From Litorimonas cladophorae (GTDB taxonomy: Bacteria > Pseudomonadota > Alphaproteobacteria > Caulobacterales > Maricaulaceae), in assembly GCF_014652455.1 (NCBI RefSeq), contig NZ_BMYV01000001.1:992001-1056000 (forward strand): a stretch of 64,000 nt of DNA, in the 5' to 3' direction. The notes under the pieces were generated by a model. It was not told where the DNA came from, ran no database searches, and saw nothing but the letters and a program-made list of their open reading frames with translations. The translations under genes were made by a program, and so were the position numbers. This document shows, one piece after another, positions 1-64,000 of this stretch (within the stretch, counting starts at the first letter, position 1; each line of letters begins with the position of its first letter).

Positions 1-1
1 A

Positions 2-874
2 AATGGTGAAACCCTCGCGATTAAAGTGCAATATCCTGGCGTAAGGGAGAGCATCGACAGTGACGTGAAAAACGTCGCTGCACTGCTGTCCATGACAGGT
101 CTCGTACCCGCGACACTGGACGTCAAACCCATCATTGAGGAGGGCCGGCAACAACTCCACCAAGAGGCAGATTATACGCGAGAGGCCGAATACCTTACTC
201 GCTTCGGGGACCTCTTAGCAGACGACGATAACTTTGAAGTCCCCGTATTTTACCCTGAATTCTCAACCGATAAAATTCTTGCTATGTCTTATATTGAGAG
301 CAAGCCTATTGAGGAGTTGATAATTGCGTCACAACAAACCCGTGACCGCGTCATCAGTCTTTTGATTGATCTCACCCTACGCGAATTATTTGAATTTAAG
401 GTCATGCAGACCGATCCAAATTTTGCCAATTATCGCTATAATATAAAATCAGATAAGCTTGTCCTGCTCGATTTCGGCGCAAGCCGCGATATCAGCGATG
501 CATTATCTGCGTCCTATGGGGAAATCATGAGCGCCGCTCTGACGGGAAACACTCAGGATAGTTTTGACGTCGCGGAGCAAATGGGACTTCTACCTTTAAA
601 TATGCCCCCTAAAACCAAACATGCGATCATGGACATTCTGCGCCTCGCGATAGAACCGTTGAGCCAAGACGCGCCATTTGACTTTGGTAACAATCAAATC
701 GCGATCGAGATGCGAGATAAAGGCATGGAATTGGCAGGTAATCGCGATCTTTGGCACGTACCGCCCGCCGAGATGATCTTCGTGCAGCGCAAATTTGGCG
801 GTATTCATATGTTGGCGACGCGTCTGCGCGCCTCGGTCAATATCCATGCAGCAATCAAGAAATATGTTGTCTGA
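2..874 (+). CDS. ABC1 (AarF/UbiB/ADCK) atypical kinase-like protein, 5' partial
   Basis: The reading frame is open from base 2, so the gene starts before the window; the GTG at 26 is an internal valine. The first visible residues include AIKVQYPG, the ATP-binding lysine region (subdomain II) of ABC1 kinases. Further on are QEADYTREAEYL, the ABC1-specific E-x-D-Y/F signature, and QTDPNFANYRY followed by LVLLDFGASR, which correspond to the D-P-x-x-x-N and D-F-G metal-binding motifs. Family members act in ubiquinone biosynthesis or on quinones and lipids at the membrane, and kinase activity has been shown for only a few. I cannot tell UbiB proper from other ABC1 paralogues. The neighbour is a convergent DUF885 gene 57 bp away, so context does not help. 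Confidence 0.9.
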   Translation, partial: NGETLAIKVQYPGVRESIDSDVKNVAALLSMTGLVPATLDVKPIIEEGRQQLHQEADYTREAEYLTRFGDLLADDDNFEVPVFYPEFSTDKILAMSYIESKPIEELIIASQQTRDRVISLLIDLTLRELFEFKVMQTDPNFANYRYNIKSDKLVLLDFGASRDISDALSASYGEIMSAALTGNTQDSFDVAEQMGLLPLNMPPKTKHAIMDILRLAIEPLSQDAPFDFGNNQIAIEMRDKGMELAGNRDLWHVPPAEMIFVQRKFGGIHMLATRLRASVNIHAAIKKYVV

Positions 875-931
875 AATTGGTGATTTTGTTGACTGAAGGC
901 AAGATCATCACTGCCTCCAGTAAAGACCGAA

Positions 932-2752
932 CTATTTCTGTTTCTCGTCGACCACCCAAGCTTTCACGACCTCATCGAGAATACCGAGCGGCATGGCGCC
1001 ATTCGCCAAGATCAGCTCATTAAAATCACGCAAGTTGAAGTCCTCACCCAGTTCATCCTCTGCATGTTTACGCAAACGGAGAATGGCGAGCTGTCCTGTC
1101 TTATAGGCTGTCGCCTGCCCTGGCCAAACGGCGTATCGCTCGATTTCGCGTTCAACATCGCCCGCCGAATTGCCCGTTTTCTCGGCCATATAGTCAATCG
1201 CTTCTTCACGGGTCCAGCGTTTGTGATGTAACCCCGTATCGACAACAAGGCGCACAGCGCGAAACATTTCGGCCTGCAAACGGCCTAAGTCTCCCAGGGG
1301 GTTATCGTCATACATGCCCATATCATTTGCTGCGAGATATTCAGCATAGAGCGCCCAACCTTCCGTATAGGCCGTGAAGGGACTCATCTTGCGAAGTATT
1401 GGAACGTCCTCGATCATTTGCGATCGCGAAATTTGGAAGTGATGCCCTGGCGCAGCTTCGTGATAAAGCAGCGTTGGAAGGGTCCATTTAGGATTATCAA
1501 CGGGATCCTTAAGGTTGATGTAGAATTGCCCCGGACGAGACCCGTCGAGTGCAGGGCCGCTATAGTAGCCACCGGGCGCACCGTCTTGGGAGTATTCAGG
1601 AATTCGTTTAATCTCGAGCGGTTGTGGTGGCAAAGTGACGAAATAATCACCAGCCTTTGCCATGACTTCTTCGTTCAAGCGTTCAAGCTCCGCGATCATG
1701 GCGGCTCGGCCCGCATCATTATCAGGATAAATTTGGTCTGCGCGGCTCATCATCGCGGCGACACGTTCGGACAGCGGACCGTCCGTAAGACCTTCACCTT
1801 GAAGAATTGCGTCCATTTCTTTTTCAATACGTGCGACTTCGGACAGGCCGATGTTGTGAATTTCGTCGGCCGTCATGTCGGTTGTCGTGTTGGAACGCAG
1901 CGCGGTTTTGTAGATTTTCTCACCATTTGGAATCCGCCAAATTCCCGCGTCATGGGTAGCGGACTTTAAGAGGTCTTCATGCAGGGCGATCATGCTTTCA
2001 TAGCCGGGAATTATGTCGCTCTCCACAAGCGCTTTGACTTCGGCGATCATCTGATTTTTGAAATCATCCGAAAGCCCATCGACTTTCTTGAGGCGCGCCG
2101 GAAGTGTCGTCACCAGCGGGTTTTCACTGGCACCGCCGTCTATAAAGCTGCGCATGCCCGTGATGGATTTCTCGAGCACGAAGTCAGGCGCGATCACACC
2201 ATTATCGGCATATTCACGGACACGGACTTCCATCTCTCCAATCACACGGCCAAATTCAGCGACGCGGGACACATAGCGCTCTGCACTTCTCTTACTCTTG
2301 ATAACGTGGGTGTCAGTCAGGAATTGCGGCATGTCGACCATCGGGCCGCTCAGCTGGCTCATTGGGTAGCCGCTATATTCAAATTCCTCGCCCGCAATTA
2401 AATCATCGAAAAACCACGCCGTAATTTTCCAAGATAGAAGCTCTTGCCCCTCCAATCCGTCTGGACCGTATTTGTCCATGCCAGCACGGGCCTCTTTGAG
2501 CTTTTCAAGCGAGATTTCGTCTTGCTCTTTGGTATAACTCCCGAGCTTATCGGAGTGAAAATCGAGAACGGTGTTATCAATCATCCCCATATAGCTCAGC
2601 ATTTCTGGGCTATCGGCGACCATCTGTAGAGAGGCTTTATTGATGTAATTATTGACGCCGACTGGCGCACCCCAGAACCAGAGATATCCCCCAAACGCGC
2701 CAAGTCCGATTAGGCCCGCAGTTCCCAAAGCTGTTTTTCTAATCCATCCCAT
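932..2752 (-). CDS. DUF885 family protein, membrane-anchored putative metallopeptidase
   Basis: 606 residues. The N-terminus has two basic residues and a hydrophobic stretch (about residues 8-27), which suggests a membrane anchor or uncleaved signal, with the rest in the periplasm. Around residue 430 the sequence LLYHEAAPGHHFQIS carries the HExxxGHH motif typical of DUF885, a family related to zinc-dependent carboxypeptidase/oligopeptidase folds. The conserved AYTEGWALYAEYL follows about 35 residues later and supplies a likely third metal ligand. The length matches the family. The start is supported by AGGGAGAG 5-6 nt upstream. It is the last of three minus-strand genes (pepA, holC, this one), so a role in peptide turnover is plausible. 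A perfect 21-bp palindrome at 2768-2788 lies just upstream and may regulate it. The substrate is unknown. Confidence 0.9.
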   Translation of the reverse strand: MGWIRKTALGTAGLIGLGAFGGYLWFWGAPVGVNNYINKASLQMVADSPEMLSYMGMIDNTVLDFHSDKLGSYTKEQDEISLEKLKEARAGMDKYGPDGLEGQELLSWKITAWFFDDLIAGEEFEYSGYPMSQLSGPMVDMPQFLTDTHVIKSKRSAERYVSRVAEFGRVIGEMEVRVREYADNGVIAPDFVLEKSITGMRSFIDGGASENPLVTTLPARLKKVDGLSDDFKNQMIAEVKALVESDIIPGYESMIALHEDLLKSATHDAGIWRIPNGEKIYKTALRSNTTTDMTADEIHNIGLSEVARIEKEMDAILQGEGLTDGPLSERVAAMMSRADQIYPDNDAGRAAMIAELERLNEEVMAKAGDYFVTLPPQPLEIKRIPEYSQDGAPGGYYSGPALDGSRPGQFYINLKDPVDNPKWTLPTLLYHEAAPGHHFQISRSQMIEDVPILRKMSPFTAYTEGWALYAEYLAANDMGMYDDNPLGDLGRLQAEMFRAVRLVVDTGLHHKRWTREEAIDYMAEKTGNSAGDVEREIERYAVWPGQATAYKTGQLAILRLRKHAEDELGEDFNLRDFNELILANGAMPLGILDEVVKAWVVDEKQK

Positions 2753-2767
2753 AGCACTCTCCCTTTG

Positions 2768-2788
2768 ACTTATCGATAATCGATAAGT
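2768..2788. promoter_or_regulatory. 21-bp perfect palindrome upstream of the DUF885 gene
   Basis: Two 10-bp arms (ACTTATCGAT and ATCGATAAGT) flank a single A in the short gap between holC and the DUF885 gene, 16 bp before that gene's ATG. Perfect symmetry over 21 bp in a 57-bp gap looks like an operator. It lacks a GC-rich stem and T-run, so it is not a standard terminator. The binding protein is unknown. Confidence 0.45.
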
Positions 2789-2809
2789 TTGAGAGACGCA
2801 AGGCTTTCG

Positions 2810-3259
2810 CTAGGCCTTCTTCGTCCAGCGCCCACGATCATCTTGTTGGTAATAGGCCAAACTCGCCCCTTCACTTTTCAATCGCTTCCACCGTTCACGT
2901 TCGCGCGCAATGTCGTCTTGCGATCGTCCGTTGATCATAACCATGGCGCGGGAAGCGTCTGCCAGTTCTCTCATTTCCGCGCCATCGATCAGGAACACAG
3001 CGTCAAATCCAGCTGCGCTGTCCAGCGTTGCCGTTAGAAGGATGGGCTGGAGGTCGGACTGCGGTTCGTCTTCGCGGCCATGAGGCAAGAAGGAGTCGTC
3101 GCGAAACGTCCAGAGCAATTTATCCATCTGCTCTAGCTTGGCAGCGGGCAATTTCACAAGCGCCCGCCAGCCTTTTTGTAAGGTTTTCTCCAACAAGCCT
3201 GGCAAGACGCCTTCCAGCGTCGAGGCCTCTAAGTGATAAAACCAATAGTCGGTTGGCAA
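2810..3259 (-). CDS. holC: DNA polymerase III subunit chi
   Basis: 149 residues, matching alphaproteobacterial HolC. The N-terminal WFYHLEAS is the typical first strand, followed by a helix and a KLPAAKLEQMDKLLWTF segment matching the chi 'D-x-x-L-W-T' motif. FLPHGREDEP and PILLT follow, as in the family. Chi links the clamp-loader complex (through psi) to single-stranded DNA-binding protein during replication. The gene lies 5 bp downstream of pepA, a conserved pairing in alphaproteobacteria and many gammaproteobacteria, and is probably cotranscribed with it. No separate psi (holD) gene is seen here. Confidence 0.92.
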   Translation of the reverse strand: MPTDYWFYHLEASTLEGVLPGLLEKTLQKGWRALVKLPAAKLEQMDKLLWTFRDDSFLPHGREDEPQSDLQPILLTATLDSAAGFDAVFLIDGAEMRELADASRAMVMINGRSQDDIARERERWKRLKSEGASLAYYQQDDRGRWTKKA

Positions 3260-3264
3260 AGCCG

Positions 3265-4710
3265 CTAACCTTCGTGATTATCGGCGATCCATCGATTGAG
3301 CAATCGCACGCCAAAACCTGTTCCAAAGGTGGGCTGGCGCGGGTCTTTGCTGCCATTGACCATGCCTGTGCCCGCGATATCCAAATGCGCCCAAGGCGTA
3401 TCTTTACCGACAAAACGTTTGAGGAATTGCGCCGCGGTGATCGATCCCGCCGCACGTCCGCCAATATTTTTCATATCGGCATTCGGGCTGTTGAGCATTT
3501 TGTCATAATGATCGTCGAGCGGCAGACGCCACGCCAAATCCGTCGAGGTTTCGCCCGCGTTGGAAATCTGTTTCGCCAAATCATCATCAGGCGTAAACAA
3601 GCCGCAATATTTGTCACCCAATGACACAATGATGGCGCCTGTGAGCGTCGCAAGATCAATCATCGCCGCTGGCTTATATTTCGTCACGGCGTAATGCAGC
3701 GCATCGGCAAGGACCAAGCGGCCTTCGGCGTCCGTATTTTGCACTTCAATTGTCTGACCCGACATCGAGACAACGATATCGCCTGGAAGTTGGGCTTTAC
3801 CATCTGGCATATTTTCAACGAGGCCAACAATACCGATGACGTTAGCTTTCGCTTTGCGTGTCGCCAAAGCGCACATTGTGCCGACGACCGCAGCGGAACC
3901 GCCCATATCGCCTTTCATATCCCACATATTCGCACCAGGCTTCAGGCTGATGCCACCCGTATCAAAAGTGACACCTTTCCCGACCAGACACGCAGGCGCG
4001 TCACCGTCTTTGCCGCCATTCCATTTCATGACAACCAATTGGCTTTCACGCTCGGAGCCAAGACCGACACCCAAAAGAGCGTGCATACCCAGCCTATTCA
4101 TTTCGGCCTCGCCGAGGATCTCGATCTCAAGGCCGAGCGTCTCTAGGCCTTTGATCCGCTCTGCATAAGCAACGGGATAAATTTCATTTGGCGGTGCGTT
4201 GACGAGGTCACGAGCGAGCACGACACCGTCACCAGCGGGACCGTAAAAATTCTCATAAGCGGATTTTGCCGCGTCGGCATTATCGCAAACTACTGTGATA
4301 GAATTCAGGTCAGGTTTCTTGGACTTGGTCGCCTTGGATTTATGTTTGTTCCAGATGTAACTGGCCAGACGTGCGCCCAGCGCAGCCCTTGCCGCATCAT
4401 CCGCCGTGGCATCCGTTCCAGTCAGATGGATTGTCAGCTCTGTTTCACCCGTACCGCGCAAAGATTTCGCGACTTTTGCAGCAGCCATCTCATAGTCGAA
4501 AATGTCTTTATCGCCCCGGCCACGCATAATAACGCGTACACCTGATTCGACATATGTGGAAAAGCCATCGTTGGCCTTCCCATGGAAACCTGCGCTTTTG
4601 GCGGCGGCCGTTGTTACGGCCTCCTCATAGGCGTGATCAACGCCACTGGCGGAAATCACGAGCGCTGAACCAGATTTAGCGGCTCCCGACTTAGAAAAAC
4701 TAACTTTCAT
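3265..4710 (-). CDS. pepA: Leucyl aminopeptidase (M17, cytosol aminopeptidase)
   Basis: 481 residues, the usual size for PepA. The C-terminal catalytic domain contains the family signature NTDAEGRLVLADAL with two metal-ligand acids. It also has the metal- and substrate-binding lysine region VGKGVTFDTGGISLKPG, with MKGDMGGSAAV close by. The N-terminal ~160 residues form the variable domain. The enzyme is a cytosolic, two-metal hexameric aminopeptidase that removes N-terminal residues from peptides; in some bacteria PepA also binds DNA. The ATG at 4710 begins MKVSFSK as in many relatives. It heads a minus-strand unit with holC and the DUF885 gene and is divergent from lptF, with 118 bp of shared promoter region. 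Confidence 0.96.
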   Translation of the reverse strand: MKVSFSKSGAAKSGSALVISASGVDHAYEEAVTTAAAKSAGFHGKANDGFSTYVESGVRVIMRGRGDKDIFDYEMAAAKVAKSLRGTGETELTIHLTGTDATADDAARAALGARLASYIWNKHKSKATKSKKPDLNSITVVCDNADAAKSAYENFYGPAGDGVVLARDLVNAPPNEIYPVAYAERIKGLETLGLEIEILGEAEMNRLGMHALLGVGLGSERESQLVVMKWNGGKDGDAPACLVGKGVTFDTGGISLKPGANMWDMKGDMGGSAAVVGTMCALATRKAKANVIGIVGLVENMPDGKAQLPGDIVVSMSGQTIEVQNTDAEGRLVLADALHYAVTKYKPAAMIDLATLTGAIIVSLGDKYCGLFTPDDDLAKQISNAGETSTDLAWRLPLDDHYDKMLNSPNADMKNIGGRAAGSITAAQFLKRFVGKDTPWAHLDIAGTGMVNGSKDPRQPTFGTGFGVRLLNRWIADNHEG

Positions 4711-4828
4711 AAAAATGCCTCAACCTTTGTTTCCCGCACTGGTAAAGCAAGGGTCAGCGTATTAGAAGGGGACAAACTCACGATGGACGTAATTTTGCGT
4801 CGCAGAGAACAGGTCGGCGCAACCACTG

Positions 4829-5977
4829 ATGAAACTGCTTCAGCGTTACATTTTCTCGCAAGCACTTTCGCCTGCCGTTTTGTCACTATCTGCGCTCGCT
4901 TTGCTGGCACTTTTAACGCAGTCCTTGCAAACGCTCGACCTCATCGTTGAAAATCGGCAAAGCGCGACGACGTTCTTTTACATTACAGTTCTCGCCCTAC
5001 CCCAACTTATTGGGATCATCCTTCCCTTCGCTGTCTTTATGGCGGCAATTTACGCGCTCAACCGCATGACGAATGATTCGGAACTGGTTGTCGCAAAAGC
5101 CACAGGCGTATCGCCATGGTCCATGGGAACGCCCATTATTCGTTTGGGCGTCTATGCGTTGATCCTGCATATGATCATCAATCTCGTGCTTCAGCCCCTG
5201 TCTTTCCGGCAAATGCGGTCGCAAATTTTGATGGTGAAAACGGATATCGCGAGCCAAATGGTTCAGGCGGGGCGGTTTGTGACGCCTGCACCGGACCTCA
5301 CCGTTTATGCGCGAGAGATTTTGCCAGAAGGCGAATTGCGCGACGTTTTGATTCATGATGGACGCGACCCAGAGTCAAAGTCGACACACACTGCCAAAAC
5401 GGGGCGGTTGCAGCGTTCCACAAACTCCACCTCCCTCATATTGTATAATGGCTCGGTTCAGACGCCGCTGTCAAACGGTGGATTGGATGTCATTGATTTC
5501 GAAACCTATCAGCTCGACCTCTCCGATGTGGTAGCTTTGGACAATGTTTTGCGTCTGAAATCGTCGGACAAATTTCTCCATGAACTGCTCCGCCCCGACC
5601 CGCGGGATTACATCACGCCAAAATCACGGCGCGAGATGGCGGCAGAGGGACATGCGCGATTGGCCGCCCCACTTTGGAACCTTGCCCTGGTCTTGATTGC
5701 ATTGGCTTTTATTTTAAGAGGCCAACATTCAAAACTAGGCAATGGTCGTAAGATCGCTGTCTGTGCCGTTACAGGTTTCACCGTTCGACTGATTGGTTTC
5801 GCGCTCGCCTCCTCCGCAGAAAGCGACGCGGCCCTGAATCCTGTTCAATATCTCGTACCCATCCTCGTGATCATTGTCTGTGCCAGCTATATCATTACGC
5901 GCAAGCGTATTCGCTTCGGACGGAAACGACGTGAGAAGACTTATCGAAATGCTCAGACATTGGCGGAGTCGGCATGA
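4829..5977 (+). CDS. lptF: LPS export ABC transporter permease LptF
   Basis: 382 residues with the LptF/LptG (YjgP/YjgQ) layout: about three N-terminal membrane segments (residues 12-125), a periplasmic beta-jellyroll domain (roughly 130-270) and three C-terminal membrane segments (280-365). The N-terminal YIFSQALSPAVLSL and the INLVLQPLSFRQMR stretch after the third helix are typical. With LptG and the ATPase LptB it forms the inner-membrane complex that extracts lipopolysaccharide and passes it to LptC/A. The stop overlaps the lptG start by 4 bp (ATGA), which implies translational coupling. LptF was separated from LptG by position (first gene) and length. Confidence 0.94.
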   Translation: MKLLQRYIFSQALSPAVLSLSALALLALLTQSLQTLDLIVENRQSATTFFYITVLALPQLIGIILPFAVFMAAIYALNRMTNDSELVVAKATGVSPWSMGTPIIRLGVYALILHMIINLVLQPLSFRQMRSQILMVKTDIASQMVQAGRFVTPAPDLTVYAREILPEGELRDVLIHDGRDPESKSTHTAKTGRLQRSTNSTSLILYNGSVQTPLSNGGLDVIDFETYQLDLSDVVALDNVLRLKSSDKFLHELLRPDPRDYITPKSRREMAAEGHARLAAPLWNLALVLIALAFILRGQHSKLGNGRKIAVCAVTGFTVRLIGFALASSAESDAALNPVQYLVPILVIIVCASYIITRKRIRFGRKRREKTYRNAQTLAESA

Positions 5978-7065
5978 TCACGCGCGCAACATTGGGACGC
6001 TATATTGCGGGCCGTTCTTTACGGGGAATCGGCTTAGCTTTCCTGATTGTAACGGCCATTATTACGCTGGTTGACTATGTGGAAGGTTCCCGCAACCTCG
6101 GCGCAGACGCGGCACTCTCCCCGCTGCAAATGTTGGGGCTAACTGCCCTTAAGGTACCCAAACTGATCGAACAGACTGTGCCTTTTGTTGTCTTATTCGG
6201 CGTGATGGGCGCCCTATCAGGTATGAATCGACGGTCAGAATTAACAGTTATGCGCGCAGCTGGCTTATCCGCATGGCGGTTTTTACGCCCTGCCTTAATC
6301 GTCGCGGCGTTGATTGGTATATTATGGTCCACCGTCGTGAACCCTGTCGCATCGCGCATGATTGGCGAATATGAGACACGCTCGTCCCAAATCACCGGCA
6401 ACGTGCAAACCGATGAGATTTGGTTGCGTGAAGGTTCAGATACGGCGCAGCGCGTAATTCAGGCGGGTAGCCTCGACATCCTAGGCAAAAAGCTCAACGC
6501 GCCAACCTTCTACGAAATGCGGGTAGAAATCGACGGGACGACCACGTTTGAACGTCGTTTTGATGCAACAACTGCAGTCCTCCTAACACCAGGATACTGG
6601 ACCTTGGTCGATGTAATCGAGAATGCTCCGGGGGAACCAACAAAGCGAACAGAGCTGATCACGCTTCCCACAAATATTGCGATTGAAGATTTACGGGAAC
6701 AGTCTGGACAGCGTGTGAGCCCTCCTTTTTGGGAAATTAGAAGCGAAATCGCCGCCAATGAACAAGCTGGATTTTCCGCGAGAGAGCTGCGTCTGCAATT
6801 GCACAAGCTCCTGGCTCTCCCTTTCCTGCTGGTCGCGATGACGTTTATTGCGGCGGGCGTCTCCATGCGGTCCGTTCGTTCAGGCGGCACGCTCCGTTTG
6901 CTCGTGACAGGCGCTGTCCTCGGCTTTGCCGTGTTTTTCGCCGATAGCGTGATCACGGCTTTTGGTGAGGTTTCCATTCTGCCCGTGGCACTCGCGGCGT
7001 GGACAGTCCCAGCGCTTGTTTTATTTCTTGCGATCAGCCATTTGGCCCGTATCGAAGACGGCTGA
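5974..7065 (+). CDS. lptG: LPS export ABC transporter permease LptG
   Basis: 363 residues, the second YjgP/YjgQ permease, starting at an ATG that overlaps the lptF stop. The N-terminal LGRYIAGRSLRGIGLAFLI and the helix-2/3 region NRRSELTVMRAAGLSAWRF match the conserved coupling segment of LptG that contacts LptB. A periplasmic jellyroll domain (about 130-265) and three C-terminal membrane segments follow. Its partner is LptF, with LptB encoded elsewhere. The next genes, surA-like and pdxA, follow in the order common in alphaproteobacteria, so this is an outer-membrane-assembly neighbourhood. Confidence 0.94.
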   Translation: MITRATLGRYIAGRSLRGIGLAFLIVTAIITLVDYVEGSRNLGADAALSPLQMLGLTALKVPKLIEQTVPFVVLFGVMGALSGMNRRSELTVMRAAGLSAWRFLRPALIVAALIGILWSTVVNPVASRMIGEYETRSSQITGNVQTDEIWLREGSDTAQRVIQAGSLDILGKKLNAPTFYEMRVEIDGTTTFERRFDATTAVLLTPGYWTLVDVIENAPGEPTKRTELITLPTNIAIEDLREQSGQRVSPPFWEIRSEIAANEQAGFSARELRLQLHKLLALPFLLVAMTFIAAGVSMRSVRSGGTLRLLVTGAVLGFAVFFADSVITAFGEVSILPVALAAWTVPALVLFLAISHLARIEDG

Positions 7066-7168
7066 AGTCTGAACGTAGTTTAATCCTAAAGCGGTCTACA
7101 GCGTCCTAAACTTGCGACATTGAAATGTTGGGTTATAAACGCCCCGAACTGAGAAGAAGACGACTCCT

Positions 7169-8410
7169 ATGCGCCTTTTGAAAACGACGGCTATCTCTGC
7201 GGCTTTGCTGGCCACGACACTTTTTGTGTCCACACCCGCCTATTCCCAATCGGCTCCGCATGGCATTGCCGCTGTCGTGAATTCTGACATCGTTACAATT
7301 CACGATTTGCGTCAACGTGTCCTTTTCATGATGGCTACGACAGGCGCAGAAGCGGATGAGGCCAGCATTCAACGTTTGCAACGTCAGGCCCTACGCAATC
7401 TGGTCGACGAACATTTGCAGATGCAAGAAGCCGAAAAATACGAGCAATCGATTTCGGATGAAGAAGTTAACGGCAATGTCGGGCGCCTTCTCTCTCGCAA
7501 TGGCGCAGACCCGAATGAACTCGTTTCAAGTTTGGCTGCAGCAGGTGTCTCCATCGAAACTCTTCGCGATCAAGTTCGCTCAGAAATCGCCTGGCAACGT
7601 ATCGTGAATGGACTTTACGGGTCGCGGATTCGTATTTCAGATGCACAGATTGATGAAACACTGAACCAAATCACGGCCAATGCCTCCAAACCCAACTATC
7701 GCGTTGCAGAAATCTACATCGAAGCCACTGCTGACATCGGCGGCATGGACGGCGCGATGGAAGGCGCCAACGCCATGATCGCTCAAGTAAAAAGCGGCGC
7801 GCCCTTCCCGCTATTGGCGCAGCAATTTTCATCGGCAGCTTCCTCTGCCAAAGGTGGAGATGTTGGCTGGGTCCGCGAAGGTGAACTCCGTCCTGAAATC
7901 GATACCGTAATCCGTCAGATGGATCCAGGTAGTGTGTCTCAGCCCATCCAAGTTCCGGGCGGTGTTTACGTGGTTGCTTTGGTCGATAAGAAAATCTCCG
8001 AGGCCGACACATTATACAAACTCAAGCAGGTCACCGTCGAAGCGGAAACAGATGTCGCTAAGGCCCGTCTCATTGCGTTACGCGGCGAGCTTTCTGGATG
8101 TGAAACGCTTGAAGCCGATGTCTCTTCACTTGATGATGTCTCCTCAACGGATATGGGCGAGTTGAAATCGTCCGATTTGAATGAAAGCATCGTAACCGCA
8201 CTCGAAAAAACAGATGTCGGCAGCCTATCGGACCCGATCGAACGCCCGACTGGCGCAACATCAATCATGGTTTGTAAACGTGAAACAACTGGCACTGATA
8301 TTCCGACACGCGACCAAATCGAAGATCGGTTGTTAGATCAGCAACTCGCGCAAGCGTCCAAACGTGCGCTCCGCGATCTTAGACGCCAAGCCACACTCGT
8401 TGTCAGATAA
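7169..8410 (+). CDS. SurA-like periplasmic peptidyl-prolyl isomerase/chaperone
   Basis: 413 residues with a cleavable signal peptide (KTTAISAALLATTLFVSTPA then YSQ, cleavage near residue 26). A SurA N-terminal chaperone-like helical region (about 30-165) contains the early GIAAVVNSDIVTIHDLRQR typical of SurA_N. One parvulin-type rotamase domain covers about residues 170-275 (APFPLLAQQFS...GGDVGWV). A less conserved tail follows, possibly a degenerate second parvulin repeat, as in many alphaproteobacterial SurA proteins. The protein should escort outer-membrane proteins across the periplasm. Its place between lptG and pdxA matches the conserved order lptF-lptG-surA-pdxA-rsmA. RBS-like GAGAAGA lies upstream. 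Identity as SurA rather than another parvulin is well supported by context. Confidence 0.9.
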   Translation: MRLLKTTAISAALLATTLFVSTPAYSQSAPHGIAAVVNSDIVTIHDLRQRVLFMMATTGAEADEASIQRLQRQALRNLVDEHLQMQEAEKYEQSISDEEVNGNVGRLLSRNGADPNELVSSLAAAGVSIETLRDQVRSEIAWQRIVNGLYGSRIRISDAQIDETLNQITANASKPNYRVAEIYIEATADIGGMDGAMEGANAMIAQVKSGAPFPLLAQQFSSAASSAKGGDVGWVREGELRPEIDTVIRQMDPGSVSQPIQVPGGVYVVALVDKKISEADTLYKLKQVTVEAETDVAKARLIALRGELSGCETLEADVSSLDDVSSTDMGELKSSDLNESIVTALEKTDVGSLSDPIERPTGATSIMVCKRETTGTDIPTRDQIEDRLLDQQLAQASKRALRDLRRQATLVVR

Positions 8411-9434
8411 ACCCACGGCGCAAAGGCCAGAAACATCCGTGCGGCCCCCATTTGCGATAACAATGGGCGACCCCGCCGGAATTGGCCCAGAGATCACGAT
8501 TAAAGCGTGGGAAGCTCTTAGAGAGCATCCTGAGTTTGCCTTTGCCGTTATCGCACCGCCAATCCATTTTGCCGGCGTGCCCCACCAGCAATTGGATCAT
8601 ATCGGCCAAGCCGCGGGCATATTCAAAGACGCTTTACCCATCCTTCCCATCGAAGGCGGCAAAGCCGTGGCCGGACACCCCAACGCGGCGCATGCGCCAG
8701 CAATCCTTGCAAGTATCGAAAAGGCGGTTGAGCTGAGCCTTACAGGTGCATCTTCCGCTGTCGTGACGAACCCTATCGCGAAACATGTTCTCTATGACGC
8801 GGGATTCAAATTTCCGGGCCACACTGAATTTTTGGGACATTTGGCGCAAGGCCATGACGCCCCCTATGCTGAGGGCCCCGTGATGATGTTAGCCGCCCAA
8901 AATTTGCGCGTCGGATTGGTCACGGTTCACTTGCCACTCAAGACGGCTGCCGCTGAGCTTTCCACAGATTCTATTCTCCGCACGGCTCGCGTAATGCTGG
9001 GCGCGCTTCAAACTGACTTTGGCGTTAAAGCGCCTAGATTAGCACTGACGGGTCTAAATCCTCATGCAGGCGAAGATGGAGCGCTGGGCCATGAAGAAAT
9101 TGAGTTTATTAACCCCGCGGCAGAAATCCTGCGCGCGGAAGGCCATGACGTAACGGATGCCCAACCTGCAGACACCTTGTTTCATGCGAAAGCCAGAGAG
9201 GGCTATGACGCAGTACTCGCCATGTACCATGATCAAGGTCTCATTCCGGTGAAAACGTTAGATTTTCATGGTGGTGTGAACATCACCCTTGGCTTACCAT
9301 TTATCCGAACGAGCCCCGATCACGGCACAGCCTTTAATATAGCGGGTCGCGGCATCGCACGCCCAGACAGCCTGATTGCAGCCATTCGAAAAGCCCATGA
9401 CATCGCCACAAATCGCCATGGACACCGACCATAA
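8400..9434 (+). CDS. pdxA: 4-hydroxythreonine-4-phosphate dehydrogenase
   Basis: About 344 residues. ITMGDPAGIGPEI at the N-terminus is the PdxA signature; VVTNPIAKHVL, FPGHTEFL and MYHDQGLIPVK supply the substrate- and metal-binding histidines and lysines, and GLPFIRTSPDHGTAF is the conserved C-terminal block. The NAD-dependent enzyme acts in pyridoxal-phosphate biosynthesis. The start is uncertain: GTG at 8364 would overlap surA by 47 bp, TTG at 8400 by 11 bp, and GTG at 8439 avoids overlap. I chose TTG 8400 for the small overlap and a sensible N-terminus. The stop overlaps the rsmA start (TAATG), implying coupling. Confidence 0.93.
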   Translation: MSDKPTAQRPETSVRPPFAITMGDPAGIGPEITIKAWEALREHPEFAFAVIAPPIHFAGVPHQQLDHIGQAAGIFKDALPILPIEGGKAVAGHPNAAHAPAILASIEKAVELSLTGASSAVVTNPIAKHVLYDAGFKFPGHTEFLGHLAQGHDAPYAEGPVMMLAAQNLRVGLVTVHLPLKTAAAELSTDSILRTARVMLGALQTDFGVKAPRLALTGLNPHAGEDGALGHEEIEFINPAAEILRAEGHDVTDAQPADTLFHAKAREGYDAVLAMYHDQGLIPVKTLDFHGGVNITLGLPFIRTSPDHGTAFNIAGRGIARPDSLIAAIRKAHDIATNRHGHRP

Positions 9435-10291
9435 TGGATAAGACCATAGACGACATTCGGGACCTCCCTAGCCTCTCTGAGACGGTGAAAGCTCATGACC
9501 TGGGCGCAAATAAAAAGCTGGGTCAGCACTTTTTACTGGACATGAATCTAACAGATAAGATCGCCCGTCTGGCGGATCCGCTCAGTGGGTACTCTGTCGC
9601 AGAAATCGGACCTGGGCCGGGGGGGCTGACACGCGCGCTTTTATTGCGCGGGGCCGAGAAGGTCGTCGCCATTGAAATGGACGAGCGGTTTATCCCCGCA
9701 TTAGCGGAAATTGGCGACAGAGCGGATGGACGTTTAGAAATCGCGCAAGGAGACGCCTTGTGCTACAACATCGCAGAAAATTTGGCAGCGCCGCGTAAGA
9801 TCGTCGCGAATTTGCCATATAACGTCGGAACAAAGATGTTGATCGATTGGGTCACGGCATCGCCCATTTTCTGGGATCAACTGGTCCTGATGTTCCAGCT
9901 CGAAGTTGCCGAACGTGTCGTCGCTCAGCCCAGCACGCCGCATTATGGCCGACTGGCTGTCCTTTGCCAGTCTGTCGCGTCTTGTCGTCTGGCATTTGAG
10001 GTCCCGGCGCGGGCTTTCACTCCACCGCCCAAGGTGGACAGCGCTGTTGTCGTTTTAGAGCCGCTTGAAACCCCGTTTTCTGATCTGAAAACACTCGGAC
10101 GCGTGACGCAATCCGCTTTTGGCCAGCGACGTAAAATGCTGCGGAGAAGCCTAAGAAGCCTGGCTGAACAACATGATGTTGTTTTGGAAGATTGGCTGGA
10201 AGGTGCGGGTGTCAACCCCCAAGCCCGTCCTGAGATATTACCTGTGTCAGCGTTTCAAAAACTAGCACAAACGCTCAAATCAACAACTTAA
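9434..10291 (+). CDS. rsmA: 16S rRNA (adenine1518/1519-N6) dimethyltransferase
   Basis: 285 residues. KKLGQHFLLDMNL at the N-terminus, the SAM-binding motif AEIGPGPGGLTRALL, the acidic motif II VAIEMDERF and the catalytic NLPYNVGTKM identify KsgA/RsmA. The enzyme dimethylates two adjacent adenosines in helix 45 of 16S rRNA as a late small-subunit assembly step. It overlaps the pdxA stop by one base, the common alphaproteobacterial arrangement. Its 3' end overlaps the convergent membrane-protein gene by 4 bp. Confidence 0.96.
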   Translation: MDKTIDDIRDLPSLSETVKAHDLGANKKLGQHFLLDMNLTDKIARLADPLSGYSVAEIGPGPGGLTRALLLRGAEKVVAIEMDERFIPALAEIGDRADGRLEIAQGDALCYNIAENLAAPRKIVANLPYNVGTKMLIDWVTASPIFWDQLVLMFQLEVAERVVAQPSTPHYGRLAVLCQSVASCRLAFEVPARAFTPPPKVDSAVVVLEPLETPFSDLKTLGRVTQSAFGQRRKMLRRSLRSLAEQHDVVLEDWLEGAGVNPQARPEILPVSAFQKLAQTLKSTT

Positions 10292-11073
10292 TGTCCGCTT
10301 CGGAGCGCGCGTTGCATTTCGTCGGCATTTAAACCTAACGCCACACCCACATCAGACAGACGTTTAAGTGTGGCTCGGTCTTGGTTGCCGGTATCACTCG
10401 CTAAACTGCAGAGGTCCGCAAATAAGGATTGCCCCATACGAGACGACCCGTTCACACTTCGCCAATACCGATGAACCGTTGGTTTTAACTTTGGTCGCCC
10501 CCGCATACCAGCGGCCAATTTGTGAAACGCGCGTTGTCGACGGCCAGTACCCAAGCGTAGGCTGGATTCTAGCCGTGACATCATGAGCGCGCCGCGATCT
10601 TCAAAGGCAAAATAGGAAAGCCGGATCAGGGTCTCCGTGCGCAAGTCCAAATCTGATGTGAGGTATTCTGTCGAAACGCCCACCAAGGCCGCGGGAACAG
10701 CTTTCTTTTGTCCGGTGCTATTCTGACAGCGCTGCCCCATTTTGGCCTCTGGCGTCGGCGCTGACTGCGGATGAAGTCTGATCCAGAGGCTTTTAGCGAC
10801 ACCTTCAACGAGAAGCTGCGCCAATAAAGCCGCGGTCGACCCTAATACAAACCAAAACAGATGTGTAGCGACGCTCGAGACAGCGAGAAAAACGATCACA
10901 CGATCTAGCCGAGCGGCATCGCCTTGATATAGCGCAATAAGTGTCGCCAGTGCGGCCAGATAAACCAATGTTCGGATGGTCATCATGTCGCCACGAGAGC
11001 CATCGGCCAACAACCCAGATAGGGTTGAGGTAACCGCAAACCCCAGAATAATGGCGAATCCAATCTCAATCAT
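10288..11073 (-). CDS. Membrane protein with C-terminal TerB/DjlA-like helical region (function unknown)
   Basis: 261 residues. The first ~90 contain three likely membrane helices (residues 3-20, 35-50, 60-90). A basic, low-complexity linker follows. The final ~60 residues (SLFADLCSLASDTGNQ... to GLNADEMQRAL) resemble the acidic-helix repeat of TerB/DjlA N-terminal domains, though the usual aspartate-rich metal site is only partly kept. No J-domain is present. I do not recognise a specific function. Located convergent to rsmA and just downstream of gmk on the same strand (46 bp gap), so it may be read through from the fab-mltG-gmk unit. The TerB link rests on pattern only. Confidence 0.75.
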   Translation of the reverse strand: MIEIGFAIILGFAVTSTLSGLLADGSRGDMMTIRTLVYLAALATLIALYQGDAARLDRVIVFLAVSSVATHLFWFVLGSTAALLAQLLVEGVAKSLWIRLHPQSAPTPEAKMGQRCQNSTGQKKAVPAALVGVSTEYLTSDLDLRTETLIRLSYFAFEDRGALMMSRLESSLRLGTGRRQRAFHKLAAGMRGRPKLKPTVHRYWRSVNGSSRMGQSLFADLCSLASDTGNQDRATLKRLSDVGVALGLNADEMQRALRSGH

Positions 11074-11119
11074 GGACTGGCCTTAGATGAAAAGGGTTTG
11101 CGTCTAATTAAGCAGGAGT

Positions 11120-11767
11120 TTACCCGCCATTCACCAAAGTTTTGACAAAGCCGCCAAGCCACATTTGACGGCGTCGGCGCATGCGTTCGGCCGCCACAAT
11201 TGTTTGGAGCTCCGCAAGCGCAGTTTCGACGTCTTCATTCACGATCACATAGTCATATTCCGCCCAATGACTGATTTCATTTTCGGACTTACTCATGCGT
11301 TTCGCGATCACTGCGTCGCTGTCTTGGGCGCGTGTGCGCAAACGTTGTTCTAGCTCTCTCATATTTGGGGGAAGGATAAATATTTTCACCAAATCGTCTG
11401 CCGCAGCTTGGGTCAATTGTTGGGCGCCCTGCCAATCAATATCAAATACAACGTCTTGTGCGCGCGATAGAGCCTCTTCCACCGGCCCGCGGGGCGTTGC
11501 GTAGAAATTGTCGAAGACCTTGGCGTGCTCGAGAAATTCACCTTGAGTTTCAAGCTCGGCAAAGCGCTCTTTCGTCACAAAAAAATAGTCGATCCCGTCG
11601 CGCTCACCCGAGCGTGGTGAGCGCGTGGTTGCGGAGACGCTCATGGCCATATTTGGATTATCGGCCAACAATCGACGTGTGAGCGTGGTTTTCCCTGCGC
11701 CACTGGGTGACGAAAGAACAACCATCAACCCACGACGGTCATTTTTCAGCTCGTCCAAGTTACTCAT
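11120..11767 (-). CDS. gmk: Guanylate kinase
   Basis: 215 residues, normal for Gmk. The P-loop SSPSGAGKTTLTRRLL lies near the N-terminus, followed by SVSATTRSPRSGERDGIDY (GMP-binding) and VFDIDWQGAQQL. The enzyme phosphorylates GMP to GDP. The gene follows mltG by 25 bp on the minus strand, at the end of the fabD-fabG-acpP-fabF-mltG run, an order common in alphaproteobacteria. Confidence 0.96.
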   Translation of the reverse strand: MSNLDELKNDRRGLMVVLSSPSGAGKTTLTRRLLADNPNMAMSVSATTRSPRSGERDGIDYFFVTKERFAELETQGEFLEHAKVFDNFYATPRGPVEEALSRAQDVVFDIDWQGAQQLTQAAADDLVKIFILPPNMRELEQRLRTRAQDSDAVIAKRMSKSENEISHWAEYDYVIVNEDVETALAELQTIVAAERMRRRRQMWLGGFVKTLVNGG

Positions 11768-11792
11768 GTGAATTCTCTCGTAGCGTCATAGC

Positions 11793-12833
11793 TTAGCGAA
11801 GCCCCCTCTGGCGCTGTATTTTACGCCATTTTGCAACATTGCGCTCATGCTCAGCTAGCGTTTTAGCAAAGGCGTGTCCGCCTGTGCCGTCCGCTACAAA
11901 AAACAACGCATCTGTCTCGGCCGGGTTTAAAACCGCCAAAATCGCATCAGCGCCAGGATTGCAAATTGGTGTCTTTGGCAAAGCAGGAATTTGATAAGTA
12001 TTCCAATCTGTCCGCCGATCAATTTCAGACCGACGGATGCGCCGGCCCAAAGGTTCGCCTTGGGTGATCCCGTAAATGATAGTTGGGTCGGATTGCAACT
12101 TCATGCCCTTGCGCAATCGGTTGGTGAACACACCCGCGACCATGCCGCGTTCCATCCCAATGCCCGTTTCTTTCTCGACCACCGAGGCTAAAATGATGGC
12201 CTCTGCTTTCGTCTTTACGGGGATCGTCGGGTCACGTTTTTCCCACGCGCCATCCAACAGCTGTTTTTGCGCCAACATCATCTTTTGCAGTAGTTGTGAT
12301 TGGGTCATCCCTCGCGGTGTGAGGTAGGTTTCAGGTAGGAGCGTGCCTTCCGCAGGAACGGGAGGATCATCGTCAATTAAGGTTTCGATATCATCCAAAG
12401 CGCGGACAATCATTGACGAGGTCAGGCCCTCTGCTGCCGTAAACGGGTACAGAACAGCTTTGCCATTTGCCAAACCTTCATAGACCGCTGACATCGACAT
12501 ATTCTTTGATAAGTAAAACTCACCTGCTTTAAAATTTGCTTCATTGCCACGGAGTTTAGTCACGACCTTAAATACAAATTCACTGTCAATAAACTGTTCT
12601 TTTTCAAGGCGCTTGGCGATTGAGCTTAAGCCAGCGCCTTTGGGAACAACAAAGGCTATTTGATCAGAAGAGCCATCTAATGCGCGTTCATATTTATAAT
12701 TTATCGCCGCGTAACCCGCGAGCGCCAAGCCACCAAAAAAGGTAATAAACGCCGTTAATGCGATCAACGTTAGAGCACGCTTGTCACGCTTACGCAGCTT
12801 CGGTTGATCCGAGTTTTTATCAGAACGGGCCAC
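11793..12833 (-). CDS. mltG: Endolytic murein transglycosylase MltG
   Basis: 346 residues. A short basic cytoplasmic segment precedes one membrane helix (about residues 22-45), then a LysM-like region and the YceG/MltG catalytic domain with IILASVVEKETG, whose glutamate is the catalytic residue. LQSDPTIIYG and NTYQIPALPKTPICNPG are characteristic downstream motifs. The enzyme cuts nascent peptidoglycan strands at the inner membrane and is proposed to terminate glycan polymerisation. It follows fabF by 7 bp, consistent with cotranscription. Confidence 0.95.
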   Translation of the reverse strand: MARSDKNSDQPKLRKRDKRALTLIALTAFITFFGGLALAGYAAINYKYERALDGSSDQIAFVVPKGAGLSSIAKRLEKEQFIDSEFVFKVVTKLRGNEANFKAGEFYLSKNMSMSAVYEGLANGKAVLYPFTAAEGLTSSMIVRALDDIETLIDDDPPVPAEGTLLPETYLTPRGMTQSQLLQKMMLAQKQLLDGAWEKRDPTIPVKTKAEAIILASVVEKETGIGMERGMVAGVFTNRLRKGMKLQSDPTIIYGITQGEPLGRRIRRSEIDRRTDWNTYQIPALPKTPICNPGADAILAVLNPAETDALFFVADGTGGHAFAKTLAEHERNVAKWRKIQRQRGLR

Positions 12834-12840
12834 GGCCCGG

Positions 12841-14124
12841 CTATTCCGCTTCGGTGAAAATCAAAGCTGCATTCGTTCCACCAAACCCAAAGGAGTTGGA
12901 TAGAACAGCCTTACCTTCAAATGCTTTCGCTTTTAATGGCACCAAATCAATCTCTGTCTCTACGTTGGAATTTTCCAAATTGAGAGTCGGCGGCGCAATC
13001 TTATCGCGCAAAGCCAGAATTGAGAAAATAGCTTCGATAGCGCCCGCCGCACCAAGCAAATGCCCAGTTGAAGATTTTGTCGACGACATTTTTACATTCG
13101 GCGCATGATCACCGAGTAAACGCTCTACGGCGCGAACTTCTAACTCGTCGCCCATTGGTGTGGACGTTCCATGTGCATTTACATACCCTATATCGGACGG
13201 TTTTAGGCCGGACTTTTTCAACGCCATTTTCATAGCACGATAGCCGCCTTCGCCCTCAGGTGCGGGGCTTGTGATATGATAGGCGTCCCCCGACATGCCG
13301 TAGCCGACAAGTTCCGCCAAAATATTCGCACCGCGCGCTTTTGCGCTGTCATAATCTTCCAAGACCACGACGCCCGCGCCCTCACCCATCAGAAATCCAT
13401 CTCGGCCTTCGTCATAGGGACGAGAAGCTTTCTCTGGCATATCATTATATGCCGTTGTCATCGCGCGGCAGGCTACGAAACCCGCAATACCGAGGCGGGT
13501 AATGGAAGCTTCGCCCCCGCCCGCGACCATCATATCGGCATCACCACAGGCGATAATGCGAGCCGCATCCCCAATTGCATGCGCACCTGTCGCGCAGGCC
13601 GTCGCCACAGCGCTGTTTGGCCCTTTCAGGCCGTGACGCATTGAGACTTGCCCAGAAGAGAGGTTGATCAACATAGCTGGGACAACAAATGGAGATAAAC
13701 GACGCGGCCCGCGTTCCTTCAAAAGAATTGAGGCGTCATAAGTACTTTGCAGGCCACCAATGCCGGAACCTAGCACAACGCCAGCACGCTCAGCTTGTTC
13801 TGTCGACTGCGCTTCCCAACCCGAATGAGCGATCGCTTCGTCGGCGGCAGCAATTGTGTAGAGAATAAAATCGTCAATGCGCTTGCGGTCTCGCGCGCTC
13901 ATGACGGTATCAGGGTCAAAGACGCCTGACATTTCGGGGGAGCCACCTGCGCGACCATCAACCCGAGGAATGACGGCAGCGACCTTACATGCAAGGTCGT
14001 TGACGTCGAAATGTTCAATGCGGGAGGCTCCAGACTTGCCAGAGCGTAAATTATCCCACGCTGCGGACACGCCGCAGCCGACGGGTGTAACGAGGCCTAG
14101 ACCTGTAACAACAACCCGTCTCAT
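12841..14124 (-). CDS. fabF: Beta-ketoacyl-ACP synthase II
   Basis: 427 residues, slightly longer than E. coli FabF because of an insertion near residue 50. The catalytic triad is visible: cysteine in VATACATGAHAIG, histidine in YVNAHGTSTPMGD and histidine in SSTGHLLGAAG. NSFGFGGTNAAL at the C-terminus is the glycine-rich oxyanion loop. The enzyme condenses malonyl-ACP with acyl-ACP in fatty-acid elongation. The gene starts 12 bp after acpP and belongs to the fabD-fabG-acpP-fabF unit. Confidence 0.96.
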   Translation of the reverse strand: MRRVVVTGLGLVTPVGCGVSAAWDNLRSGKSGASRIEHFDVNDLACKVAAVIPRVDGRAGGSPEMSGVFDPDTVMSARDRKRIDDFILYTIAAADEAIAHSGWEAQSTEQAERAGVVLGSGIGGLQSTYDASILLKERGPRRLSPFVVPAMLINLSSGQVSMRHGLKGPNSAVATACATGAHAIGDAARIIACGDADMMVAGGGEASITRLGIAGFVACRAMTTAYNDMPEKASRPYDEGRDGFLMGEGAGVVVLEDYDSAKARGANILAELVGYGMSGDAYHITSPAPEGEGGYRAMKMALKKSGLKPSDIGYVNAHGTSTPMGDELEVRAVERLLGDHAPNVKMSSTKSSTGHLLGAAGAIEAIFSILALRDKIAPPTLNLENSNVETEIDLVPLKAKAFEGKAVLSNSFGFGGTNAALIFTEAE

Positions 14125-14136
14125 CCTAGGCGAAAC

Positions 14137-14373
14137 CTAGCCGACTTTTTCGGAAATGAATTTCACAGCGTCGCCGACAGTTTGGATATGCTCTGCCGCG
14201 TCATCTGGAATTTCGATATCGAATTCTTCTTCAAAGGCCATAACTAGCTCGACAGTGTCAAGTGAGTCAGCGCCTAGGTCATCAATGAAGTGAGCGTTGT
14301 TTGTTACTTTGGCTTCTTCAGCGTCTAGATGCTCAACAACCATCTTCTTCACGCGCTCGAGTACGTCTGACAT
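14137..14373 (-). CDS. acpP: Acyl carrier protein
   Basis: 78 residues, acidic and helical. [20 protein letters not shown] contains the serine that receives the 4'-phosphopantetheine arm. The start is taken at the ATG at 14373 because AAAGGA lies 6 nt upstream; an in-frame ATG six codons earlier has no such site. It carries growing acyl chains for FabD, FabG and FabF encoded alongside. The 180-bp gap to fabG contains an inverted repeat (14455-14489), so acpP may have its own promoter or leader. Confidence 0.97.
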
Positions 14374-14454
14374 ATGTATTCCTTTAGTCATTGCCGGATA
14401 ATCAGTTTCCGGCGGTTACTGGCACGAGATGGGACAATCTGCCCCGAATTCAAC

Positions 14455-14489
14455 CCCTATGCCCTGTTGATAGGCGATCTAGCATAGGG
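14455..14489. promoter_or_regulatory. Inverted repeat in the fabG-acpP gap
   Basis: CCCTATGC (14455-14462) pairs with GCATAGGG (14482-14489) across a 19-nt loop, about 80 bp upstream of the acpP start. No T-run follows, so it is not a clear terminator. It may mark a processing site or mRNA structure that lets acpP be expressed above its neighbours; this is inference. Confidence 0.3.
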
Positions 14490-14553
14490 AAAGGGACGTG
14501 CCTAGAGATTTAAAACCTCAGCCGCAGAGCCCGTTACCCTCGCAAAAACGCTT

Positions 14554-15294
14554 TTAAATCATAGCCATACCGCCGTTGATGTGCAGGGTCTGCCCTGTCA
14601 CATAGGCGGCTTCATCCGACGCTAAATAAAGTGCGCCCGCCGCGATATCGGCACCCTCACCTAATTTGGCGGCCGGGATTCGGGACAATGTCGCCTCTTT
14701 TTGCGCGTCATTTAGGGCGTCAGTCATCGGCGACCGGATAAATCCAGGTGCAATACAGTTCACGGTGATGCCGCGCGAGGCGACTTCTTGGGCTAGGGAT
14801 TTTGAAAAACCGATCATGCCAGCTTTGGACGCTGCGTAATTGGTTTGGCCAGGATTACCTGTCACGCCAACGATTGAGGTGATTCCGATGATACGCCCTG
14901 AACGGGCCTTCATCATGGGACGCAAACACGCTTTGGTCAGACGAAAATAGCTTTCGAGATTAATCCTGATAACATCATCAAAATCGGCCTGTTTCATCCG
15001 CATCAACAAACCGTCGCGCGTGATACCCGCATTTGCTACAAGAATGTCCAACGGGCCACCTAAAGCCTCGGCCGCTTGCGCAGGCAAGGCATCAACAGCC
15101 TCGCCATCAGACAAGTTACAGGGGGTGACAGCGACCCGCTCGCCCAGCTCGGCAGCTAAACCCTCTAACTTTTCGGCGCGCGTGCCCGAGAGCGCGACAT
15201 GCGCCCCCTGTTTGTGTAGCAAGCGAGCGATTTCGCCGCCCAAACCACCCGTCGCACCAGTCACCAGCGCACGTTTTCCTGTCAGATCGAACAT
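14554..15294 (-). CDS. fabG: 3-oxoacyl-ACP reductase
   Basis: 246 residues, a classical short-chain dehydrogenase. TGATGGLGGEIAR is the NADPH-binding glycine motif, VANAGITRDGLL the NAG motif typical of FabG, the catalytic serine lies in ITSIVGVTGNPGQ and Y-x-x-x-K in NYAASKAGMIGF. It reduces 3-oxoacyl-ACP. It sits 3 bp after fabD and upstream of acpP, which separates it from the other SDR genes in this window (32680 and 47285), which belong to sugar catabolism. Confidence 0.95.
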   Translation of the reverse strand: MFDLTGKRALVTGATGGLGGEIARLLHKQGAHVALSGTRAEKLEGLAAELGERVAVTPCNLSDGEAVDALPAQAAEALGGPLDILVANAGITRDGLLMRMKQADFDDVIRINLESYFRLTKACLRPMMKARSGRIIGITSIVGVTGNPGQTNYAASKAGMIGFSKSLAQEVASRGITVNCIAPGFIRSPMTDALNDAQKEATLSRIPAAKLGEGADIAAGALYLASDEAAYVTGQTLHINGGMAMI

Positions 15295-15297
15295 GAT

Positions 15298-16245
15298 TTA
15301 CCCTTTAATCAGCTTTGCAAAGGCTTCCAGCGCCTCTGGTGTGTCCAGTTGATGGCCATTTAGACCTTTAACAATTCGGCGCAGCATGACGGTAAGGACT
15401 TTACCACAACCTGGCTCGGCGAATGTGTCAATATTCCCCTCGCTCGCCATCCATTCAACACTTTCGCGCCAACGCACACGACCTGTGACTTGCTTGACCA
15501 AATCTTGTCGTAGATCATCGGGGTCGGTGACGGGGCGCGCTTGGATGTTATTAACGACAGGCACCAATGGCGGCAGCACAGTATAATTCCCCAATGCGGT
15601 GTCCATCGCGTCCGCAGCATGTTTCATCATATCGCAATGAAAGGGTGCGGAGACATTAAGCATCATCGCTTTTTTGACGCCCGCATCCCGCGCGGCTTGA
15701 GCGGCGGCTTCCACAGCAGCTTTCTCTCCTGAAATCACGATTTGCCCCGTCGCATTATCATTTGCGATCTGGACGATACCCAGCTTGGATCCCTCAACAC
15801 AGGCCGCTTCCGCATCTTCAACACTAGCACCAAGAAGCGCGGCCATAGCGCCAGCCCCGACGGGTACGGAAGATTGCATTGCTTCGCCGCGTATACGCAA
15901 CAGCTTGGCTGTGTCGGAGGTCGAGATCGACTGTGCGGCTGCCAGTGCGGAATATTCTCCCAGACTGTGTCCCGCGACGAAGGCGGCGTCGGTAACTTTC
16001 ACGCCAAACTCAGTCTCTAGCGCTTTCATGGCCGCCAGTGAGCAGGCCATCAAGGCAGGCTGAGTGTTGGCAGTGAGCGTTAGCTCATCTGCCGTACCGG
16101 CCCACATTAGCGTCGACAATTTTTGATCTAGTGCCGAATCGACTTCGTCGAAAACAGCTTTTGCCGAGGGAAAGGCGTCCGCCAAAGCCTGCCCCATTCC
16201 AATGTATTGGCTGCCCTGACCGGGGAAAATAAATGCAAACGACAT
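15298..16245 (-). CDS. fabD: Malonyl-CoA:ACP transacylase
   Basis: 315 residues. FIFPGQGSQYIGMG opens the protein, the nucleophile motif VAGHSLGEYSALAAA carries the active-site serine, and VSAPFHCDMM the catalytic histidine. It loads malonyl groups onto ACP for chain extension. It is the first gene of the minus-strand fabD-fabG-acpP-fabF-mltG-gmk unit, with its promoter expected in the 170-bp gap shared with the divergent coiled-coil gene. Confidence 0.95.
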   Translation of the reverse strand: MSFAFIFPGQGSQYIGMGQALADAFPSAKAVFDEVDSALDQKLSTLMWAGTADELTLTANTQPALMACSLAAMKALETEFGVKVTDAAFVAGHSLGEYSALAAAQSISTSDTAKLLRIRGEAMQSSVPVGAGAMAALLGASVEDAEAACVEGSKLGIVQIANDNATGQIVISGEKAAVEAAAQAARDAGVKKAMMLNVSAPFHCDMMKHAADAMDTALGNYTVLPPLVPVVNNIQARPVTDPDDLRQDLVKQVTGRVRWRESVEWMASEGNIDTFAEPGCGKVLTVMLRRIVKGLNGHQLDTPEALEAFAKLIKG

Positions 16246-16441
16246 GATGCGTCCTTTTTTACCGTTTCGCCGCGCAAGCTAGGCCTTCTTTTCGCAAGGT
16301 CAATCACGATTGAAGGTCTATCCGAATTTGGTAGTTGAAAACTCAAGTTAAACCCGTTGTTTAATCACGCATTTTAAATTCTCGTTAACTATGATTAATT
16401 AGCCACGCAGAGGGTTGGAAATTGATTCGAGAGTGGCGGGT

Positions 16442-18091
16442 ATGGCGTTTTTTCGCAAGAAACAGCAGAACATGGAAACAAGTTCAGATCGACGCGCAAA
16501 GGCGCTAGACGCTGACAATCAAGCGAAATGGGACGAACTGGAGCGCCTCGTCAGCGCCAAGTCTGAACGACCCGAAGCTGAGCCATCTGCGATCGCAACG
16601 ACACCACAAGACGATTTATCCTATCGCAGTGAGACCGCTTCAACCCCGAGCCCTAAATTTGGCGGACATGACCTGCGTGAAACAGACACTTCTGTTTTTG
16701 CTTCAGATCTGAAAGTCGATATGCCTGCCGACTCCACATATTTGGACGTCACGCCAGACGTATCAATTCCGGAACCCACACAATATGCGCGCCCATCTTT
16801 TGAAGCGATGATGCCGTCTGAGGCATTTAAAGCGCCGACGACTGAAGCCCGCACCGCTTCAGTGGAAAACATCCAAGCCAGAGCAGAATCGATATCAGAA
16901 CCATCAACGGATGCATCTGAAAGCTTTACGCCGCCACCACCGCCGGTGCGCCGCCCTGAGCGTGCCGACATTGGTGCCATGCGTTTAGACGTTGCGCGCA
17001 TCTCTGCGGATATCCAAAGCGGCGAAGAACTCTATCGTCGTGCGCAGCAGCGGATCGAAAACCTCACCAGTTTTGTCGAACGCGCGGAAGTTGACTTTTC
17101 CATGCTTAATCGGCTGGAGCCTGAAAACCGCCGTTTAAAAGCCCGCAATCGCACATTAGAGCGCGAAATCGATGCTAATGCGCAGAAGATCGAGGTTCTC
17201 CGCGCAGACCTGAAGGATCAGGAAAATCGACTAGCCGAAAAGTCCCGCGTTTACGAAACTGCGGCTGGTAGGCTGGCTGTCGTGCAAAAGTCTTTGCAGG
17301 AATATGAGCGCGCCCTCAAAACGAGCCGCGAAAGTTCAGACCGTAACTCGCTGAACGCTGAACGCCTCCAAACCTCTTTAGACGTTGAACGACGCGAGAA
17401 CGAAGTGCTTCGCGACCGCCTTTCTACCGTTGTCGGAGAAATGGACAGCAAGCAGACAGCTTATATTGAAGCTAAAAAAATCGCCGATAGCCTCGCGCAA
17501 GATTGCGCAGATTTCCGCCATCAATCTGAAACAGCAGAAAAAGACGCAGACGCATTGCGCAAAGCGCTCGCCACGGCGCAAACGCAAAACAATGCAATGA
17601 AAGCTGAGATGATGGGTATGCATGAAGACATTCGTGCGTTCAAAACCCAGTCCGAATTCACAATTATTAGCCGTGAAGACGAAATGACCGCCTTGCAACA
17701 GCAGGTCGATCAACTTTCCAAGCAACTACAGATTAAAGATGAAATCGTCCGCAACGCCGCGCGCGATGTTCAAGAGCTCCGAAAAATCAGAACGGCGCAA
17801 GATCTTGAGCGCGAACGCCTTGAAGCCCACATCCAGACACAGGCTTACCAGCTTGAGCAGGCCAGTTCGGATCTGCTGCAGACCAAACAGGATGTGACCG
17901 ATTTTGACCGACGCTATCGCGATGTTGCCACAGCCCTATCCGTTTCCCAGGCGCGCCGTATGTCGAATGAGCCCGCCGCTCAGCCGGACATCCAGCCGCA
18001 TGTGCCAGACGAGTTCGACGATCTTTCGACCGAAGATATCGAAGACCGCATTATGGACTTTCGCTTAGGCCTACGTAACGAAATCACATAA
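16442..18091 (+). CDS. Coiled-coil protein of unknown function
   Basis: About 549 residues, not recognised as a named family. The N-terminus (MAFFRKKQQ) is basic and hydrophobic. Residues ~30-190 are proline/serine/threonine-rich and probably disordered, including SFTPPPPPVRRPERAD. From about residue 195 to 500 the sequence is almost continuous heptad-type coiled coil (RLEPENRRLKARNRTLEREI and similar), rich in E, K, R, Q and A. The tail ends in an acidic segment (DEFDDLSTEDIEDRIMDF). No enzyme motif or signal peptide is seen. An in-frame TTG at 16415 is a less likely start; ATG 16442 has GAGAG upstream. It lies alone between divergent fabD and the ribosomal operon. A scaffolding or cell-organisation role is a guess. 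Confidence 0.85.
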   Translation: MAFFRKKQQNMETSSDRRAKALDADNQAKWDELERLVSAKSERPEAEPSAIATTPQDDLSYRSETASTPSPKFGGHDLRETDTSVFASDLKVDMPADSTYLDVTPDVSIPEPTQYARPSFEAMMPSEAFKAPTTEARTASVENIQARAESISEPSTDASESFTPPPPPVRRPERADIGAMRLDVARISADIQSGEELYRRAQQRIENLTSFVERAEVDFSMLNRLEPENRRLKARNRTLEREIDANAQKIEVLRADLKDQENRLAEKSRVYETAAGRLAVVQKSLQEYERALKTSRESSDRNSLNAERLQTSLDVERRENEVLRDRLSTVVGEMDSKQTAYIEAKKIADSLAQDCADFRHQSETAEKDADALRKALATAQTQNNAMKAEMMGMHEDIRAFKTQSEFTIISREDEMTALQQQVDQLSKQLQIKDEIVRNAARDVQELRKIRTAQDLERERLEAHIQTQAYQLEQASSDLLQTKQDVTDFDRRYRDVATALSVSQARRMSNEPAAQPDIQPHVPDEFDDLSTEDIEDRIMDFRLGLRNEIT

Positions 18092-18328
18092 TCCGCAACC
18101 CCTGCAGATATGGCGGCGTCAACGAGCGCATGAGCTATCGCCAAGACGCCGCATAAACTCTCAATCCAGCGGAAGTTTCTGCTTGCGATCCGTCCCGCCT
18201 TTCTCTATTCGCGCGGCTTCACTGGATAACGGTGGAGTCTGGAATGATCCAGATCGCTCCATCCATCAGATGAATGCCCCACCTTCTCGGGCACATCTGC
18301 CGTTATCCCAAGTCTGAAGGACTATTGA

Positions 18329-18679
18329 ATGTCTCTTTATGAGCATGTCGTGATCACACGACCAGACGTATCTTCGAGCGCCGTCGAAGAATTCGTCCAA
18401 AACCTAGCCACCAAAATCGAAAATATGGGCGGCACTGTCGAAGGCGCTGAATATTGGGGTCTCCGCAACCTTGCTTACCGCATGAATAAGAACCGTAAGG
18501 CGCATTATTCACTGTTGAAAGTGAACGCGCATTCCGACGTCATCCACGAAATCGAGCGCACGCACCGCATCAACGAAGATATTCTTCGCTATATGTCGAT
18601 CCGCGTTGACGAGTTCAACGAAGACCCATCCCCAATCCTGAAGAAGCGCGAAGAGCGCAAGCGTAGAGATCGGAACTAG
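18329..18679 (+). CDS. rpsF: 30S ribosomal protein S6
   Basis: 116 residues. The N-terminal YEHVVITRPDVSSSAVEEF and central YWGLRNLAYRMNKNRKAHY are typical S6. The C-terminus ends KKREERKRRDRN, a basic tail rather than the glutamate-ending tail that RimK extends in E. coli. S6 pairs with S18 on the platform of the small subunit, and rpsR follows 3 bp later. AAGGA lies 7 nt before the ATG. The ~237-bp upstream gap is long enough for a promoter and possibly an S6:S18-binding leader, but I could not establish one. Confidence 0.97.
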   Translation: MSLYEHVVITRPDVSSSAVEEFVQNLATKIENMGGTVEGAEYWGLRNLAYRMNKNRKAHYSLLKVNAHSDVIHEIERTHRINEDILRYMSIRVDEFNEDPSPILKKREERKRRDRN

Positions 18680-18682
18680 ATC

Positions 18683-18946
18683 ATGGCCGCAAAAGACTCC
18701 ATCAAAATTGAGAACCTCCCTTCCCGCTCCGGCTTCCGCCGTCGTCGTAAGGTCTGTCCGTTCTCTGGCGACAATGGCATCAAGATCGATTATAAAGATC
18801 CTAAGATGTTGCAGCGCTACATGTCCGAAAAAGGCAAAATCGCGCCAGCTCGTATTACGGCTGTCACACATAAGAAACAGCGTGAGCTGGCAAAAGCCAT
18901 CAAACGCGCACGCTTCTTGGGCCTTCTGCCCTATGAAGTGAAGTAA
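18683..18946 (+). CDS. rpsR: 30S ribosomal protein S18
   Basis: 87 residues. [32 protein letters not shown] and [21 protein letters not shown] match S18, including the C-P-F segment. It lies between rpsF and rplI, the canonical bacterial order, with 3-bp and 11-bp gaps. It binds the central domain of 16S rRNA as a heterodimer with S6. Confidence 0.97.
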
Positions 18947-18957
18947 GGAGAACGACC

Positions 18958-19608
18958 ATGGAAGTGATCCTACTCGAACGTATCGAAAAGCTCGGAAACA
19001 TGGGCGACGTTGTTAACGTCAAACCTGGTTTCGGCCGCAACTTCTTGCTTCCGCAAGAAAAAGCCCTTCGTGCAACAAAAGCTAACCTCGCCCGCTTTGA
19101 AGCTGAGCGTGAGTATCTTGAGCAACGCAACGCAGAAAACCGCGCTGCGGCGATGACAGATGGTGAAAAACTGAACGGAACCTCCGTAACGTTGATCCGC
19201 AAAGCTGGCGATACAGGCAACCTTTACGGCTCTGTTTCTGCACGCGACATCGCTGAGCACCTCGAAGACAAAGGCGTTAAGCGCAACATGATCGTATTGG
19301 AAAACCCGATCAAGACGCTTGGCCTACATGACGTAAACGTCAAACTTCACCCTGAAGTTATCGTTTCCGTCCAAGTCAACGTGGCCCGTTCAGAAGACGA
19401 AGCCGAACGTCAAGCCAAAGGCGAAGACGTTGTTGCTGTCGCACTCGCTGAAGAAAAAGCTGACATCGAAGAAGCAAACCGCGAGCGGTCTGCCAACGCT
19501 GTGTCTATGTTTGAAGGCGACGGCCCCGGTGAAGATTTCGGTAGCGACCAGCCTATGGCTGACGCGCCTGCCGAAGACGCCCCTGCAGCTCCTGCTGCGG
19601 ACGCTTAA
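18958..19608 (+). CDS. rplI: 50S ribosomal protein L9
   Basis: 216 residues. The N-terminal rRNA-binding domain is clear ([30 protein letters not shown]), followed by the connecting helix and the C-terminal domain ([12 protein letters not shown]). The last ~60 residues are an acidic, alanine/proline-rich extension (...[12 protein letters not shown]), longer than E. coli L9 (149 residues) and common in alphaproteobacteria. AAGGAG precedes the ATG. A strong terminator follows at 19642. Confidence 0.97.
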
Positions 19609-19641
19609 TCGCACCGCTCGGTTAACACCGACCCTAAATTT

Positions 19642-19677
19642 AACCCTGCCTTGTGTTCTCACGAGGCAGGGTTTTTT
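19642..19677 (+). terminator. Rho-independent terminator of rpsF-rpsR-rplI
   Basis: AACCCTGCCT (19642-19651) pairs with AGGCAGGGTT (19664-19673) across a 12-nt loop and is followed by a run of T. It is 33 bp after the rplI stop. Confidence 0.9.
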
Positions 19678-19707
19678 GTATCTGGATGTGACCCAATAGG
19701 GTGCAGG

Positions 19708-19801
19708 CAAGCGTCATCGCTCATAGCCCCCGTTGAAACTTTGGTTTCAACAAGAGGAACTACCGAATTATGCGATGCCTCAATAGAATGGGACGTCCGC
19801 G
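19708..19801. repeat. Copy 1 of a ~93-bp repeat (second copy at 51042-51133)
   Basis: This segment aligns along its full length with 51042-51133: shared blocks are CAAGCG, AGCCCC, AAACT...GTTTCAA, CTACC, TTATGC.ATGCCT and the closing TGGGACGTCCGCG, with only small indels. A perfect 8-bp inverted repeat with a 4-nt loop (GTTGAAAC 19732-19739, GTTTCAAC 19744-19751) sits in the middle; copy 2 can also form a hairpin here with different bases. Both copies begin about 25-40 bp after a rho-independent terminator. Not identified: it could be a small-RNA gene, the remnant of a coding gene or a mobile-element end. Translated on the minus strand the copies resemble each other but copy 1 is frameshifted. 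Confidence 0.6.
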
Positions 19802-20193
19802 TGGCCGATACTCGCGACGGAGTACCGAGTTAGAAAAAAGTGTTTTACGCGAAGATCAGCAACGCGGCAGCGGTTTTTGGTGAAACGGTAACGGCTGATC
19901 ATAGTTACACGTCGGAGCCTGCCTTCCAGACCCAGACACGCAATGTCGTGCGCTCGCTTCAAAAGGCCCGGCACAGATTTGGCTCTCATTGTGCATTTCG
20001 CAAACGCGATTTACACAGCCAAATTGCTCAACCCCACCGTCCTCCGAACCAGAAGGTGAGCTCCTACCTGTCCCGTGTCCGAAAGAACCATTTAAACATA
20101 GGGGTAAAATGGAGAGCGGGGAGCAGTCTATTAAAGGTGACGTTAAGAGACTGAAACGGAACACCTTATTCTTCGGCAAACTGCGGAGAGGCT
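19802..20193. other. Intergenic stretch without a supportable gene
   Basis: About 390 bp between repeat copy 1 and the small secreted-protein gene. Open frames of ~105 codons exist on both strands, but neither has a ribosome-binding site, a recognisable motif or coding-like composition, and they overlap each other. Perhaps degraded sequence. I see no tRNA, terminator or further repeat copy. Confidence 0.5.
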
Positions 20194-20616
20194 CTAAGGT
20201 TCGCCAATATCGATTCTTACTCCGTTAATCTCAAACAGATCTTTGTATGAGACTATTTTCCCGACCAGTTGATCGCCCTTACAGCTGACTTTGTAATGAA
20301 TTGGGATAATTTCAGGATATTTAGGTTTTAAACAATGCCTGAACACCACCACATCATTGTCGACATCATTTAAATACCCAATCGAACAATCACGACCTTT
20401 GTTGTCCGTAAATATCGCAGCTCTAGGTCTATCGATTTTGAAGATTAGTTTTACAGGATAGGGTGGGTTTTGGGTGTAAGCATGCCAAGGCGTATAATTT
20501 TCGTCCTTCAGCATTTCGATAGACCAAGTTCCCGCGCACTCTTGATCAGGCTTTGCATGAGCGGCAGCTCCAAAAAGCGGTAATGATAAAATCAACACGG
20601 TTGCGGGTAGTCTCAT
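20194..20616 (-). CDS. Small secreted protein of unknown function
   Basis: About 140 residues from the ATG at 20616 (an upstream TTG is less likely). A signal peptide is clear: MRLPATVLILSLPLFGAAAHA with cleavage before KPDQEC. The mature part has four cysteines (EC, DCSIGYL, RHCLKP, VSCKGD), likely two disulphides, and a beta-rich pattern. No family recognised. It ends with INGVRIDIGEP. It lies downstream of the aspartoacylase-like/rimK pair on the same strand but 57 bp away, so the functional link is unclear. The ribosome-binding site is weak. Confidence 0.7.
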   Translation of the reverse strand: MRLPATVLILSLPLFGAAAHAKPDQECAGTWSIEMLKDENYTPWHAYTQNPPYPVKLIFKIDRPRAAIFTDNKGRDCSIGYLNDVDNDVVVFRHCLKPKYPEIIPIHYKVSCKGDQLVGKIVSYKDLFEINGVRIDIGEP

Positions 20617-20673
20617 CGGTAAGTTTTGATCCAATAGAAAATCTTGTTATTGTGCACCTCATTGCGAGAAACC

Positions 20674-21711
20674 CTAAACAATTTCAATCCCGTCAAAAAG
20701 TGGGTCGCGTTCGGCGTTGTCTACGCGGTTTTCGATTGTGGTTTCTGCGTCTTCTAGATCATCGACGCGGGCAATGTGAAATAGGGCGTCGCCGCGATTG
20801 ACGATGGGCAAATTTGTTCGACCGATGATGACGCCAGAATATTTGGCGATCACGTCTTCTTCGATCTCTCCTAATGGCCCGGAAATACTGGCAATAACTG
20901 CGCCTTTTTTGACACCATCGCCCAAACTATAGGCCGCGCGCATAAGGCCCGACATGGGCGCGCGGAGCCAATGGCTGGAGTCGGGCTGGATCGGATCGAT
21001 GGCGGATTTCTTGGGCTTGAGTTTCGGCAGCATCGCAATGTTTCGCATGACGCCCAAGACACCCTTTACGCCGATACGAATGGCGGTCTCGTTGAACCGT
21101 AGCGCCTCGCCCGCTTCATAGAGCAACATGTTACAGCCGACGCCTTGCGCCGCTTCGCGCAAAGACCCATCGCGAAGGTTTGAGTTTAACATCACAGACG
21201 CGCCAAAGGCGGTCGCCATGTCTTTGACGATTGGGTCATCAAGGTTGGCGCGAATTTGCGGTAAGTTTTCGCGATGAATTGCGCCAGAGTGAAGGTCGAC
21301 GCCGAAATCGCATTTCGAGACGATTTCCTGCATGAACGTATAGGCGAGCTGAGAGGCCGGCGAGCCTGTCTCAAAGCCCGGAAACACGCGGTTTAGGTCA
21401 CGGCGATCAGGCAGATAACGCGACATGCCCAGAAACCCGTAACTATTGACAACGGGAATAAGGATGAGCGTGCCTTTGAGTTTCGACAACATTTTCATGC
21501 GGGAAATGCGGCGGATGATTTCTACGCCAATGATTTCATCACCGTGGATAGCAGCACTGACAAAGAGCGTCGGCCCCTCGCCTTTGCCATGCACAACCAA
21601 AGCCTTAAGCATCATGTCCGTGTGATCGGCCAAGCGACTGATTGGGATCAGAACGGTTTCGCGTGTCCCCGGCTTTACGGACGAATTGCCAATCTCAAAG
21701 GCAGGACGCAT
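20674..21711 (-). CDS. Succinylglutamate desuccinylase/aspartoacylase family protein
   Basis: 345 residues, M14-type zinc hydrolase of the AstE/AspA group. SAAIHGDEIIGVEIIRR supplies the first zinc ligands (H, E) and FGVDLHSGAI the third (H). A C-terminal beta-sandwich (about residues 240-330) follows. Proteins of this type commonly sit next to rimK, as here: its ATG directly abuts the rimK stop. It may remove or process amino acids ligated by RimK, or act on small N-acyl amino acids; the substrate is not determined. Length and motif order fit the family, but true AstE is unlikely because no arginine succinyltransferase pathway genes are nearby. Confidence 0.88.
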   Translation of the reverse strand: MRPAFEIGNSSVKPGTRETVLIPISRLADHTDMMLKALVVHGKGEGPTLFVSAAIHGDEIIGVEIIRRISRMKMLSKLKGTLILIPVVNSYGFLGMSRYLPDRRDLNRVFPGFETGSPASQLAYTFMQEIVSKCDFGVDLHSGAIHRENLPQIRANLDDPIVKDMATAFGASVMLNSNLRDGSLREAAQGVGCNMLLYEAGEALRFNETAIRIGVKGVLGVMRNIAMLPKLKPKKSAIDPIQPDSSHWLRAPMSGLMRAAYSLGDGVKKGAVIASISGPLGEIEEDVIAKYSGVIIGRTNLPIVNRGDALFHIARVDDLEDAETTIENRVDNAERDPLFDGIEIV

Positions 21712-22617
21712 TTAGCCTTTTCCTCGCGTATTTGTCTTGCCGGGTTTGGCGTTTTTCTCAATGAATTCGATGATCTGGTCAGCAACATCGATATTGGTCG
21801 CTTTCTCGATCCCCTCCAAGCCGGGCGAAGAATTGACTTCCATCACCACAGGACCGCGGGCGGAGCGAAGTAAATCCACACCGCAGACATTTAGCCCCAT
21901 GGCTTTGGCTGACATGACGGCCGTTTCGCGCTCTTTTGGTGTGATCTTGATCGATTTGGCGGAACCCCCGCGATGGAGGTTAGAGCGGAATTCGCCTTCC
22001 TCACCCTTACGCAGCATCGCCGCGACGACTTTACCGCCGATCACCAAGCAGCGGACATCTTCGCCGCCCGCTTCCTTGATGAATTCCTGCACGAGAATGT
22101 TGCTGCCCACGCCGCCAAAGGCTTCGATGATGCTCTCCGCTGCGCGGTCTGTGTCGCTCAACATGACACCGATGCCTTGCGTGCCTTCGATCAATTTGAT
22201 GACGACCGGTGCGCCGCCCAAGCGCTCAACAATCTGGCGCGGCTTGTTAATTTTATGCGCGAAAATTGTACGCGGCAGGCCGATGCCGCGCTTGCTGAGC
22301 AATTGCAGGCTGCGCAGCTTGTCCCGAGAGCGCGTGATGGCAACCGATTCATTGACGGGATAGGCGCCCATGACTTCGAACTGACGCAATACCGCCGTAC
22401 CGTAAAATGTGACCGACGCGCCAATACGCGGAATGACGGCATCATAATGCGGCAAAGGTTTGCCATTATAAACGACATTTGGTTCGCCCGATGCGACATC
22501 AATCAAACATTTCAAATGATCGATCACATCCATCGTGTGGCCGCGTTTTTCGGCCGCCTCCACAAGGCGTTTATGCGAGTAGAGCCGTGGGTTACGGCAG
22601 AGTAAAGCAAGTTTCAT
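21712..22617 (-). CDS. rimK: RimK-type alpha-L-glutamate ligase (ATP-grasp)
   Basis: About 301 residues from ATG 22617, chosen because GGAG lies 7 nt upstream and [20 protein letters not shown] matches the RimK N-terminus. The ATP-grasp core includes [17 protein letters not shown] and, near the end, [18 protein letters not shown] with the metal-binding E and N. In E. coli RimK adds glutamates to the C-terminus of ribosomal protein S6 and makes poly-glutamate. Here S6 (rpsF, 3 kb away) ends in a basic tail without terminal glutamates, so the substrate may differ. It is coupled to the downstream aspartoacylase-like gene. Confidence 0.92.
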
Positions 22618-22786
22618 AGGGGTCTCCATCTCTACATAATATCACGCTATTTTTTTTATCTTGCATCCTAAATCGCGCGGTCATCAGTTATCTTTGCTCA
22701 CAGCGAGAAGCCAAAGTGCGGCAAATCCCGCCTGCAATGACCTCTACCATTGAGGCGGTCGACGGCTTTCGTTAACAGCACCGCTA

Positions 22787-24745
22787 ATGACCGTAGAAAT
22801 TGGACATATCGCCCTGATTCTCGCCTTTTGTGTGGCGCTGTTTCAGTCCGTTATTCCACTTGTCGGCGCACAGAAAAATAACGCGCGTCTGATGGAATTT
22901 GGTGACCGCGCCGCGGTCGGACAATTTCTGCTTTTAGCTTTCGCCTTTATTTGCCTGACGATCACATTTGTCGTGTCGGATTTCTCCGTGAAACTCGCGG
23001 CAAATCACAGCCATTCCGACAAACCTCTGCTTTACAAAATCAGCGGTGTCTGGGGCAACCATGAGGGCTCTATCCTGCTTTGGGTTGTTATGATGGCGGG
23101 TTACGGCGCGTTCGTGCCGGTTCTAGGCAAAGGTCTGCCAAAAGGGTTGAAAGCCCGCGCTATCGCCGTTCAAGCCATGCTCGGTGTGGGGTTCTTGGGA
23201 TTCATCCTGTTCACGTCAAACCCGTTTGAGCGGCTTAACCCTGTGCCCTTGGATGGCAGTGGATTAAACCCAATCCTGCAAGACCCCGGCCTCGCCTTTC
23301 ATCCGCCTTTTTTATATCTCGGGTACGTCGGTTTTTCCCTCCCTTTTAGTTTCGCGATTGCCGCCCTCTTGGAAGGTCGCGTCGACGCGGTTTGGGCCAA
23401 ATGGCTACGCCCGTGGGTTTTGATCGCCTGGAGCTTCCTGACGATTGGGATCGCACTTGGCAGCTTCTGGGCCTATTATGAGCTCGGTTGGGGTGGCTGG
23501 TGGATGTGGGACCCCGTTGAAAATGTCAGCTTCATGCCGTGGCTTGCGGGCACGGCCTTGCTCCATTCGATCATGGTCTTAGGCACACGTCACAGTATGG
23601 CGAGCTGGACGGTTCTCTTGGCGATCACGACCTTTGCTTTGTCGCTGGTCGGGACATTTGTCGTGCGCTCTGGCGTTCTGGTGAGCGTCCATGCTTTTGC
23701 CGTGGACCCAGAGCGTGGCGTATATCTGCTCGCCCTGCTGGGTCTCGCCACCGGCGGTGCGCTGACGCTCTACGCCATGCGCAGTCATAGTCTGCGAGAC
23801 ATTAAACCCTTAAACGCAACCTCCCGAGATGGGGCGTTGGTGCTAAACAATATCTTGTTGATTACGGCACTCGCGACAGTTTTTCTTGGCACGTTTTACC
23901 CTCTCTTTATCGACGCTATCAACGGGTCGAAAATTAGTGTGGGTGCGCCCTATTTCAATCTGACCTTTGCGCCAATCATGTGCCTTCTCATCCTCTTCAT
24001 GGGTATAGGGCCGATGTTCAAATGGCGTCAGGATAGTTTGAAGCGCGTGCGCGGCCCCATCATGATTGCTCTGAAAGCTTTCGGCGTCGTCTTCCTCCTG
24101 ACGGCCCTCTTTGGGAAATCTGTCCTCGGCGGGATTGCATTGGGGTTAGCCGCTTGGTTGGCGGTCGGCACACTCATCGCCTTGGGCCGAAAAGCAAATT
24201 GGAGCCTCAAAGGTCTCCGCGCTCAACCCGCCGCGACATGGGGGTTTGTCGGCGCGCATCTGGGAATGGCGATTTTCACCGCAGCCGTCACGTCAATGAG
24301 CGTTTGGGCGGATACAGAAATCGGAACATTGAAACCTGGTGAGTCTTTGGACTTGGGGGCTTACACATACACCCTGCAAGACGTGTCAGGCGGAAAACGG
24401 TTTAACTACGACTATTACGGCGGTGACGTCTTGGTGGCGAAAGGTGGCCGACACATTGCAACACTGGCCACGGAACGTCGGTTCTTCCCCGTGCGCAACC
24501 AATTGACCACAGAAGCTGGATTGCATTTGTCCTTCGGGCAAACTCTGTTTGCGAGTATTGGCGAGGGCGACCCGGAAGGCGGATTTGTCGTGCAAGTTTA
24601 TCGGCATCCATTTGTCGTCTGGATATGGCTGAGCGCGGTTCTGATGGCCCTCTCAGGCTTTGTTTCGCTGGCCGATCGCCGTTTGAGACTGCCGACCCGT
24701 GCCAAGGAAGTAAATCTGACGGCTAAAGTGGGGGCCGCAGAATGA
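22787..24745 (+). CDS. ccmF: Cytochrome c-type biogenesis protein CcmF
   Basis: 652 residues with ~14 membrane helices. The motif KISGVWGNHEGSILLWV precedes the tryptophan-rich haem-handling loop GWGGWWMWDPVENVSFMPWL, diagnostic of CcmF. A periplasmic domain near the C-terminus is followed by a last helix. CcmF, with CcmH and CcmI, ligates haem from CcmE to apocytochrome c. First gene of a tight ccmF-ccmG-ccmH-ccmI unit. ccmA-E are not in the window, apart from ccmG. Confidence 0.96.
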   Translation: MTVEIGHIALILAFCVALFQSVIPLVGAQKNNARLMEFGDRAAVGQFLLLAFAFICLTITFVVSDFSVKLAANHSHSDKPLLYKISGVWGNHEGSILLWVVMMAGYGAFVPVLGKGLPKGLKARAIAVQAMLGVGFLGFILFTSNPFERLNPVPLDGSGLNPILQDPGLAFHPPFLYLGYVGFSLPFSFAIAALLEGRVDAVWAKWLRPWVLIAWSFLTIGIALGSFWAYYELGWGGWWMWDPVENVSFMPWLAGTALLHSIMVLGTRHSMASWTVLLAITTFALSLVGTFVVRSGVLVSVHAFAVDPERGVYLLALLGLATGGALTLYAMRSHSLRDIKPLNATSRDGALVLNNILLITALATVFLGTFYPLFIDAINGSKISVGAPYFNLTFAPIMCLLILFMGIGPMFKWRQDSLKRVRGPIMIALKAFGVVFLLTALFGKSVLGGIALGLAAWLAVGTLIALGRKANWSLKGLRAQPAATWGFVGAHLGMAIFTAAVTSMSVWADTEIGTLKPGESLDLGAYTYTLQDVSGGKRFNYDYYGGDVLVAKGGRHIATLATERRFFPVRNQLTTEAGLHLSFGQTLFASIGEGDPEGGFVVQVYRHPFVVWIWLSAVLMALSGFVSLADRRLRLPTRAKEVNLTAKVGAAE

Positions 24746-25272
24746 ACCTGCGGGGCTTAATACCCTTAGCGGGCTTTTTCGTGCTGGTGGGTTTTCTCGC
24801 GTTTAGCTTAACTCGCGATCCTAGCATCTTACCCTCAGAACTCATCGACAAGCCCTTCCCTGAATTCGAGCTCGCCAATCTAGCGGAAACAGACACACTC
24901 GACGCGTCATTGCTTGAAGGCAAAGTTAGTCTAGTCAATGTTTTTGGATCTTGGTGTGTGGCCTGCACTGTCGAGCACCCACAGCTTATGGCTTTAAAAG
25001 ACGAGACAGATTTGCAGCTCGTTGGCGTTGATTGGCGCGACACGCGCGAGAACGCGAACCGCTGGCTTGTCCGTCACGGGAACCCTTATGATGTCGTGGT
25101 GTTTGACCCACATTCGAAATTGATCGTGCCACTGGGTATCACGGGCGCCCCTGAGACTTTCGTCGTCGATCGTTCTGGGCAAATCCGGTACAAACATATC
25201 GGTGTCATCACCCCCGAAATCTGGGACGATACGTTGCGACCGCTCGTCGAGAGCTTGCAGGCGGTCCAGTGA
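24742..25272 (+). CDS. ccmG: Thiol:disulfide interchange protein CcmG/DsbE
   Basis: 176 residues. One N-terminal membrane helix (about 4-22), then a thioredoxin-like domain with FGSWCVACTVEHP (CxxC) and a cis-proline region GAPETFVVDRSG. It reduces the haem-binding cysteines of apocytochrome c in the periplasm, receiving electrons through CcdA/DsbD. The start overlaps the ccmF stop (ATGA) and its stop overlaps ccmH. Confidence 0.95.
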   Translation: MNLRGLIPLAGFFVLVGFLAFSLTRDPSILPSELIDKPFPEFELANLAETDTLDASLLEGKVSLVNVFGSWCVACTVEHPQLMALKDETDLQLVGVDWRDTRENANRWLVRHGNPYDVVVFDPHSKLIVPLGITGAPETFVVDRSGQIRYKHIGVITPEIWDDTLRPLVESLQAVQ

Positions 25273-25718
25273 TGGCGCGATATCTTTTCATAATCTTCGC
25301 ATCCGTATTTTTCTGCGTCGACCCAGCTTACGCACAAACTACGCCCGAAGAATATCGCGCCCGAGAGATCGGCGCGCAATTGCGGTGCGTCGTCTGCCAA
25401 AACCAGTCGATCGAAGAGTCGGATGCCCAACTCGCTGAGGACATGCGTTTAGTTGTCAGAGAACAAGTTGAAGCGGGCGCCAGCAATGAAGCCGTCATTG
25501 CCTATATGCGCAATAATTACGGCGACTACGTGCTGCTAAAGCCGCCCGTGCAAGCCAACACTTATGTGTTGTGGTTCCTTCCTTTTGCCCTCGCCCTGTT
25601 TGGCTTGTTGTGGTTTGGCCTGCGCTCAAAACGCAAATCGCAATTTGTGGAAACACAGGCCGCACTTTCAGCCGAAGATCAGGCTATATTGGATGATTTG
25701 ATGCGGGAAGATACATGA
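25269..25718 (+). CDS. ccmH: Cytochrome c maturation protein CcmH
   Basis: 149 residues. A signal sequence (about 1-19) is followed by the redox motif LRCVVCQNQSIEESDAQLA, the hallmark of CcmH, and a C-terminal membrane helix (about 96-115). It acts with CcmG in thiol handling of apocytochrome c and with CcmF/CcmI in haem ligation. It is the short (single-domain) form; the TPR part is the separate ccmI that overlaps its stop. Confidence 0.95.
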   Translation: MMARYLFIIFASVFFCVDPAYAQTTPEEYRAREIGAQLRCVVCQNQSIEESDAQLAEDMRLVVREQVEAGASNEAVIAYMRNNYGDYVLLKPPVQANTYVLWFLPFALALFGLLWFGLRSKRKSQFVETQAALSAEDQAILDDLMREDT

Positions 25719-26551
25719 TCTGGTTCCTTGGCCTCGGCCTGGCTCTGGTGGTCAGCCTCTATCTCATCGCGCCATTTTTAGCCCGCGATGTCGACATATT
25801 TGAAACAGATGAAATTACGGCTTATCGTGAAGAACTGCGGGCACTTCAGTCTCGTGAAGACGGCGCTGAGGCCGAGATTGCAATCCTGCAAGCTCGTCTT
25901 TTGAAAGCGGCCAAGGCCGATGCACCGCGCGCGGGTGGGCGTTCTGCGGCACTGCCAGTGGCGGTTAGCCTGTTGCTGGTCAGCAGTGGCTTGGGCCTCT
26001 ACGCTAAATTAGGCTCGCCTGATTTTGAGCCTATGATCCGACAGCAACCTCCAGAAATGGCAGGCGCATCCCAAGGCCCTGATTTCAGCACACTTCTCCC
26101 TCGGTTTGAAACCCAACTCGCGGAAAACCCAGAGGACGTCACAGGCTGGTATCTTTATGGGCGCGCCCTCATGCTTTCGGGTCAACCCACCGCCGGATTG
26201 AGAGCTTATGAACGCGCTTTAGAGCTATCGGACACGCCTGAAATACGCAAAGAATATGAAGCTGCGAAGACTTATGCCGAGCAAAGACAGCGCGGCCCAA
26301 GCGCCGAAGATATCGCCGCTATGCAAAGCCTCTCGGAAGCAGAGCGCCAGGATGCGATAAAAGGCATGGTCGCGTCCTTAAGCGCTCGCTTGCGCGAAGC
26401 CCCTAACGATCCGGCAGGATGGGAGCAATTGCTCCGATCACGTAAAGTTTTGGGCCAAGACGACCTTGCGCGCGATGATTTGATTGAATTGCGCAAAGCC
26501 CTGCCAGAGCAGGCAGAAGCGATCATCGCTCGCACAGGATGGGCTGAGTAG
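25715..26551 (+). CDS. ccmI: Cytochrome c maturation protein CcmI (TPR)
   Basis: 278 residues. Two membrane helices (about 1-20 and 75-95) flank a cytoplasmic coiled-coil loop (YREELRALQSREDGAEAEIA). The periplasmic C-terminal part has TPR-type repeats (TGWYLYGRALMLSGQPTAGL, DPAGWEQLLRSRKVLGQ). CcmI holds apocytochrome c for the haem lyase complex. It ends the ccmFGHI unit. Confidence 0.92.
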   Translation: MIWFLGLGLALVVSLYLIAPFLARDVDIFETDEITAYREELRALQSREDGAEAEIAILQARLLKAAKADAPRAGGRSAALPVAVSLLLVSSGLGLYAKLGSPDFEPMIRQQPPEMAGASQGPDFSTLLPRFETQLAENPEDVTGWYLYGRALMLSGQPTAGLRAYERALELSDTPEIRKEYEAAKTYAEQRQRGPSAEDIAAMQSLSEAERQDAIKGMVASLSARLREAPNDPAGWEQLLRSRKVLGQDDLARDDLIELRKALPEQAEAIIARTGWAE

Positions 26552-26806
26552 GCGAGACTTTCGCATTTCGCTCTCGTGCTGATTGGCCGATAAAGAACGC
26601 TGTTGGGATCTCGCACCTTAGCTGCCGATCTATCGTCTATCTTTGGTTATCGGGTCTCAACCAACTTGCATTTTGGCACATGCAAGTGCGTGCAACACTC
26701 CACCAAACGCCTCCGCCACCGCCAGCGATTTCGCCTGCCTTTAGAGGTATTTAAGCGAGTGAACTGGTCTCAAAAGCTGTGATCAGATTCAGAATGAAAT
26801 CAGACC
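26552..26806. other. Intergenic region between ccmI and the TonB receptor terminator
   Basis: About 255 bp with no supportable gene. It contains a short inverted repeat around 26660-26681 (CTTGCAT/ATGCAAG) with no T-run. This gap marks the change from housekeeping genes to the polyuronate region. Confidence 0.5.
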
Positions 26807-26836
26807 AAAAAAAAACGCCCCACAGAGTGAGGCGTT
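26807..26836 (-). terminator. Rho-independent terminator of the first TonB-dependent receptor
   Basis: On the minus strand AACGCC (26836-26831) pairs with GGCGTT (26819-26814), with inner CAC/GTG pairs, and is followed by an A-run on the plus strand, i.e. a T-run on the transcript. It lies about 40 bp after the receptor stop. Confidence 0.85.
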
Positions 26837-26877
26837 TTCGTTTTCATTGGAACCGCAGTCGATCTGCGGTTTTAGCT

Positions 26878-29800
26878 TTAGAATGTGTAGCTGGCACCGA
26901 AGACGACACGACGGTCCGTGATACCTTGGTAACACTTCAGTCCGCCATCGCTGAGACAATAAACATCGGAAGATGCCTCGGTCAGATTGATTGCGTCTAC
27001 TTGCAGAGTAAGACCGTCAAGAACTTCATAGCTTACGCTACCGTTTAGCTGACCACGAGATTCTTGAATGCCTCTGAAACCAAACGGCGTGAAGACACTA
27101 CCTGTTCCTGGCAGATTGCTGGTCGCGAAGGAGTCTCTCCACGTATACCGAAGTCGGGCCGATAGGCCATACTTCTCGTAGTAGCCTGTCAAGTTATAAG
27201 CGTGATTGGACAAGTTCAGTAAAGTAGCCGCTTCACGCGTTGCATTAGGGAAACCTTGCGCCCCGAAGATAACGTTATTTCGGTTACCCGAAACTGGTAC
27301 AAAGCCCGTGTTATTTTTCTCATCTTGGTACGTGTAGTTAGCAGTCATACCAAAACCAGATGCAAACCCAAGCTGATCTTCCCAAGCTGAAAGGTTGTAC
27401 TGAACTGCAACCTCAATACCCTCTTGCGTGGTGGAATTATCGGAGTTGAAGGTCGACTGGTTGCCAACGCAAACACCGACTTCGCCGTTACCGAAAATAC
27501 CGGCCTCTGTACCTGGAGAGAAGATACCGCCATTTTCACAAGGCGCAGTCGTGTCACGTACACCGCCAGTTTCATCTGGTGTATCTACGACGGCTCCAAA
27601 TAGACCATCACGTTCTTTACGGAAAACACCGACACTAAACACGGCCTCTGGTGCGAAATACCAATCCAAAGATGCATCAAGGTTCTGAACCTCTTCTGGC
27701 ACCAAGAATGGGTTACCACCTACAGAGTTACCGTTAACACCACCAAAGTCCGGGAATGTTCTTGCGGCTGTGATCGCTGTGAAGTCTGGCCGGCGAATAT
27801 CTTCTGTATAAGATCCACGAAGGACGACATCTTCAGTGACATCAATTGCAACGTTTACGCGCGGCAAGAAGTGATCGTAGCTGCTGTCAACCGTGACCAA
27901 TGTTGCGACGCCATTTGTGAACTGGTTCGCCGTCGACTCAAGTTGAGTGTCAATATAACGCAGACCCGCATTACCCCGAATACGACCCAGGTCGAAATTC
28001 GCCTGACCGTAAATTGCAAGCGTATCTTCTGTGATATCAAAGAAAGCGGCATCATCCGAAATTAGATCGCTTCGGAAAATCGGTCCAAGACCTTGAGCTG
28101 CAGCGGCCGCATTGATTGTCGCGACGGCTTCTCTCGTATTTCTTGTTAAATTCGGATCTACTTGCAAGACCCCGTCGACGGCCAAAGCGTTTCCGGTCCC
28201 TGAAGCGAAATTATCAGGAATTTCACTAAGTAGCTGAGAAATCCCGCCCGCGTTCAAGCTGCCTTCAAGTCTGCTGCTGCCACTGCGCTGCGCGTCCCGG
28301 TCATCTCTAAGGCTAGACCGCTCACCAAAGCGAACACCAACTTCGACGGAAGTTAGGAAGTCAGAAAGACCTGTTTCTGAAAAGTCATAGCTACCGTCTA
28401 GACGGAAGGCCCGATCAGCATTTTCACGGATGTCACCACTGTAGGTCGGAGTACCATCGAATACATAGTTGTTCGGGTCCAAAAGATCCGCTTCTGATGG
28501 AGCAAATGGGTCCGCAAAATTGACATCAAACCCAAAACCGTTGCTCAGATCAAAAATGATCGGCGTACCGTTTTCATCTCTGAGGCCATCACCACTTGGC
28601 GCAATAAATGAATTCGGGTTTATGAAGTTCAAGTTGACGGATAGGTTTGGATTGACTGTATCAGAACTTGATCTAGCGAATTCAGCATTGACCGTTAAAG
28701 CTTCTGTCGCTTCCCATTCACCACCAAGTCTAACAGTTGTTGTCTCAGTGAAGCGGGAACCCGCATCCGAACCAACCCGGAAGAATGGAGCGCCACGCCC
28801 ATCATTTACTTGCGCGTCAGCTTGTAGTGGTGTGAACGTACCCTGCGTAACAATGGCAATATCGCCAAAGTTCTGCGTGCCATTTTCACCAATGGCAGAA
28901 CCGATATTTACGGTTTCGAACCCTGTAAAGTTGATGTTACCACCCGGAACGACCGCGCGATCACCAGAGCCGTTAAGACGGCTAACGTTGGAGGCCTGAA
29001 CTCGAGAACCCGACAGGCTTTGCTGCTGATCGTTATATACGATATCCGCAAAAATTCTCAAATCATCGGTCGGTTTGGCTTCGAAAGACCCAGCTAAGTT
29101 TAAGGTTTCAAATTCCTGCGTTCTTTGAACTTGGTTCAAGAATTGAACGCCCAAGAAGCGATCTACGCCTGATGGACAGGCTGTGGAAGGAACCGCCACC
29201 GTACAATCGGTCAGATTATCGCGATCAAGACGCGGACGGAATGCGGTGTTTTCTGATTCAGTGTAACTGCCGCTCATGACGAAGCCAATCTCTTGGCCTT
29301 TAGCGTTTTCCCAGTTGTTACCGAGAGCGCCTGAAACTCTTGGCGAGATGCCAGATGTCAGACTGCTATCTTCACCCTGAATACGGACAGAGGCCAGAGG
29401 GCCTTTCAGATCAAGCGGGCGGATTGTTCTCAGGTTGATTGTACCGCCAACGGCGCCTTCAATATGCTGAGCTTCAGGGGCTTTAATAACCTCAAGACCG
29501 GCGATGATGGCTGGGTTAACGTCTGTGAAGTTGATGCCGCCGCGACCATTACCAGCGCCGACCGTGGTCACGCCGTTGAACTGAATCAGGTTCTGATCGG
29601 AACCACGAATCTGAACGCCTGTACCGACGCCTTCTGTACGCGTGATTTGGATACCCGTGATGTTTTCCAATACCTCAGCCAGGTTTTGGTCTGGGAGCTT
29701 ACCGATGTCTTCGGCGAAAATCACCTCGACGAGGCTATCTGCCTCACGCTTTTCGACCAGAGCGTTTTCTAGAGACGCACGAATACCTGTTGCGATAACG

Positions 29801-29946
29801 ACATCACCTTCTGAATCGGCGTCTTGCGCAGATGCCGCGGTTGCGAGCATCATTGTAGATAGGCCGACACCGAAGAGGAGTGACGATTTAAGCCAAGAGC
29901 CCGAGGTGGGCGTCTTCGCGCGTGTTTTCATGGTTGGTTGTGACAT
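26878..29946 (-). CDS. TonB-dependent receptor (alginate-oligosaccharide type by context)
   Basis: About 1022 residues. ATG 29946 follows GGGGAAAG. A long signal peptide (KSSLLFGVGLSTMMLATAA then SAQ) precedes the plug domain (roughly residues 50-170: EDIGKLPDQNLAEVLENITG, VQIRGSDQNLIQFNG), then a 22-strand barrel ending in the outer-membrane signature GASYTF. It imports a substrate through the outer membrane using TonB/ExbBD energy. The size and the I-A-T-G-I-R N-terminus match receptors found in alphaproteobacterial polysaccharide loci. It is divergent from the KDG kinase gene, and the shared promoter holds the same palindrome as the second receptor gene, so alginate oligosaccharide uptake is likely. 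This is inference from context. Confidence 0.93.
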   Translation of the reverse strand: MSQPTMKTRAKTPTSGSWLKSSLLFGVGLSTMMLATAASAQDADSEGDVVIATGIRASLENALVEKREADSLVEVIFAEDIGKLPDQNLAEVLENITGIQITRTEGVGTGVQIRGSDQNLIQFNGVTTVGAGNGRGGINFTDVNPAIIAGLEVIKAPEAQHIEGAVGGTINLRTIRPLDLKGPLASVRIQGEDSSLTSGISPRVSGALGNNWENAKGQEIGFVMSGSYTESENTAFRPRLDRDNLTDCTVAVPSTACPSGVDRFLGVQFLNQVQRTQEFETLNLAGSFEAKPTDDLRIFADIVYNDQQQSLSGSRVQASNVSRLNGSGDRAVVPGGNINFTGFETVNIGSAIGENGTQNFGDIAIVTQGTFTPLQADAQVNDGRGAPFFRVGSDAGSRFTETTTVRLGGEWEATEALTVNAEFARSSSDTVNPNLSVNLNFINPNSFIAPSGDGLRDENGTPIIFDLSNGFGFDVNFADPFAPSEADLLDPNNYVFDGTPTYSGDIRENADRAFRLDGSYDFSETGLSDFLTSVEVGVRFGERSSLRDDRDAQRSGSSRLEGSLNAGGISQLLSEIPDNFASGTGNALAVDGVLQVDPNLTRNTREAVATINAAAAAQGLGPIFRSDLISDDAAFFDITEDTLAIYGQANFDLGRIRGNAGLRYIDTQLESTANQFTNGVATLVTVDSSYDHFLPRVNVAIDVTEDVVLRGSYTEDIRRPDFTAITAARTFPDFGGVNGNSVGGNPFLVPEEVQNLDASLDWYFAPEAVFSVGVFRKERDGLFGAVVDTPDETGGVRDTTAPCENGGIFSPGTEAGIFGNGEVGVCVGNQSTFNSDNSTTQEGIEVAVQYNLSAWEDQLGFASGFGMTANYTYQDEKNNTGFVPVSGNRNNVIFGAQGFPNATREAATLLNLSNHAYNLTGYYEKYGLSARLRYTWRDSFATSNLPGTGSVFTPFGFRGIQESRGQLNGSVSYEVLDGLTLQVDAINLTEASSDVYCLSDGGLKCYQGITDRRVVFGASYTF

Positions 29947-30293
29947 TGTAGGCTTTCCCCTGAGTTGCACTTGTTATTATTCCGAATCCGTTAGGCACCA
30001 AAACTGGGGAAACTGTCAAGCCTATACTCCAACCAATTAAACTTAATTGGTATGACCAATTAAGTTTTATGAGAATATGTTGCCAGATTACCACACATCT
30101 GGACAATAACGCCCCATTTTCTGAAGAGTAATTCAGCGAGAACGTTCTTTTCAATCGCCATAAAGCCTATTCTATAAGCCTGCTTTTGGTGCCATGTATC
30201 GATTTCTCGCCGAATATAATAGTTTTGGTCGCCTCCGCTATCCATATGCGGTAGGACAAATTGGACTAGATAAATTTCTTGAGGACTGCCGCC
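29947..30293. other. Divergent promoter region, TonB receptor / KDG kinase
   Basis: About 347 bp without a convincing gene. It holds the strong palindrome at 30039-30067 and, on the minus strand, a TTGACA (30019-30014) that could be the -35 of the receptor promoter. The remainder (30070-30280) shows nothing recognisable. Confidence 0.6.
30039..30067. promoter_or_regulatory. GntR/FadR-type operator, site A
   Basis: Perfect inverted repeat with 13-bp arms and 3-nt centre; the core is ATTGGTATGACCAAT (30046-30060). TTGGT-N3-ACCAA resembles the FadR-family pattern TGGT-N3-ACCA. Its centre is 34 bp upstream of a TTGACA on the receptor side, the same spacing as site C. The likely binder is the GntR protein at 38166. 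Confidence 0.75.
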
Positions 30294-31313
30294 GTGACCA
30301 TATTCACTTCCCCCAAAATCGCTTGTTTTGGTGAGGTTCTTATCCGTCTCTCGGCGCCTGCGGGCGAACGCCTTCTGTCCTCTCCTGCCCTTTCCACCCA
30401 TGTAGGTGGCGCGGAATTAAATGTGGCGTCTGCGTTGGCTGCCTACGGTCTCCCTGCGCGGATGATTTCGGTCCTTCCCGATAATGCCCTGGGACACGAA
30501 GCTCGACGCGAAGTCGCAGGGCGCGGGTTGGACGTACAACACCTAACTCACGCATCAGGCCGACTAGGCCTTTATTTCCAAGAACCTGGATCTGATCTGC
30601 GCGCGGGCAACATCGTTTATGACCGCGCGGACTCTGCCTTTGCGAAAATCACACCAAACGCCATTGATGTGGACGACATTTTAGAAGGTTGTAATTGGCT
30701 ACATATCTCTGGCGTAACGCTGGCCTTAGGCGAAGATGTCGCGAATTCAGCCATAAAACTGGCACAAGCTGCCGCCCGAAACGATATTGATGTCTCCTTT
30801 GATTTTAATCATCGCGCAAAACTATGGGCCGCTTGGGGCGGCGAACCCGCGCCATTCCTCAAGCAAATGATGGAAACAGCGACGGTTGTTATGGGCAATG
30901 ATTTTGACCTGATGAAGGTCCTAAACGAGCCAAAAGCCCGCGCTACGCGCAGCCTACATCTGGCTGACACAGCCCTGGCGACCTTCCCGCGGTTACGTGC
31001 TATTGCATCGGCCTATCGTACGGTTGAACGTAATGAGAAACATCGCCTGCGCGGCGAGCTCGTGACGCGAGACATGCGCGCGCAGACGGAAGAAATCATA
31101 TTAGAAAATGTCGTGGATCGTGTCGGTGGCGGAGACGCCTTTGCGGCGGGCTTAATTGCAAGTTTTGCCAAAGAACTCGCGCCCGAGATCATCTTAGATC
31201 ACGCTTTTGCATCAATGGTACTGAAGCATGGTTGGCGCGGCGACGCGACACGATCCACTTGGGAAGAAGTCGCGACTTTCGATCTTGCGGCGGGTGGCGA
31301 CGTCAAACGATAG
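30294..31313 (+). CDS. kdgK: 2-dehydro-3-deoxygluconokinase (PfkB family)
   Basis: 339 residues from GTG 30294, which has TTGAGGA 9 nt upstream; a TTG at 30279 is an alternative. KIACFGEVLIRLSAP and HVGGAELNVASALAAYGL are the PfkB N-terminal signature in the form seen in KDG kinases, and RVGGGDAFAAGLIA carries the catalytic aspartate. It phosphorylates 2-keto-3-deoxygluconate to KDPG, the step where the alginate (DEH reductase) and KduI/KduD routes meet. The KDPG aldolase is not in the window. The operator at 30039 and the divergent receptor gene point to shared induction. Its end is 11 bp from the convergent PL7 gene. Confidence 0.92.
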   Translation: MTIFTSPKIACFGEVLIRLSAPAGERLLSSPALSTHVGGAELNVASALAAYGLPARMISVLPDNALGHEARREVAGRGLDVQHLTHASGRLGLYFQEPGSDLRAGNIVYDRADSAFAKITPNAIDVDDILEGCNWLHISGVTLALGEDVANSAIKLAQAAARNDIDVSFDFNHRAKLWAAWGGEPAPFLKQMMETATVVMGNDFDLMKVLNEPKARATRSLHLADTALATFPRLRAIASAYRTVERNEKHRLRGELVTRDMRAQTEEIILENVVDRVGGGDAFAAGLIASFAKELAPEIILDHAFASMVLKHGWRGDATRSTWEEVATFDLAAGGDVKR

Positions 31314-31324
31314 AGCTAAGGGAT

Positions 31325-32677
31325 TTAATGCGTAGTTTCTAGTTTGTAGAAGGTAGCCTGCGCATAATCGTCCGGCTTGCCAGTCTTATCCTGAATATAG
31401 ACCCCTGCTTTGAAATAGAGGTATTCCTGATCGATATTATATCCACTTTGACTGATATCTAAGGCCTTCTCGGCGCGGATATTTTCGTCTTGTAAAATTG
31501 TGGTCGTCAGGGTCGTTCCGGTGACATCTATACGATAGGAAAATGTTTCACCCAAGCGAATGCCATCTGCTGGCTCCTCAGCATTTGACGCCCGGGACCC
31601 AATCAGATCAAAATATTCGTCCGTGCCTTTCATGCCGCCGACATCTTGCCGCTCATGGGCGAAATAAATCGAGCCCTTCTCGTGGTTTGGAAGTCGTCGA
31701 TAATATAAACGGATCGGCTCGTTCTTCCATCCGTGGATTTGTCCAATAATTACCCGACCCACTTCTTTTTCAGCGCCAGTGGTCGTGACATGGTCGACTT
31801 TCAACGTGGCCTCCAATCTCCCACCTATAGCTCCAGCTTTGGCACGCGCGGACTCTGAAGCGGAGGCAAGCACCCAATTGTTCAAGCCGGGTTTGGCGGT
31901 CGAGATTGAAGTATCTCCCGCTCTCAACATCTCCCGCAGTTCTGATCGTGTATATTTGGTGTTCTCTGAGGTTTTTGCGCCCGCAATCGTTGACCGAAAA
32001 ACCATACCGCCGTCTTCGGCGGTGTAAAAAAACCGTTCATCTTCAAAACCAGAGGTCAAGGCGGTTTCGTAGATACTGTCCGACTTCCCGTTTTTATCTT
32101 CATCGATAGGAATAGAGAGATACCATTTCGACAAATCGAAATTTTCGGAGGGCGGCAAAGTTGGGGAAAGTCCTGTTCCCCCAGATGTTTTTGAAAGAAC
32201 AAAGTGACTTAGCTTCTGATCCCCTTGGGCGCCAACATCCCTTAGGACAAAGTCGTCCAGTCGACCCGTTTTCCCATTATAAGAAACAAAGAGTGTCGCC
32301 GACGCTGATTGGCCTGAGTTAAAATTTAACGCTGTCGACGTCCACTTTTTCTTACTCTTGATACGGTCAAAATACAGACGTCCATCGACTTTTACACCAA
32401 TCAATACCGCCCCGCGTAATTGAGCGGAGAGTTTGTAATGACGCTGAGGCGTCACCTGAATGACCTGCTTCAACAGGCCCGTTTCACTGACCAATTTAGC
32501 AGAATGCGCGCCCGTTTTGCCGTCATCCGACAATGCGACCGCGCCTGCTTTACCATCAGTTGTCCAGCCTTCAAAGCCCGACTCAAATCCGGGATTGGAT
32601 ATCTGCGCAGTGGCGGTGTTTGCCAAAAGCGCAGGCGCCAATATTAGGGCGCTAAATATCCAAGCCAGGAACTTCAT
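31325..32677 (-). CDS. Alginate lyase, polysaccharide lyase family 7, with N-terminal carbohydrate-binding-like domain
   Basis: 450 residues. Signal peptide (MKFLAWIFSALILAPALLA..., cleavage near residue 25). Residues ~26-150 form a beta-sandwich beginning ISNPGFESGFEGW, typical of carbohydrate-binding modules. The PL7 domain runs from FDLSKWYLSIP (about 178) to the end and carries the three family motifs: YTRSELREM, GQIHG (catalytic Q/H region) and YFKAGVYIQ (catalytic tyrosine). It cleaves alginate by beta-elimination outside the cytoplasm. It is the last gene of the PL6-PL17-SDR-PL7 operon, 2 bp after the SDR gene. Mannuronate or guluronate preference depends on the QIH/QVH position; QIH is often linked to G or MG activity. 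Confidence 0.93.
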   Translation of the reverse strand: MKFLAWIFSALILAPALLANTATAQISNPGFESGFEGWTTDGKAGAVALSDDGKTGAHSAKLVSETGLLKQVIQVTPQRHYKLSAQLRGAVLIGVKVDGRLYFDRIKSKKKWTSTALNFNSGQSASATLFVSYNGKTGRLDDFVLRDVGAQGDQKLSHFVLSKTSGGTGLSPTLPPSENFDLSKWYLSIPIDEDKNGKSDSIYETALTSGFEDERFFYTAEDGGMVFRSTIAGAKTSENTKYTRSELREMLRAGDTSISTAKPGLNNWVLASASESARAKAGAIGGRLEATLKVDHVTTTGAEKEVGRVIIGQIHGWKNEPIRLYYRRLPNHEKGSIYFAHERQDVGGMKGTDEYFDLIGSRASNAEEPADGIRLGETFSYRIDVTGTTLTTTILQDENIRAEKALDISQSGYNIDQEYLYFKAGVYIQDKTGKPDDYAQATFYKLETTH

Positions 32678-32679
32678 GC

Positions 32680-33435
32680 CTAGCTAAAGAACATACCGCC
32701 GTTGATGTCGATATTTGCGCCCGTGATGTAGCTGGACTTATCGGAGGCAAGATAAACAACGAGATCTGCGCAATCTTCGGATTTACCCTGACGGCGCAAA
32801 GGAACGCTATTTTCGACATGTGTGCGCACGTGGTCTGGGGTGAACGTGTCGTGGAACGTTGTATCAATCATGCCTGGGCAAAGTGCATTGCTGCGAATAC
32901 CGTCTGGGCCCAGTTCCTTCGCCATTGCACGCGTGAACGCCATGACCGCAGCTTTTGACAGCGCGTAAGCTGCCGATCCGCCGCCACCGCCGTCGCGTCC
33001 AGCGAGGGAAGCGAGGTTCACGATTGAGCCGCCTTTTGGCATGTGCGGGACGACAGCTTGTGTGGCCAAGAAAGTCGAATTCATATTGAGGCTGACGACA
33101 TGGTTTAGGAACTCTTCGTCCATTTCAGCCAATTTCTTTCGCGCTACCAATCCACCCACATTGTTGACGAGGACGTGGATGTCATTCCCGAAAGCTTTGG
33201 TTGTCGCCGCGACAAGTGCATCAACATCGGCCTTCTTGGTCATGTCGCCTTTTACGAGGATCGCTTCTCCGCCCGCGGCTTTAATTGCAGCCATTGTTTC
33301 TTCGCCAGCGGCTTTATTGTTGCAATAGTTTACAGCAACTTTTGCGCCCGCTTGAGCGAGTTGGATGGAGCAAGCGCGGCCAATGTCACGTGTGCCACCT
33401 GTGACGATTGCAATTTTTCCTGATAAGTCAGTCAT
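32680..33435 (-). CDS. SDR oxidoreductase, probable DEH reductase (alginate monomer to KDG)
   Basis: 251 residues. TGGTRDIGRACSIQLA is the cofactor-binding motif, NNVGG replaces the usual NNAG, serine lies in VNLASLAGRDG and Y-x-x-x-K in AYALSKAAVMAF. It lies between the PL17 and PL7 lyase genes, and SDR enzymes in that position reduce 4-deoxy-L-erythro-5-hexoseulose uronate (DEH), the spontaneous product of unsaturated uronate, to 2-keto-3-deoxygluconate. This is the expected link between the lyases and KdgK. The specificity is inferred from operon position; the fold is certain. Confidence 0.9.
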   Translation of the reverse strand: MTDLSGKIAIVTGGTRDIGRACSIQLAQAGAKVAVNYCNNKAAGEETMAAIKAAGGEAILVKGDMTKKADVDALVAATTKAFGNDIHVLVNNVGGLVARKKLAEMDEEFLNHVVSLNMNSTFLATQAVVPHMPKGGSIVNLASLAGRDGGGGGSAAYALSKAAVMAFTRAMAKELGPDGIRSNALCPGMIDTTFHDTFTPDHVRTHVENSVPLRRQGKSEDCADLVVYLASDKSSYITGANIDINGGMFFS

Positions 33436-33514
33436 ATTCGTATCTTTCGGTTTAAAAAATTAGTTTCGTATTCAATTGATTTTAATGGCGAGAAAGAGGT
33501 TGTCGCCGCGGTGG

Positions 33515-35692
33515 TTATTGAGAATTCAAGAGGTGAGCTGGCCCTTGCCATTTGATTGAGTTGCCAGAAGCATCAGTGGTTTCAAATTCTTCATTTGAAT
33601 CGGCTAGTAAAAGCGTCACAGTTTGACCCGCTTTGGACAAAATATCCACGCGGTCATAGCCTGTTTCTTCACGATGGGAAACCGATGCCACGCTACTATG
33701 ACTGTTAACGGTGAACTCCAAGGTTGGATCATATTCGCCGTGGCTTTCAATGACAGTGACGAAGCTCGCGTCGCTCACTTTTTCAGCCCGCAAAACTAAG
33801 GCAGGTTCGCGACGAAGGTTGAAGTTAGGATCGTTTGCGCCGGTTTCAGCCAACAAGATTGTTGTGTTATCAGGGGTTGCTGTCGACAGCGTGTAAAACC
33901 GATCATCCAGCAAGAATGTCAATTGAGACAAATCGTTCACAGGCTCAGCCTGTCCCGTCTTCCAGATGTACTGATATCCATTCTTTTCTCCCAAAGGAGA
34001 GCGTGATTGGCTATCTGCTGAAATCTCAAAATTTGTATCGATCAATTGCCCATTGTAGTGGAACGGCAGATCATATTGATGCGAGCCACTGCTCTTGGCT
34101 TGAACAATGTCGATGATGACGGGACGCGCAAAAGCGGCATCTCTAATGATGGCCGTCTTTCGTGACAATTCGGTTCCAGGATAGGCGTCGGACGTCTTTG
34201 CCGAAGAAAGCTGAAGGTTGGTGGTCGTAATAAAAGGCCCTAATTCAGGCGCAAATTTATTACCCGTCGCTGTTTTGCCATTGAAATGGCTCGTTTCATC
34301 GACAACCAATGTGTTGTGAGCAATCGTTTGTTTCGCATACAGATTATTTTCCGGGAGGTAATGCCCCCCATATTTTGCTTCAATATTCAAGAAACGCGCT
34401 GCACCATAGTCCCGAAGAATTTCGTTTCCATTATCATAATACAGCATGCCCAATTTATCGAAATGACCGTGACCCAAGCCTTGGCTTGTATGCTTCATCA
34501 CAAGCGCCTGATCATCTGGATCGTCTGATACGCGAAGGATATCTAGGGCCCCTTCTGTACCGCCTTGACCGTCCAACAGACGCATGGAGCGATAGTCGAA
34601 AGGCTTAGACTTCCCTGCGGCAATCGCATCCGCGACTTTCTTGCTTTCGGGGGTGAGTACAAATTTTCCTTGGGCCTCGGCAATGGACAAGAGACCTGGG
34701 TCACCTGTCAAATCATATGCAATTGCGACACCGTGCAAGAGCTCAGTCGTCGCAATACCTTTGTCCTTCAGCGCGTCATTAATCGGGAAAAACAAACCGC
34801 CGTAGTTTTGGTGGATCGTACTCTCGATCGCTTTTTTCAAGATACCGTCGCGGACTTCAAAAATTTCCCGCTCAGGCTCATTCTGTTCAATATATTTGGC
34901 AAACAACACAAAAGGCATCAACGCGTAACGCTGATAATACGGCCCTTCGTTGTAATATCCGTCTGGAGAAAACAGCACGTCCATCTGCCGCAAAAACCCG
35001 CCCTCACCAGAGAGATCGAGCCCCAGGAGGGCCTTTTCGACATAGGCGTCATCACCAATGGCGTAACCCGTTATACCCACCGCCGCAGTCGCCCAGGTGC
35101 CGTGATTATGAACTTTGTTGAAGGTTTCAGGTGAGCCTTCCGACAAGAAGTCTGACATATTCCGGAGCAGGTTCGCTTCAATATGCTCTCGCTGCTCTTC
35201 GGACAACGTCCCGTGAATGGATTCATAACCCTGGGCGGCATGAACCAGCCACCAGCTTTCATTCAAATTTTGCCAGAACATACGACCAGGCGATTGCTCT
35301 TTTTTCGCAGGATGCTGTCCCCAATTTGGGTAAACCGTAGCATATTCTTCGAGAAGATCAGCAACAAAGCTCGCGTATTTTTCCTCGCCCGTAAACCGGT
35401 AGAGGGCTCCAGCATTGAAAATTAGGCGCGCATTGTCTTTATGCTTTTCATGGGTGTATCCACCCCCAGCATCTTTTGGCACGGGAACAGCAATCGGCGC
35501 TGCCATTGCAGCGTCAACCGCTTCGCGAGCCGAACTCAGCGTTTTATCGAAACCTGTCGGTTGGACGGACGGCACGAAGAGTTGATCAGCCGATTGATTG
35601 GTTGCCAACCCTGACGTTCTTGGCGTTTCTGCTGCGCATGCAGCCAGCGCCATTGCCGCCAGCGCTAATGTTGACGTTCTGATCATCTTCAA
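33515..35692 (-). CDS. Oligoalginate lyase, polysaccharide lyase family 17 (lipoprotein)
   Basis: 725 residues. Lipoprotein signal MKMIRTSTLALAAMALAAC with lipobox LAAC. Residues ~60-360 are an (alpha/alpha) toroid with the PL17 catalytic blocks KVHNHGTWATAAVG (Asn-His) and YYNEGPYYQRYALMPF (Tyr). From about 390 a heparinase II/III-like beta-sheet domain follows (HTSQGLGHGHFDKLGMLYY, IAHNTLVVDE). PL17 enzymes release monomers exolytically from alginate oligosaccharides, giving the unsaturated uronate that becomes DEH. The ATG overlaps the PL6 stop by 4 bp, so the two are translationally coupled. Confidence 0.95.
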   Translation of the reverse strand: MKMIRTSTLALAAMALAACAAETPRTSGLATNQSADQLFVPSVQPTGFDKTLSSAREAVDAAMAAPIAVPVPKDAGGGYTHEKHKDNARLIFNAGALYRFTGEEKYASFVADLLEEYATVYPNWGQHPAKKEQSPGRMFWQNLNESWWLVHAAQGYESIHGTLSEEQREHIEANLLRNMSDFLSEGSPETFNKVHNHGTWATAAVGITGYAIGDDAYVEKALLGLDLSGEGGFLRQMDVLFSPDGYYNEGPYYQRYALMPFVLFAKYIEQNEPEREIFEVRDGILKKAIESTIHQNYGGLFFPINDALKDKGIATTELLHGVAIAYDLTGDPGLLSIAEAQGKFVLTPESKKVADAIAAGKSKPFDYRSMRLLDGQGGTEGALDILRVSDDPDDQALVMKHTSQGLGHGHFDKLGMLYYDNGNEILRDYGAARFLNIEAKYGGHYLPENNLYAKQTIAHNTLVVDETSHFNGKTATGNKFAPELGPFITTTNLQLSSAKTSDAYPGTELSRKTAIIRDAAFARPVIIDIVQAKSSGSHQYDLPFHYNGQLIDTNFEISADSQSRSPLGEKNGYQYIWKTGQAEPVNDLSQLTFLLDDRFYTLSTATPDNTTILLAETGANDPNFNLRREPALVLRAEKVSDASFVTVIESHGEYDPTLEFTVNSHSSVASVSHREETGYDRVDILSKAGQTVTLLLADSNEEFETTDASGNSIKWQGPAHLLNSQ

Positions 35693-38016
35693 AGCCCCTG
35701 ATTACCAGATAGAATTGCTGTATTCTCTGCATCGCTATTGAGTTCACGAATGCGCGGGGCCGCCGTGCCACCGAAATCATTGTTCAAAATTTGGGTCTTT
35801 GGTTCCCCAACAGTGTGATCAATAAGAAGCGGACGGGCGTCCGAGAATGTATTTTTATCGAAAAGCGTGACTTGCGCTCCATGTATTAAGAAGCTGCCGC
35901 CCGTTTTATTACGCTTATTGGCGCCTACTTTTTCGAAGGTTGATCCCGTGACAGTGACATGTGGACCAAATGTGCTTTCATCTGTGCCACCACGATAAAC
36001 TGTTGCGACGGTACCACCAATATTTGAGAACTCACTATCGGAGATAGTTAGGTACTCAGCGCCATAGATACCATAGTCATCGGTTTCACGATCCAGTCTC
36101 AAGACATGCCCCGTGGCATCAGAAACCTTGACGCGTTCCAAACTAATGTTGTCGGCGAACGTGCCCTTGGCCGTAGAAATCACGTCAAAGGAATGATTTA
36201 CGTCGAGATCTTCGAAAACCGTATCCGCGATTTCTAAGCGGTAATTTTCCAGCATTGAATATGGGCTGGTGCGGATAACAACATTGCCCGCGCTATCGGG
36301 TGTATCAGCGCCCGAAATTGTTAGGCCCTCCACCCGAAGGCTACCCCCGTCTTGTATTTCGAACAACGCATCACGTTCGTAAAGGAGGGTAACGTCGCCC
36401 TCGCCCTCAAATTTCAATGCGCTTGTGACAGGGATGACCCGATCTGCGGTATGTGTACCCGCCAATAAACGGATTGTGTCGCCATCTTCGGCTTGAGCCA
36501 CGAGTTTCGCGAGATTGCTTTCGCCTGGTTTCACCGTATGAACTTTTCCGGATCCAAACACGGTCGCCGAGCCGGCCTTCGGATAGTAAGACGCGCCGGT
36601 GTCAGACGCCTGCGTCACGACTAGGTCACGCGGAGCACCAACTTTTTCGGCACCCGACGGATAGAGCAATCCGTTTGCACCGCGTTCGAGTTTGACATCA
36701 TGAACTTCAAATGCAGATTCAAGCGGTTTAAGCGCTACGTTGCTAACATTCCCTTTGAAAGCGATCCCCGACATGTCGTCATAAACCGTCATGCTATTGC
36801 GGTTTTTGCGGTGGACGATCAAATTATCTTCCATCCGGGTGTCGACAGGCACAGCGCTACGTTCGGCGTCGCTACCTGCGCCAAGTTGGATATTATCGCT
36901 GTCGACCAATGTGTTGTTTGTAATGACGGCAGATTTAACCTGGTCATAACGGTTGATCGGTCCGTTCGGGACGCCGTTCATCACGACCAATGCGCCGCCA
37001 AAGCGTGACCCTGTCAGCCCCTCCATGTAATTATCCCGCACGGTTTGCCGTGCATTGATAACGCGGAAGCCACCTGTGTGGTCTTCGCCCTCACCCAAGA
37101 AGACATTTCGCTCCACAAGATTGCCATTCCCATGACGAAGTGTCAGCGTCCCCCGAGATTTATAAAACGTGTTGTTGCGGAAGACATTCCCGCCTGATTT
37201 GGACGAGATAATCTCAACTTCGCCATCACAGCGATCAAAATAGTTATTTTCAACAAGCGTCAGGCTGTCACTGCGGGAGTATTTACTGGTTCCAATACGA
37301 AGCGTTTCACCCCCATTTGAACCTAAGATAGGGCGCGGACCAAAATAGTTATGGTCAATGCGATGATTGTTCTTTTGGCTGGCTTCGCTATCCATACGGA
37401 CAGCCATGGTCACGCCACGGTTACGCTTATTCACCAAAGTGTTGTGATCAAAGCGATTGTTTTGCCCATACATCATGACCCAGAAATCCCCAGACGTACG
37501 CTCTGGTGGATTGTAGTCGTCAATTACAACATTATGGACTCGCGAATGATTGGCGAGGTGTTGTTTATTCCGTCGAAAGGAAATCACTTCCCTGGTGGGC
37601 GTAAACCCATTTTTAAAGACGAGGTTTGAGACGTCCAACCATTCGCCCGCTAGTCGGAGATTAGACTGACCGCTCAAGATAACTTTGCCTGGCGTTTCGC
37701 CCGTTAGTGAGATCGGCTTGTCTTCGGTACCTTCGCCAGTGAAAAGAATTTCAAAATCTACCCACTCACCATCCGCGAGCACTAAGGTATCCCCTGGCTG
37801 CAAAGATTTCATGGCCTCCGCATATTCGTCTTGAGTTGAAACGAGAACCCGCTCGCCCTGCTCCACAGACGTCGAGGTTGCTGGAGAGGCGTTTTCAGAC
37901 GGCGCGGGCGCACAGGCGGAGATTGCCCCAGACATCAGGAGGACCGTGGCGATCGCTGTCAGGGTAATGGGCTTAAGGCGCCCGTGAGACATCTGAATAT
38001 TTCCGCGCTGATTCAT
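35689..38016 (-). CDS. Alginate lyase, polysaccharide lyase family 6 (lipoprotein)
   Basis: About 775 residues from ATG 38016 (AGAGG 7 nt upstream); an in-frame ATG at 37992 and a TTG at 38046 are alternatives. The signal ends in lipobox ISAC, followed by a serine/proline linker. Two right-handed beta-helix domains follow, as in two-domain PL6 enzymes. The N-terminal one contains the catalytic region IISSKSGGNVFRNNTF (Lys) and GTLTLRHGNGN (Arg), with NGGETLRIG nearby, matching PL6/chondroitinase B. The C-terminal helix begins near residue 490. It cleaves polyguluronate-rich or mixed alginate. First gene of the lyase operon; site B lies 100-130 bp upstream. Confidence 0.95.
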   Translation of the reverse strand: MNQRGNIQMSHGRLKPITLTAIATVLLMSGAISACAPAPSENASPATSTSVEQGERVLVSTQDEYAEAMKSLQPGDTLVLADGEWVDFEILFTGEGTEDKPISLTGETPGKVILSGQSNLRLAGEWLDVSNLVFKNGFTPTREVISFRRNKQHLANHSRVHNVVIDDYNPPERTSGDFWVMMYGQNNRFDHNTLVNKRNRGVTMAVRMDSEASQKNNHRIDHNYFGPRPILGSNGGETLRIGTSKYSRSDSLTLVENNYFDRCDGEVEIISSKSGGNVFRNNTFYKSRGTLTLRHGNGNLVERNVFLGEGEDHTGGFRVINARQTVRDNYMEGLTGSRFGGALVVMNGVPNGPINRYDQVKSAVITNNTLVDSDNIQLGAGSDAERSAVPVDTRMEDNLIVHRKNRNSMTVYDDMSGIAFKGNVSNVALKPLESAFEVHDVKLERGANGLLYPSGAEKVGAPRDLVVTQASDTGASYYPKAGSATVFGSGKVHTVKPGESNLAKLVAQAEDGDTIRLLAGTHTADRVIPVTSALKFEGEGDVTLLYERDALFEIQDGGSLRVEGLTISGADTPDSAGNVVIRTSPYSMLENYRLEIADTVFEDLDVNHSFDVISTAKGTFADNISLERVKVSDATGHVLRLDRETDDYGIYGAEYLTISDSEFSNIGGTVATVYRGGTDESTFGPHVTVTGSTFEKVGANKRNKTGGSFLIHGAQVTLFDKNTFSDARPLLIDHTVGEPKTQILNNDFGGTAAPRIRELNSDAENTAILSGNQGL

Positions 38017-38116
38017 GCCAAGCCTCTTAAGAACACAGACAGCCAACCTCCTTCATAGGAGTCGGCTTTCTGATCATATGTAAAACAGCATAGCCCAATA
38101 AAAGCAACGCCTGTCA

Positions 38117-38148
38117 ACCAATTAATACGACCAATTCAAACAATTGGT
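38117..38148. promoter_or_regulatory. GntR/FadR-type operator cluster, site B, upstream of the PL6 operon
   Basis: Three half-sites: ACCAATT (38117-38123), ACCAATT (38130-38136) and AATTGGT (38142-38148). The last two form an inverted repeat with 5-nt spacer. The segment 38120-38136 is a two-mismatch version of the site A/C core. A TTGACA on the minus strand (38117-38112) abuts it, placing it at the PL6 promoter. Confidence 0.6.
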
Positions 38149-38165
38149 ATATTCTGATAGGTCAC

Positions 38166-38912
38166 CTACTCGATTTGTTGTGATAATGTGTAACGAGACC
38201 GGCTTTCGGATGATTTGCGCTGTACTTCACGTAACGCTTGCGCCTCCGACTCCACCAGCAGCGCTTCAATCATGCGCGAGAAATGGGCACGCATTGCCAC
38301 ACGCGCAGCGGAAGAGTCCCGGCGCATTAGGGCCTCAAGAATACGCTTATGTTCGTCTTCCCGATGACCTTTGTCTTTATGGCAGACCGTTTCATAGACA
38401 GCTTGAAGCTGCGACGCTTCCTCTCGCATTTTCCATAAACTATCGACAACAAACAGGATCGCGTGGTTATTCGTGGCCCGCGCGATGGTCAGATGAAATT
38501 CCGCATCGGCCTCTTCGGGATTCATTTCGTCTTCCACGGCACCCGTCATAATATCGATAAGGTGCTCTAAGCGCGCCAGATCTTCGTCTGTAATCATGGG
38601 TGCGGCTAAGGCGGCCGCTTCGCCTTCAAATAAGGCGCGCGCCTCTGTCAGCTCAAAAGGGCCGACCTTAGGCAGACCGTAAACCGGCAAATTTGAGCGA
38701 TCCAGAACATAGACCCCAGAGCCTACTTTTATCTCCACGCGACCCTGCGCTTGAAGCGCAATGCCGGCTTCGCGAATAGAAACCCGACTCACGCCGAAAC
38801 GCTTTGCAAGGTCGCGCTCACCCGGCAAACGCGAACCTGGCGGAAACACGCCAGAGTCAATCAGCTCCAAAAGCTTATTGGCCACCGTATGATACAGTCT
38901 CTTTTCAGTCAT
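38166..38912 (-). CDS. GntR family transcriptional regulator (FadR subfamily, FCD domain)
   Basis: 248 residues. Winged-helix DNA-binding domain at residues ~5-75 with GSRLPGERDLAKRFGVSRVSIREA, the GntR signature. The FCD ligand-binding domain (about 95-225) is all-helical with metal-binding histidines (DAEFHLTIARATNN, AMRAHFSRMIEALL). It lies directly upstream of the PL6-PL17-SDR-PL7 operon on the same strand, and palindromes TTGGT-N3-ACCAA occur at the promoters of both TonB receptors and of the lyase operon. It probably represses these until an alginate-derived ligand such as DEH or KDG binds. That regulon is inference from site distribution. Confidence 0.93.
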   Translation of the reverse strand: MTEKRLYHTVANKLLELIDSGVFPPGSRLPGERDLAKRFGVSRVSIREAGIALQAQGRVEIKVGSGVYVLDRSNLPVYGLPKVGPFELTEARALFEGEAAALAAPMITDEDLARLEHLIDIMTGAVEDEMNPEEADAEFHLTIARATNNHAILFVVDSLWKMREEASQLQAVYETVCHKDKGHREDEHKRILEALMRRDSSAARVAMRAHFSRMIEALLVESEAQALREVQRKSSESRSRYTLSQQIE

Positions 38913-38985
38913 TACTCAACCCTGATATTCCCGTCCAAGTTTGCACTATGCTGTCAATGAGCAATATGTCCATACCAATTTGAAA

Positions 38986-39000
38986 ATGACACCGCTGTCT
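38986..39000. promoter_or_regulatory. Possible third LacI-type operator upstream of the GntR gene
   Basis: ATGACACCGCTGTCT keeps the exact ATGACACCG half of the two stronger sites at 45167 and 46391, with near-dyad symmetry (TGACA/TGTCT). It is about 75 bp upstream of the gntR start. It would connect the LacI-type protein to the alginate regulator, but a single imperfect match is weak evidence. Confidence 0.3.
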
Positions 39001-39017
39001 GTTTAAAATCGGTACAT

Positions 39018-39046
39018 AAAAAAGGCCGCCATTTAGGCGACCTTTT
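39018..39046 (-). terminator. Terminator of the second TonB-dependent receptor
   Basis: On the minus strand GGTCGCC pairs with GGCGGCC (one G-T pair) across TAAAT and is followed by a T-run. It lies about 50 bp after the receptor stop. Confidence 0.8.
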
Positions 39047-39096
39047 GTTCTGAAGTGACGTGCTAGCCGCCACATATTTTAGTCTAAATCGCCCGT

Positions 39097-42000
39097 TTAG
39101 AAGCGACCCCGTACACCAAAGAAGATGCGCGGGCCGTAATCATTGACCTCATAACGATCATCTTGGACGAAGGCGTACTGGTTCTTAGGCTCGCTAAGAA
39201 TATTGATCGCTTCGGCTGTGACACGGAAGTTTTTGTTGATGTTGTAAGACGCGCGCGCCTCCCAGACACCAACTTCACCAACATAACGCAAACGGGTGCC
39301 GTCCGATGTAAACGGCTGGAAGTAGTTATCGCGGTACTTGTAGTTCACCGACAGATCGAGATCACCAACGCCGTAATAAACCTGTGCGGAAAGCGTATTC
39401 TCGGACAGACCTGGCAATCCAGCTGGCGCAATGATGCCTTCGTTCGTCTGAACAACGGATCCGTCCAACTGACGCTCAAAAGCATCGCCGTAACGGCTAT
39501 CTTCAAACTCAAAGTTTGATGTGACGTAGTTATAGCTAACTTTCGCACCCAGACCGCTCAAGAGACCGGGAAGATAGGTAAAGCCATGTGAGGCCGTAAC
39601 TTCGATCCCGAAGAGTGAGCTCTGATCGTCGCTTGTCTGCGAGACTGAAACAGCACGCGTAATATCGGCACCGTTCACACTGAAGGATTCATTCTGGCGA
39701 ATGTTTTCGAAACCGCCCTGGAAGGACTTATAATAACCGCCGAGGGCCAGGATTGTATCTGGGTTCGGATAATATTCGAAGCTGGCGTCATAATTCCATG
39801 ACATCAACGGATCGATTTTTGGGTTACCTGTCGCGCTCACGCTACCGATCAACTCTTCAACTGTAGTGATTGGATTTTCATCATCACCTTGGTTTGAAGA
39901 CAGGGTCCGGCTGAAGCCCATATCTGCTGGGTCTGCACGCGACATCGCGCGGAATACACCCAGACGTACGATTTTCGTGTCCGAAATATCCATGATCAAA
40001 TTCGCGCTTGGCAGAATTCGAGTGTAGGAATGCTTGGATGAAACGGACTCCAAATCTCCGAAGGACAACGTCAATTCACCGTCATCACCGGTGTTCACAT
40101 TCAAGGCACTTCTGAAGCCAGTTGCCTTAACATCCGTGTCCACGACACGAACACCAATGTTACCGGAGATTGGAAGCGTTCCGTCAATTTTGCCTGCGTA
40201 ATTGGTCATCAGGTAGAAAGATTTCGTCGTTTCTTCAACATCGATGACGTCGAGGCTTTCCTTTGAAAGATTTGGAGCAATGTTAGAGAATGCATCCAGA
40301 GCGCTTCCAAATGAATTTTCACGCGCGTCGGGGTTGCTGAGATAAGCATTTATGTCGCCCAAAATAGAATTGAGTGACTCGACAGCCGTATCGGCAACAC
40401 AACCCGCGTCGAATTGCGCCCAGCCATTTGTGGAAGATTCAACATTGCCATCATCATCATATATCGTGACGAGATCACCGCTACGCTGACTGCTCAGGAA
40501 AGAGTTACCTTCCACGAACGGATTATAACACGCGTCACGTGTAGAGCCGATAATACCAACAAGCGCGGCTTCTAAGGCCTGCTGTTGCGCACCTGCTGCG
40601 CCGCTGTCGTTAGAATCATCAAGGACTTCGCGGTTATTGACTGTTAGCTCACCATCATTTTCAATCTCGAACGAGAAACGTCCGCGGTTCGCGTTCAGAG
40701 GATTGCCAGAGTCAACGCCGCCTCCGCCACCGAGATCGACGTAATCCTGTTGTGACCAACGAATACCGGCTTCCAAATCTTGGAAGAACCCGTCGCCTAA
40801 CTCATAAGTCGCGTCGAAGCGGCCTGAATTAATTGTGTTTTCGCGTTCGACATCGCGATCAATACGGACCCGGAGACGATCTACATAGTTTGATGCATCG
40901 TTTACATCAAATGCATCGCTTCCATAGAGGCCATAGAGTGGAACGCCGCCGCTTGCATTATCATATGTGATAACGGGAGAACGGTCAGATTGAATACGGA
41001 ACTCACGGTTTTTCTCATTCCGCTCTGTCTTTGAATATCCATAGTCCGCTGCGATTGATAGACGATCCGTGACCTCATAAGCGACGTTGATACCGCCACC
41101 TAGATACGTTTCTTCACGTTCGAAATCACCGCCTTGAACTTCAATGTTGCCGTCGGTTGCCGCGAATAAGATCGCGCCGCTGGACGTGGTGCGAAGGGCA
41201 TCCAAAGTTGTGTCGAAGGGCAAGCCGTCTGCACCCAAGCTGGTATCATTGCGACGACCACCATTGAAGGTCAGGTCGCTGCGCTGCTCGGTTTGAATAC
41301 GTTCGGACCATTGTGCATCGAGGTTAATGTCTAAACGGTCATTTGGCGCCCATTGCACCGCGCCAAAAATGGAGTCGCGCTGATCACGTGTATCGTTTTG
41401 ACGGAAGTGACGCTGAGATGGAGCAAATGCGAATGGCGTGTTTCCATCTATGCTGGTTCCATTGTCGGTGAGCGACGTATCAAAGCCCTCTGTGTCTGAT
41501 CCACGTGTGTCCAAGTTTTCTGAGTTACGGCGATCATTGAAATCATCACAATCATCGTCACCGCGATCTCTAGTTTCTGGGTTGTTGGAGAACCCTGTGA
41601 AGGTTCCGCCATTTGTCTGATCCGTATATTGCTCACGTCCGTTTGAAATGAGGCAAGCAGGTCGCGAAGTCCCAAGCGGGCTGGTTTGACGTGCCTCAGC
41701 TTCTGGCTGGGAAATGTCACTGGTTTGGACACCTAAGGAAAATCCAATGTCGCCATTGCCAAGCTCAAACTGATCAACATAGCTGCCTGTTAGGCGATAA
41801 CCCAAATCGCCAGCTTCAGTATCATCTTGCTTCAACTGATCGGGGTTTACATTGGCTTTTGCGTCGAACTGAATGCGGCGTTTACCGAAATCAAGTGGCT
41901 TGAGTGTTTCGATTTGAATTTGACCCGCAACGCCGCCTTCGATTTGGCTGGCGTCCTGCGTTTTGAAAACGGCCAGCTTATTGACCAACTCTGATGGGAA

Positions 42001-42426
42001 TTGAGAGAAGTTGACAGAACGATCGCCCGAACCATTTGTTGCGGCTCGGCCGTTGACAACTGTTGAAGACAAATACGGACCGAGGCCCCGAATTGAAACT
42101 TCAGTCGCCCCACCGTTTTCACGATGTGAGGCAACACCCGTGATATTCTCGAGCGCCTCACCAATTGAAAGGGCTGGAATGTCACCGATTTCGTCGGCCG
42201 AAAGTCCGTCGACGATTTGCGTGCTGTTGCGCTTCAAAGCAATCGTGTCTTGAATAACTTGGCGTGTCCCAACCGCGATAACCTCGTCTTCCGTGTCGGA
42301 AGACTGTGCCATAGCAGGCTGTGCCATGAGGCTGAGAATCAGAATCGACGTCGACGCGCCCAATCCTTTTTTCAAACCAGCGTAAAAACGCGAGTTAGCG
42401 GTCGTGCTTGTGATATCATGAGACAT
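39097..42426 (-). CDS. TonB-dependent receptor (alginate-oligosaccharide type by context)
   Basis: 1109 residues. Signal peptide (ASTSILILSLMAQPAMA then QSS). The plug (about residues 45-170) has SADEIGDIPALSIGEALENI and EVSIRGLGPYLSSTVVNGR; the barrel ends in GVRGRF with the terminal phenylalanine. GGGGGAG precedes the ATG. It is clearly a different receptor from the one at 26878, so the organism may take up different alginate oligomers through two channels. Its promoter region carries the palindrome at 42536-42566. No SusD-like partner is present, as expected for a proteobacterium. Confidence 0.93.
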   Translation of the reverse strand: MSHDITSTTANSRFYAGLKKGLGASTSILILSLMAQPAMAQSSDTEDEVIAVGTRQVIQDTIALKRNSTQIVDGLSADEIGDIPALSIGEALENITGVASHRENGGATEVSIRGLGPYLSSTVVNGRAATNGSGDRSVNFSQFPSELVNKLAVFKTQDASQIEGGVAGQIQIETLKPLDFGKRRIQFDAKANVNPDQLKQDDTEAGDLGYRLTGSYVDQFELGNGDIGFSLGVQTSDISQPEAEARQTSPLGTSRPACLISNGREQYTDQTNGGTFTGFSNNPETRDRGDDDCDDFNDRRNSENLDTRGSDTEGFDTSLTDNGTSIDGNTPFAFAPSQRHFRQNDTRDQRDSIFGAVQWAPNDRLDINLDAQWSERIQTEQRSDLTFNGGRRNDTSLGADGLPFDTTLDALRTTSSGAILFAATDGNIEVQGGDFEREETYLGGGINVAYEVTDRLSIAADYGYSKTERNEKNREFRIQSDRSPVITYDNASGGVPLYGLYGSDAFDVNDASNYVDRLRVRIDRDVERENTINSGRFDATYELGDGFFQDLEAGIRWSQQDYVDLGGGGGVDSGNPLNANRGRFSFEIENDGELTVNNREVLDDSNDSGAAGAQQQALEAALVGIIGSTRDACYNPFVEGNSFLSSQRSGDLVTIYDDDGNVESSTNGWAQFDAGCVADTAVESLNSILGDINAYLSNPDARENSFGSALDAFSNIAPNLSKESLDVIDVEETTKSFYLMTNYAGKIDGTLPISGNIGVRVVDTDVKATGFRSALNVNTGDDGELTLSFGDLESVSSKHSYTRILPSANLIMDISDTKIVRLGVFRAMSRADPADMGFSRTLSSNQGDDENPITTVEELIGSVSATGNPKIDPLMSWNYDASFEYYPNPDTILALGGYYKSFQGGFENIRQNESFSVNGADITRAVSVSQTSDDQSSLFGIEVTASHGFTYLPGLLSGLGAKVSYNYVTSNFEFEDSRYGDAFERQLDGSVVQTNEGIIAPAGLPGLSENTLSAQVYYGVGDLDLSVNYKYRDNYFQPFTSDGTRLRYVGEVGVWEARASYNINKNFRVTAEAINILSEPKNQYAFVQDDRYEVNDYGPRIFFGVRGRF

Positions 42427-42535
42427 CTCGTCTCCCCCTTTTTCGTTTGCTCGTCTTGTTTGTTATTTAGTCGTCTTATTTGCTACACCAGTGGACCAAT
42501 GCCGCACGCACAGTCAACCCCTTAACAGGACCATT

Positions 42536-42566
42536 TTTCCTATATTGGTCCTACCAATATAGGAAA
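42536..42566. promoter_or_regulatory. GntR/FadR-type operator, site C
   Basis: Perfect inverted repeat with 14-bp arms and centre CCT; core ATTGGTCCTACCAAT (42544-42558). The centre is 34 bp upstream of a minus-strand TTGACT (42517-42512), exactly as in site A. It is 110 bp upstream of the receptor ATG. Confidence 0.75.
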
Positions 42567-42603
42567 CTACAGCTGAATTAGACCTTTACCCTAAATTTGC
42601 GGG

Positions 42604-44286
42604 TTAAGGGGTCAGTCTTTTACGCAATTGATAGTCATATAAAGATGGCACATCGGTCATTGGTACGTTGAGGCGCTCAATGTAGGGGGACGGCCGATAA
42701 TCAACGTCAAATTCCCGATTCCCCGAAATGCCGACCAGGCGCGCATCGGGTCCTTCGGCGATTCCTCTCAACATGACTCTCTCCGAGCGCGTCGCACCGC
42801 TTTGTACATTTACCCTCAAATTCCAGGTCGTGTTGAAGCGACCATGGCCCGGCTGCCAATATCCCGCGCCACTGCCATCCCAAATCGGGTAAAATGGCCC
42901 ATTCTCATCTCGATCCGCCGCCACTTTGACTGTGATGTTGTCAAAAAGGTTCTGATGATTAGCACCAGCGTGTTGATCCAGTACAGCCGTTTCATTCACG
43001 ATTGCATTTTGGAAAACGCATTTCGTCGATTGGGTGTTGAGACTGAGAGAATGCACACTTGGATTATTCACGGTCAGGTTTTTCACGACCATATTGTGAA
43101 CATTGCCCGCGTGAACCGAATAATGCGCACGACGCTTTCCGGTTGTTTCAATGTTGGAGATCGTCACATTCGCGCTGTTATAACTCAGAATCCCGGTGTC
43201 GCCATTGTGGACACTAACGTCTCGGACCCAGCCGTTGAACACGCTAGTCAGGTAAATGGCGTTATAGCCGCGTTCCATGTGGTGCCCAAACGCAGGTGAG
43301 TCAGGAAAGGAGATGTGTAAATCTTCAATGCCGACATCCGTTATGTGGTCCCATTTCGCAAATTGCGCTGGAAGATCAGCAGAAATGTTGTGAAGCAAGG
43401 GGTCGCTGATGACGACCTGATCCCCCTCAACCGATAAGATCTCAGTTTTCTGACGTACGAGCGGACGATCTTTATTTGTCCAATGTCGAGAGCCGATTTT
43501 GACGTCTGTGTCACCATACATCTCTCGGATCAGAGGCCCCTTCTCCCCGCGTCGGTTGGACCATTGCAATTCCACGACATCCCCAACGGAGAGCTCACTG
43601 CCTTTATCAACGCTAACAATTTGGGTACCTACATCCCCGTTTGTGACGTTCGCCAACACAATGATTTTTGGGTCCTCGCTTTCGAGGTAGGACGCCGCAC
43701 GCGTACCTTCCTTCTGAACCCAGATGAAACCACCCGTCCAAGAATACTCGGAAAATAGCACATCTATGTTCTTGTCTTTCTCCCGTTGACGTTTGTCGTA
43801 TTTCTTTAAATATCGACGAATTTCATCGAAATGATCACCCGTTTCGACCATTTGAAGCGGGCGCGGTATATACAAATTCGTCCCAGCTGGCCCAGCGCCG
43901 GAGCCTCGCAGAACAATATTGCTACGCTGGATTTTCAGGACTTCAGATAAAATAACTCGTCCTTTTGGAAGTTGGACGACCACAGGACCCGCTACCTTAT
44001 GCGCGGCATCCAGAGCCTTAAGTAATCCCGCCGAGTCATCGATAACGTCATCCGCGATCACGCCGAATTTTGTAACATCAATGACCTGGCCATCGAAAAC
44101 TGGGATTTCGCCTACGCCGTGATTATATCCCGCAAAAGAAAAATCTGGTAGGTAGTTTTCCCCCATAACCTGCGCGTCGTTGAGAATCTTGATAGGCCCT
44201 TGGGCCTGAACTGAGGTCGATGCGCTTGCACAAATTATACCCAAGGCAGCTAAAATCGATATGCGATTATTGAAGGTATTTTTCAT
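42604..44286 (-). CDS. Secreted right-handed beta-helix protein, putative polysaccharide lyase of unassigned family
   Basis: About 560 residues from ATG 44286; a GTG at 44322 overlapping the upstream stop is an alternative and would lengthen the signal peptide. Signal: NNRISILAALGIICASASTSVQA. Residues ~60-110 have the pectate-lyase-superfamily start VIDVTKFGVIADDVIDDSAG. Regular beta-helix rungs follow (VTISNIETTGKRRAHYSVHA, NMVVKNLTVNNPSVHSLSLN), with possible catalytic or ligand residues in VLDQHAGANHQNLF. It resembles Pectate_lyase_3/DUF4955-type proteins; no PL6 K/R motif is present. It is cotranscribed with the hydratase-like gene and sits in the LacI-KduID block, so it may cleave a uronate polymer. 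Substrate unknown. Confidence 0.85.
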   Translation of the reverse strand: MKNTFNNRISILAALGIICASASTSVQAQGPIKILNDAQVMGENYLPDFSFAGYNHGVGEIPVFDGQVIDVTKFGVIADDVIDDSAGLLKALDAAHKVAGPVVVQLPKGRVILSEVLKIQRSNIVLRGSGAGPAGTNLYIPRPLQMVETGDHFDEIRRYLKKYDKRQREKDKNIDVLFSEYSWTGGFIWVQKEGTRAASYLESEDPKIIVLANVTNGDVGTQIVSVDKGSELSVGDVVELQWSNRRGEKGPLIREMYGDTDVKIGSRHWTNKDRPLVRQKTEILSVEGDQVVISDPLLHNISADLPAQFAKWDHITDVGIEDLHISFPDSPAFGHHMERGYNAIYLTSVFNGWVRDVSVHNGDTGILSYNSANVTISNIETTGKRRAHYSVHAGNVHNMVVKNLTVNNPSVHSLSLNTQSTKCVFQNAIVNETAVLDQHAGANHQNLFDNITVKVAADRDENGPFYPIWDGSGAGYWQPGHGRFNTTWNLRVNVQSGATRSERVMLRGIAEGPDARLVGISGNREFDVDYRPSPYIERLNVPMTDVPSLYDYQLRKRLTP

Positions 44287-44318
44287 GCTATTCGCAGCGC
44301 TCTCGTTTTTAAAAGGCC

Positions 44319-45131
44319 TCACTCAGGCTTTTGGGATGTCAGTATAAGATCAATATCAGCAACACCGGTGCAACTTACGGTGCTGGATTGCCCGGAATAG
44401 GCTCGATGGACACCCGTCACGGCCCCGGTCGTGATCAACATGCCCTTTTTAAGCGGAATGCCTCGCCGCGCTGTGTTTTCTAAAATAAAACGGAACGCTT
44501 CATACGGCTCGGGCGGGGCTTTAGCCCCCATGCTTTTACCCTCAATCACGGTCTCGATGATCCAATCGTCCAATGAAGACTCGTTCCAATTTGGAAGTAT
44601 CTCCCCCAATATGAGACCGTGATTGTTTCCGAAATCCGAAATCGGTGCGAAGGCTCCCATCTCGTTGATATGAGGGAATGGACTACTGGCGACCTCGACC
44701 CCAAGGCGGACGTCGCCAATATACTTTTTGGCCGCCTCAAGCGTCCAGTCCAACTTGTCCACAGGCGCATCTCTGCTCACTTCAAACACGATTTCCGCCT
44801 CCACTGCGCCGAAGCCTTCGGCGTAAATCGGCATGGGAATCCGTTCACCTGTACTGTGATGAACATTATGCGCGAAAACAGGTCCTGCGAGCTTAGACGC
44901 TCCAACTTCAGCAGCCTGCTCAGGCCCGATGCCGCCAACTTTCCACCCCGCAATTTTGTGAGGCCATTTCGATATCGCGATATCTTGGATCCTATAAGCC
45001 TCTGGAAGTGATGCAGGGAACTTTCCAGGATATTCGGTCAGTCCGCGGCAATTGCGACGCGCCGATGTGAAAGCGTCAGCAACGGCCTCAAGATCTGAAA
45101 GGGTGGCGGTCATTGTAGAAGTCTCATTCAT
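44319..45131 (-). CDS. 2-keto-4-pentenoate hydratase/FAH-family enzyme in a uronate operon
   Basis: About 270 residues. The start is taken at ATG 45131; an upstream codon at 45155 or an ATG six codons downstream are possible. KIAGWKVGGIGPEQAAEVG, AVEAEIVFEVSRD and ISDFGNNHGLILG follow the MhpD/HpaH pattern, including the metal-binding E-x-E. Family members add water to, or decarboxylate, 2-keto-enoic acids. It shares the fold with HpaH (59478) but not its operon. Here it is first gene of a minus-strand pair with the beta-helix protein, under a LacI-type site at 45167, so it probably acts on a keto-deoxy sugar acid rather than an aromatic product. That substrate idea is inference. Confidence 0.88.
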   Translation of the reverse strand: MNETSTMTATLSDLEAVADAFTSARRNCRGLTEYPGKFPASLPEAYRIQDIAISKWPHKIAGWKVGGIGPEQAAEVGASKLAGPVFAHNVHHSTGERIPMPIYAEGFGAVEAEIVFEVSRDAPVDKLDWTLEAAKKYIGDVRLGVEVASSPFPHINEMGAFAPISDFGNNHGLILGEILPNWNESSLDDWIIETVIEGKSMGAKAPPEPYEAFRFILENTARRGIPLKKGMLITTGAVTGVHRAYSGQSSTVSCTGVADIDLILTSQKPE

Positions 45132-45166
45132 TTTTAGATCGAAGTTTAGCGTCAATCCAATTTATA

Positions 45167-45181
45167 GGTAACCGGTGTCAT
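45167..45181. promoter_or_regulatory. LacI-type operator upstream of the hydratase/beta-helix operon
   Basis: GGTAACCGGTGTCAT, the exact reverse complement of the site at 46391-46405. The central CCGG with flanking near-dyad matches LacI-family operators. It is 36 bp from the ATG at 45131, in the divergent promoter shared with the lacI-type gene. Confidence 0.7.
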
Positions 45182-45308
45182 AAAGCAAATACTCGGTCAG
45201 CCTAATCCGCAGATTTCAATGCGTAACTTTGGTCGCGCTGGCGAATCACCCCAGAGCATCAAAAAAATAAAGCCTTGAAGGACAACGCTGAACCCCTAAT
45301 GCAAGATT

Positions 45309-46358
45309 ATGACGACGCAGCGGGACAAGGGCACAATTACCATCAACGATATCGCCCGTATGTCCGGCGTGTCGAAGAAAACCGTCTCACGCGTTATAAA
45401 TAAGTCCCCGTCGGTTGGCGCAAATACGCGCAAACAAATTGAAAAGATTATTGAGGAAACCGGGTTCATCCCCAACCCGCAAGCTCAAGCCCTCGCCTTT
45501 CGTCGCTCCTTCTTAATTGCCCTCGTCTACGACAACCCAAGCCCGCAATATATTGCGAATATTCAGCGCGGGGTCCTCAAGGCTTTGGAAGGCACGAGGT
45601 TTCAACTCGTCCTACGGCCATGCGACCGAGCAGAGCTTAACTACCACGACAAAATCCTATCCTTCGTCCAGCAACACAATCCGTTCGGCCTAATTTTTGT
45701 CCCATCTATGTCAGAGGACATTGAGCTGTCGCGAAAGCTCAAAGAAAGAAATTGTCACTTCGTTCGTATCGCATCTGTGGATTTAACGGACCCAGCCCAT
45801 CAAATTAAGACCGCCGACGCCGAGGGTGCAAAACTGGCTGCGCGGCATTTGGCGCAACTTGGGCATACTAAAGTTGCGCATATCCACGGGCCCGAACTAT
45901 TCCAATCAACGCATGAACGTCGGGATGGATTCAAAGCTGGCCTCGCTGAATTTGGCTTAAGTTTAGCCCCCGAACTCACGATAGAAGGCGCCTACACATT
46001 TGACTCAGGCGTCAAATGCGCGACAACGCTATTGCATGGAAAAGAGCGCCCCACCGCCATATTCACTGGCAATGATGAAATGGCCGTTGGCGTTTACGTT
46101 GCCGCGAGAAAGGCAGGCTTGCGGATCCCGCAAGACCTTTCCGTTGTAGGATTTGACGACACCCCAATCGTTTCCCGCATTTGGCCGCCTATGACGTCTG
46201 TCAGGTTTCCTATTCGGGATTTAGGTTTCGACGTAGCTACGCTTTTAATCGACTCAGATAAGATGCCCCCTGCCCAACAGCGCACCGTTCCACAAATCGT
46301 CGAGCTCGACCTTATTATACGCGAGTCGACAACCGCGCCCGTTTCAGAAATACGATGA
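45309..46358 (+). CDS. LacI family transcriptional regulator
   Basis: 349 residues. The helix-turn-helix ITINDIARMSGVSKKTVSRVINKSP is at residues ~10-35 with the hinge following; the periplasmic-binding-protein-like ligand domain covers ~65-340 (PTAIFTGNDEMAVGVYVAAR, DLSVVGFDDTP). It lies between the divergent hydratase/beta-helix operon and the kduI-kduD genes. An identical 15-bp operator is found in front of both, so it probably represses both and responds to a uronate-derived ligand. Confidence 0.94.
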   Translation: MTTQRDKGTITINDIARMSGVSKKTVSRVINKSPSVGANTRKQIEKIIEETGFIPNPQAQALAFRRSFLIALVYDNPSPQYIANIQRGVLKALEGTRFQLVLRPCDRAELNYHDKILSFVQQHNPFGLIFVPSMSEDIELSRKLKERNCHFVRIASVDLTDPAHQIKTADAEGAKLAARHLAQLGHTKVAHIHGPELFQSTHERRDGFKAGLAEFGLSLAPELTIEGAYTFDSGVKCATTLLHGKERPTAIFTGNDEMAVGVYVAARKAGLRIPQDLSVVGFDDTPIVSRIWPPMTSVRFPIRDLGFDVATLLIDSDKMPPAQQRTVPQIVELDLIIRESTTAPVSEIR

Positions 46359-46390
46359 AACAAGAATAAAATTACAAATAGCCCTTTAAA

Positions 46391-46405
46391 ATGACACCGG
46401 TTACC
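46391..46405. promoter_or_regulatory. LacI-type operator upstream of kduI
   Basis: ATGACACCGGTTACC, identical on the opposite strand to 45167-45181. It lies 31 bp before the kduI GTG and 32 bp after the lacI-type stop, indicating a separate promoter for kduID. Orientation relative to the downstream gene is the same at both sites. Confidence 0.7.
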
Positions 46406-46436
46406 GTAAACAGACGAAAAAGTGCGGGAGAGATTT

Positions 46437-47285
46437 GTGTTTAACAAAACATATCATGCGACCCATCCAGACATGATGGATGGCGTGAGCAATGAGCAAC
46501 TGCGTGATCGCTATGTCGTGCCTGATTTGTTTAAAGCGGGCGAGATCAACATGAGCTATTCGCACAATGAGCGTTTCGTCATTGGTGGTGTGGCCCCTGT
46601 TTCAAAGTCGATCAAACTTCCGGCACAAACCGTTCCGGCGTCTGCCGAAGGTCACCCTTTCCTAGAACGTCGCGAACTGGGCGTAATTAACGTGGGTGGC
46701 GGTTCCGGTACGGTTACGATTGATGGGACGACCCATAATCTCAATAAACTTGACGGTCTTTACATTCCAATGGGCAGCGATGACGTCGTCTTCGCGTCAG
46801 ATGATGCCTCCAACCCTGCTAAATACTACCTACTTTCGACACCTGCTCACAAAGCATATGAGGTAGTCAAAATTTCAATCGATCAAGCCGTTCCGCTGGA
46901 GCGCGGTTCACTGGCTGAAAGTAATGAGCGGATCATCTATCAATATATTGTCCCGACAACGGCCAAGTCTTGCCAGCTTCTACTAGGTCTCACCATACTT
47001 AGCGAAGGCAGTGTGTGGAATACGATGCCACCGCATCTTCATGATCGCCGCTCTGAAGTTTATTTCTATTTCGACCTCGATGAAAACGCCCGTCTTTTTC
47101 ACTTTATGGGTGAAGAGGACAAAATTCGTCACATTGTGATGGAAAATGAGGAAGCTGTGATTTCCCCGCCTTGGTCGATCCACATGGGGTCGGGAACGAA
47201 AGCTTACTCCTTTATCTGGGGTATGGGCGGTGAAAACTTAGATTACACCGATCTCAATGTCTGCGATATCTGCCAGCTTCAATAG
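46437..47285 (+). CDS. kduI: 5-keto-4-deoxyuronate isomerase (4-deoxy-L-threo-5-hexosulose-uronate ketol-isomerase)
   Basis: 282 residues from GTG 46437, which has GGGAGAG 5 nt upstream; the N-terminus then matches KduI ([21 protein letters not shown]). The zinc site of this cupin enzyme is visible in [16 protein letters not shown] (two His, Glu) with a later His in [11 protein letters not shown]. It converts 5-keto-4-deoxyuronate (DKI) to 2,5-diketo-3-deoxygluconate (DKII), a step best known from pectin and glycosaminoglycan breakdown. It overlaps kduD by one base and is controlled from its own promoter with a LacI-type operator. Confidence 0.95.
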
Positions 47286-48043
47286 TGTCCTCTATGTTCG
47301 ATCTTTCAGGTAAAGTCGCACTTGTTACCGGGGCCAATACGGGTCTTGGGCAGGGCATGGCCCTCGCACTTGCGGGAGCTGGCGCAAATATAGTTTTGAT
47401 CGGACGGTCCGAACCGACTGAAACCCTCATCGAAATCGCGAAGCTAGGGGTCAAATCTCACTCAATCCTGACAGATCTAGGTAGTGCGGACAACGTCGCT
47501 GGCATTGTTGCCGAAGCCGCCGCCACATTTGGTTCCGTCGACATCCTTGTGAACAATGCAGGCATTATTAAACGAAACGAAGCGATCGAATTTACACCCG
47601 AGGAATGGGACTCGGTAATGAACGTAAATCTGCGGACATTATTTTTTCTGTCCCAAGCCTTTGCTCGGCATCTCGTTGACGAGAAAAAAACGGGTAAGAT
47701 CATCAACATTGCGTCTATGTTGACTTTTCAAGGCGGCATTCGGGTGCCTTCTTACACGGCGTCCAAAAGTGCTGTTGGAGGGCTGACGAAAGCCCTCGCG
47801 AATGAATGGGCACAGCACGGCATCAACGTCAATGCAATCGCCCCGGGCTATTTTGCCACAAATAACACCGCAGCTCTTCAAGCCGACGAAAAGCGTAACA
47901 GCGAAATCTTGAGGCGTATCCCGAGTGAACGCTGGGGAGAGCCTTCCGATTTGAGTGGCGCTGTTGTATTTTTGGCCTCTGCAGGATCCGACTATGTGCA
48001 AGGCATTACGCTTCCTGTCGATGGAGGCTGGCTATCGCGTTAG
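47285..48043 (+). CDS. kduD: 2-deoxy-D-gluconate 3-dehydrogenase / DKII reductase
   Basis: 252 residues, GTG start overlapping the kduI stop. The start of KduD is clear: MFDLSGKVALVTGANTGLGQ. NNAGIIKRNEAIEF, catalytic serine in INIASMLTFQGG and Y-x-x-x-K in SYTASKSAVGGL are typical. It reduces 2,5-diketo-3-deoxygluconate to KDG, which KdgK then phosphorylates. The kduI-kduD pairing makes the assignment firm. Confidence 0.94.
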   Translation: MSSMFDLSGKVALVTGANTGLGQGMALALAGAGANIVLIGRSEPTETLIEIAKLGVKSHSILTDLGSADNVAGIVAEAAATFGSVDILVNNAGIIKRNEAIEFTPEEWDSVMNVNLRTLFFLSQAFARHLVDEKKTGKIINIASMLTFQGGIRVPSYTASKSAVGGLTKALANEWAQHGINVNAIAPGYFATNNTAALQADEKRNSEILRRIPSERWGEPSDLSGAVVFLASAGSDYVQGITLPVDGGWLSR

Positions 48044-48143
48044 TCTCTAAAACAACTACCTACCCATTTTTATTCTGGCGTACTCTTGCGCGGCTGAGTG
48101 GTTTCGGCCACGCATATAATTAATTAAAAATCTGGACCGTGTC

Positions 48144-49175
48144 ATGACCACTACTCCGTCAAAACTTAATCCCAAATTTAAATTGCCAATGGCGAACCGA
48201 CGCCAAGTCCTTGCAGCTGGTGGCGCCGCCGCTCTGCTGACAGGGTGCGGAGCGGCCGATGTCAACCGACCACTTCTGGCGGCCGATATTTTGCCCGACG
48301 GATTCCCAACGGTTGAGGCCGTGAAATATATGGGCAAGCTCATGAGTGAGCGGACCGACGGACGCCTCAGCATCAAAATGTTCGCAGGCGGACAGCTAGG
48401 CTCTGAACGTGACACGCTTGAGATCACAACCTTTGGCGGACTTGATATTGACCGTATCGCTATCGCGCCGCTTAATACGTTTGAGCCTTTGACGATCATC
48501 CCCGCCCTTCCCTTCCTTTTCCGCTCCACGGCCCATATGCGCGGCGCGATGGATGGCGCTCCCGGACAGATGATCTTGGATGCACTTCAACCACATGGAT
48601 TGGTAGGCCTCTGTTTCTACGATTCAGGCGAACGAAGTTTTTACAATACGAAACGCCCTATCCTGAAGCCTTCTGACATGAAGGGCATGAAGATTCGTGT
48701 TCAGAACTCTGACCTTTATGTATCAATGATCAAAGCGCTCGATGCCGATCCTACACCGATGTCTCTGGGGGAAGTCTATCAATCCCTTGTCCAAGGCGTG
48801 ATCGACGGCGCGGAGAATAATTGGCCGTCCTATCAAACAGGACGCCATTTCGAAGCGGCCCCTTATTACAGCCTCACCCGCCATGTTATGGCGCCTGAAA
48901 TCCTCGTCATGTCACTCAGCCGTTGGAATAAATTATCCAAAGCCGACCAAGAAATCGTCAAGCAATCCGCCAGAGACTCCGTGCCGATGATGCGCGACCT
49001 CTGGGACGCGCGCGTTAATTCAGCACGGACTGAGCTTTTGGCTGCAGGCGTCGAAGCCAATGAGGTTGAAGATCAATCCGCCTTTAGCGATTTGATGAAA
49101 CCTGTTTGGGAGCGTTATATCGTCTCTGACAAACAGAAAGCGCTCGTGAAATCTATCCAGTCCATGGAGCTATAA
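48144..49175 (+). CDS. TRAP transporter substrate-binding protein (DctP family)
   Basis: 343 residues. The N-terminus has a twin-arginine lipoprotein signal: NRRQVLAAGGAAALLTGC, with Cys in a lipobox. The rest is a DctP fold with the conserved region DMKGMKIRVQNSDLYVSMIKAL and the ligand-contact stretch QGVIDGAENNWPSYQTGRH. It captures an acidic solute in the periplasm for the DctQ/DctM permease encoded next. It follows kduD by 100 bp on the same strand, so the ligand is probably a uronate or unsaturated oligouronate; this is inferred from context. Stop and dctQ start overlap. Confidence 0.94.
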   Translation: MTTTPSKLNPKFKLPMANRRQVLAAGGAAALLTGCGAADVNRPLLAADILPDGFPTVEAVKYMGKLMSERTDGRLSIKMFAGGQLGSERDTLEITTFGGLDIDRIAIAPLNTFEPLTIIPALPFLFRSTAHMRGAMDGAPGQMILDALQPHGLVGLCFYDSGERSFYNTKRPILKPSDMKGMKIRVQNSDLYVSMIKALDADPTPMSLGEVYQSLVQGVIDGAENNWPSYQTGRHFEAAPYYSLTRHVMAPEILVMSLSRWNKLSKADQEIVKQSARDSVPMMRDLWDARVNSARTELLAAGVEANEVEDQSAFSDLMKPVWERYIVSDKQKALVKSIQSMEL

Positions 49176-49708
49176 TGTCCGATAATACGCTCGCACGCGT
49201 CACGCACAAAGCGGCTGACGTCCTTCTCATTGTTTCTGGCATTGCGTTGCTGATGATGACCTTCATTGTTGGCTGGCAAGTTTTTGGCCGTTACGTTTTG
49301 GGCTCCAGTCCATCTTGGGCCGAGCAAAGCGCATTGACACTGATGATTTGGTTTATCTTTCTGGGCGGCGCGGCCGGCGTTCGCGATGGGTTCCATATCC
49401 GCATTATCGCGGTCGAAAATATGGTGTCTAAATCCACACGAAAGAAAATGCGGATCGCCTCCAACGCCGTTGTAGGCTTTTGTGGCCTCGCAATGCTTTG
49501 GTGGGGCGGCGAACTTGTCGTTCGAACTTGGAGCCACGTTATTCCGTCCTTGGGTATTCCTCGCGGTATGGCCTATCTCGCAATCCCGATCGCGGGCGCA
49601 TTGACGACTATTTTTTCTTTGGAACGCATCTTTGATGACCCAGCTGAAAAAGCCAAAATTGGCGAAATGTCAGCGTTCGGGGTCGAAACTGAAGAGGGAG
49701 ACGCATAA
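49175..49708 (+). CDS. TRAP transporter small permease (DctQ family)
   Basis: 177 residues with four membrane helices (about 15-37, 50-70, 90-110, 128-150). The conserved W-x-E-Q motif is present as PSWAEQSALTLMIW, and GGAAGVRDGFHIRI follows as in DctQ proteins. It forms the membrane complex with the large permease; it overlaps dctP by 1 bp and dctM by 1 bp. Confidence 0.94.
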   Translation: MSDNTLARVTHKAADVLLIVSGIALLMMTFIVGWQVFGRYVLGSSPSWAEQSALTLMIWFIFLGGAAGVRDGFHIRIIAVENMVSKSTRKKMRIASNAVVGFCGLAMLWWGGELVVRTWSHVIPSLGIPRGMAYLAIPIAGALTTIFSLERIFDDPAEKAKIGEMSAFGVETEEGDA

Positions 49709-50985
49709 TGGAAATTCTTGTCCTATTAGTTGTTCTGGTCGTTCTTCTGATGATGGGTGTACCCGTTGCCTACGCCCTTCTAGGTTCCGCAATGGCGACA
49801 TTTGTTGTTCTCGACATTCCACTTGTTGTTGCCTTTCAGCGCATGGCGGCGGGGGTCAGCGTCTTCTCGCTCATGGCCATTCCATTCTTCATTTTTGCCG
49901 GCGACCTGATGTATCGATCGGGGATTGCCGAACGCCTTGTCCAGATTGCCGAAGGTACATTCGGACGTCCACGTGGCGGTCTTGGTATGGTCAATGTTGG
50001 CGCATCTTCCCTTTTTGGCGCCGTTTCTGGCTCTGCGATTGCTAGCGCTTCGGCTATGGGCTCGACTTTGATGCCTCTGATGAAAGAACGCGGATATGAC
50101 GGTGATTATGCGGTTAACGTGACGGTTACCGCCGCGATTGTTGGCCTCCTTATTCCGCCGTCGCATAATATGATTATCTATTCTGCGGCATCCGGGATTG
50201 GTGTCTCGATTGGGGATCTGTTCCTTGCAGGCGTTGTCCCCGGTGTGTTGACAGCGGGCCTCCTCATGTTCGTGGCATGGCGCGTCGCGATTAAGCGCGG
50301 TTATCCAGGCGGTAAATTCCCAGGCTGGCGCGCGTTTGCCAAAGCGATTGTGTTTGCGATTCCCGGTTTGATGACGGCGATCATTATCATGGGCGGCATT
50401 TTGTCTGGCATTTTCACGGCGACCGAAAGCTCATCTATCGCCGTAATTTACACAATGCTGATTGGCTTCTTTATCTACCGCACGCTCGGTCTGAAAACGC
50501 TGTTCAAATCGGCGAAAGAGTCTGTGAAGATCACAGCGATGGTGATGCTCATCATCGCCTCGGCCACAGCTTTTGGATACGCCCTCGCCATTCTTGAGGC
50601 ACCCACACAACTGGCGAGCCTGATCACATCGGTCACAGATAATCCGATAGCGGTCTTATTGATCGTCAATGTCATTTTATTGGTACTTGGCACCTTTATG
50701 GATATGTCACCGCTAATCGTGATCATGACGCCAATCCTGCTGCCTGTCGTAATGGCAGTGGGTGTTGATCCTGTGCACTTCGGGATCATTATGATGATTA
50801 ACTTGGGTATCGGATTGGTGACACCGCCCGTCGGCGCGGTTCTCTTTGTTGGGGCTGCGGTGGGGAAAATCCCGGTCGAACAGGCGATCAAAACGATTTG
50901 GCCATTTTATCTGGCCCTCGTCGCAGCGCTTTTGCTGATCACATTTGTTCCGCAAATTTCATTGGCGCTTCCAAACCTGTTTTAA
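49708..50985 (+). CDS. TRAP transporter large permease (DctM family)
   Basis: 425 residues with about 12 membrane segments. AIPFFIFAGDLMYRSG, GASSLFGAVSGSAIASASAMGS and the PPSHNMIIYS region are typical of DctM, the Na+-coupled transport subunit. It completes the dctPQM set after kduID, and a terminator follows 9 bp after its stop, so kduI-kduD-dctPQM could be one transcript. Confidence 0.95.
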   Translation: MEILVLLVVLVVLLMMGVPVAYALLGSAMATFVVLDIPLVVAFQRMAAGVSVFSLMAIPFFIFAGDLMYRSGIAERLVQIAEGTFGRPRGGLGMVNVGASSLFGAVSGSAIASASAMGSTLMPLMKERGYDGDYAVNVTVTAAIVGLLIPPSHNMIIYSAASGIGVSIGDLFLAGVVPGVLTAGLLMFVAWRVAIKRGYPGGKFPGWRAFAKAIVFAIPGLMTAIIIMGGILSGIFTATESSSIAVIYTMLIGFFIYRTLGLKTLFKSAKESVKITAMVMLIIASATAFGYALAILEAPTQLASLITSVTDNPIAVLLIVNVILLVLGTFMDMSPLIVIMTPILLPVVMAVGVDPVHFGIIMMINLGIGLVTPPVGAVLFVGAAVGKIPVEQAIKTIWPFYLALVAALLLITFVPQISLALPNLF

Positions 50986-50993
50986 ACATCTGG

Positions 50994-51018
50994 CCCGACT
51001 TTTCGAAGTCGGGTTTTT
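50994..51018 (+). terminator. Rho-independent terminator after dctM
   Basis: CCCGACTT (50994-51001) and AAGTCGGG (51006-51013) enclose a TTCG tetraloop, followed by five T. A strong classical terminator. Confidence 0.93.
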
Positions 51019-51041
51019 CTTTGCCTTCGAACCGATCAACC

Positions 51042-51133
51042 CAAGCGCCTACGCTCTCAAGCCCCGTAAAAACTAAAGTTTCAAAATGGGGACCTACCCA
51101 TTTATGCAATGCCTGATCTGTGGGACGTCCGCG
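51042..51133. repeat. Copy 2 of a ~93-bp repeat (first copy at 19708-19801)
   Basis: Aligned with copy 1 across its length; the last 13 bases TGGGACGTCCGCG are identical. Its hairpin is CCCC (51062-51065) with GGGG (51088-51091) and inner AAACT/AGTTT, i.e. different bases at the same place as the copy 1 hairpin. It starts 24 bp after the dctM terminator. The minus strand has an open frame across it (from a TTG at 51142) with residues such as RGRPTDQALHKWVGPHFETL; I do not recognise the protein. Confidence 0.6.
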
Positions 51134-51331
51134 CAATGGCAACCCGATGGCTGCTGTTACAGGCTGTCAGGCACGCGTTAATCGGCCCCTTATTTGTTTT
51201 CTTAAAAACTGCCACAACAATGGTTCAAAGTAAAAATTGGGAAATTTTAGGGCGAATGTCGTTGATAGACTTTACTCGCGGCGCCACTACGCGCATCGTA
51301 GCTTAGTATATTAAACACTCAGGGGTCGGAC
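51134..51331. other. Intergenic region upstream of the M20 amidohydrolase
   Basis: About 200 bp. Nothing recognisable apart from the expected promoter of the downstream gene. Homology to the region after copy 1 stops at about 51133, so the repeat ends there. Confidence 0.5.
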
Positions 51332-52645
51332 ATGGCGTTTAAATCAATCACATTGGGTTTCCTTCTTACCGCGGCAACATTGCCAGTCACAGCCTTTGCG
51401 GATGACACATTGCGCAAAGATATCGCGGCCGATTATAACGCCAATCTCGAATCCCTTTTTACCCATTTTCACCAAAACCCAGAACTGTCGTTTTTAGAGA
51501 GCAAGACTGCAACGCGGCTGGCGAGCGAAATTAAAGCTTTTGGTTATGACGTCACCGAAGGCGTCGGCGGAACAGGTATCGTTGCGGTCATGAAAAATGG
51601 GGCAGGACCGACTGTCATGATTCGCGCAGACATGGATGGCCTACCCGTCAAAGAAGATAGCGGACTGTCATACGCCTCAACTGCCCTGCAAATCGACAGG
51701 GATGGCGTTGAGAAGCCTGTGATGCACGCTTGTGGGCATGATGTGCATATTACCTCTCTCGTCGGCGCTGCACGGCAAATGGCGGCGCGGAAAGATCGAT
51801 GGTCAGGCACGCTTGTACTGATAGGACAACCCGCAGAGGAGTTGATTTCCGGTGCACGAGCGATGTTGGAAGACGGCCTCTATACCCGTTTTCCAAAACC
51901 AGATTACGCGCTCGGATTTCATGTTTCGGCAGGCATTCCCTCAGGCCGCGTTGAAGTTGCCCAAGGCATTGCAATGTCCAGCTCTGACAGTGTCGACATA
52001 ATTGTCAAAGGTGTCGGCGCTCATGGCGCGTCACCTCATAAAGGCATCGATCCTGTTCTTGTCGCCTCACAGATTGTTGTCTCTCTACAATCTGTCGTCT
52101 CACGATCTATAGCGCCTCTCGAACCAGGTGTGATCACCGTTGGATCGATTCATGGCGGAAACAAACACAATATCATTTCGGATGAAGTGAAGATGCAACT
52201 GACCGTCCGTTCTGATAGCCCCAAAATTCGCAAGCAGTTGCTGGACGGTATCGACCGTGTTGTCGAGGGCGTCGCGATCTCATTGGATGTTCCGGAAGAA
52301 TTGATGCCCGAAGTCATTCGATCCAAGACACAAACGACGCCTCCCACGATTAACGATCGCGCCACAGCGGAGCGGGTCATTTCCGTTTTTGAGGAGAAGC
52401 TACCAAATGGCACGCTGTTCAGCCAGCCTCGCCAAGGCATGGGGGCGGAAGACTTCTCCTATTTCATCACACCTGAAACAGGCGTCAAAGGCGTCTATTT
52501 CTGGGTCGGCGGAACACCCGAAAAAGACGTAGAAGATGCCCCGTCCCATCACTCACCCTTTTTTAAGGTCGAACCTGAACCTTCCATCACATTGGGAACG
52601 GAAGCTACAGTCCTCGCAGCGTTGGATTTACTCCAAAAGAAGTAG
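51332..52645 (+). CDS. M20 family amidohydrolase with signal peptide
   Basis: 437 residues. Signal peptide LGFLLTAATLPVTAFA with cleavage before DDTLRK, so periplasmic. The M20D/hippurate-hydrolase pattern is present: FHQNPELSFLE, IRADMDGLPVKEDS, MHACGHDVHITSLVG (metal ligands), GQPAEELISGARAML and the dimerisation insert GVGAHGASPHKGIDP. QGMGAEDFSYF carries the late metal ligand. It hydrolyses an N-acyl amino acid or peptide-like amide. The location after the TRAP operon may be coincidental; the gene has its own upstream region and is 75 bp from the FBPase-like gene. Confidence 0.93.
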   Translation: MAFKSITLGFLLTAATLPVTAFADDTLRKDIAADYNANLESLFTHFHQNPELSFLESKTATRLASEIKAFGYDVTEGVGGTGIVAVMKNGAGPTVMIRADMDGLPVKEDSGLSYASTALQIDRDGVEKPVMHACGHDVHITSLVGAARQMAARKDRWSGTLVLIGQPAEELISGARAMLEDGLYTRFPKPDYALGFHVSAGIPSGRVEVAQGIAMSSSDSVDIIVKGVGAHGASPHKGIDPVLVASQIVVSLQSVVSRSIAPLEPGVITVGSIHGGNKHNIISDEVKMQLTVRSDSPKIRKQLLDGIDRVVEGVAISLDVPEELMPEVIRSKTQTTPPTINDRATAERVISVFEEKLPNGTLFSQPRQGMGAEDFSYFITPETGVKGVYFWVGGTPEKDVEDAPSHHSPFFKVEPEPSITLGTEATVLAALDLLQKK

Positions 52646-52720
52646 GTCCGCCGCGCCTTCCGTATTGGAATTTGGGCGCGCATCGCCTAGTGAGCCCCCA
52701 TATCTTACGAAAGCTCCTTC

Positions 52721-53641
52721 ATGTCTCTCTCATTCAATAGCCGTAATTCCGAACTGGATGGTATTTACGCCGCTCTATTTTCAGCGGGTGAAGCCATCTA
52801 TGCCGAATTGAAAAAAGGCTCAGGGTTAAAATTCGCGGCAAGCGGAAATGAGTCAGGCGATGAACAGATCGAACTCGACATCATCGCCGATGAAGCTTTC
52901 TTCAAAACCCTAAGCCAAGACAACCACGTCCGCTATGTCGTCTCCGAAGAGCGTCCTGGCCTAAGCAAATTATCCGACGGGCCTTACTCCATCGCGCTGG
53001 ACCCGCTGGATGGGTCAAAGGCCGCATTGATTGGGATTCCCTCTGGTGCGATTTTTGGGGTCTTTGAAAATGCGGAAGTCGCCAAGGACTTTAATGGCCA
53101 AAATATTATTAGTGGCGGATTCTTCGTTTTCGGCATGAACTTAGAGGCTTATTTTGCCGACGGACCTGACGTTTATAAAGGTCTTTTCGATCAAGATGCA
53201 GGCACATGGGAGATCATCGCTCTGCCAGACGCCATGCCAAGTGCAGACATTCTGGCCATTAATGGTGCAAACCAATTGGTTTGGGATCAGTGGTTACAAG
53301 ATCACTATCTCTCACTGCTTGATACGAAAAATGGAACGGTCAAACCGTATAATATGCGATGGTTTGCTTCTATGGTGTCGGACCTAAAACGCTTGCTCTT
53401 GCAAGGGGGTATTTTCGCTTACCCCGCAGCCAATCGTAAGGGGTATGAAAGGGGCCATTTGCGCCTCGTCTATGAAGCGATCCCAATGTCGTTTTTGATT
53501 CGCGCGATGGGTGGAGCCTCGACAGATGGTGACCAATCTTTGTTGGATGTGCCCGTGACCGACCTGCATCAAAAAACACCCGTCTTTATCGGAAATGCCG
53601 ACAAGATCGCAGATATCGAAGCTGCGAAACGCGGAAATTAA
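52721..53641 (+). CDS. Class I fructose-1,6-bisphosphatase-like protein
   Basis: 306 residues, somewhat shorter than typical FBPase (~330). YVVSEERPG and ALDPLDGSKAAL correspond to the metal-binding S-E-E and D-P-L-D-G-S motifs, but the usual S-S-N-I-D after DPLDG is S-K-A-A-L. The C-terminal RLVYEAIPMSFLIRAMGGASTDG and LLDVPVTDLHQKTPVFIGN match FBPase well, and KPYNMRWFASMVSD is the usual substrate region. It would serve gluconeogenesis, useful when growing on uronates or aromatics. The altered motif leaves room for another sugar phosphate as substrate. Ribosome-binding site weak. Confidence 0.85.
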   Translation: MSLSFNSRNSELDGIYAALFSAGEAIYAELKKGSGLKFAASGNESGDEQIELDIIADEAFFKTLSQDNHVRYVVSEERPGLSKLSDGPYSIALDPLDGSKAALIGIPSGAIFGVFENAEVAKDFNGQNIISGGFFVFGMNLEAYFADGPDVYKGLFDQDAGTWEIIALPDAMPSADILAINGANQLVWDQWLQDHYLSLLDTKNGTVKPYNMRWFASMVSDLKRLLLQGGIFAYPAANRKGYERGHLRLVYEAIPMSFLIRAMGGASTDGDQSLLDVPVTDLHQKTPVFIGNADKIADIEAAKRGN

Positions 53642-53670
53642 AACCCGCGTTACGATTAAACTTCGCTGTC

Positions 53671-55035
53671 TTAAGAGATAGAGACGGTCTTGATGTTGCA
53701 GAAGGCCCGAAGACCTTCTGCGGCCAATTCCCGACCATACCCCGAACGCTTGACGCCACCAAACGGTAAGGCGGGATGGGACGCCGTCATAGAATTGACG
53801 AAGGTCGCACCAGCTTCGATCTCATTAATCGCGAACGCTTGCTCGTCGGAGTCTTGGGTGAAAATCGACGAGCCCAGTCCAAATGGACTGTCATTGGCAA
53901 GTTCAATCGCCTCTTCAATAGAGTGAACTTTAAATAACAATGCGACAGGCCCGAAAATCTCTTCATGGTAGGCGTTTGATGACTGTTGGATATGCTCCAA
54001 AATCCCAGGTCGATAGAAAAATCCGGGGCCGTCAATGACTTCGGCGCCTGTCACGCGCGCCGCGCCATCTTTAATCGCATTTTCGACTTGCTTCGCAATT
54101 TCATCCCGTGCGGACTCCGTCACCATAGGTCCAATATCTGTTGCGGGACTGTTTGGATCACCAACCACGAGGGCTTCAAACCCTACTTTGAATTTGGCTT
54201 TGAATTCGTCGTAAATATCGGCGTGTATAATAAACCGTTTGCCCGCGATACAGGACTGCCCGCAATTCTGCGTCCGCGCTGTGACGGCGACCTCGACGGC
54301 TTTATCGAGATCGGCGCTAGGCATCACGATGAAAGCATCAGAGCCGCCAAGCTCAAGAACTGTTGGTTTAATCACTTCCCCACAGATTGACGCCACGGAC
54401 GATCCTGCACCTTCTGAGCCCGTGAGGGTAGCGCCGCGAACCCGATCATCCCGCAAAATATCACCGACCTGATCGGTGGTGATAAACATACTCTGCAACG
54501 AACCCTCAGGGAAGCCAGCGCGACGGACCACATCTTCGACCGACAGTGAACATTGCGGCACGTTTGACGCATGTTTTAATAACCCCGTATTGCCCGCCAT
54601 CAGCGCAGGCGCGACGAAGCGGTAAACTTGCCACAACGGATAATTCCACGGCATCACAACCATGATCGGCCCCAGCGGCAGGTATTTCTTATATGTCTGT
54701 GCATCCGTGGCCTCGACAACCTCATCGGCCATCATGCTTTCGGCGTGGTCCGCATAGTAGCGGCACCCCATCGCGCATTTTTTAACTTCGCCAATTGCGG
54801 ATTTCAGCGTCTTACCCATTTCGAGCGTAATGATAGCGCCGAGACGATCCGCCTCATCTTCAAGGATATCTGCGATACGATGCATGGCGGCTTTACGGTC
54901 TTCCATAGACCAAGACTTGAGGGTTTTATGCGCCGCCCAAGACGCAACCAGAGCGTCCTCGATTTGGGATTCAGAGATATTGTCAAATGTCGCTTCGACT
55001 TCGCCTGTGGCGGGATTGGTGGATGCAAATGCCAT
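53671..55035 (-). CDS. NAD(P)-dependent succinate-semialdehyde dehydrogenase
   Basis: 454 residues, ALDH superfamily of the Sad/YneI type. Active-site glutamate in LELGGSDAFIV and cysteine in NCGQSCIAGKRF; cofactor region VVMPWNYPLWQVYR and TLTGSEGAG. The N-terminus is short (FASTNPATGEVEATF) as in this subgroup. In the homoprotocatechuate pathway the final aldolase gives pyruvate and succinic semialdehyde, which this enzyme oxidises to succinate. It lies 14 bp after hpaE on the same strand, supporting this role. The aldolase itself (HpaI) is not seen. Confidence 0.92.
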   Translation of the reverse strand: MAFASTNPATGEVEATFDNISESQIEDALVASWAAHKTLKSWSMEDRKAAMHRIADILEDEADRLGAIITLEMGKTLKSAIGEVKKCAMGCRYYADHAESMMADEVVEATDAQTYKKYLPLGPIMVVMPWNYPLWQVYRFVAPALMAGNTGLLKHASNVPQCSLSVEDVVRRAGFPEGSLQSMFITTDQVGDILRDDRVRGATLTGSEGAGSSVASICGEVIKPTVLELGGSDAFIVMPSADLDKAVEVAVTARTQNCGQSCIAGKRFIIHADIYDEFKAKFKVGFEALVVGDPNSPATDIGPMVTESARDEIAKQVENAIKDGAARVTGAEVIDGPGFFYRPGILEHIQQSSNAYHEEIFGPVALLFKVHSIEEAIELANDSPFGLGSSIFTQDSDEQAFAINEIEAGATFVNSMTASHPALPFGGVKRSGYGRELAAEGLRAFCNIKTVSIS

Positions 55036-55049
55036 AAGATGTCTCGCGA

Positions 55050-56585
55050 TTACGTGCCTAGTTTCGGAATGCTATGCGTACCATACGCGATACAGGTGTT
55101 CTTTGTTTCCATATAAAAATCAAAGGACCAATCCCCGCCGTCTCGCCCGATGCCTGAGGCTTTCATACCGCCGAACGGCGCTGGCAAATGACGGTTATTT
55201 TCTGAATTAATCCAGATCATACCGGCTTCCAACTCTCTAGCGACGCGCATCCCTTTGGCAGAATTTTCGGTCCAGACATAACCCGTCAGACCATATTCCG
55301 TATCATTGGCGATCTTGATAGCCTCGGCTTCATCTTTGAAAGGAATAGCGGTGAGAACGGGGCCGAAAATTTCTTCCTGTGCAATCCTCATATCGTTCGT
55401 CGCATTCGTGAATAGCGTTGGCTTAACGTAACACCCTTCTTTGCCCTTGCGCGCGCCGCCAACCGCGACCGTCGCACCGTCTTCTTTAGCTATTTCGAAA
55501 TAACTCATGACTTTCTCATGGTGGGTCGGGTGGATCAGCGGACCAATTTCGGTGTTGGGATCAAGCGGATGTCCGACATTGATCCTTCTAATCCGCGCGG
55601 CAACTTTCGCTGTGAAGCTATCATAAATCGAGTCTTGTACTAATAGGCGCGTCGACGATGTGCAGCGTTCTCCATTCAGCGAAAATTGCATAAAGACCGC
55701 CGCGTCCAGCGCGCGCTCCATATCCGCATCGTCGAACACAATGCAGGGATTTTTCCCGCCGAGTTCCAAGTGCAACCGTTTCAGGGTCGGCGCAGCTTGG
55801 CGTTGGATGTGGGAGCCGGTTGAGCTCTCCCCAACAAAGGCAATCGCCTTAATGTGCTCATGCTCGGTTAGGGCTTTGCCCGCACTCTCTCCTAAGCCAT
55901 TGACCACATTCAACACGCCTTTTGGCAAGCCCGCCTCATATGCGATCTCGCACAATAACATTGCAGTGTAGGGCGAGAATTCAGCCGGTTTTTGAACGAC
56001 TGTACAGCCACTCGCCAGCGCCGGAGCAATCTTCCAGGTGGACAGCATGAAGGGTGTATTCCACGGCGTAATGACACCGACAGCGCCCAGAGGATGCCGT
56101 GTTGTAAAGTTATGGTGGTGTTCAGCGGGTAAGCTCAGACCCTTGCCTGCTTCGACAGCTTTGTCACCGAAAAACCGAAAGTTCGCAGCGCCACGAATGG
56201 CGGCCTTTTGCATGAAACGGATCGGTTGACCCGTATCCATGGACTCGATCATCGCGATTTCATCCGCTCGGGCTTCAATTCCGTCGGCGATTGCGTACAT
56301 AATTTCGCGGCGTTTAGCGCCATCCAAATCGCGCCAGCCGCCGAGAAAAGCTTTATGCGCCGCATTTGCAGCCGCGTCGATATCTGCGGCTGTTCCCGAC
56401 CAGATATCACCTAACCGAGAATTATCGACAGGCGTAATGTTTTCGAATGTCTCTTTCGATTTACCCTTCACCAATCTTCCATTGATGAAATGACCTAATG
56501 GTTCCTTGCGGAACCGCGCCATATGTTTGCGGGCTTTAGCAACCCGTTTCTCAAGATCGGTTTTTTTAAATGTCACTTTAGCCAT
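55050..56585 (-). CDS. hpaE: 5-carboxymethyl-2-hydroxymuconate semialdehyde dehydrogenase
   Basis: 511 residues from ATG 56585 (AAAGG upstream; it overlaps the end of hpaF by 8 bp). A longer frame upstream to 56687 is unlikely. ALDH signatures: VGVITPWNTPFMLSTWK, AFVGESSTGSHIQ, catalytic Glu in HLELGGKNPCIVF and Cys in NGERCTSSTRLL. The length and the HLPAPFGGMKASGIGRDGGD end match HpaE. It oxidises CHMS, the ring-cleavage product of homoprotocatechuate, to the muconate substrate of HpaF. Position between hpaF and the SSA dehydrogenase gene supports the assignment. Confidence 0.93.
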   Translation of the reverse strand: MAKVTFKKTDLEKRVAKARKHMARFRKEPLGHFINGRLVKGKSKETFENITPVDNSRLGDIWSGTAADIDAAANAAHKAFLGGWRDLDGAKRREIMYAIADGIEARADEIAMIESMDTGQPIRFMQKAAIRGAANFRFFGDKAVEAGKGLSLPAEHHHNFTTRHPLGAVGVITPWNTPFMLSTWKIAPALASGCTVVQKPAEFSPYTAMLLCEIAYEAGLPKGVLNVVNGLGESAGKALTEHEHIKAIAFVGESSTGSHIQRQAAPTLKRLHLELGGKNPCIVFDDADMERALDAAVFMQFSLNGERCTSSTRLLVQDSIYDSFTAKVAARIRRINVGHPLDPNTEIGPLIHPTHHEKVMSYFEIAKEDGATVAVGGARKGKEGCYVKPTLFTNATNDMRIAQEEIFGPVLTAIPFKDEAEAIKIANDTEYGLTGYVWTENSAKGMRVARELEAGMIWINSENNRHLPAPFGGMKASGIGRDGGDWSFDFYMETKNTCIAYGTHSIPKLGT

Positions 56586-56976
56586 TGGACGTGCCTTTAA
56601 TGATGTCGTGAATATTGTTTTTCTTCCAGGTCCAGTCTTTCTTAATCTCCTGAAGCTCCAATCCCAGAGACAACGGATTTCCCGCATCGAAATGCTCTTT
56701 GGTAAAATCAGTTAGGACTTTAAACAACACATCGCCAATCTCACGTTTGGTCGCGTCTTCGCGGCCCTGCCCGATCCGAACGGTAATATAGATAAATTCA
56801 CGACCCAAAACGCCGTCACCGACGCGGTATCGTTCGAAGGATTGTGCCCGCGTACGGATACCCCCTGTTGGCAGCGCAGGCATAGCCATGGCCGCTTCAT
56901 GGAGGTGTCCCAACAAACGCTGGATATAAAGGGTCTTTGCGATCCCCTTTGAATGCTCAACAATAATATGTGGCAC
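56578..56976 (-). CDS. hpaF: 5-carboxymethyl-2-hydroxymuconate delta-isomerase
   Basis: 132 residues. MPHIIVEHSKGIA begins with the catalytic Pro after Met removal, as in CHMI of the tautomerase superfamily; the later GIRTRAQSFERYRVGDG carries the substrate-binding arginines. It isomerises 5-carboxymethyl-2-hydroxymuconate. First gene of the minus-strand hpaF-hpaE-SSADH unit and divergent from hpaG, with a palindrome between them. Confidence 0.92.
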   Translation of the reverse strand: MPHIIVEHSKGIAKTLYIQRLLGHLHEAAMAMPALPTGGIRTRAQSFERYRVGDGVLGREFIYITVRIGQGREDATKREIGDVLFKVLTDFTKEHFDAGNPLSLGLELQEIKKDWTWKKNNIHDIIKGTSNG

Positions 56977-56998
56977 GAAATCTCCTTGACCCTTTTAT

Positions 56999-57010
56999 TT
57001 AACATGTTAA
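56999..57010. promoter_or_regulatory. Probable HpaR operator, hpaF/hpaG divergent promoter
   Basis: Perfect 12-bp palindrome TTAACATGTTAA, followed by GTAC. The same 12-mer, followed by TTAC, occurs at 60275-60286 over the hpaH start. MarR-family proteins bind such AT-rich palindromes. It lies between the divergent starts at 56976 and 57045. Confidence 0.7.
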
Positions 57011-57044
57011 GTACATTGCACCTCGAAAATGTCAAGGATCCAAA

Positions 57045-57905
57045 ATGAAATTCGTCACTTTCCTACAAGATGAGCAGCAACGTTTCGGGGGGATTACGTC
57101 TTCGCATGAAAGCAAAATCGTCGACCTTACAGCCAATTTCAGCGACCTGCATAGTGTGTTGAAATCAGACCGATTAGACGCCGCGAAAACGGCCGTCGAA
57201 AGTGGAAAAGGAACGATCAATCTTGCCGACGTGACGCTTTTGCCGCCCATCACAACAGCGGAAAAATACTTCTGCATTGGCGTCAATTATGCCAACCGAA
57301 ATGCTGAGTATAAGGACGGTTCAGAAGCCCCAAAAAATCCATCTGTCTTCATGCGATCGCGTGAGAGTTTTGTCGGACATGGCCAGTACATTGAACGCCC
57401 ACCTGAATCCCATCAGCTTGATTATGAGGGCGAAATTGTTGTGATCATCGGGAAAGAGGGTCGTCGCATTAAACGTGAAAATGCACGCGATCACATTGCA
57501 GGGCTCTGCGTTATGAATGAGGGCACCCTGCGCGATTGGGTACGCCACGCCAAATTTAATGTGACACAAGGCAAGAACTTCGAAAAATCTGGAGCATTGG
57601 GCCCATGGATGGTGCCGCTTACTGACGATATAGATCTTAAAGATTTGCAAATTCAAACCCGCGTCAACGGTGAACTCCGCCAAGACGACCATACCTCAAA
57701 TATGATGTTTCCCATCGAATTCCAGATCGAATATTTATCTAAATTTGCCCGACTCAAAGCCGGTGATGTAATCGCAACTGGTACACCCAACGGTGCAGGC
57801 GCTCGCTTTGATCCGCCCAAATATTTGGTGCCTGGCGATGTCGTTGAAGTGACCTGCCCTGGCATCGGTACCTTGCGCAATGAAGTTAGAGACGAAGTCG
57901 TTTAG
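57045..57905 (+). CDS. hpaG: FAH-family hydrolase, probable HpaG (OPET decarboxylase/HHDD isomerase)
   Basis: 286 residues. A short N-terminal domain (1-70) precedes the FAH domain: YFCIGVNYANRNAEY, DYEGEIVVIIGKEGR (E-x-E metal site), GKNFEKSGALGPWMV, and the end GTPNGAGARFDPPKYLVPGDVVEV. It matches single-domain HpaG-type or fumarylpyruvate-hydrolase-type enzymes. In E. coli HpaG is a fused double-domain protein (~430 residues); this is a single-domain form. The placement between hpaF and hpaR fits decarboxylation of 5-oxopent-3-ene-1,2,5-tricarboxylate. Exact reaction inferred. Confidence 0.88.
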   Translation: MKFVTFLQDEQQRFGGITSSHESKIVDLTANFSDLHSVLKSDRLDAAKTAVESGKGTINLADVTLLPPITTAEKYFCIGVNYANRNAEYKDGSEAPKNPSVFMRSRESFVGHGQYIERPPESHQLDYEGEIVVIIGKEGRRIKRENARDHIAGLCVMNEGTLRDWVRHAKFNVTQGKNFEKSGALGPWMVPLTDDIDLKDLQIQTRVNGELRQDDHTSNMMFPIEFQIEYLSKFARLKAGDVIATGTPNGAGARFDPPKYLVPGDVVEVTCPGIGTLRNEVRDEVV

Positions 57906-57917
57906 GCTAAGATTTGC

Positions 57918-58346
57918 ATGATGGACTCCGAACTTAGAGCATTTCAAAAAAACTTACCCATGGCACTTTTACGGGCGCGCGAGACTGTCATGGGACATTT
58001 TCGTCCGCTTCTGCGTTTGCATGACATCACGGAACAACAATGGCGCGTCATCCGAGCGCTCTACGGAAAACCTGGCCTTGAGGTCTCGGCGCTCGCGGAC
58101 AAAACCCTGCTGCTGATGCCGAGCCTGACGCGCATTTTAAAGGCATTGGAGGAACGCGAGTTTGTGACCAGCTCCATGGTCGAAGGCGATAACCGACGGA
58201 AGCTTATTCGACTGGACCACAAAGGTCGCGCAGTTCATCAAATGATGTCCCCTCTCAGCGAGGCAGAATATAAAAAAATTGAAGCCAAACTTGGCGCAAA
58301 GAAACTAAAAACCCTCTACCAGTTACTCAACGACCTCTCCGATTAG
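57918..58346 (+). CDS. hpaR: Homoprotocatechuate operon regulator HpaR (MarR family)
   Basis: 142 residues. N-terminal FQKNLPMALLRARETVMGHFRPLLRLHDITEQQWRVIRAL matches HpaR in outline; the winged helix follows (EVSALADKTLLLMPSLTRILKAL) with the wing VEGDNRRKLIRL. It probably represses hpaG-hpaR, hpaF-hpaE and hpaH-ligAB through the TTAACATGTTAA palindromes and is relieved by 4-hydroxy- or 3,4-dihydroxyphenylacetate as in E. coli. It is 12 bp after hpaG and overlaps the convergent ligB-like gene by 4 bp. Confidence 0.92.
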   Translation: MMDSELRAFQKNLPMALLRARETVMGHFRPLLRLHDITEQQWRVIRALYGKPGLEVSALADKTLLLMPSLTRILKALEEREFVTSSMVEGDNRRKLIRLDHKGRAVHQMMSPLSEAEYKKIEAKLGAKKLKTLYQLLNDLSD

Positions 58347-59161
58347 ATAGCCATAACCGCGGCGGTACACCCGACGGAAAATATCGGAATAGGTTCATAA
58401 AACCAAAGATCACCCTTCGCGCCTTCACAAAGCCCACTGATTGCGGTCAGGGTTCGAATCTCAAATCCGCCCTGCCCTGCATCTTTCAGCGTGTCCTCAT
58501 CCGTATACGACAGCAGCTTTTCTTTATCATTCGCTACCCAAGCATCCAGATACTCGCGGTCCCACTCTTCGACAATTTTGCCGCTATTTGGTGTAGCGGG
58601 CCAATGACTGATCCCGCCGGTTCCTATGACCGCAATTTTTTCAGGCATTTCATCACAGGCGCGACGCAGCGCTCGACCGAATTCCCACACACGATGGAGT
58701 GGTGTTAAGGGCGGACCTTGGCAGTTAATATTTACCGGAATTATATCCATGTCATAGTTTGGCGTCAGGAAATGCAGCGGAACCATAATCCCATGGTCCA
58801 TTTTCCATTCTTCAGCATAAGCAACATCGATGCTCTGCATCACTTCTGTGATAATTCGTCGGGATAAATCAGGATTTCCCGGGATCTTTGTGCGGGGAAT
58901 GCCGAGCCATTCTGGGTCTTCAATTGGACCCTCATATTCCTCACCCATGCCCATGGCATAAGCGGGCATGTTGTTCATGAAAAAGTTCGCGAAATGCTCT
59001 GCGGCGATAACGACCAACGCTTCCGCGCCGCTGTCTTCAATCGCTTTTCGCATTCGGTCTAGCTGTGCGTAGAAAGCGTCGCGCACGGCGGGGTCAGCAC
59101 GTTCCGCGCGGCCTGTAATTCCAGGCGCATGTGAGCAAATACCTGCAAATACGAGTGCCAT
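58343..59161 (-). CDS. Class III extradiol ring-cleavage dioxygenase, LigB-like catalytic subunit
   Basis: 272 residues. ICSHAPGITGRAE near the N-terminus carries the first iron-binding His (residue 11); VVIAAEHFANFFMNN the second; MDHGIMVPLHFL and VIGTGGISHWPATP hold the catalytic and structural residues of the LigB/gallate dioxygenase group. It does not resemble E. coli HpaD, which lacks the GGISHWP block. In the hpa cluster it should open homoprotocatechuate to CHMS, together with the LigA-like small subunit whose stop overlaps its start. True substrate (homoprotocatechuate, protocatechuate or gallate) must be inferred from neighbours. Confidence 0.9.
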   Translation of the reverse strand: MALVFAGICSHAPGITGRAERADPAVRDAFYAQLDRMRKAIEDSGAEALVVIAAEHFANFFMNNMPAYAMGMGEEYEGPIEDPEWLGIPRTKIPGNPDLSRRIITEVMQSIDVAYAEEWKMDHGIMVPLHFLTPNYDMDIIPVNINCQGPPLTPLHRVWEFGRALRRACDEMPEKIAVIGTGGISHWPATPNSGKIVEEWDREYLDAWVANDKEKLLSYTDEDTLKDAGQGGFEIRTLTAISGLCEGAKGDLWFYEPIPIFSVGCTAAVMAI

Positions 59162-59481
59162 TAAACTGCTCCGCCTTCTCCGCCATCAACCGCGCGGTAA
59201 ATACCGTCACGGACTTGACCGTGGACGGACAATCCGTCCTTCATGGCCTGAATATACTCATCCCATTCCAGTCCGATAAAGGCGGCATAATGCATCAGTA
59301 TTTGTCCATTCACGCCGTGAATGTACAGCTCTCCAACGTCGCCATTCCTTAACCAATCTTGCTCTTCAGGCGTCAGGCTGTATTCCGCAAGAAGACCCTC
59401 AAGGTCTGTTTTAAATTGCGCTTGGACCGCCGTGTCTCGGTTCAAATTGAACAGAAGTTTTTGAACATAATAAAGGCTCAT
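59161..59481 (-). CDS. LigA-like small subunit of extradiol dioxygenase
   Basis: 106 residues from ATG 59481, which overlaps the hpaH stop (ATGA). The sequence YYVQKLLFNLNRD, LLAEYSLTPEEQDWLRNGD and LYIHGVNGQILMHYAAFIG is the LigA (protocatechuate 4,5-dioxygenase alpha) pattern. The alpha-subunit helps form the substrate pocket of LigAB enzymes. Its stop overlaps the LigB-like start, so hpaH, ligA-like and ligB-like genes are all translationally coupled. Confidence 0.9.
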   Translation of the reverse strand: MSLYYVQKLLFNLNRDTAVQAQFKTDLEGLLAEYSLTPEEQDWLRNGDVGELYIHGVNGQILMHYAAFIGLEWDEYIQAMKDGLSVHGQVRDGIYRAVDGGEGGAV

Positions 59482-60281
59482 GAGAAGCCCAACGATACAC
59501 ACCCAAGTGGACCAAAGTCGGCTTTGAAGTTGTCACCTGCGCTCGCCATAACTGGCCGCGTGAAACTACCCGACATGATATACTGACCTGCGTCTAGCTT
59601 AACGCCATGCGGCGCAAACCGTTTTGCTAGCCAGATAAGACCACGTGCGGGATGGTCCAAAATACCAGCCCCCAATCCCGTCTCTTCGACGATGTCATTT
59701 CGATATAAAATAGCACCGGCCCATCGCAGGTCGACGTCTCGCGGGTCAAACTTTTGACTCCCAACTATGATGCCTGCATTTGCTGCATTGTCGGAGATGG
59801 TATCATAAACTTTGCGGGTGTAGCCTGTCTCAGGATCGACACGATGGCTGCGGGCAGCGATTAATTCCAATGAAGGTACGATGTAATCTGTCGCGTCCAA
59901 CACATCTTCGACGCTCAGGTCATCACCGAACAAATCCTGTTTCAGCACAAAGGTGATTTCGACCTCGACACGCGGATCTATGAAATCTGACGCTGGCAAT
60001 ATCGCGCCATTTTCGAACAACATATCATCAAGAAGCGTCCCAAAATCTGGCTCATCAATCTTCATGGCCTCTTGCATGGCGCGGGACGTTAACCCGACTT
60101 TACGCCCGATAACTTTGCGTCCTTCACCCTCTTTTATCTTTATCCACGCGGCCTGAACCGCATAGCCATCCTCAATTGTCATATTAGGATAGGTTTGCGA
60201 AAATGCAGCAAACGGCTTCCTAGCCTTTTCAGCGGCGTGGTGCATCCGCGCGGAAAGTTGAATCTGCTCGCTAGTTAACAT
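59478..60281 (-). CDS. hpaH: 2-oxo-hept-4-ene-1,7-dioate hydratase
   Basis: 267 residues, aligning with HpaH from end to end: IEDGYAVQAAWIKIKEGEGR, VGLTSRAMQEAMKIDEPDFG, DPRVEVEITFVL (E-x-E), YIVPSLELIAAR, TISDNAANAGIIVG and a C-terminal MSGSFTRPV. It hydrates the dienoate formed after HpaG/HpaF; the product goes to an aldolase not found here. It leads the minus-strand hpaH-ligA-ligB unit. The start codon lies inside the palindrome at 60275-60286, so regulator binding would also cover the translation start. Confidence 0.94.
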   Translation of the reverse strand: MLTSEQIQLSARMHHAAEKARKPFAAFSQTYPNMTIEDGYAVQAAWIKIKEGEGRKVIGRKVGLTSRAMQEAMKIDEPDFGTLLDDMLFENGAILPASDFIDPRVEVEITFVLKQDLFGDDLSVEDVLDATDYIVPSLELIAARSHRVDPETGYTRKVYDTISDNAANAGIIVGSQKFDPRDVDLRWAGAILYRNDIVEETGLGAGILDHPARGLIWLAKRFAPHGVKLDAGQYIMSGSFTRPVMASAGDNFKADFGPLGCVSLGFS

Positions 60282-60286
60282 GTTAA
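60275..60286. promoter_or_regulatory. Probable HpaR operator overlapping the hpaH start codon
   Basis: TTAACATGTTAA, identical to 56999-57010, with conserved flanking TAC on one side. The minus-strand ATG of hpaH (60281-60279) is the centre of this palindrome. A possible -35/-10 (TTGAAA and CATAAT) lies upstream on the minus strand within 60300-60350. Confidence 0.65.
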
Positions 60287-60383
60287 TTACTTAACGCCTC
60301 AGCGCCATTATGGCAAGGCTGGGCGCACGGGTTTCAATTCTGAAACGGACACCTTGTTCGAACCCCCTGCCCATTTGGCTGCC

Positions 60384-60488
60384 TCAGGCGAAATATTGCG
60401 CCAGAAAGCTAAGCAGGATAATCAAGCACAGACCGAAGCTAAATATTCGCAAAATCCTTATCGACTTTGATCGCGCCGTCGCCGCCAT
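60384..60488 (-). CDS. Possible 34-residue small membrane protein
   Basis: ATG at 60488, one base after the stop of the GNAT-nitrilase gene, reading 34 codons to a TGA at 60384. The N-terminus MAATARSKSIRILRI is strongly basic and is followed by a hydrophobic segment FSFGLCLIILLSFLAQYFA, a good single membrane helix with positive-inside orientation. No clear ribosome-binding site; translation could be coupled to the upstream stop. No family recognised. It may be a real small membrane protein or chance; the composition favours the former. Confidence 0.35.
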   Translation of the reverse strand: MAATARSKSIRILRIFSFGLCLIILLSFLAQYFA

Positions 60489-60489
60489 A

Positions 60490-62037
60490 TTATTGGTCGG
60501 ACCAATGGGTTTGATAGAGGTCGAAACGTCGATCTCGTAGATTTCGGACGGTCCCATTGGCCCGCGCCCAAGATAGATCTGTTAGATCTAAATCCGCGAT
60601 GGCCACGGTTTCAACGTTTTCTGAGCACTCGGCAGCGATGCCATCTCTCGCAAATGGGAAATCGCATGGTGTGAGAATGCAACTTTCTGCATAATTCACG
60701 TCCATGTTCTCAACGCCTGGCAGGTTCCCGACATTGCCTGACATCACAACATAGCACTGGTTTTCAATCGCGCGGGCTTGCGAACAATAACGGACGCGTA
60801 AATAGCCTTGGCGATTATCCGTGCAGAATGGGACAAACAGAATTCGAGCGCCTTCATCAGCCATTCGCCGCGCGAGTTCAGGAAATTCGCTGTCATAACA
60901 AATCAAGATACCGATAGGACCACAGTCGGTGTCAATTGTACTGACCTCGTCTCCGCCCTTAATGTTCCAATAATGGCGCTCATTCGGGGTTGGGTGAATT
61001 TTCTCCTGCGCGTGAACGGACCCGTCCCGCAGAAAAACATAAGCGATGTTTTGAATATCCCCATCATCGGCTCGGGTCGGATGAGACCCACCAATGATGT
61101 TAATATTGTAGCTGACGGCCAGTTTACGCATCGCTTCGATGAAACGCGGCGTATACTCGGTTAGCTTTTCAATCGCGGCAGATGGCGGTAGGCGCGTTTC
61201 GGCCAGCGCCAGGAGCGGCAATGTGAAAAGCTCAGGAAAAACCGCGAAATCAGATTTATAGGCCGAGACACTATCGACGAAATATTCGACGCTGCTCATG
61301 AAGTCGTCGAAGCTCGTGACTTTCCGCATTTGCAATTGAACCGTGGCAACGCGGACAATATCCTTCTGCGCCGTCTCGGAATGAACACTATCACGGCTCT
61401 CCACAGCATAGGCATTTCGCCATATCATATGCGCCGCAAAACCGCCTGACGCTTTATCGGTAGGCAAGTAGTTTTCGAGAATACCAAGCACGTCAAAACC
61501 TTGTCGAAATTGGAAGTTCACGACAGGGTCGTTGACTTTGCGCTCCTTAACTGCATTGAGATAGTCCAGTGGATCAGGGAACGCTTTTTTGCGTTTCGCC
61601 CATCCCGGTAGACGCCCTCCAAAAACGATGCCCTTGAGTTCCAAGTCCTCTACTAAAGACTTACGGGCATCATAAAGACGTTCACCAATTCGCAAGCGCC
61701 GGCGTTCAGGGTCAACGCAGACCTCCATGCCATAAAGCCAATCGCCATTTGGGTTATGGGAGGACCCATAGCCACCGCCGGTGATGCCAGACCAGTTGTG
61801 AGGGGCAAGCGCGATGTCTTCGCGCACCATGATGCTGGCGGCATAGCCCACGATCTCGCTCTCATACTCGACGACAAATTGCCCTTCTGGAAAATTGGAA
61901 ATCTGTCCGCGCAATACGCCAACTGCATATGTGGACATATTAGGGTACGCCCGGTCGACTAGCGCGGCGATGCCTTTCACATCCTGAATGTTTGCAAGAC
62001 GAATAGTGAGCTGCGCGCTCTCGCGTGTCTGCGCCAT
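60490..62037 (-). CDS. GNAT acetyltransferase-nitrilase fusion protein
   Basis: 515 residues. Residues ~8-160 are a GNAT domain (FVVEYESEIVGYAASIMV, VDPERRRLRIGERLYDAR is the acetyl-CoA-binding part). Residues ~225-500 are a carbon-nitrogen hydrolase with triad Glu in FAVFPELFTLPLL, Lys in AQEKIHPTPNERHYW and Cys in IGILICYDSEFPELA. Such fusions are found as single proteins in various bacteria; substrates are generally undetermined. It follows the ureohydrolase gene by 3 bp in a run with the deoxyhypusine-synthase-like gene, pointing to acetylated or carbamoylated polyamine chemistry; that is inference. Confidence 0.92.
   Translation of the reverse strand: MAQTRESAQLTIRLANIQDVKGIAALVDRAYPNMSTYAVGVLRGQISNFPEGQFVVEYESEIVGYAASIMVREDIALAPHNWSGITGGGYGSSHNPNGDWLYGMEVCVDPERRRLRIGERLYDARKSLVEDLELKGIVFGGRLPGWAKRKKAFPDPLDYLNAVKERKVNDPVVNFQFRQGFDVLGILENYLPTDKASGGFAAHMIWRNAYAVESRDSVHSETAQKDIVRVATVQLQMRKVTSFDDFMSSVEYFVDSVSAYKSDFAVFPELFTLPLLALAETRLPPSAAIEKLTEYTPRFIEAMRKLAVSYNINIIGGSHPTRADDGDIQNIAYVFLRDGSVHAQEKIHPTPNERHYWNIKGGDEVSTIDTDCGPIGILICYDSEFPELARRMADEGARILFVPFCTDNRQGYLRVRYCSQARAIENQCYVVMSGNVGNLPGVENMDVNYAESCILTPCDFPFARDGIAAECSENVETVAIADLDLTDLSWARANGTVRNLRDRRFDLYQTHWSDQ
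60492..60506. promoter_or_regulatory. FadR/GntR-type palindrome at the 3' end of the GNAT-nitrilase gene, site D
   Basis: ATTGGTCGGACCAAT, symmetric except for the central base, matching the TTGGT-N3-ACCAA core of sites A and C. It overlaps the stop codon of the gene and lies ~210 bp upstream of the hpaH start. It could be a site for the GntR protein at 38166 or a different FadR-type regulator, or simply coding constraint (residues HWSDQ). Confidence 0.35.
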
Positions 62038-62040
62038 AAA

Positions 62041-62943
62041 TTAAGCCCGGCCCAATGCGTAATTCATAATTTTATATGCCAATTTGGCCGCCAAGAAGTC
62101 TGGCCCATGAAGTTTTTTTATCGGCGCCAGCTCATTAATGTCTGCACCCACGATTGTTCCGATTTCAGAGGCCGCTTTGATAATCGCCATGGCATCTTCC
62201 CAGAATAAACCACCCGGTTCAGGCGTCCCTGTGGACGGCATGAGCGAGCTATCGAAACCGTCCAAATCAAAAGTGAGGTAAATCGGGCGCCCTTTTAACG
62301 GTGCAACGATTTCATCCGCATTCCATTTAGCGCGATCTTTGCCCCAATGAATTGTGATGCGGTGCTTGTTCGCCTCGTAAAACGGGATCTCTTCTTTCGA
62401 GATATTACGAATTCCGCAAGATACAATCGCGACAGTCGGGTGATCCAGCACGCGCCGAATAGCCGCCGCATGCGAAAAATGTTCTCCTTCATATCCATCG
62501 CGAAGATCAGCGTGAGCATCAAAGTGCAGAATGATTAGGTCATCGAATTCCTTCAAGAAAGGCCGAATAGCGCCTGGCGTTATCGAATGCTCTCCGCCAA
62601 AAACGAGTGGAAATTTCCCGTCTTTCAACACCGCAGTTGTCATCGCTTCGAGCGTCTTCAGCGTCGTTTCAATGTCAGAGTTATCGATCACAGGCTCTCG
62701 CGCAGTCACAAGGCCATAGCGTTCAATCGGTTCACACCAGAGATCCTCGTCGAAGAGCTCAACTTCGTGACTAGCGGCGATCATAGCTGCTGGCCCGGCT
62801 TCTGTCCCGCCGCCGTACGAGACCGAAGCCTCTAAACCAAAGGGGATGATAACCGCACCAGCTTCTTCATAAGAAACGGAATGCGCCTCTCCCAAGGAGA
62901 GGAAGCCATCTTCAGATTTCAAGAGGGGGAATGGCGCTTTCAT
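62041..62943 (-). CDS. Agmatinase-like ureohydrolase
   Basis: 300 residues from ATG 62943, which overlaps the upstream stop (ATGA). Manganese-binding motifs: VFGGEHSIT, ILHFDAHADLRD (Asp, His, Asp) and LTFDLDGFDSSLMP (Asp, Asp), followed by TGTPEPGG, typical of agmatinase rather than arginase. It removes urea from a guanidino compound, probably agmatine or an aminopropylated/carboxyaminopropylated agmatine. It lies between a deoxyhypusine-synthase-like gene and a nitrilase fusion, suggesting a polyamine route. Confidence 0.92.
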   Translation of the reverse strand: MKAPFPLLKSEDGFLSLGEAHSVSYEEAGAVIIPFGLEASVSYGGGTEAGPAAMIAASHEVELFDEDLWCEPIERYGLVTAREPVIDNSDIETTLKTLEAMTTAVLKDGKFPLVFGGEHSITPGAIRPFLKEFDDLIILHFDAHADLRDGYEGEHFSHAAAIRRVLDHPTVAIVSCGIRNISKEEIPFYEANKHRITIHWGKDRAKWNADEIVAPLKGRPIYLTFDLDGFDSSLMPSTGTPEPGGLFWEDAMAIIKAASEIGTIVGADINELAPIKKLHGPDFLAAKLAYKIMNYALGRA

Positions 62944-63968
62944 TTCGCGAACATCTTTGCATATTCGCGACGTGGACGGTTTTTCCAATCGCAAGAGTGA
63001 TAGGCGTCAGACGCGAGCAATGGCACGACAGAACCTGCCTCTGCAAACACCATTTGCTCGAGCGTCGTTTGTACTTTGCCCCAACTTGCCGCTTCTTTGA
63101 GTGTTGAAGACGAACACGCGCCATCACGAACATCGGCAACAGAAATCTGGACCGCATATTTATGCATTTCAGCTTCTACACCAAGGATTTCCGCACAGAC
63201 GACTGTGTCTTGGACGAAGTTCTTTGGAACACCTCCACCAATCATCAGCAAGCCGGTTGAGCCAGCCTTAATCTTGACGTCAGTCAATTCACGGAAGTCT
63301 GCAACGCTATCGATGGAAAGGTAATTACCAGGGTTTTCGACCTGATGTTTCACCAAGCCGAACCCGGCCGAGCAATCCGAAAACGCAGGGACGAAAATCG
63401 GGACGTTATAGTCGTAGCATGTCTCAATCAGGCTACCCTTTTTAACCGCATGCGTTTTCAGCCATTTACCCATTTCCCAGATAAATTCCCGAGAAGAATA
63501 GGGGCGTCGCTCTAGGCTGTCTGTGATGTCTTTAATGACATGGTCACAAGCTTGCAGCTCTTCTTCGTCAATATAGGTGTCATAGATCCGATCGATGTAA
63601 AGATCGCGCAATTCATTGTCATCAACTTGGCTATCAGCTTGATAATGCTTGTACCCAAGGGCTTCAAAGAAATCCATGTCGACAATGGATGCGCCCGTTG
63701 AGACGATCGCGTCGACCATACCGTATTTCACGAGATCTCGGTAAACATGCATACATCCGCCCGCAGATGTTGACCCTGCTAACGTAAGAATGACGGAGCA
63801 TTCGGGATCGTTCACAGCCTGTTTAAAAATGTCTGTCGCCCGACCCAGATCACGCGCCGTGAAAGACATTTTGCCCATCGCTTCAATAATTGGGCGGGCG
63901 TCAATTTTCGTAATGTCGAAATGCTCCACTACATTGGAGAGCAATTGTGCTTTTGTATTTTTTGTCAT
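62940..63968 (-). CDS. Deoxyhypusine synthase-like protein (bacterial DHS family)
   Basis: 342 residues from ATG 63968 (GAAGG 8 nt upstream). VILTLAGSTSAGGCMHVYRDLV is the NAD-binding region; the C-terminal part GVEAEMHKYAVQISVADVRDG and LKEAASWGKVQ match DHS, with the catalytic lysine in ASWGK at about residue 298. Eukaryal DHS transfers an aminobutyl group from spermidine to eIF5A; bacteria lack that target, and bacterial relatives are thought to act on small polyamines such as homospermidine. Coupling to the ureohydrolase gene supports this. The precise substrate is unknown. The promoter is beyond or at the window end. Confidence 0.92.
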   Translation of the reverse strand: MTKNTKAQLLSNVVEHFDITKIDARPIIEAMGKMSFTARDLGRATDIFKQAVNDPECSVILTLAGSTSAGGCMHVYRDLVKYGMVDAIVSTGASIVDMDFFEALGYKHYQADSQVDDNELRDLYIDRIYDTYIDEEELQACDHVIKDITDSLERRPYSSREFIWEMGKWLKTHAVKKGSLIETCYDYNVPIFVPAFSDCSAGFGLVKHQVENPGNYLSIDSVADFRELTDVKIKAGSTGLLMIGGGVPKNFVQDTVVCAEILGVEAEMHKYAVQISVADVRDGACSSSTLKEAASWGKVQTTLEQMVFAEAGSVVPLLASDAYHSCDWKNRPRREYAKMFAK

Positions 63969-64000
63969 GATATTACCTTCAGTCATCCAACAGAATGACG

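Follow-up and report, generated by a model that had tools for sequence, protein, structure and literature searches.

5-Keto-4-deoxyuronate (DHU), the substrate of the KduI/KduD or DhuI route, has been described from glycosaminoglycans and pectin, and the accessible text of the same source reports kdgF in fewer than half of the cluster-positive strains, in every isomerase-cluster type but one, with non-enzymatic ring opening assumed where KdgF is missing (PMC12838403). Opening of the unsaturated uronate ring is usually ascribed to KdgF or, in its absence, to spontaneous chemistry. According to the available parts of PMC8778563, the DEH of alginate is converted to KDG by a DEH reductase. Among polysaccharide lyases, family PL29 is that of BT3328 of Bacteroides thetaiotaomicron, given in the accessible part of PMC9067506 as an endo-lyase of hyaluronan, chondroitin and dermatan. 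Here we compare with these systems a locus of Litorimonas cladophorae that encodes a secreted beta-helix protein (BHX) and an FAH-fold hydratase-like protein (HYD) next to kduI and kduD.

Layout and regulation of the locus

The window, i.e. the whole stretch of 64,000 nucleotides that was analysed, contains both of the reverse-strand genes that an earlier sequence-only reading had paired (Table 1). The open frame of BHX extends over 42604-44322, with the likely ATG at 44286, and HYD also starts with an ATG; as only 32 nt separate the HYD stop from the BHX ATG, the two are likely to form one transcription unit. The motif ATGACACCGGTTACC occurs with no mismatches 35 bp ahead of the HYD ATG and again 16 bp ahead of the first possible start (GTG) of kduI. 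Hence, of the proposal that the pair shares an operon and a LacI-type operator with kduI-kduD, the operator is borne out by exact copies at both promoters, but the single operon is not, since HYD-BHX diverges from kduI-kduD as a separate unit, the LacI-family gene being placed in between. In the window, three matches at up to 3 mismatches stand against 1.0 expected, so the weight rests on the two exact copies. The 14-mer core has just two exact copies in the 3.02-Mb genome, both at this locus, and at up to 2 mismatches it has 16 genome sites versus 31 for the reversed control. Across related loci, an operator-like site (up to 2 mismatches) lies upstream of HYD in 25 of 46 cases, compared with a mean of 0.017 for 60 shuffled motifs; the other 21 HYD genes lack such an upstream site, as do 15 of 17 BHX genes. 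A LacI-family gene is present in 22 of 31 HYD regions from other genomes and in 15 of 26 proteobacterial BHX loci, and counterparts of the TRAP permeases also occur in related loci.

Table 1. Features of the locus and its surroundings, in positions of the window
Feature	Coordinates	Strand	Basis
KDG kinase-like protein, presumed common downstream step of the alginate and DHU branches	30279..31313	+	best models NF041633 and NF041332, both below cut-off
TonB-dependent receptor downstream of BHX, candidate oligosaccharide importer	39097..42426	-	PF00593, PF07715
BHX, secreted right-handed beta-helix protein, 560 aa, PL29 superfamily, probable lyase of a GlcA-type polysaccharide	42604..44286	-	profile and alignment evidence
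HYD, hydratase, FAH fold of the MhpD/NahK/HpcG group, 270 aa, candidate for the step from unsaturated uronate to DHU	44319..45131	-	fold, conserved residues, co-occurrence
Candidate LacI-type operator ATGACACCGGTTACC, upstream of HYD-BHX	45167..45181	-	exact sequence copy
LacI-family regulator, presumed for the locus	45309..46358	+	LacI 1.1e-17, Peripla_BP_3 2.8e-33
Candidate operator ATGACACCGGTTACC, second exact copy, upstream of kduI	46391..46405	+	exact sequence copy
kduI, 5-dehydro-4-deoxy-D-glucuronate isomerase	46422..47285	+	NF002091, 399 bits (cut-off 250)
kduD, 2-dehydro-3-deoxy-D-gluconate 5-dehydrogenase	47285..48043	+	TIGR01832, 390 bits (cut-off 338.85)
TRAP transporter substrate-binding protein DctP	48144..49175	+	PF03480, 8.9e-79
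TRAP small and large permeases (DctQ 49175-49708, DctM 49708-50985)	49175..50985	+	named by sequence reading and position

The beta-helix protein and its probable substrate

BHX begins, as had been noted from its sequence, with a Sec-type signal after the ATG (MKNTFNNR...SVQAQG, judged by eye) and a pectate-lyase-superfamily start, seen as an N-terminal match to PF12708 (2e-9). It had been regarded as unassigned, which it is not: all 36 scanned members of its clade match NF058554, the model of BT3328/PL29 (best E 8.4e-34). The window protein scores 82.4 bits, far below the curated cut-off of 1100; Flavobacteriaceae PL29-like proteins fall short too (up to 451 bits, with 0 of 149 genomes above it), suggesting that this cut-off is narrower than the superfamily. 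When the 36 BHX proteins were aligned by hhalign with nine PL29-like proteins, which are relatives of BT3328 and not BT3328 itself, the probability was 100 and E 2.7e-52 over residues 28-559, i.e. the homology runs end to end through the full catalytic region. H335, H388, H412, H439, W488 and N489 are found in 36/36 BHX and 16/16 PL29-like rows, and H336 in 36/36 and 15/16, where the 16 rows include one identical pair and three more divergent PL29-like rows were excluded from the count. At about 24% identity the match is a distant one; judged by these profiles, BHX belongs to a clade of the PL29 superfamily.

Within that superfamily the BHX proteins group together, set off by a long branch (length 1.74, support 100/99), the window protein being 21-26% identical to PL29-like proteins. 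DUF4955, matched at 2e-52 and 4e-59 by the PL29-like L099 and L119, reaches 0.0065 in the window BHX, below the gathering score, and is not matched at 0.01 by the BHX members L012 and L064. The new lyase family that had been thought possible thus reduces to a subfamily of PL29 that has diverged deeply, or to a sister family of it, as placed by model and profile. PF14592 (Chondroitinas_B, PL6/chondroitinase-B), which matches the neighbour at 35689-38046 with 4.6e-115, is not among the BHX Pfam matches at E 0.1. P29_PDnc, an ulvan oligosaccharide dehydratase, was considered and dropped as a model of BHX, since the available part of PMC8511951 ties its prediction of these enzymes to family PL37. 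Among the paper titles listed on PL29 and glucuronan, and on glucuronic acid and novel PL families, none describes BHX, in a search that covered few subscription papers.

Among the structural matches listed, none came closer than the beta-helix fold in general, which hydrolases and epimerases also have, and none was a PL29 structure. BHX could instead be a glycoside hydrolase or epimerase on the same beta-helix and no lyase, a reading that draws on the PF12708 match, on fold matches to polygalacturonases, GH110 and alginate epimerases, and on weak matches of 5 of the 36 members to rhamnogalacturonidase models at 1e-3. Moreover, three (H61, H63 and H64) of the five full-length close relatives on plasmids (H61-H65) are annotated as 'glycosyl hydrolase family 28-related protein', one being hypothetical and one unannotated. 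Nevertheless, no GH28 model is found among the Pfam matches at E 0.1, the end-to-end homologues are PL29-type proteins, and the loci hold genes for lyase products, namely GH88, KduI, DhuI and KduD. We therefore regard a hydrolase or epimerase as unlikely, and a lyase acting on a GlcA-type polymer as quite probable.

Among the 26 proteobacterial BHX loci KduI is present in 16, HYD in 15, and DhuI, a name used here for an RpiB-like protein with DUF3666, the family that we take to be DhuI, in five that lack KduI. The 54 other loci, mostly flavobacterial, carry GH88 (50), UxuA (46), Eda (39) and UxaC (16). A KduD count of 47/54 for the flavobacterial loci was discarded as it captures short-chain dehydrogenases in general: by NCBIfam, two of three such proteins are D-mannonate oxidoreductases (L058 and L052) and one is a gluconate 5-dehydrogenase (L037), and KduD counts in other loci may be inflated likewise. 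GH88 was scored in 0/26 proteobacterial loci using a flavobacterial probe that can miss distant GH88; a Catenovulum GH88 has 28 bits on PF07470, and an annotated GH88 is present on a BHX plasmid of Asticcacaulis. An HMM search of the genome of L. cladophorae found no GH88/GH105, and the enzyme freeing the last unsaturated residue is not evident there. A Catenovulum plasmid combines BHX with GH88, KduI, a PF05426 lyase, GH2 and UxaC. Such PF05426 lyases, presumably PL38 with activity on glucuronan, alginate or glycosaminoglycans, occur in 2/26 proteobacterial and 11/54 other BHX loci and probably act alongside BHX. BHX is also found on a plasmid of Alteromonas sp. 76-1 that is linked to ulvan in the accessible part of PMC6431674.

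This distribution bears on whether BHX might instead serve the adjoining alginate cluster (PL6, PL17, PL7), as could be supposed from the alginate-type lyases within 12 kb in the window and from sporadic PL6 (2/26) and PL17 (3/26) in proteobacterial loci and PL7 (4/54) and PL17 (2/54) in the others. Most BHX loci have no alginate lyase match, however, and contain DHU or glucuronate genes instead; the presence of BHX on the ulvan-linked plasmid, and beside KduI and UxaC on that of Catenovulum, also speaks against an alginate role, which we consider very improbable. By gene context the putative lyase would most likely act on a non-alginate substrate, glucuronan-like or ulvan. The sequence-only reading had envisaged a secreted lyase plus a keto-acid step for a non-alginate polyuronate; this is supported, with the lyase as a probable one, because KduI/KduD (or DhuI) handle DHU while the DEH of alginate goes via DEH reductase, and the pair has the same LacI-type operator as kduI-kduD. 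With 80 loci kept (46-74% identity) out of 158 relative-encoding stretches, BHX would represent a large uncharacterised clade with a predictable substrate class.

HYD and its possible place at the KdgF step

The predicted structure of HYD (AF2, pLDDT 92.1) matches MhpD, NahK and HpcG with Z-scores of 27.9-29.1 over 246-251 residues, the other FAH folds listed reaching at most 16.5. K64, E111, E113 and E146, which we take to be the lysine and metal-site glutamates from positions assigned on MhpD, are invariant in 14 HYD proteins and in a 16-row alignment including the HpaH paralogue; no signal peptide was seen by eye. On an NCBIfam equivalog of the MhpD/NahK/HpcG group the window HYD has 16.8 bits versus a cut-off of 408.8, and the best E of the 14 members on NCBIfam equivalogs is 1.6e-10. 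A conventional HpaH is encoded separately in the window at 59478-60281 (TIGR02312, 404 bits, cut-off 351.5) and is 18% identical to HYD; the HYD profile excludes it and L006, as including HpaH inflated the HpcG match (8e-46). The best PDB sequence match of HYD is NahK, a decarboxylase, and the fold is common to L-2,4-diketo-3-deoxyrhamnonate hydrolase (8gsr, Z 15.8) and KD-arabinonate dehydratase (2q1d, Z 14.5). These would suit an FAH-superfamily hydrolase or decarboxylase cleaving DHU, DK-II or a diketo acid with release of pyruvate and a C3 unit, thereby bypassing KDG kinase and Eda. Yet the hydratase/decarboxylase group is far closer than the hydrolases, and a KdgK match in 14 of the 31 HYD regions suggests that the KDG route is retained, leaving little likelihood for such a bypass.

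In a phylum sample of 398 genomes HYD is found in 27, all of which have a KduI or DhuI marker, and in none of the 322 isomerase-free genomes (hypergeometric 5e-22), though in just 27 of the 76 with an isomerase. Neighbours in the 31 HYD regions were scored by tblastn, since long spurious ORFs abound in GC-rich DNA: KduI or DhuI is present in 22 and BHX in only two, while nine have no isomerase within ~10 kb, some being truncated by contig ends. HYD is thus a general gene of DHU metabolism with no private BHX partner, and its specific coupling to the beta-helix protein, as first proposed, falls away. In 22 of the 31 regions an ExuT-type or DctP match comes after HYD in the same orientation, 'ExuT' being a label given by reading to an MFS transporter whose representative has the D-galactonate transporter as its best NCBIfam model, below cut-off. 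HYD often adjoins pectate-lyase-like genes, labelled 'PL1' by eye from a probe that has no Pfam match and hits PDB 9buj 'Pectate lyase' at 7e-26.

Among the 76 isomerase genomes two have both HYD and KdgF, 25 HYD only, 36 KdgF only and 13 neither (Fisher 2.7e-8). The exclusion persists by genus (2e-4) but not by family (Fisher 0.39), implying that much of it tracks clades. At the level of 115 loci, KdgF is near HYD in 0/46 and present in 5 of the remaining 69. In L. cladophorae itself a KdgF query found nothing in the genome at E 0.001 and nothing better than E 0.21 in the window; the genome has five cupins above cut-off, all outside the window, and the two compared with the PDB matched other cupins, not KdgF. 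Because the two genes mostly exclude each other among isomerase genomes, we read HYD as performing the KdgF step in place of KdgF, a proposal that we put at even odds; of the 38 isomerase genomes that lack KdgF, 25 carry HYD, which makes it a candidate enzyme for much of the proteobacterial KdgF gap.

The strict isomerase linkage would fit any step near DHU, including that of a repair hydratase which re-hydrates unsaturated keto acids formed by spontaneous water loss of DHU or KDG, or of a side-route dehydratase. The product of MhpD is a 4-hydroxy-2-oxo acid, as are DHU and KDG, and HYD has its fold group and metal site in common with MhpD. Consistent with such chemistry, 2-furancarboxylic acid is among the keywords of PMC8778563 and the reactive nature of DEH is named in the title of PMC6868183. 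On the other hand, the near exclusion with KdgF is expected for one common step, albeit not significant by family, and the uronate transporter gene that comes next in 22/31 regions suggests an entry step. A repair role accordingly appears doubtful to us, and the KdgF step remains the preferred assignment of HYD. A literature search covering few subscription papers found 2-keto-4-pentenoate hydratase mentioned together neither with KduI nor with pectin and galacturonate jointly, and no fumarylacetoacetate hydrolase alongside KduI/KduD among the matches listed.

A pathway proposal and its relation to known systems

In the scheme that we propose, secreted BHX would cut a GlcA-type uronic acid polymer, glucuronan-like or ulvan and not alginate, by beta-elimination, and the products would be taken up by the TonB receptor and the TRAP transporter. 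Cytoplasmic HYD, as a metal-dependent hydratase/tautomerase, would convert the 4,5-unsaturated uronate to DHU by ring opening and ketonisation; KduI would isomerise DHU and KduD reduce it to KDG, to be taken on by KDG kinase together with that of the alginate branch. A LacI repressor on the ATGACACCGGTTACC operators would hold both divergent units under control. We give this scheme as a whole (a PL29-superfamily lyase, HYD doing the work of KdgF, and KduI/KduD leading to KDG under LacI control) a probability of about 0.48. It builds on observed sequences, homology, predicted folds, the operator, co-occurrence and the KdgF exclusion, from which lyase activity, polymer, transport route, repressor role and the HYD reaction are inferred.

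More tentatively, and at rather less than even odds, HYD might be an unrecognised metal-dependent FAH-fold enzyme that is the equivalent of KdgF across many alpha- and gammaproteobacteria and, jointly, the BHX clade a PL family of its own beside PL29, acting on a new substrate. If so, sphingomonads, Azospirillum relatives and marine bacteria would use HYD to make DHU from unsaturated GlcA/GalA in their pathways for pectin and for glucuronan-like and ulvan-like polymers, and the 'spontaneous' step in KdgF-free strains would be enzymatic there.

Of the known systems, KdgF (PDB 5fpx/5fpz/5fq0) is resembled by HYD in the proposed step, from 4,5-unsaturated uronate to ketonised DHU, and in occurring with KduI or DhuI, as the available text of PMC8778563 indicates for KdgF. 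The folds are unrelated, however, KdgF being a cupin, and the two share a genome in just 2 of the 63 isomerase genomes having either. HYD is like the MhpD/NahK/HpcG group in fold (Z 28-29) and in K64, E111, E113 and E146, but falls far below the NCBIfam equivalog cut-offs and is located in uronate loci. The PF05426 lyases share loci with BHX but belong to a different Pfam family. With PL29 as typified by BT3328, BHX has in common a beta-helix bearing a DFSYAGY-type signature at the N terminus and a SLYxxQLxxR-type one at the C terminus, the His set with W488-N489, and an adjoining GH88, seen next to the PL29-like gene in L099 (PF07470, 4.7e-8) and in 50/54 flavobacterial-type BHX loci. It is set apart from PL29 by its long branch and low identity, by an insertion at about residues 152-181 (a gap in the hhalign alignment), by loci that carry glucuronate or DHU genes, and perhaps by DUF4955, which is sub-threshold or unmatched in the three BHX proteins scanned for it.

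The locus and its operator

Two copies of the 15-base operator ATGACACCGGTTACC, both without mismatch, stand in the window, one before HYD, a 270-aa hydratase-like protein of the FAH fold, and one before kduI; its exact 14-base core occurs twice in the whole 3.02-Mb genome, both times at this locus, which also encodes BHX, a secreted 560-aa beta-helix protein. Across HYD loci, 25 of 46 have an operator-like site with at most two mismatches in the 310 bp before the HYD match (60 shuffled motifs: mean 0.017, maximum 1). The motif was derived from the window, which biases this count towards loci near it, and the gammaproteobacterial MAG loci include several that nearly duplicate one another. Such sites lie upstream of DhuI, like KduI an isomerase of 5-keto-4-deoxyuronate (DHU), in 7/9 loci, of KduI in 9/27 and of BHX in 2/17; the low count for KduI may be due in part to kduI often being operon-internal. 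PMC4052901 names ExuR, KdgR, UxaR and UxuR in LacI-type glucuronate/galacturonate regulons.

Features of the window
Feature	Coordinates	Strand	Remarks
Alginate cluster	31325-38046		beside BHX; PL7-type (PF08787), SDR, PL17-type, PL6-type lyases
BHX	42604-44286	minus	32 nt from HYD
HYD	44319-45131	minus	32 nt from BHX
Operator copy 1			35 bp before HYD
Operator copy 2			16 bp before first possible kduI start
LacI, then kduI, kduD, TRAP transporter	start 45309		divergent from HYD-BHX
Aldehyde dehydrogenases	within 53671-60281		named by reading
FAA_hydrolase	57045-57905		meta-cleavage cluster
LigB-type dioxygenase	58343-59161		meta-cleavage cluster
HpaH	59478-60281		404 bits vs cut-off 351.5

Affinities of the beta-helix protein

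Pfam recognized a pectate-lyase-like N-terminus and a beta-helix in BHX above cut-offs, with DUF4955 and NosD below them, and NCBIfam gave NF058554, the model of the PL29 enzyme BT3328 (hyaluronan endo-lyase), at 2.2e-23, far below its cut-off. This model was matched by all 36 aligned BHX members; the PL29-like proteins, flavobacterial relatives of BT3328 from the family of Flavobacterium fluvii, reach 230-451 bits on it. BHX and nine PL29-like proteins align end to end by profile (E 2.7e-52), and H335, H388, H412, H439, W488 and N489 are present in 36/36 BHX and 16/16 PL29-like rows, two of the latter being identical and the divergent L109, L131 and L132 being kept apart. These three beta-helix proteins also belong to the PL29 superfamily, but to neither BHX nor the main PL29-like group; all have H335, H388, H412, H439 and W488, and two of them H336 and N489. 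In the tree all BHX fall on one side of a branch of length 1.74 (support 100/99), which L132 adjoins on a very long branch of unsure placement. The sequence-only reading had considered a new polysaccharide lyase family; BHX is rather a probable lyase from a deeply diverged subfamily or sister family of PL29.

The AF2 model of BHX is good (pLDDT 90.2). The many beta-helix proteins it resembles include a putative phage pectin lyase (7chu) at Z 25.3, a K1 capsule lyase at 24.6, an alginate epimerase/lyase (8jaz) at 24.5 and an alginate lyase from Paenibacillus at 22.5; polygalacturonases and one galactosidase are also among them. Since the model resembles lyases and hydrolases alike, the predicted fold leaves the choice between them undecided, and it is made by homology and gene neighbours.

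A scan for relatives, with one genome per species, gave 178 pattern stretches, 158 of which encode a relative at E 1e-3, and the best 80 of these 158 were kept. The top named matches are MAGs of Hyphomonadaceae, Robiginitomaculum, Caulobacterales and Hellea. Among the 80, 26 proteobacterial proteins share 48-74% identity with the window protein over the best segment, and the other 54, from Flavobacterium, other Bacteroidetes and a few oddly labelled MAGs, 46-49%. Three MAG contigs with flavobacterial-type loci (L038, L089, L090) are labelled Klebsiella pneumoniae, Chitinophaga pinensis and Rhizobium sp., likely through binning or label errors. The gene is patchy, given that only 8 of 60 nearby genomes, the own one included, have a match, that in G008 being weak (3.7e-8).

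Neighbors of BHX and the candidate polymer

Neighbors were counted by tblastn at 1e-12 within about 10 kb on each side, several stretches being ended by contig ends, and cluster representatives were checked by Pfam or NCBIfam. The 26 proteobacterial loci contain KduI (16), DhuI (5 others), HYD (15) and DctP (12). The other 54 contain GH88 (50), UxuA (46), Eda (39), an ExuT-type transporter (18), UxaC (16), the PF05426 lyase (11), which we take to be PL38, and KduI (3), with HYD in 0/54 within the same limits. YhcH (DUF386), present in 37 of these 54 (e.g. L040), is possibly another ring-opening or anomerising factor replacing HYD or KdgF. A DUF4861 protein (L045, 3755-4924) recurs in Flavobacterium loci, its cluster spanning 30 loci, and in L013, L016, L018, L031 and L033 an RpiB/DUF3666-type DhuI-like isomerase takes the usual KduI position. 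Plasmids also carry BHX: in Catenovulum it lies together with a TonB receptor, GH88, KduI, PF05426 lyase, GH2, uxaC and TRAP, and on two Asticcacaulis plasmids it comes after genes for a TonB receptor and a LacI-type regulator, with GH88 and kduI about 10 kb off in one of them.

Stereochemistry is one basis for taking KduI and KduD as markers of the GlcA/GalA/IdoA series, dispensable for alginate-derived DEH. PMC12838403 and PMC8778563 are the other. A GlcA-type uronate is the common denominator of BHX loci. Glucuronan is an attractive candidate for the polymer, as uronate genes predominate in the flavobacterial loci and PMC13027841 counts glucuronan lyases among the PL38 members. Ulvan is equally alive. 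A BHX is encoded on plasmid pAlt76 of Alteromonas sp. 76-1 (L220, 4038-5672), which PMC6431674 describes as polysaccharide-devoted and ties to ulvan; that paper's dbCAN table gives the plasmid no PL families other than PL24 and PL25. A genome-wide search of the own genome returned no GH88/GH105, so release of the last unsaturated residue would fall to an exolytic lyase (BHX or another) or an unrecognised enzyme. The PL17-type lyase of the adjacent alginate cluster combines Alginate_lyase and Hepar_II_III_C.

HYD, the DHU isomerases and KdgF

HYD scores are bimodal across genomes: at least 279 bits in 10/385 of the class sample (next match 156) and at least 264 in 27/398 of the phylum sample (next match 109), the own genome being part of both. 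Regions were fetched from all 31 other high-scoring genomes, some shortened by contig ends, and contain KduI or DhuI (22), a pectate-lyase-like gene (14), ExuT-type (13), DctP (11), altronate dehydratase (7) and BHX (2); ExuT or DctP follows HYD on the same strand in 22. Among the matches listed (20 of 27), plasmid HYD-like genes with 33-41% identity occur in Niveispirillum, Indioceanicola, Novosphingobium, Sphingobium, Azospirillum and Croceicoccus; some bear the annotation 2-keto-4-pentenoate hydratase, FAH family protein or hypothetical, others none. HYD is thus a general component of DHU metabolism, in many cases serving pectin breakdown.

In the phylum sample KduI occurs in 63/398 genomes, DUF3666, the marker for the DhuI type, exceeds its cut-off in 31, and either is present in 76. 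All 27 HYD genomes have a marker, 19 KduI and the remaining 8 DUF3666. KdgF, the cupin credited with the ring-opening step, was detected in 38 of the 76 (weakest best E 2.2e-11); two have both HYD and KdgF, 25 HYD only, 36 KdgF only and 13 neither. This exclusion has Fisher values of 2.7e-8 by genome, 2e-4 by genus and 0.39 by family, and within two families (f74, f191) genomes vary between HYD, KdgF and neither. KdgF was found in 5/115 loci (L019, L029, L034, L036, L037), in 0/46 HYD-bearing loci and not in the window.

Ring opening of an unsaturated uronate yields the enol of a 2-keto acid, and MhpD-type enzymes perform proton shifts on such enols with a metal-bound 2-keto-carboxylate, which makes a tautomerase or hydratase role for HYD plausible. 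A 14-member HYD profile matches NahK (2.8e-13) and MhpD (7e-10), and the AF2 model gives Z 28-29 to the MhpD/NahK group and at most 16.5 to other FAH folds among the matches listed. The window also contains homoprotocatechuate-type meta-cleavage genes, and their HpaH, a conventional relative of HYD, is 18% identical to it.
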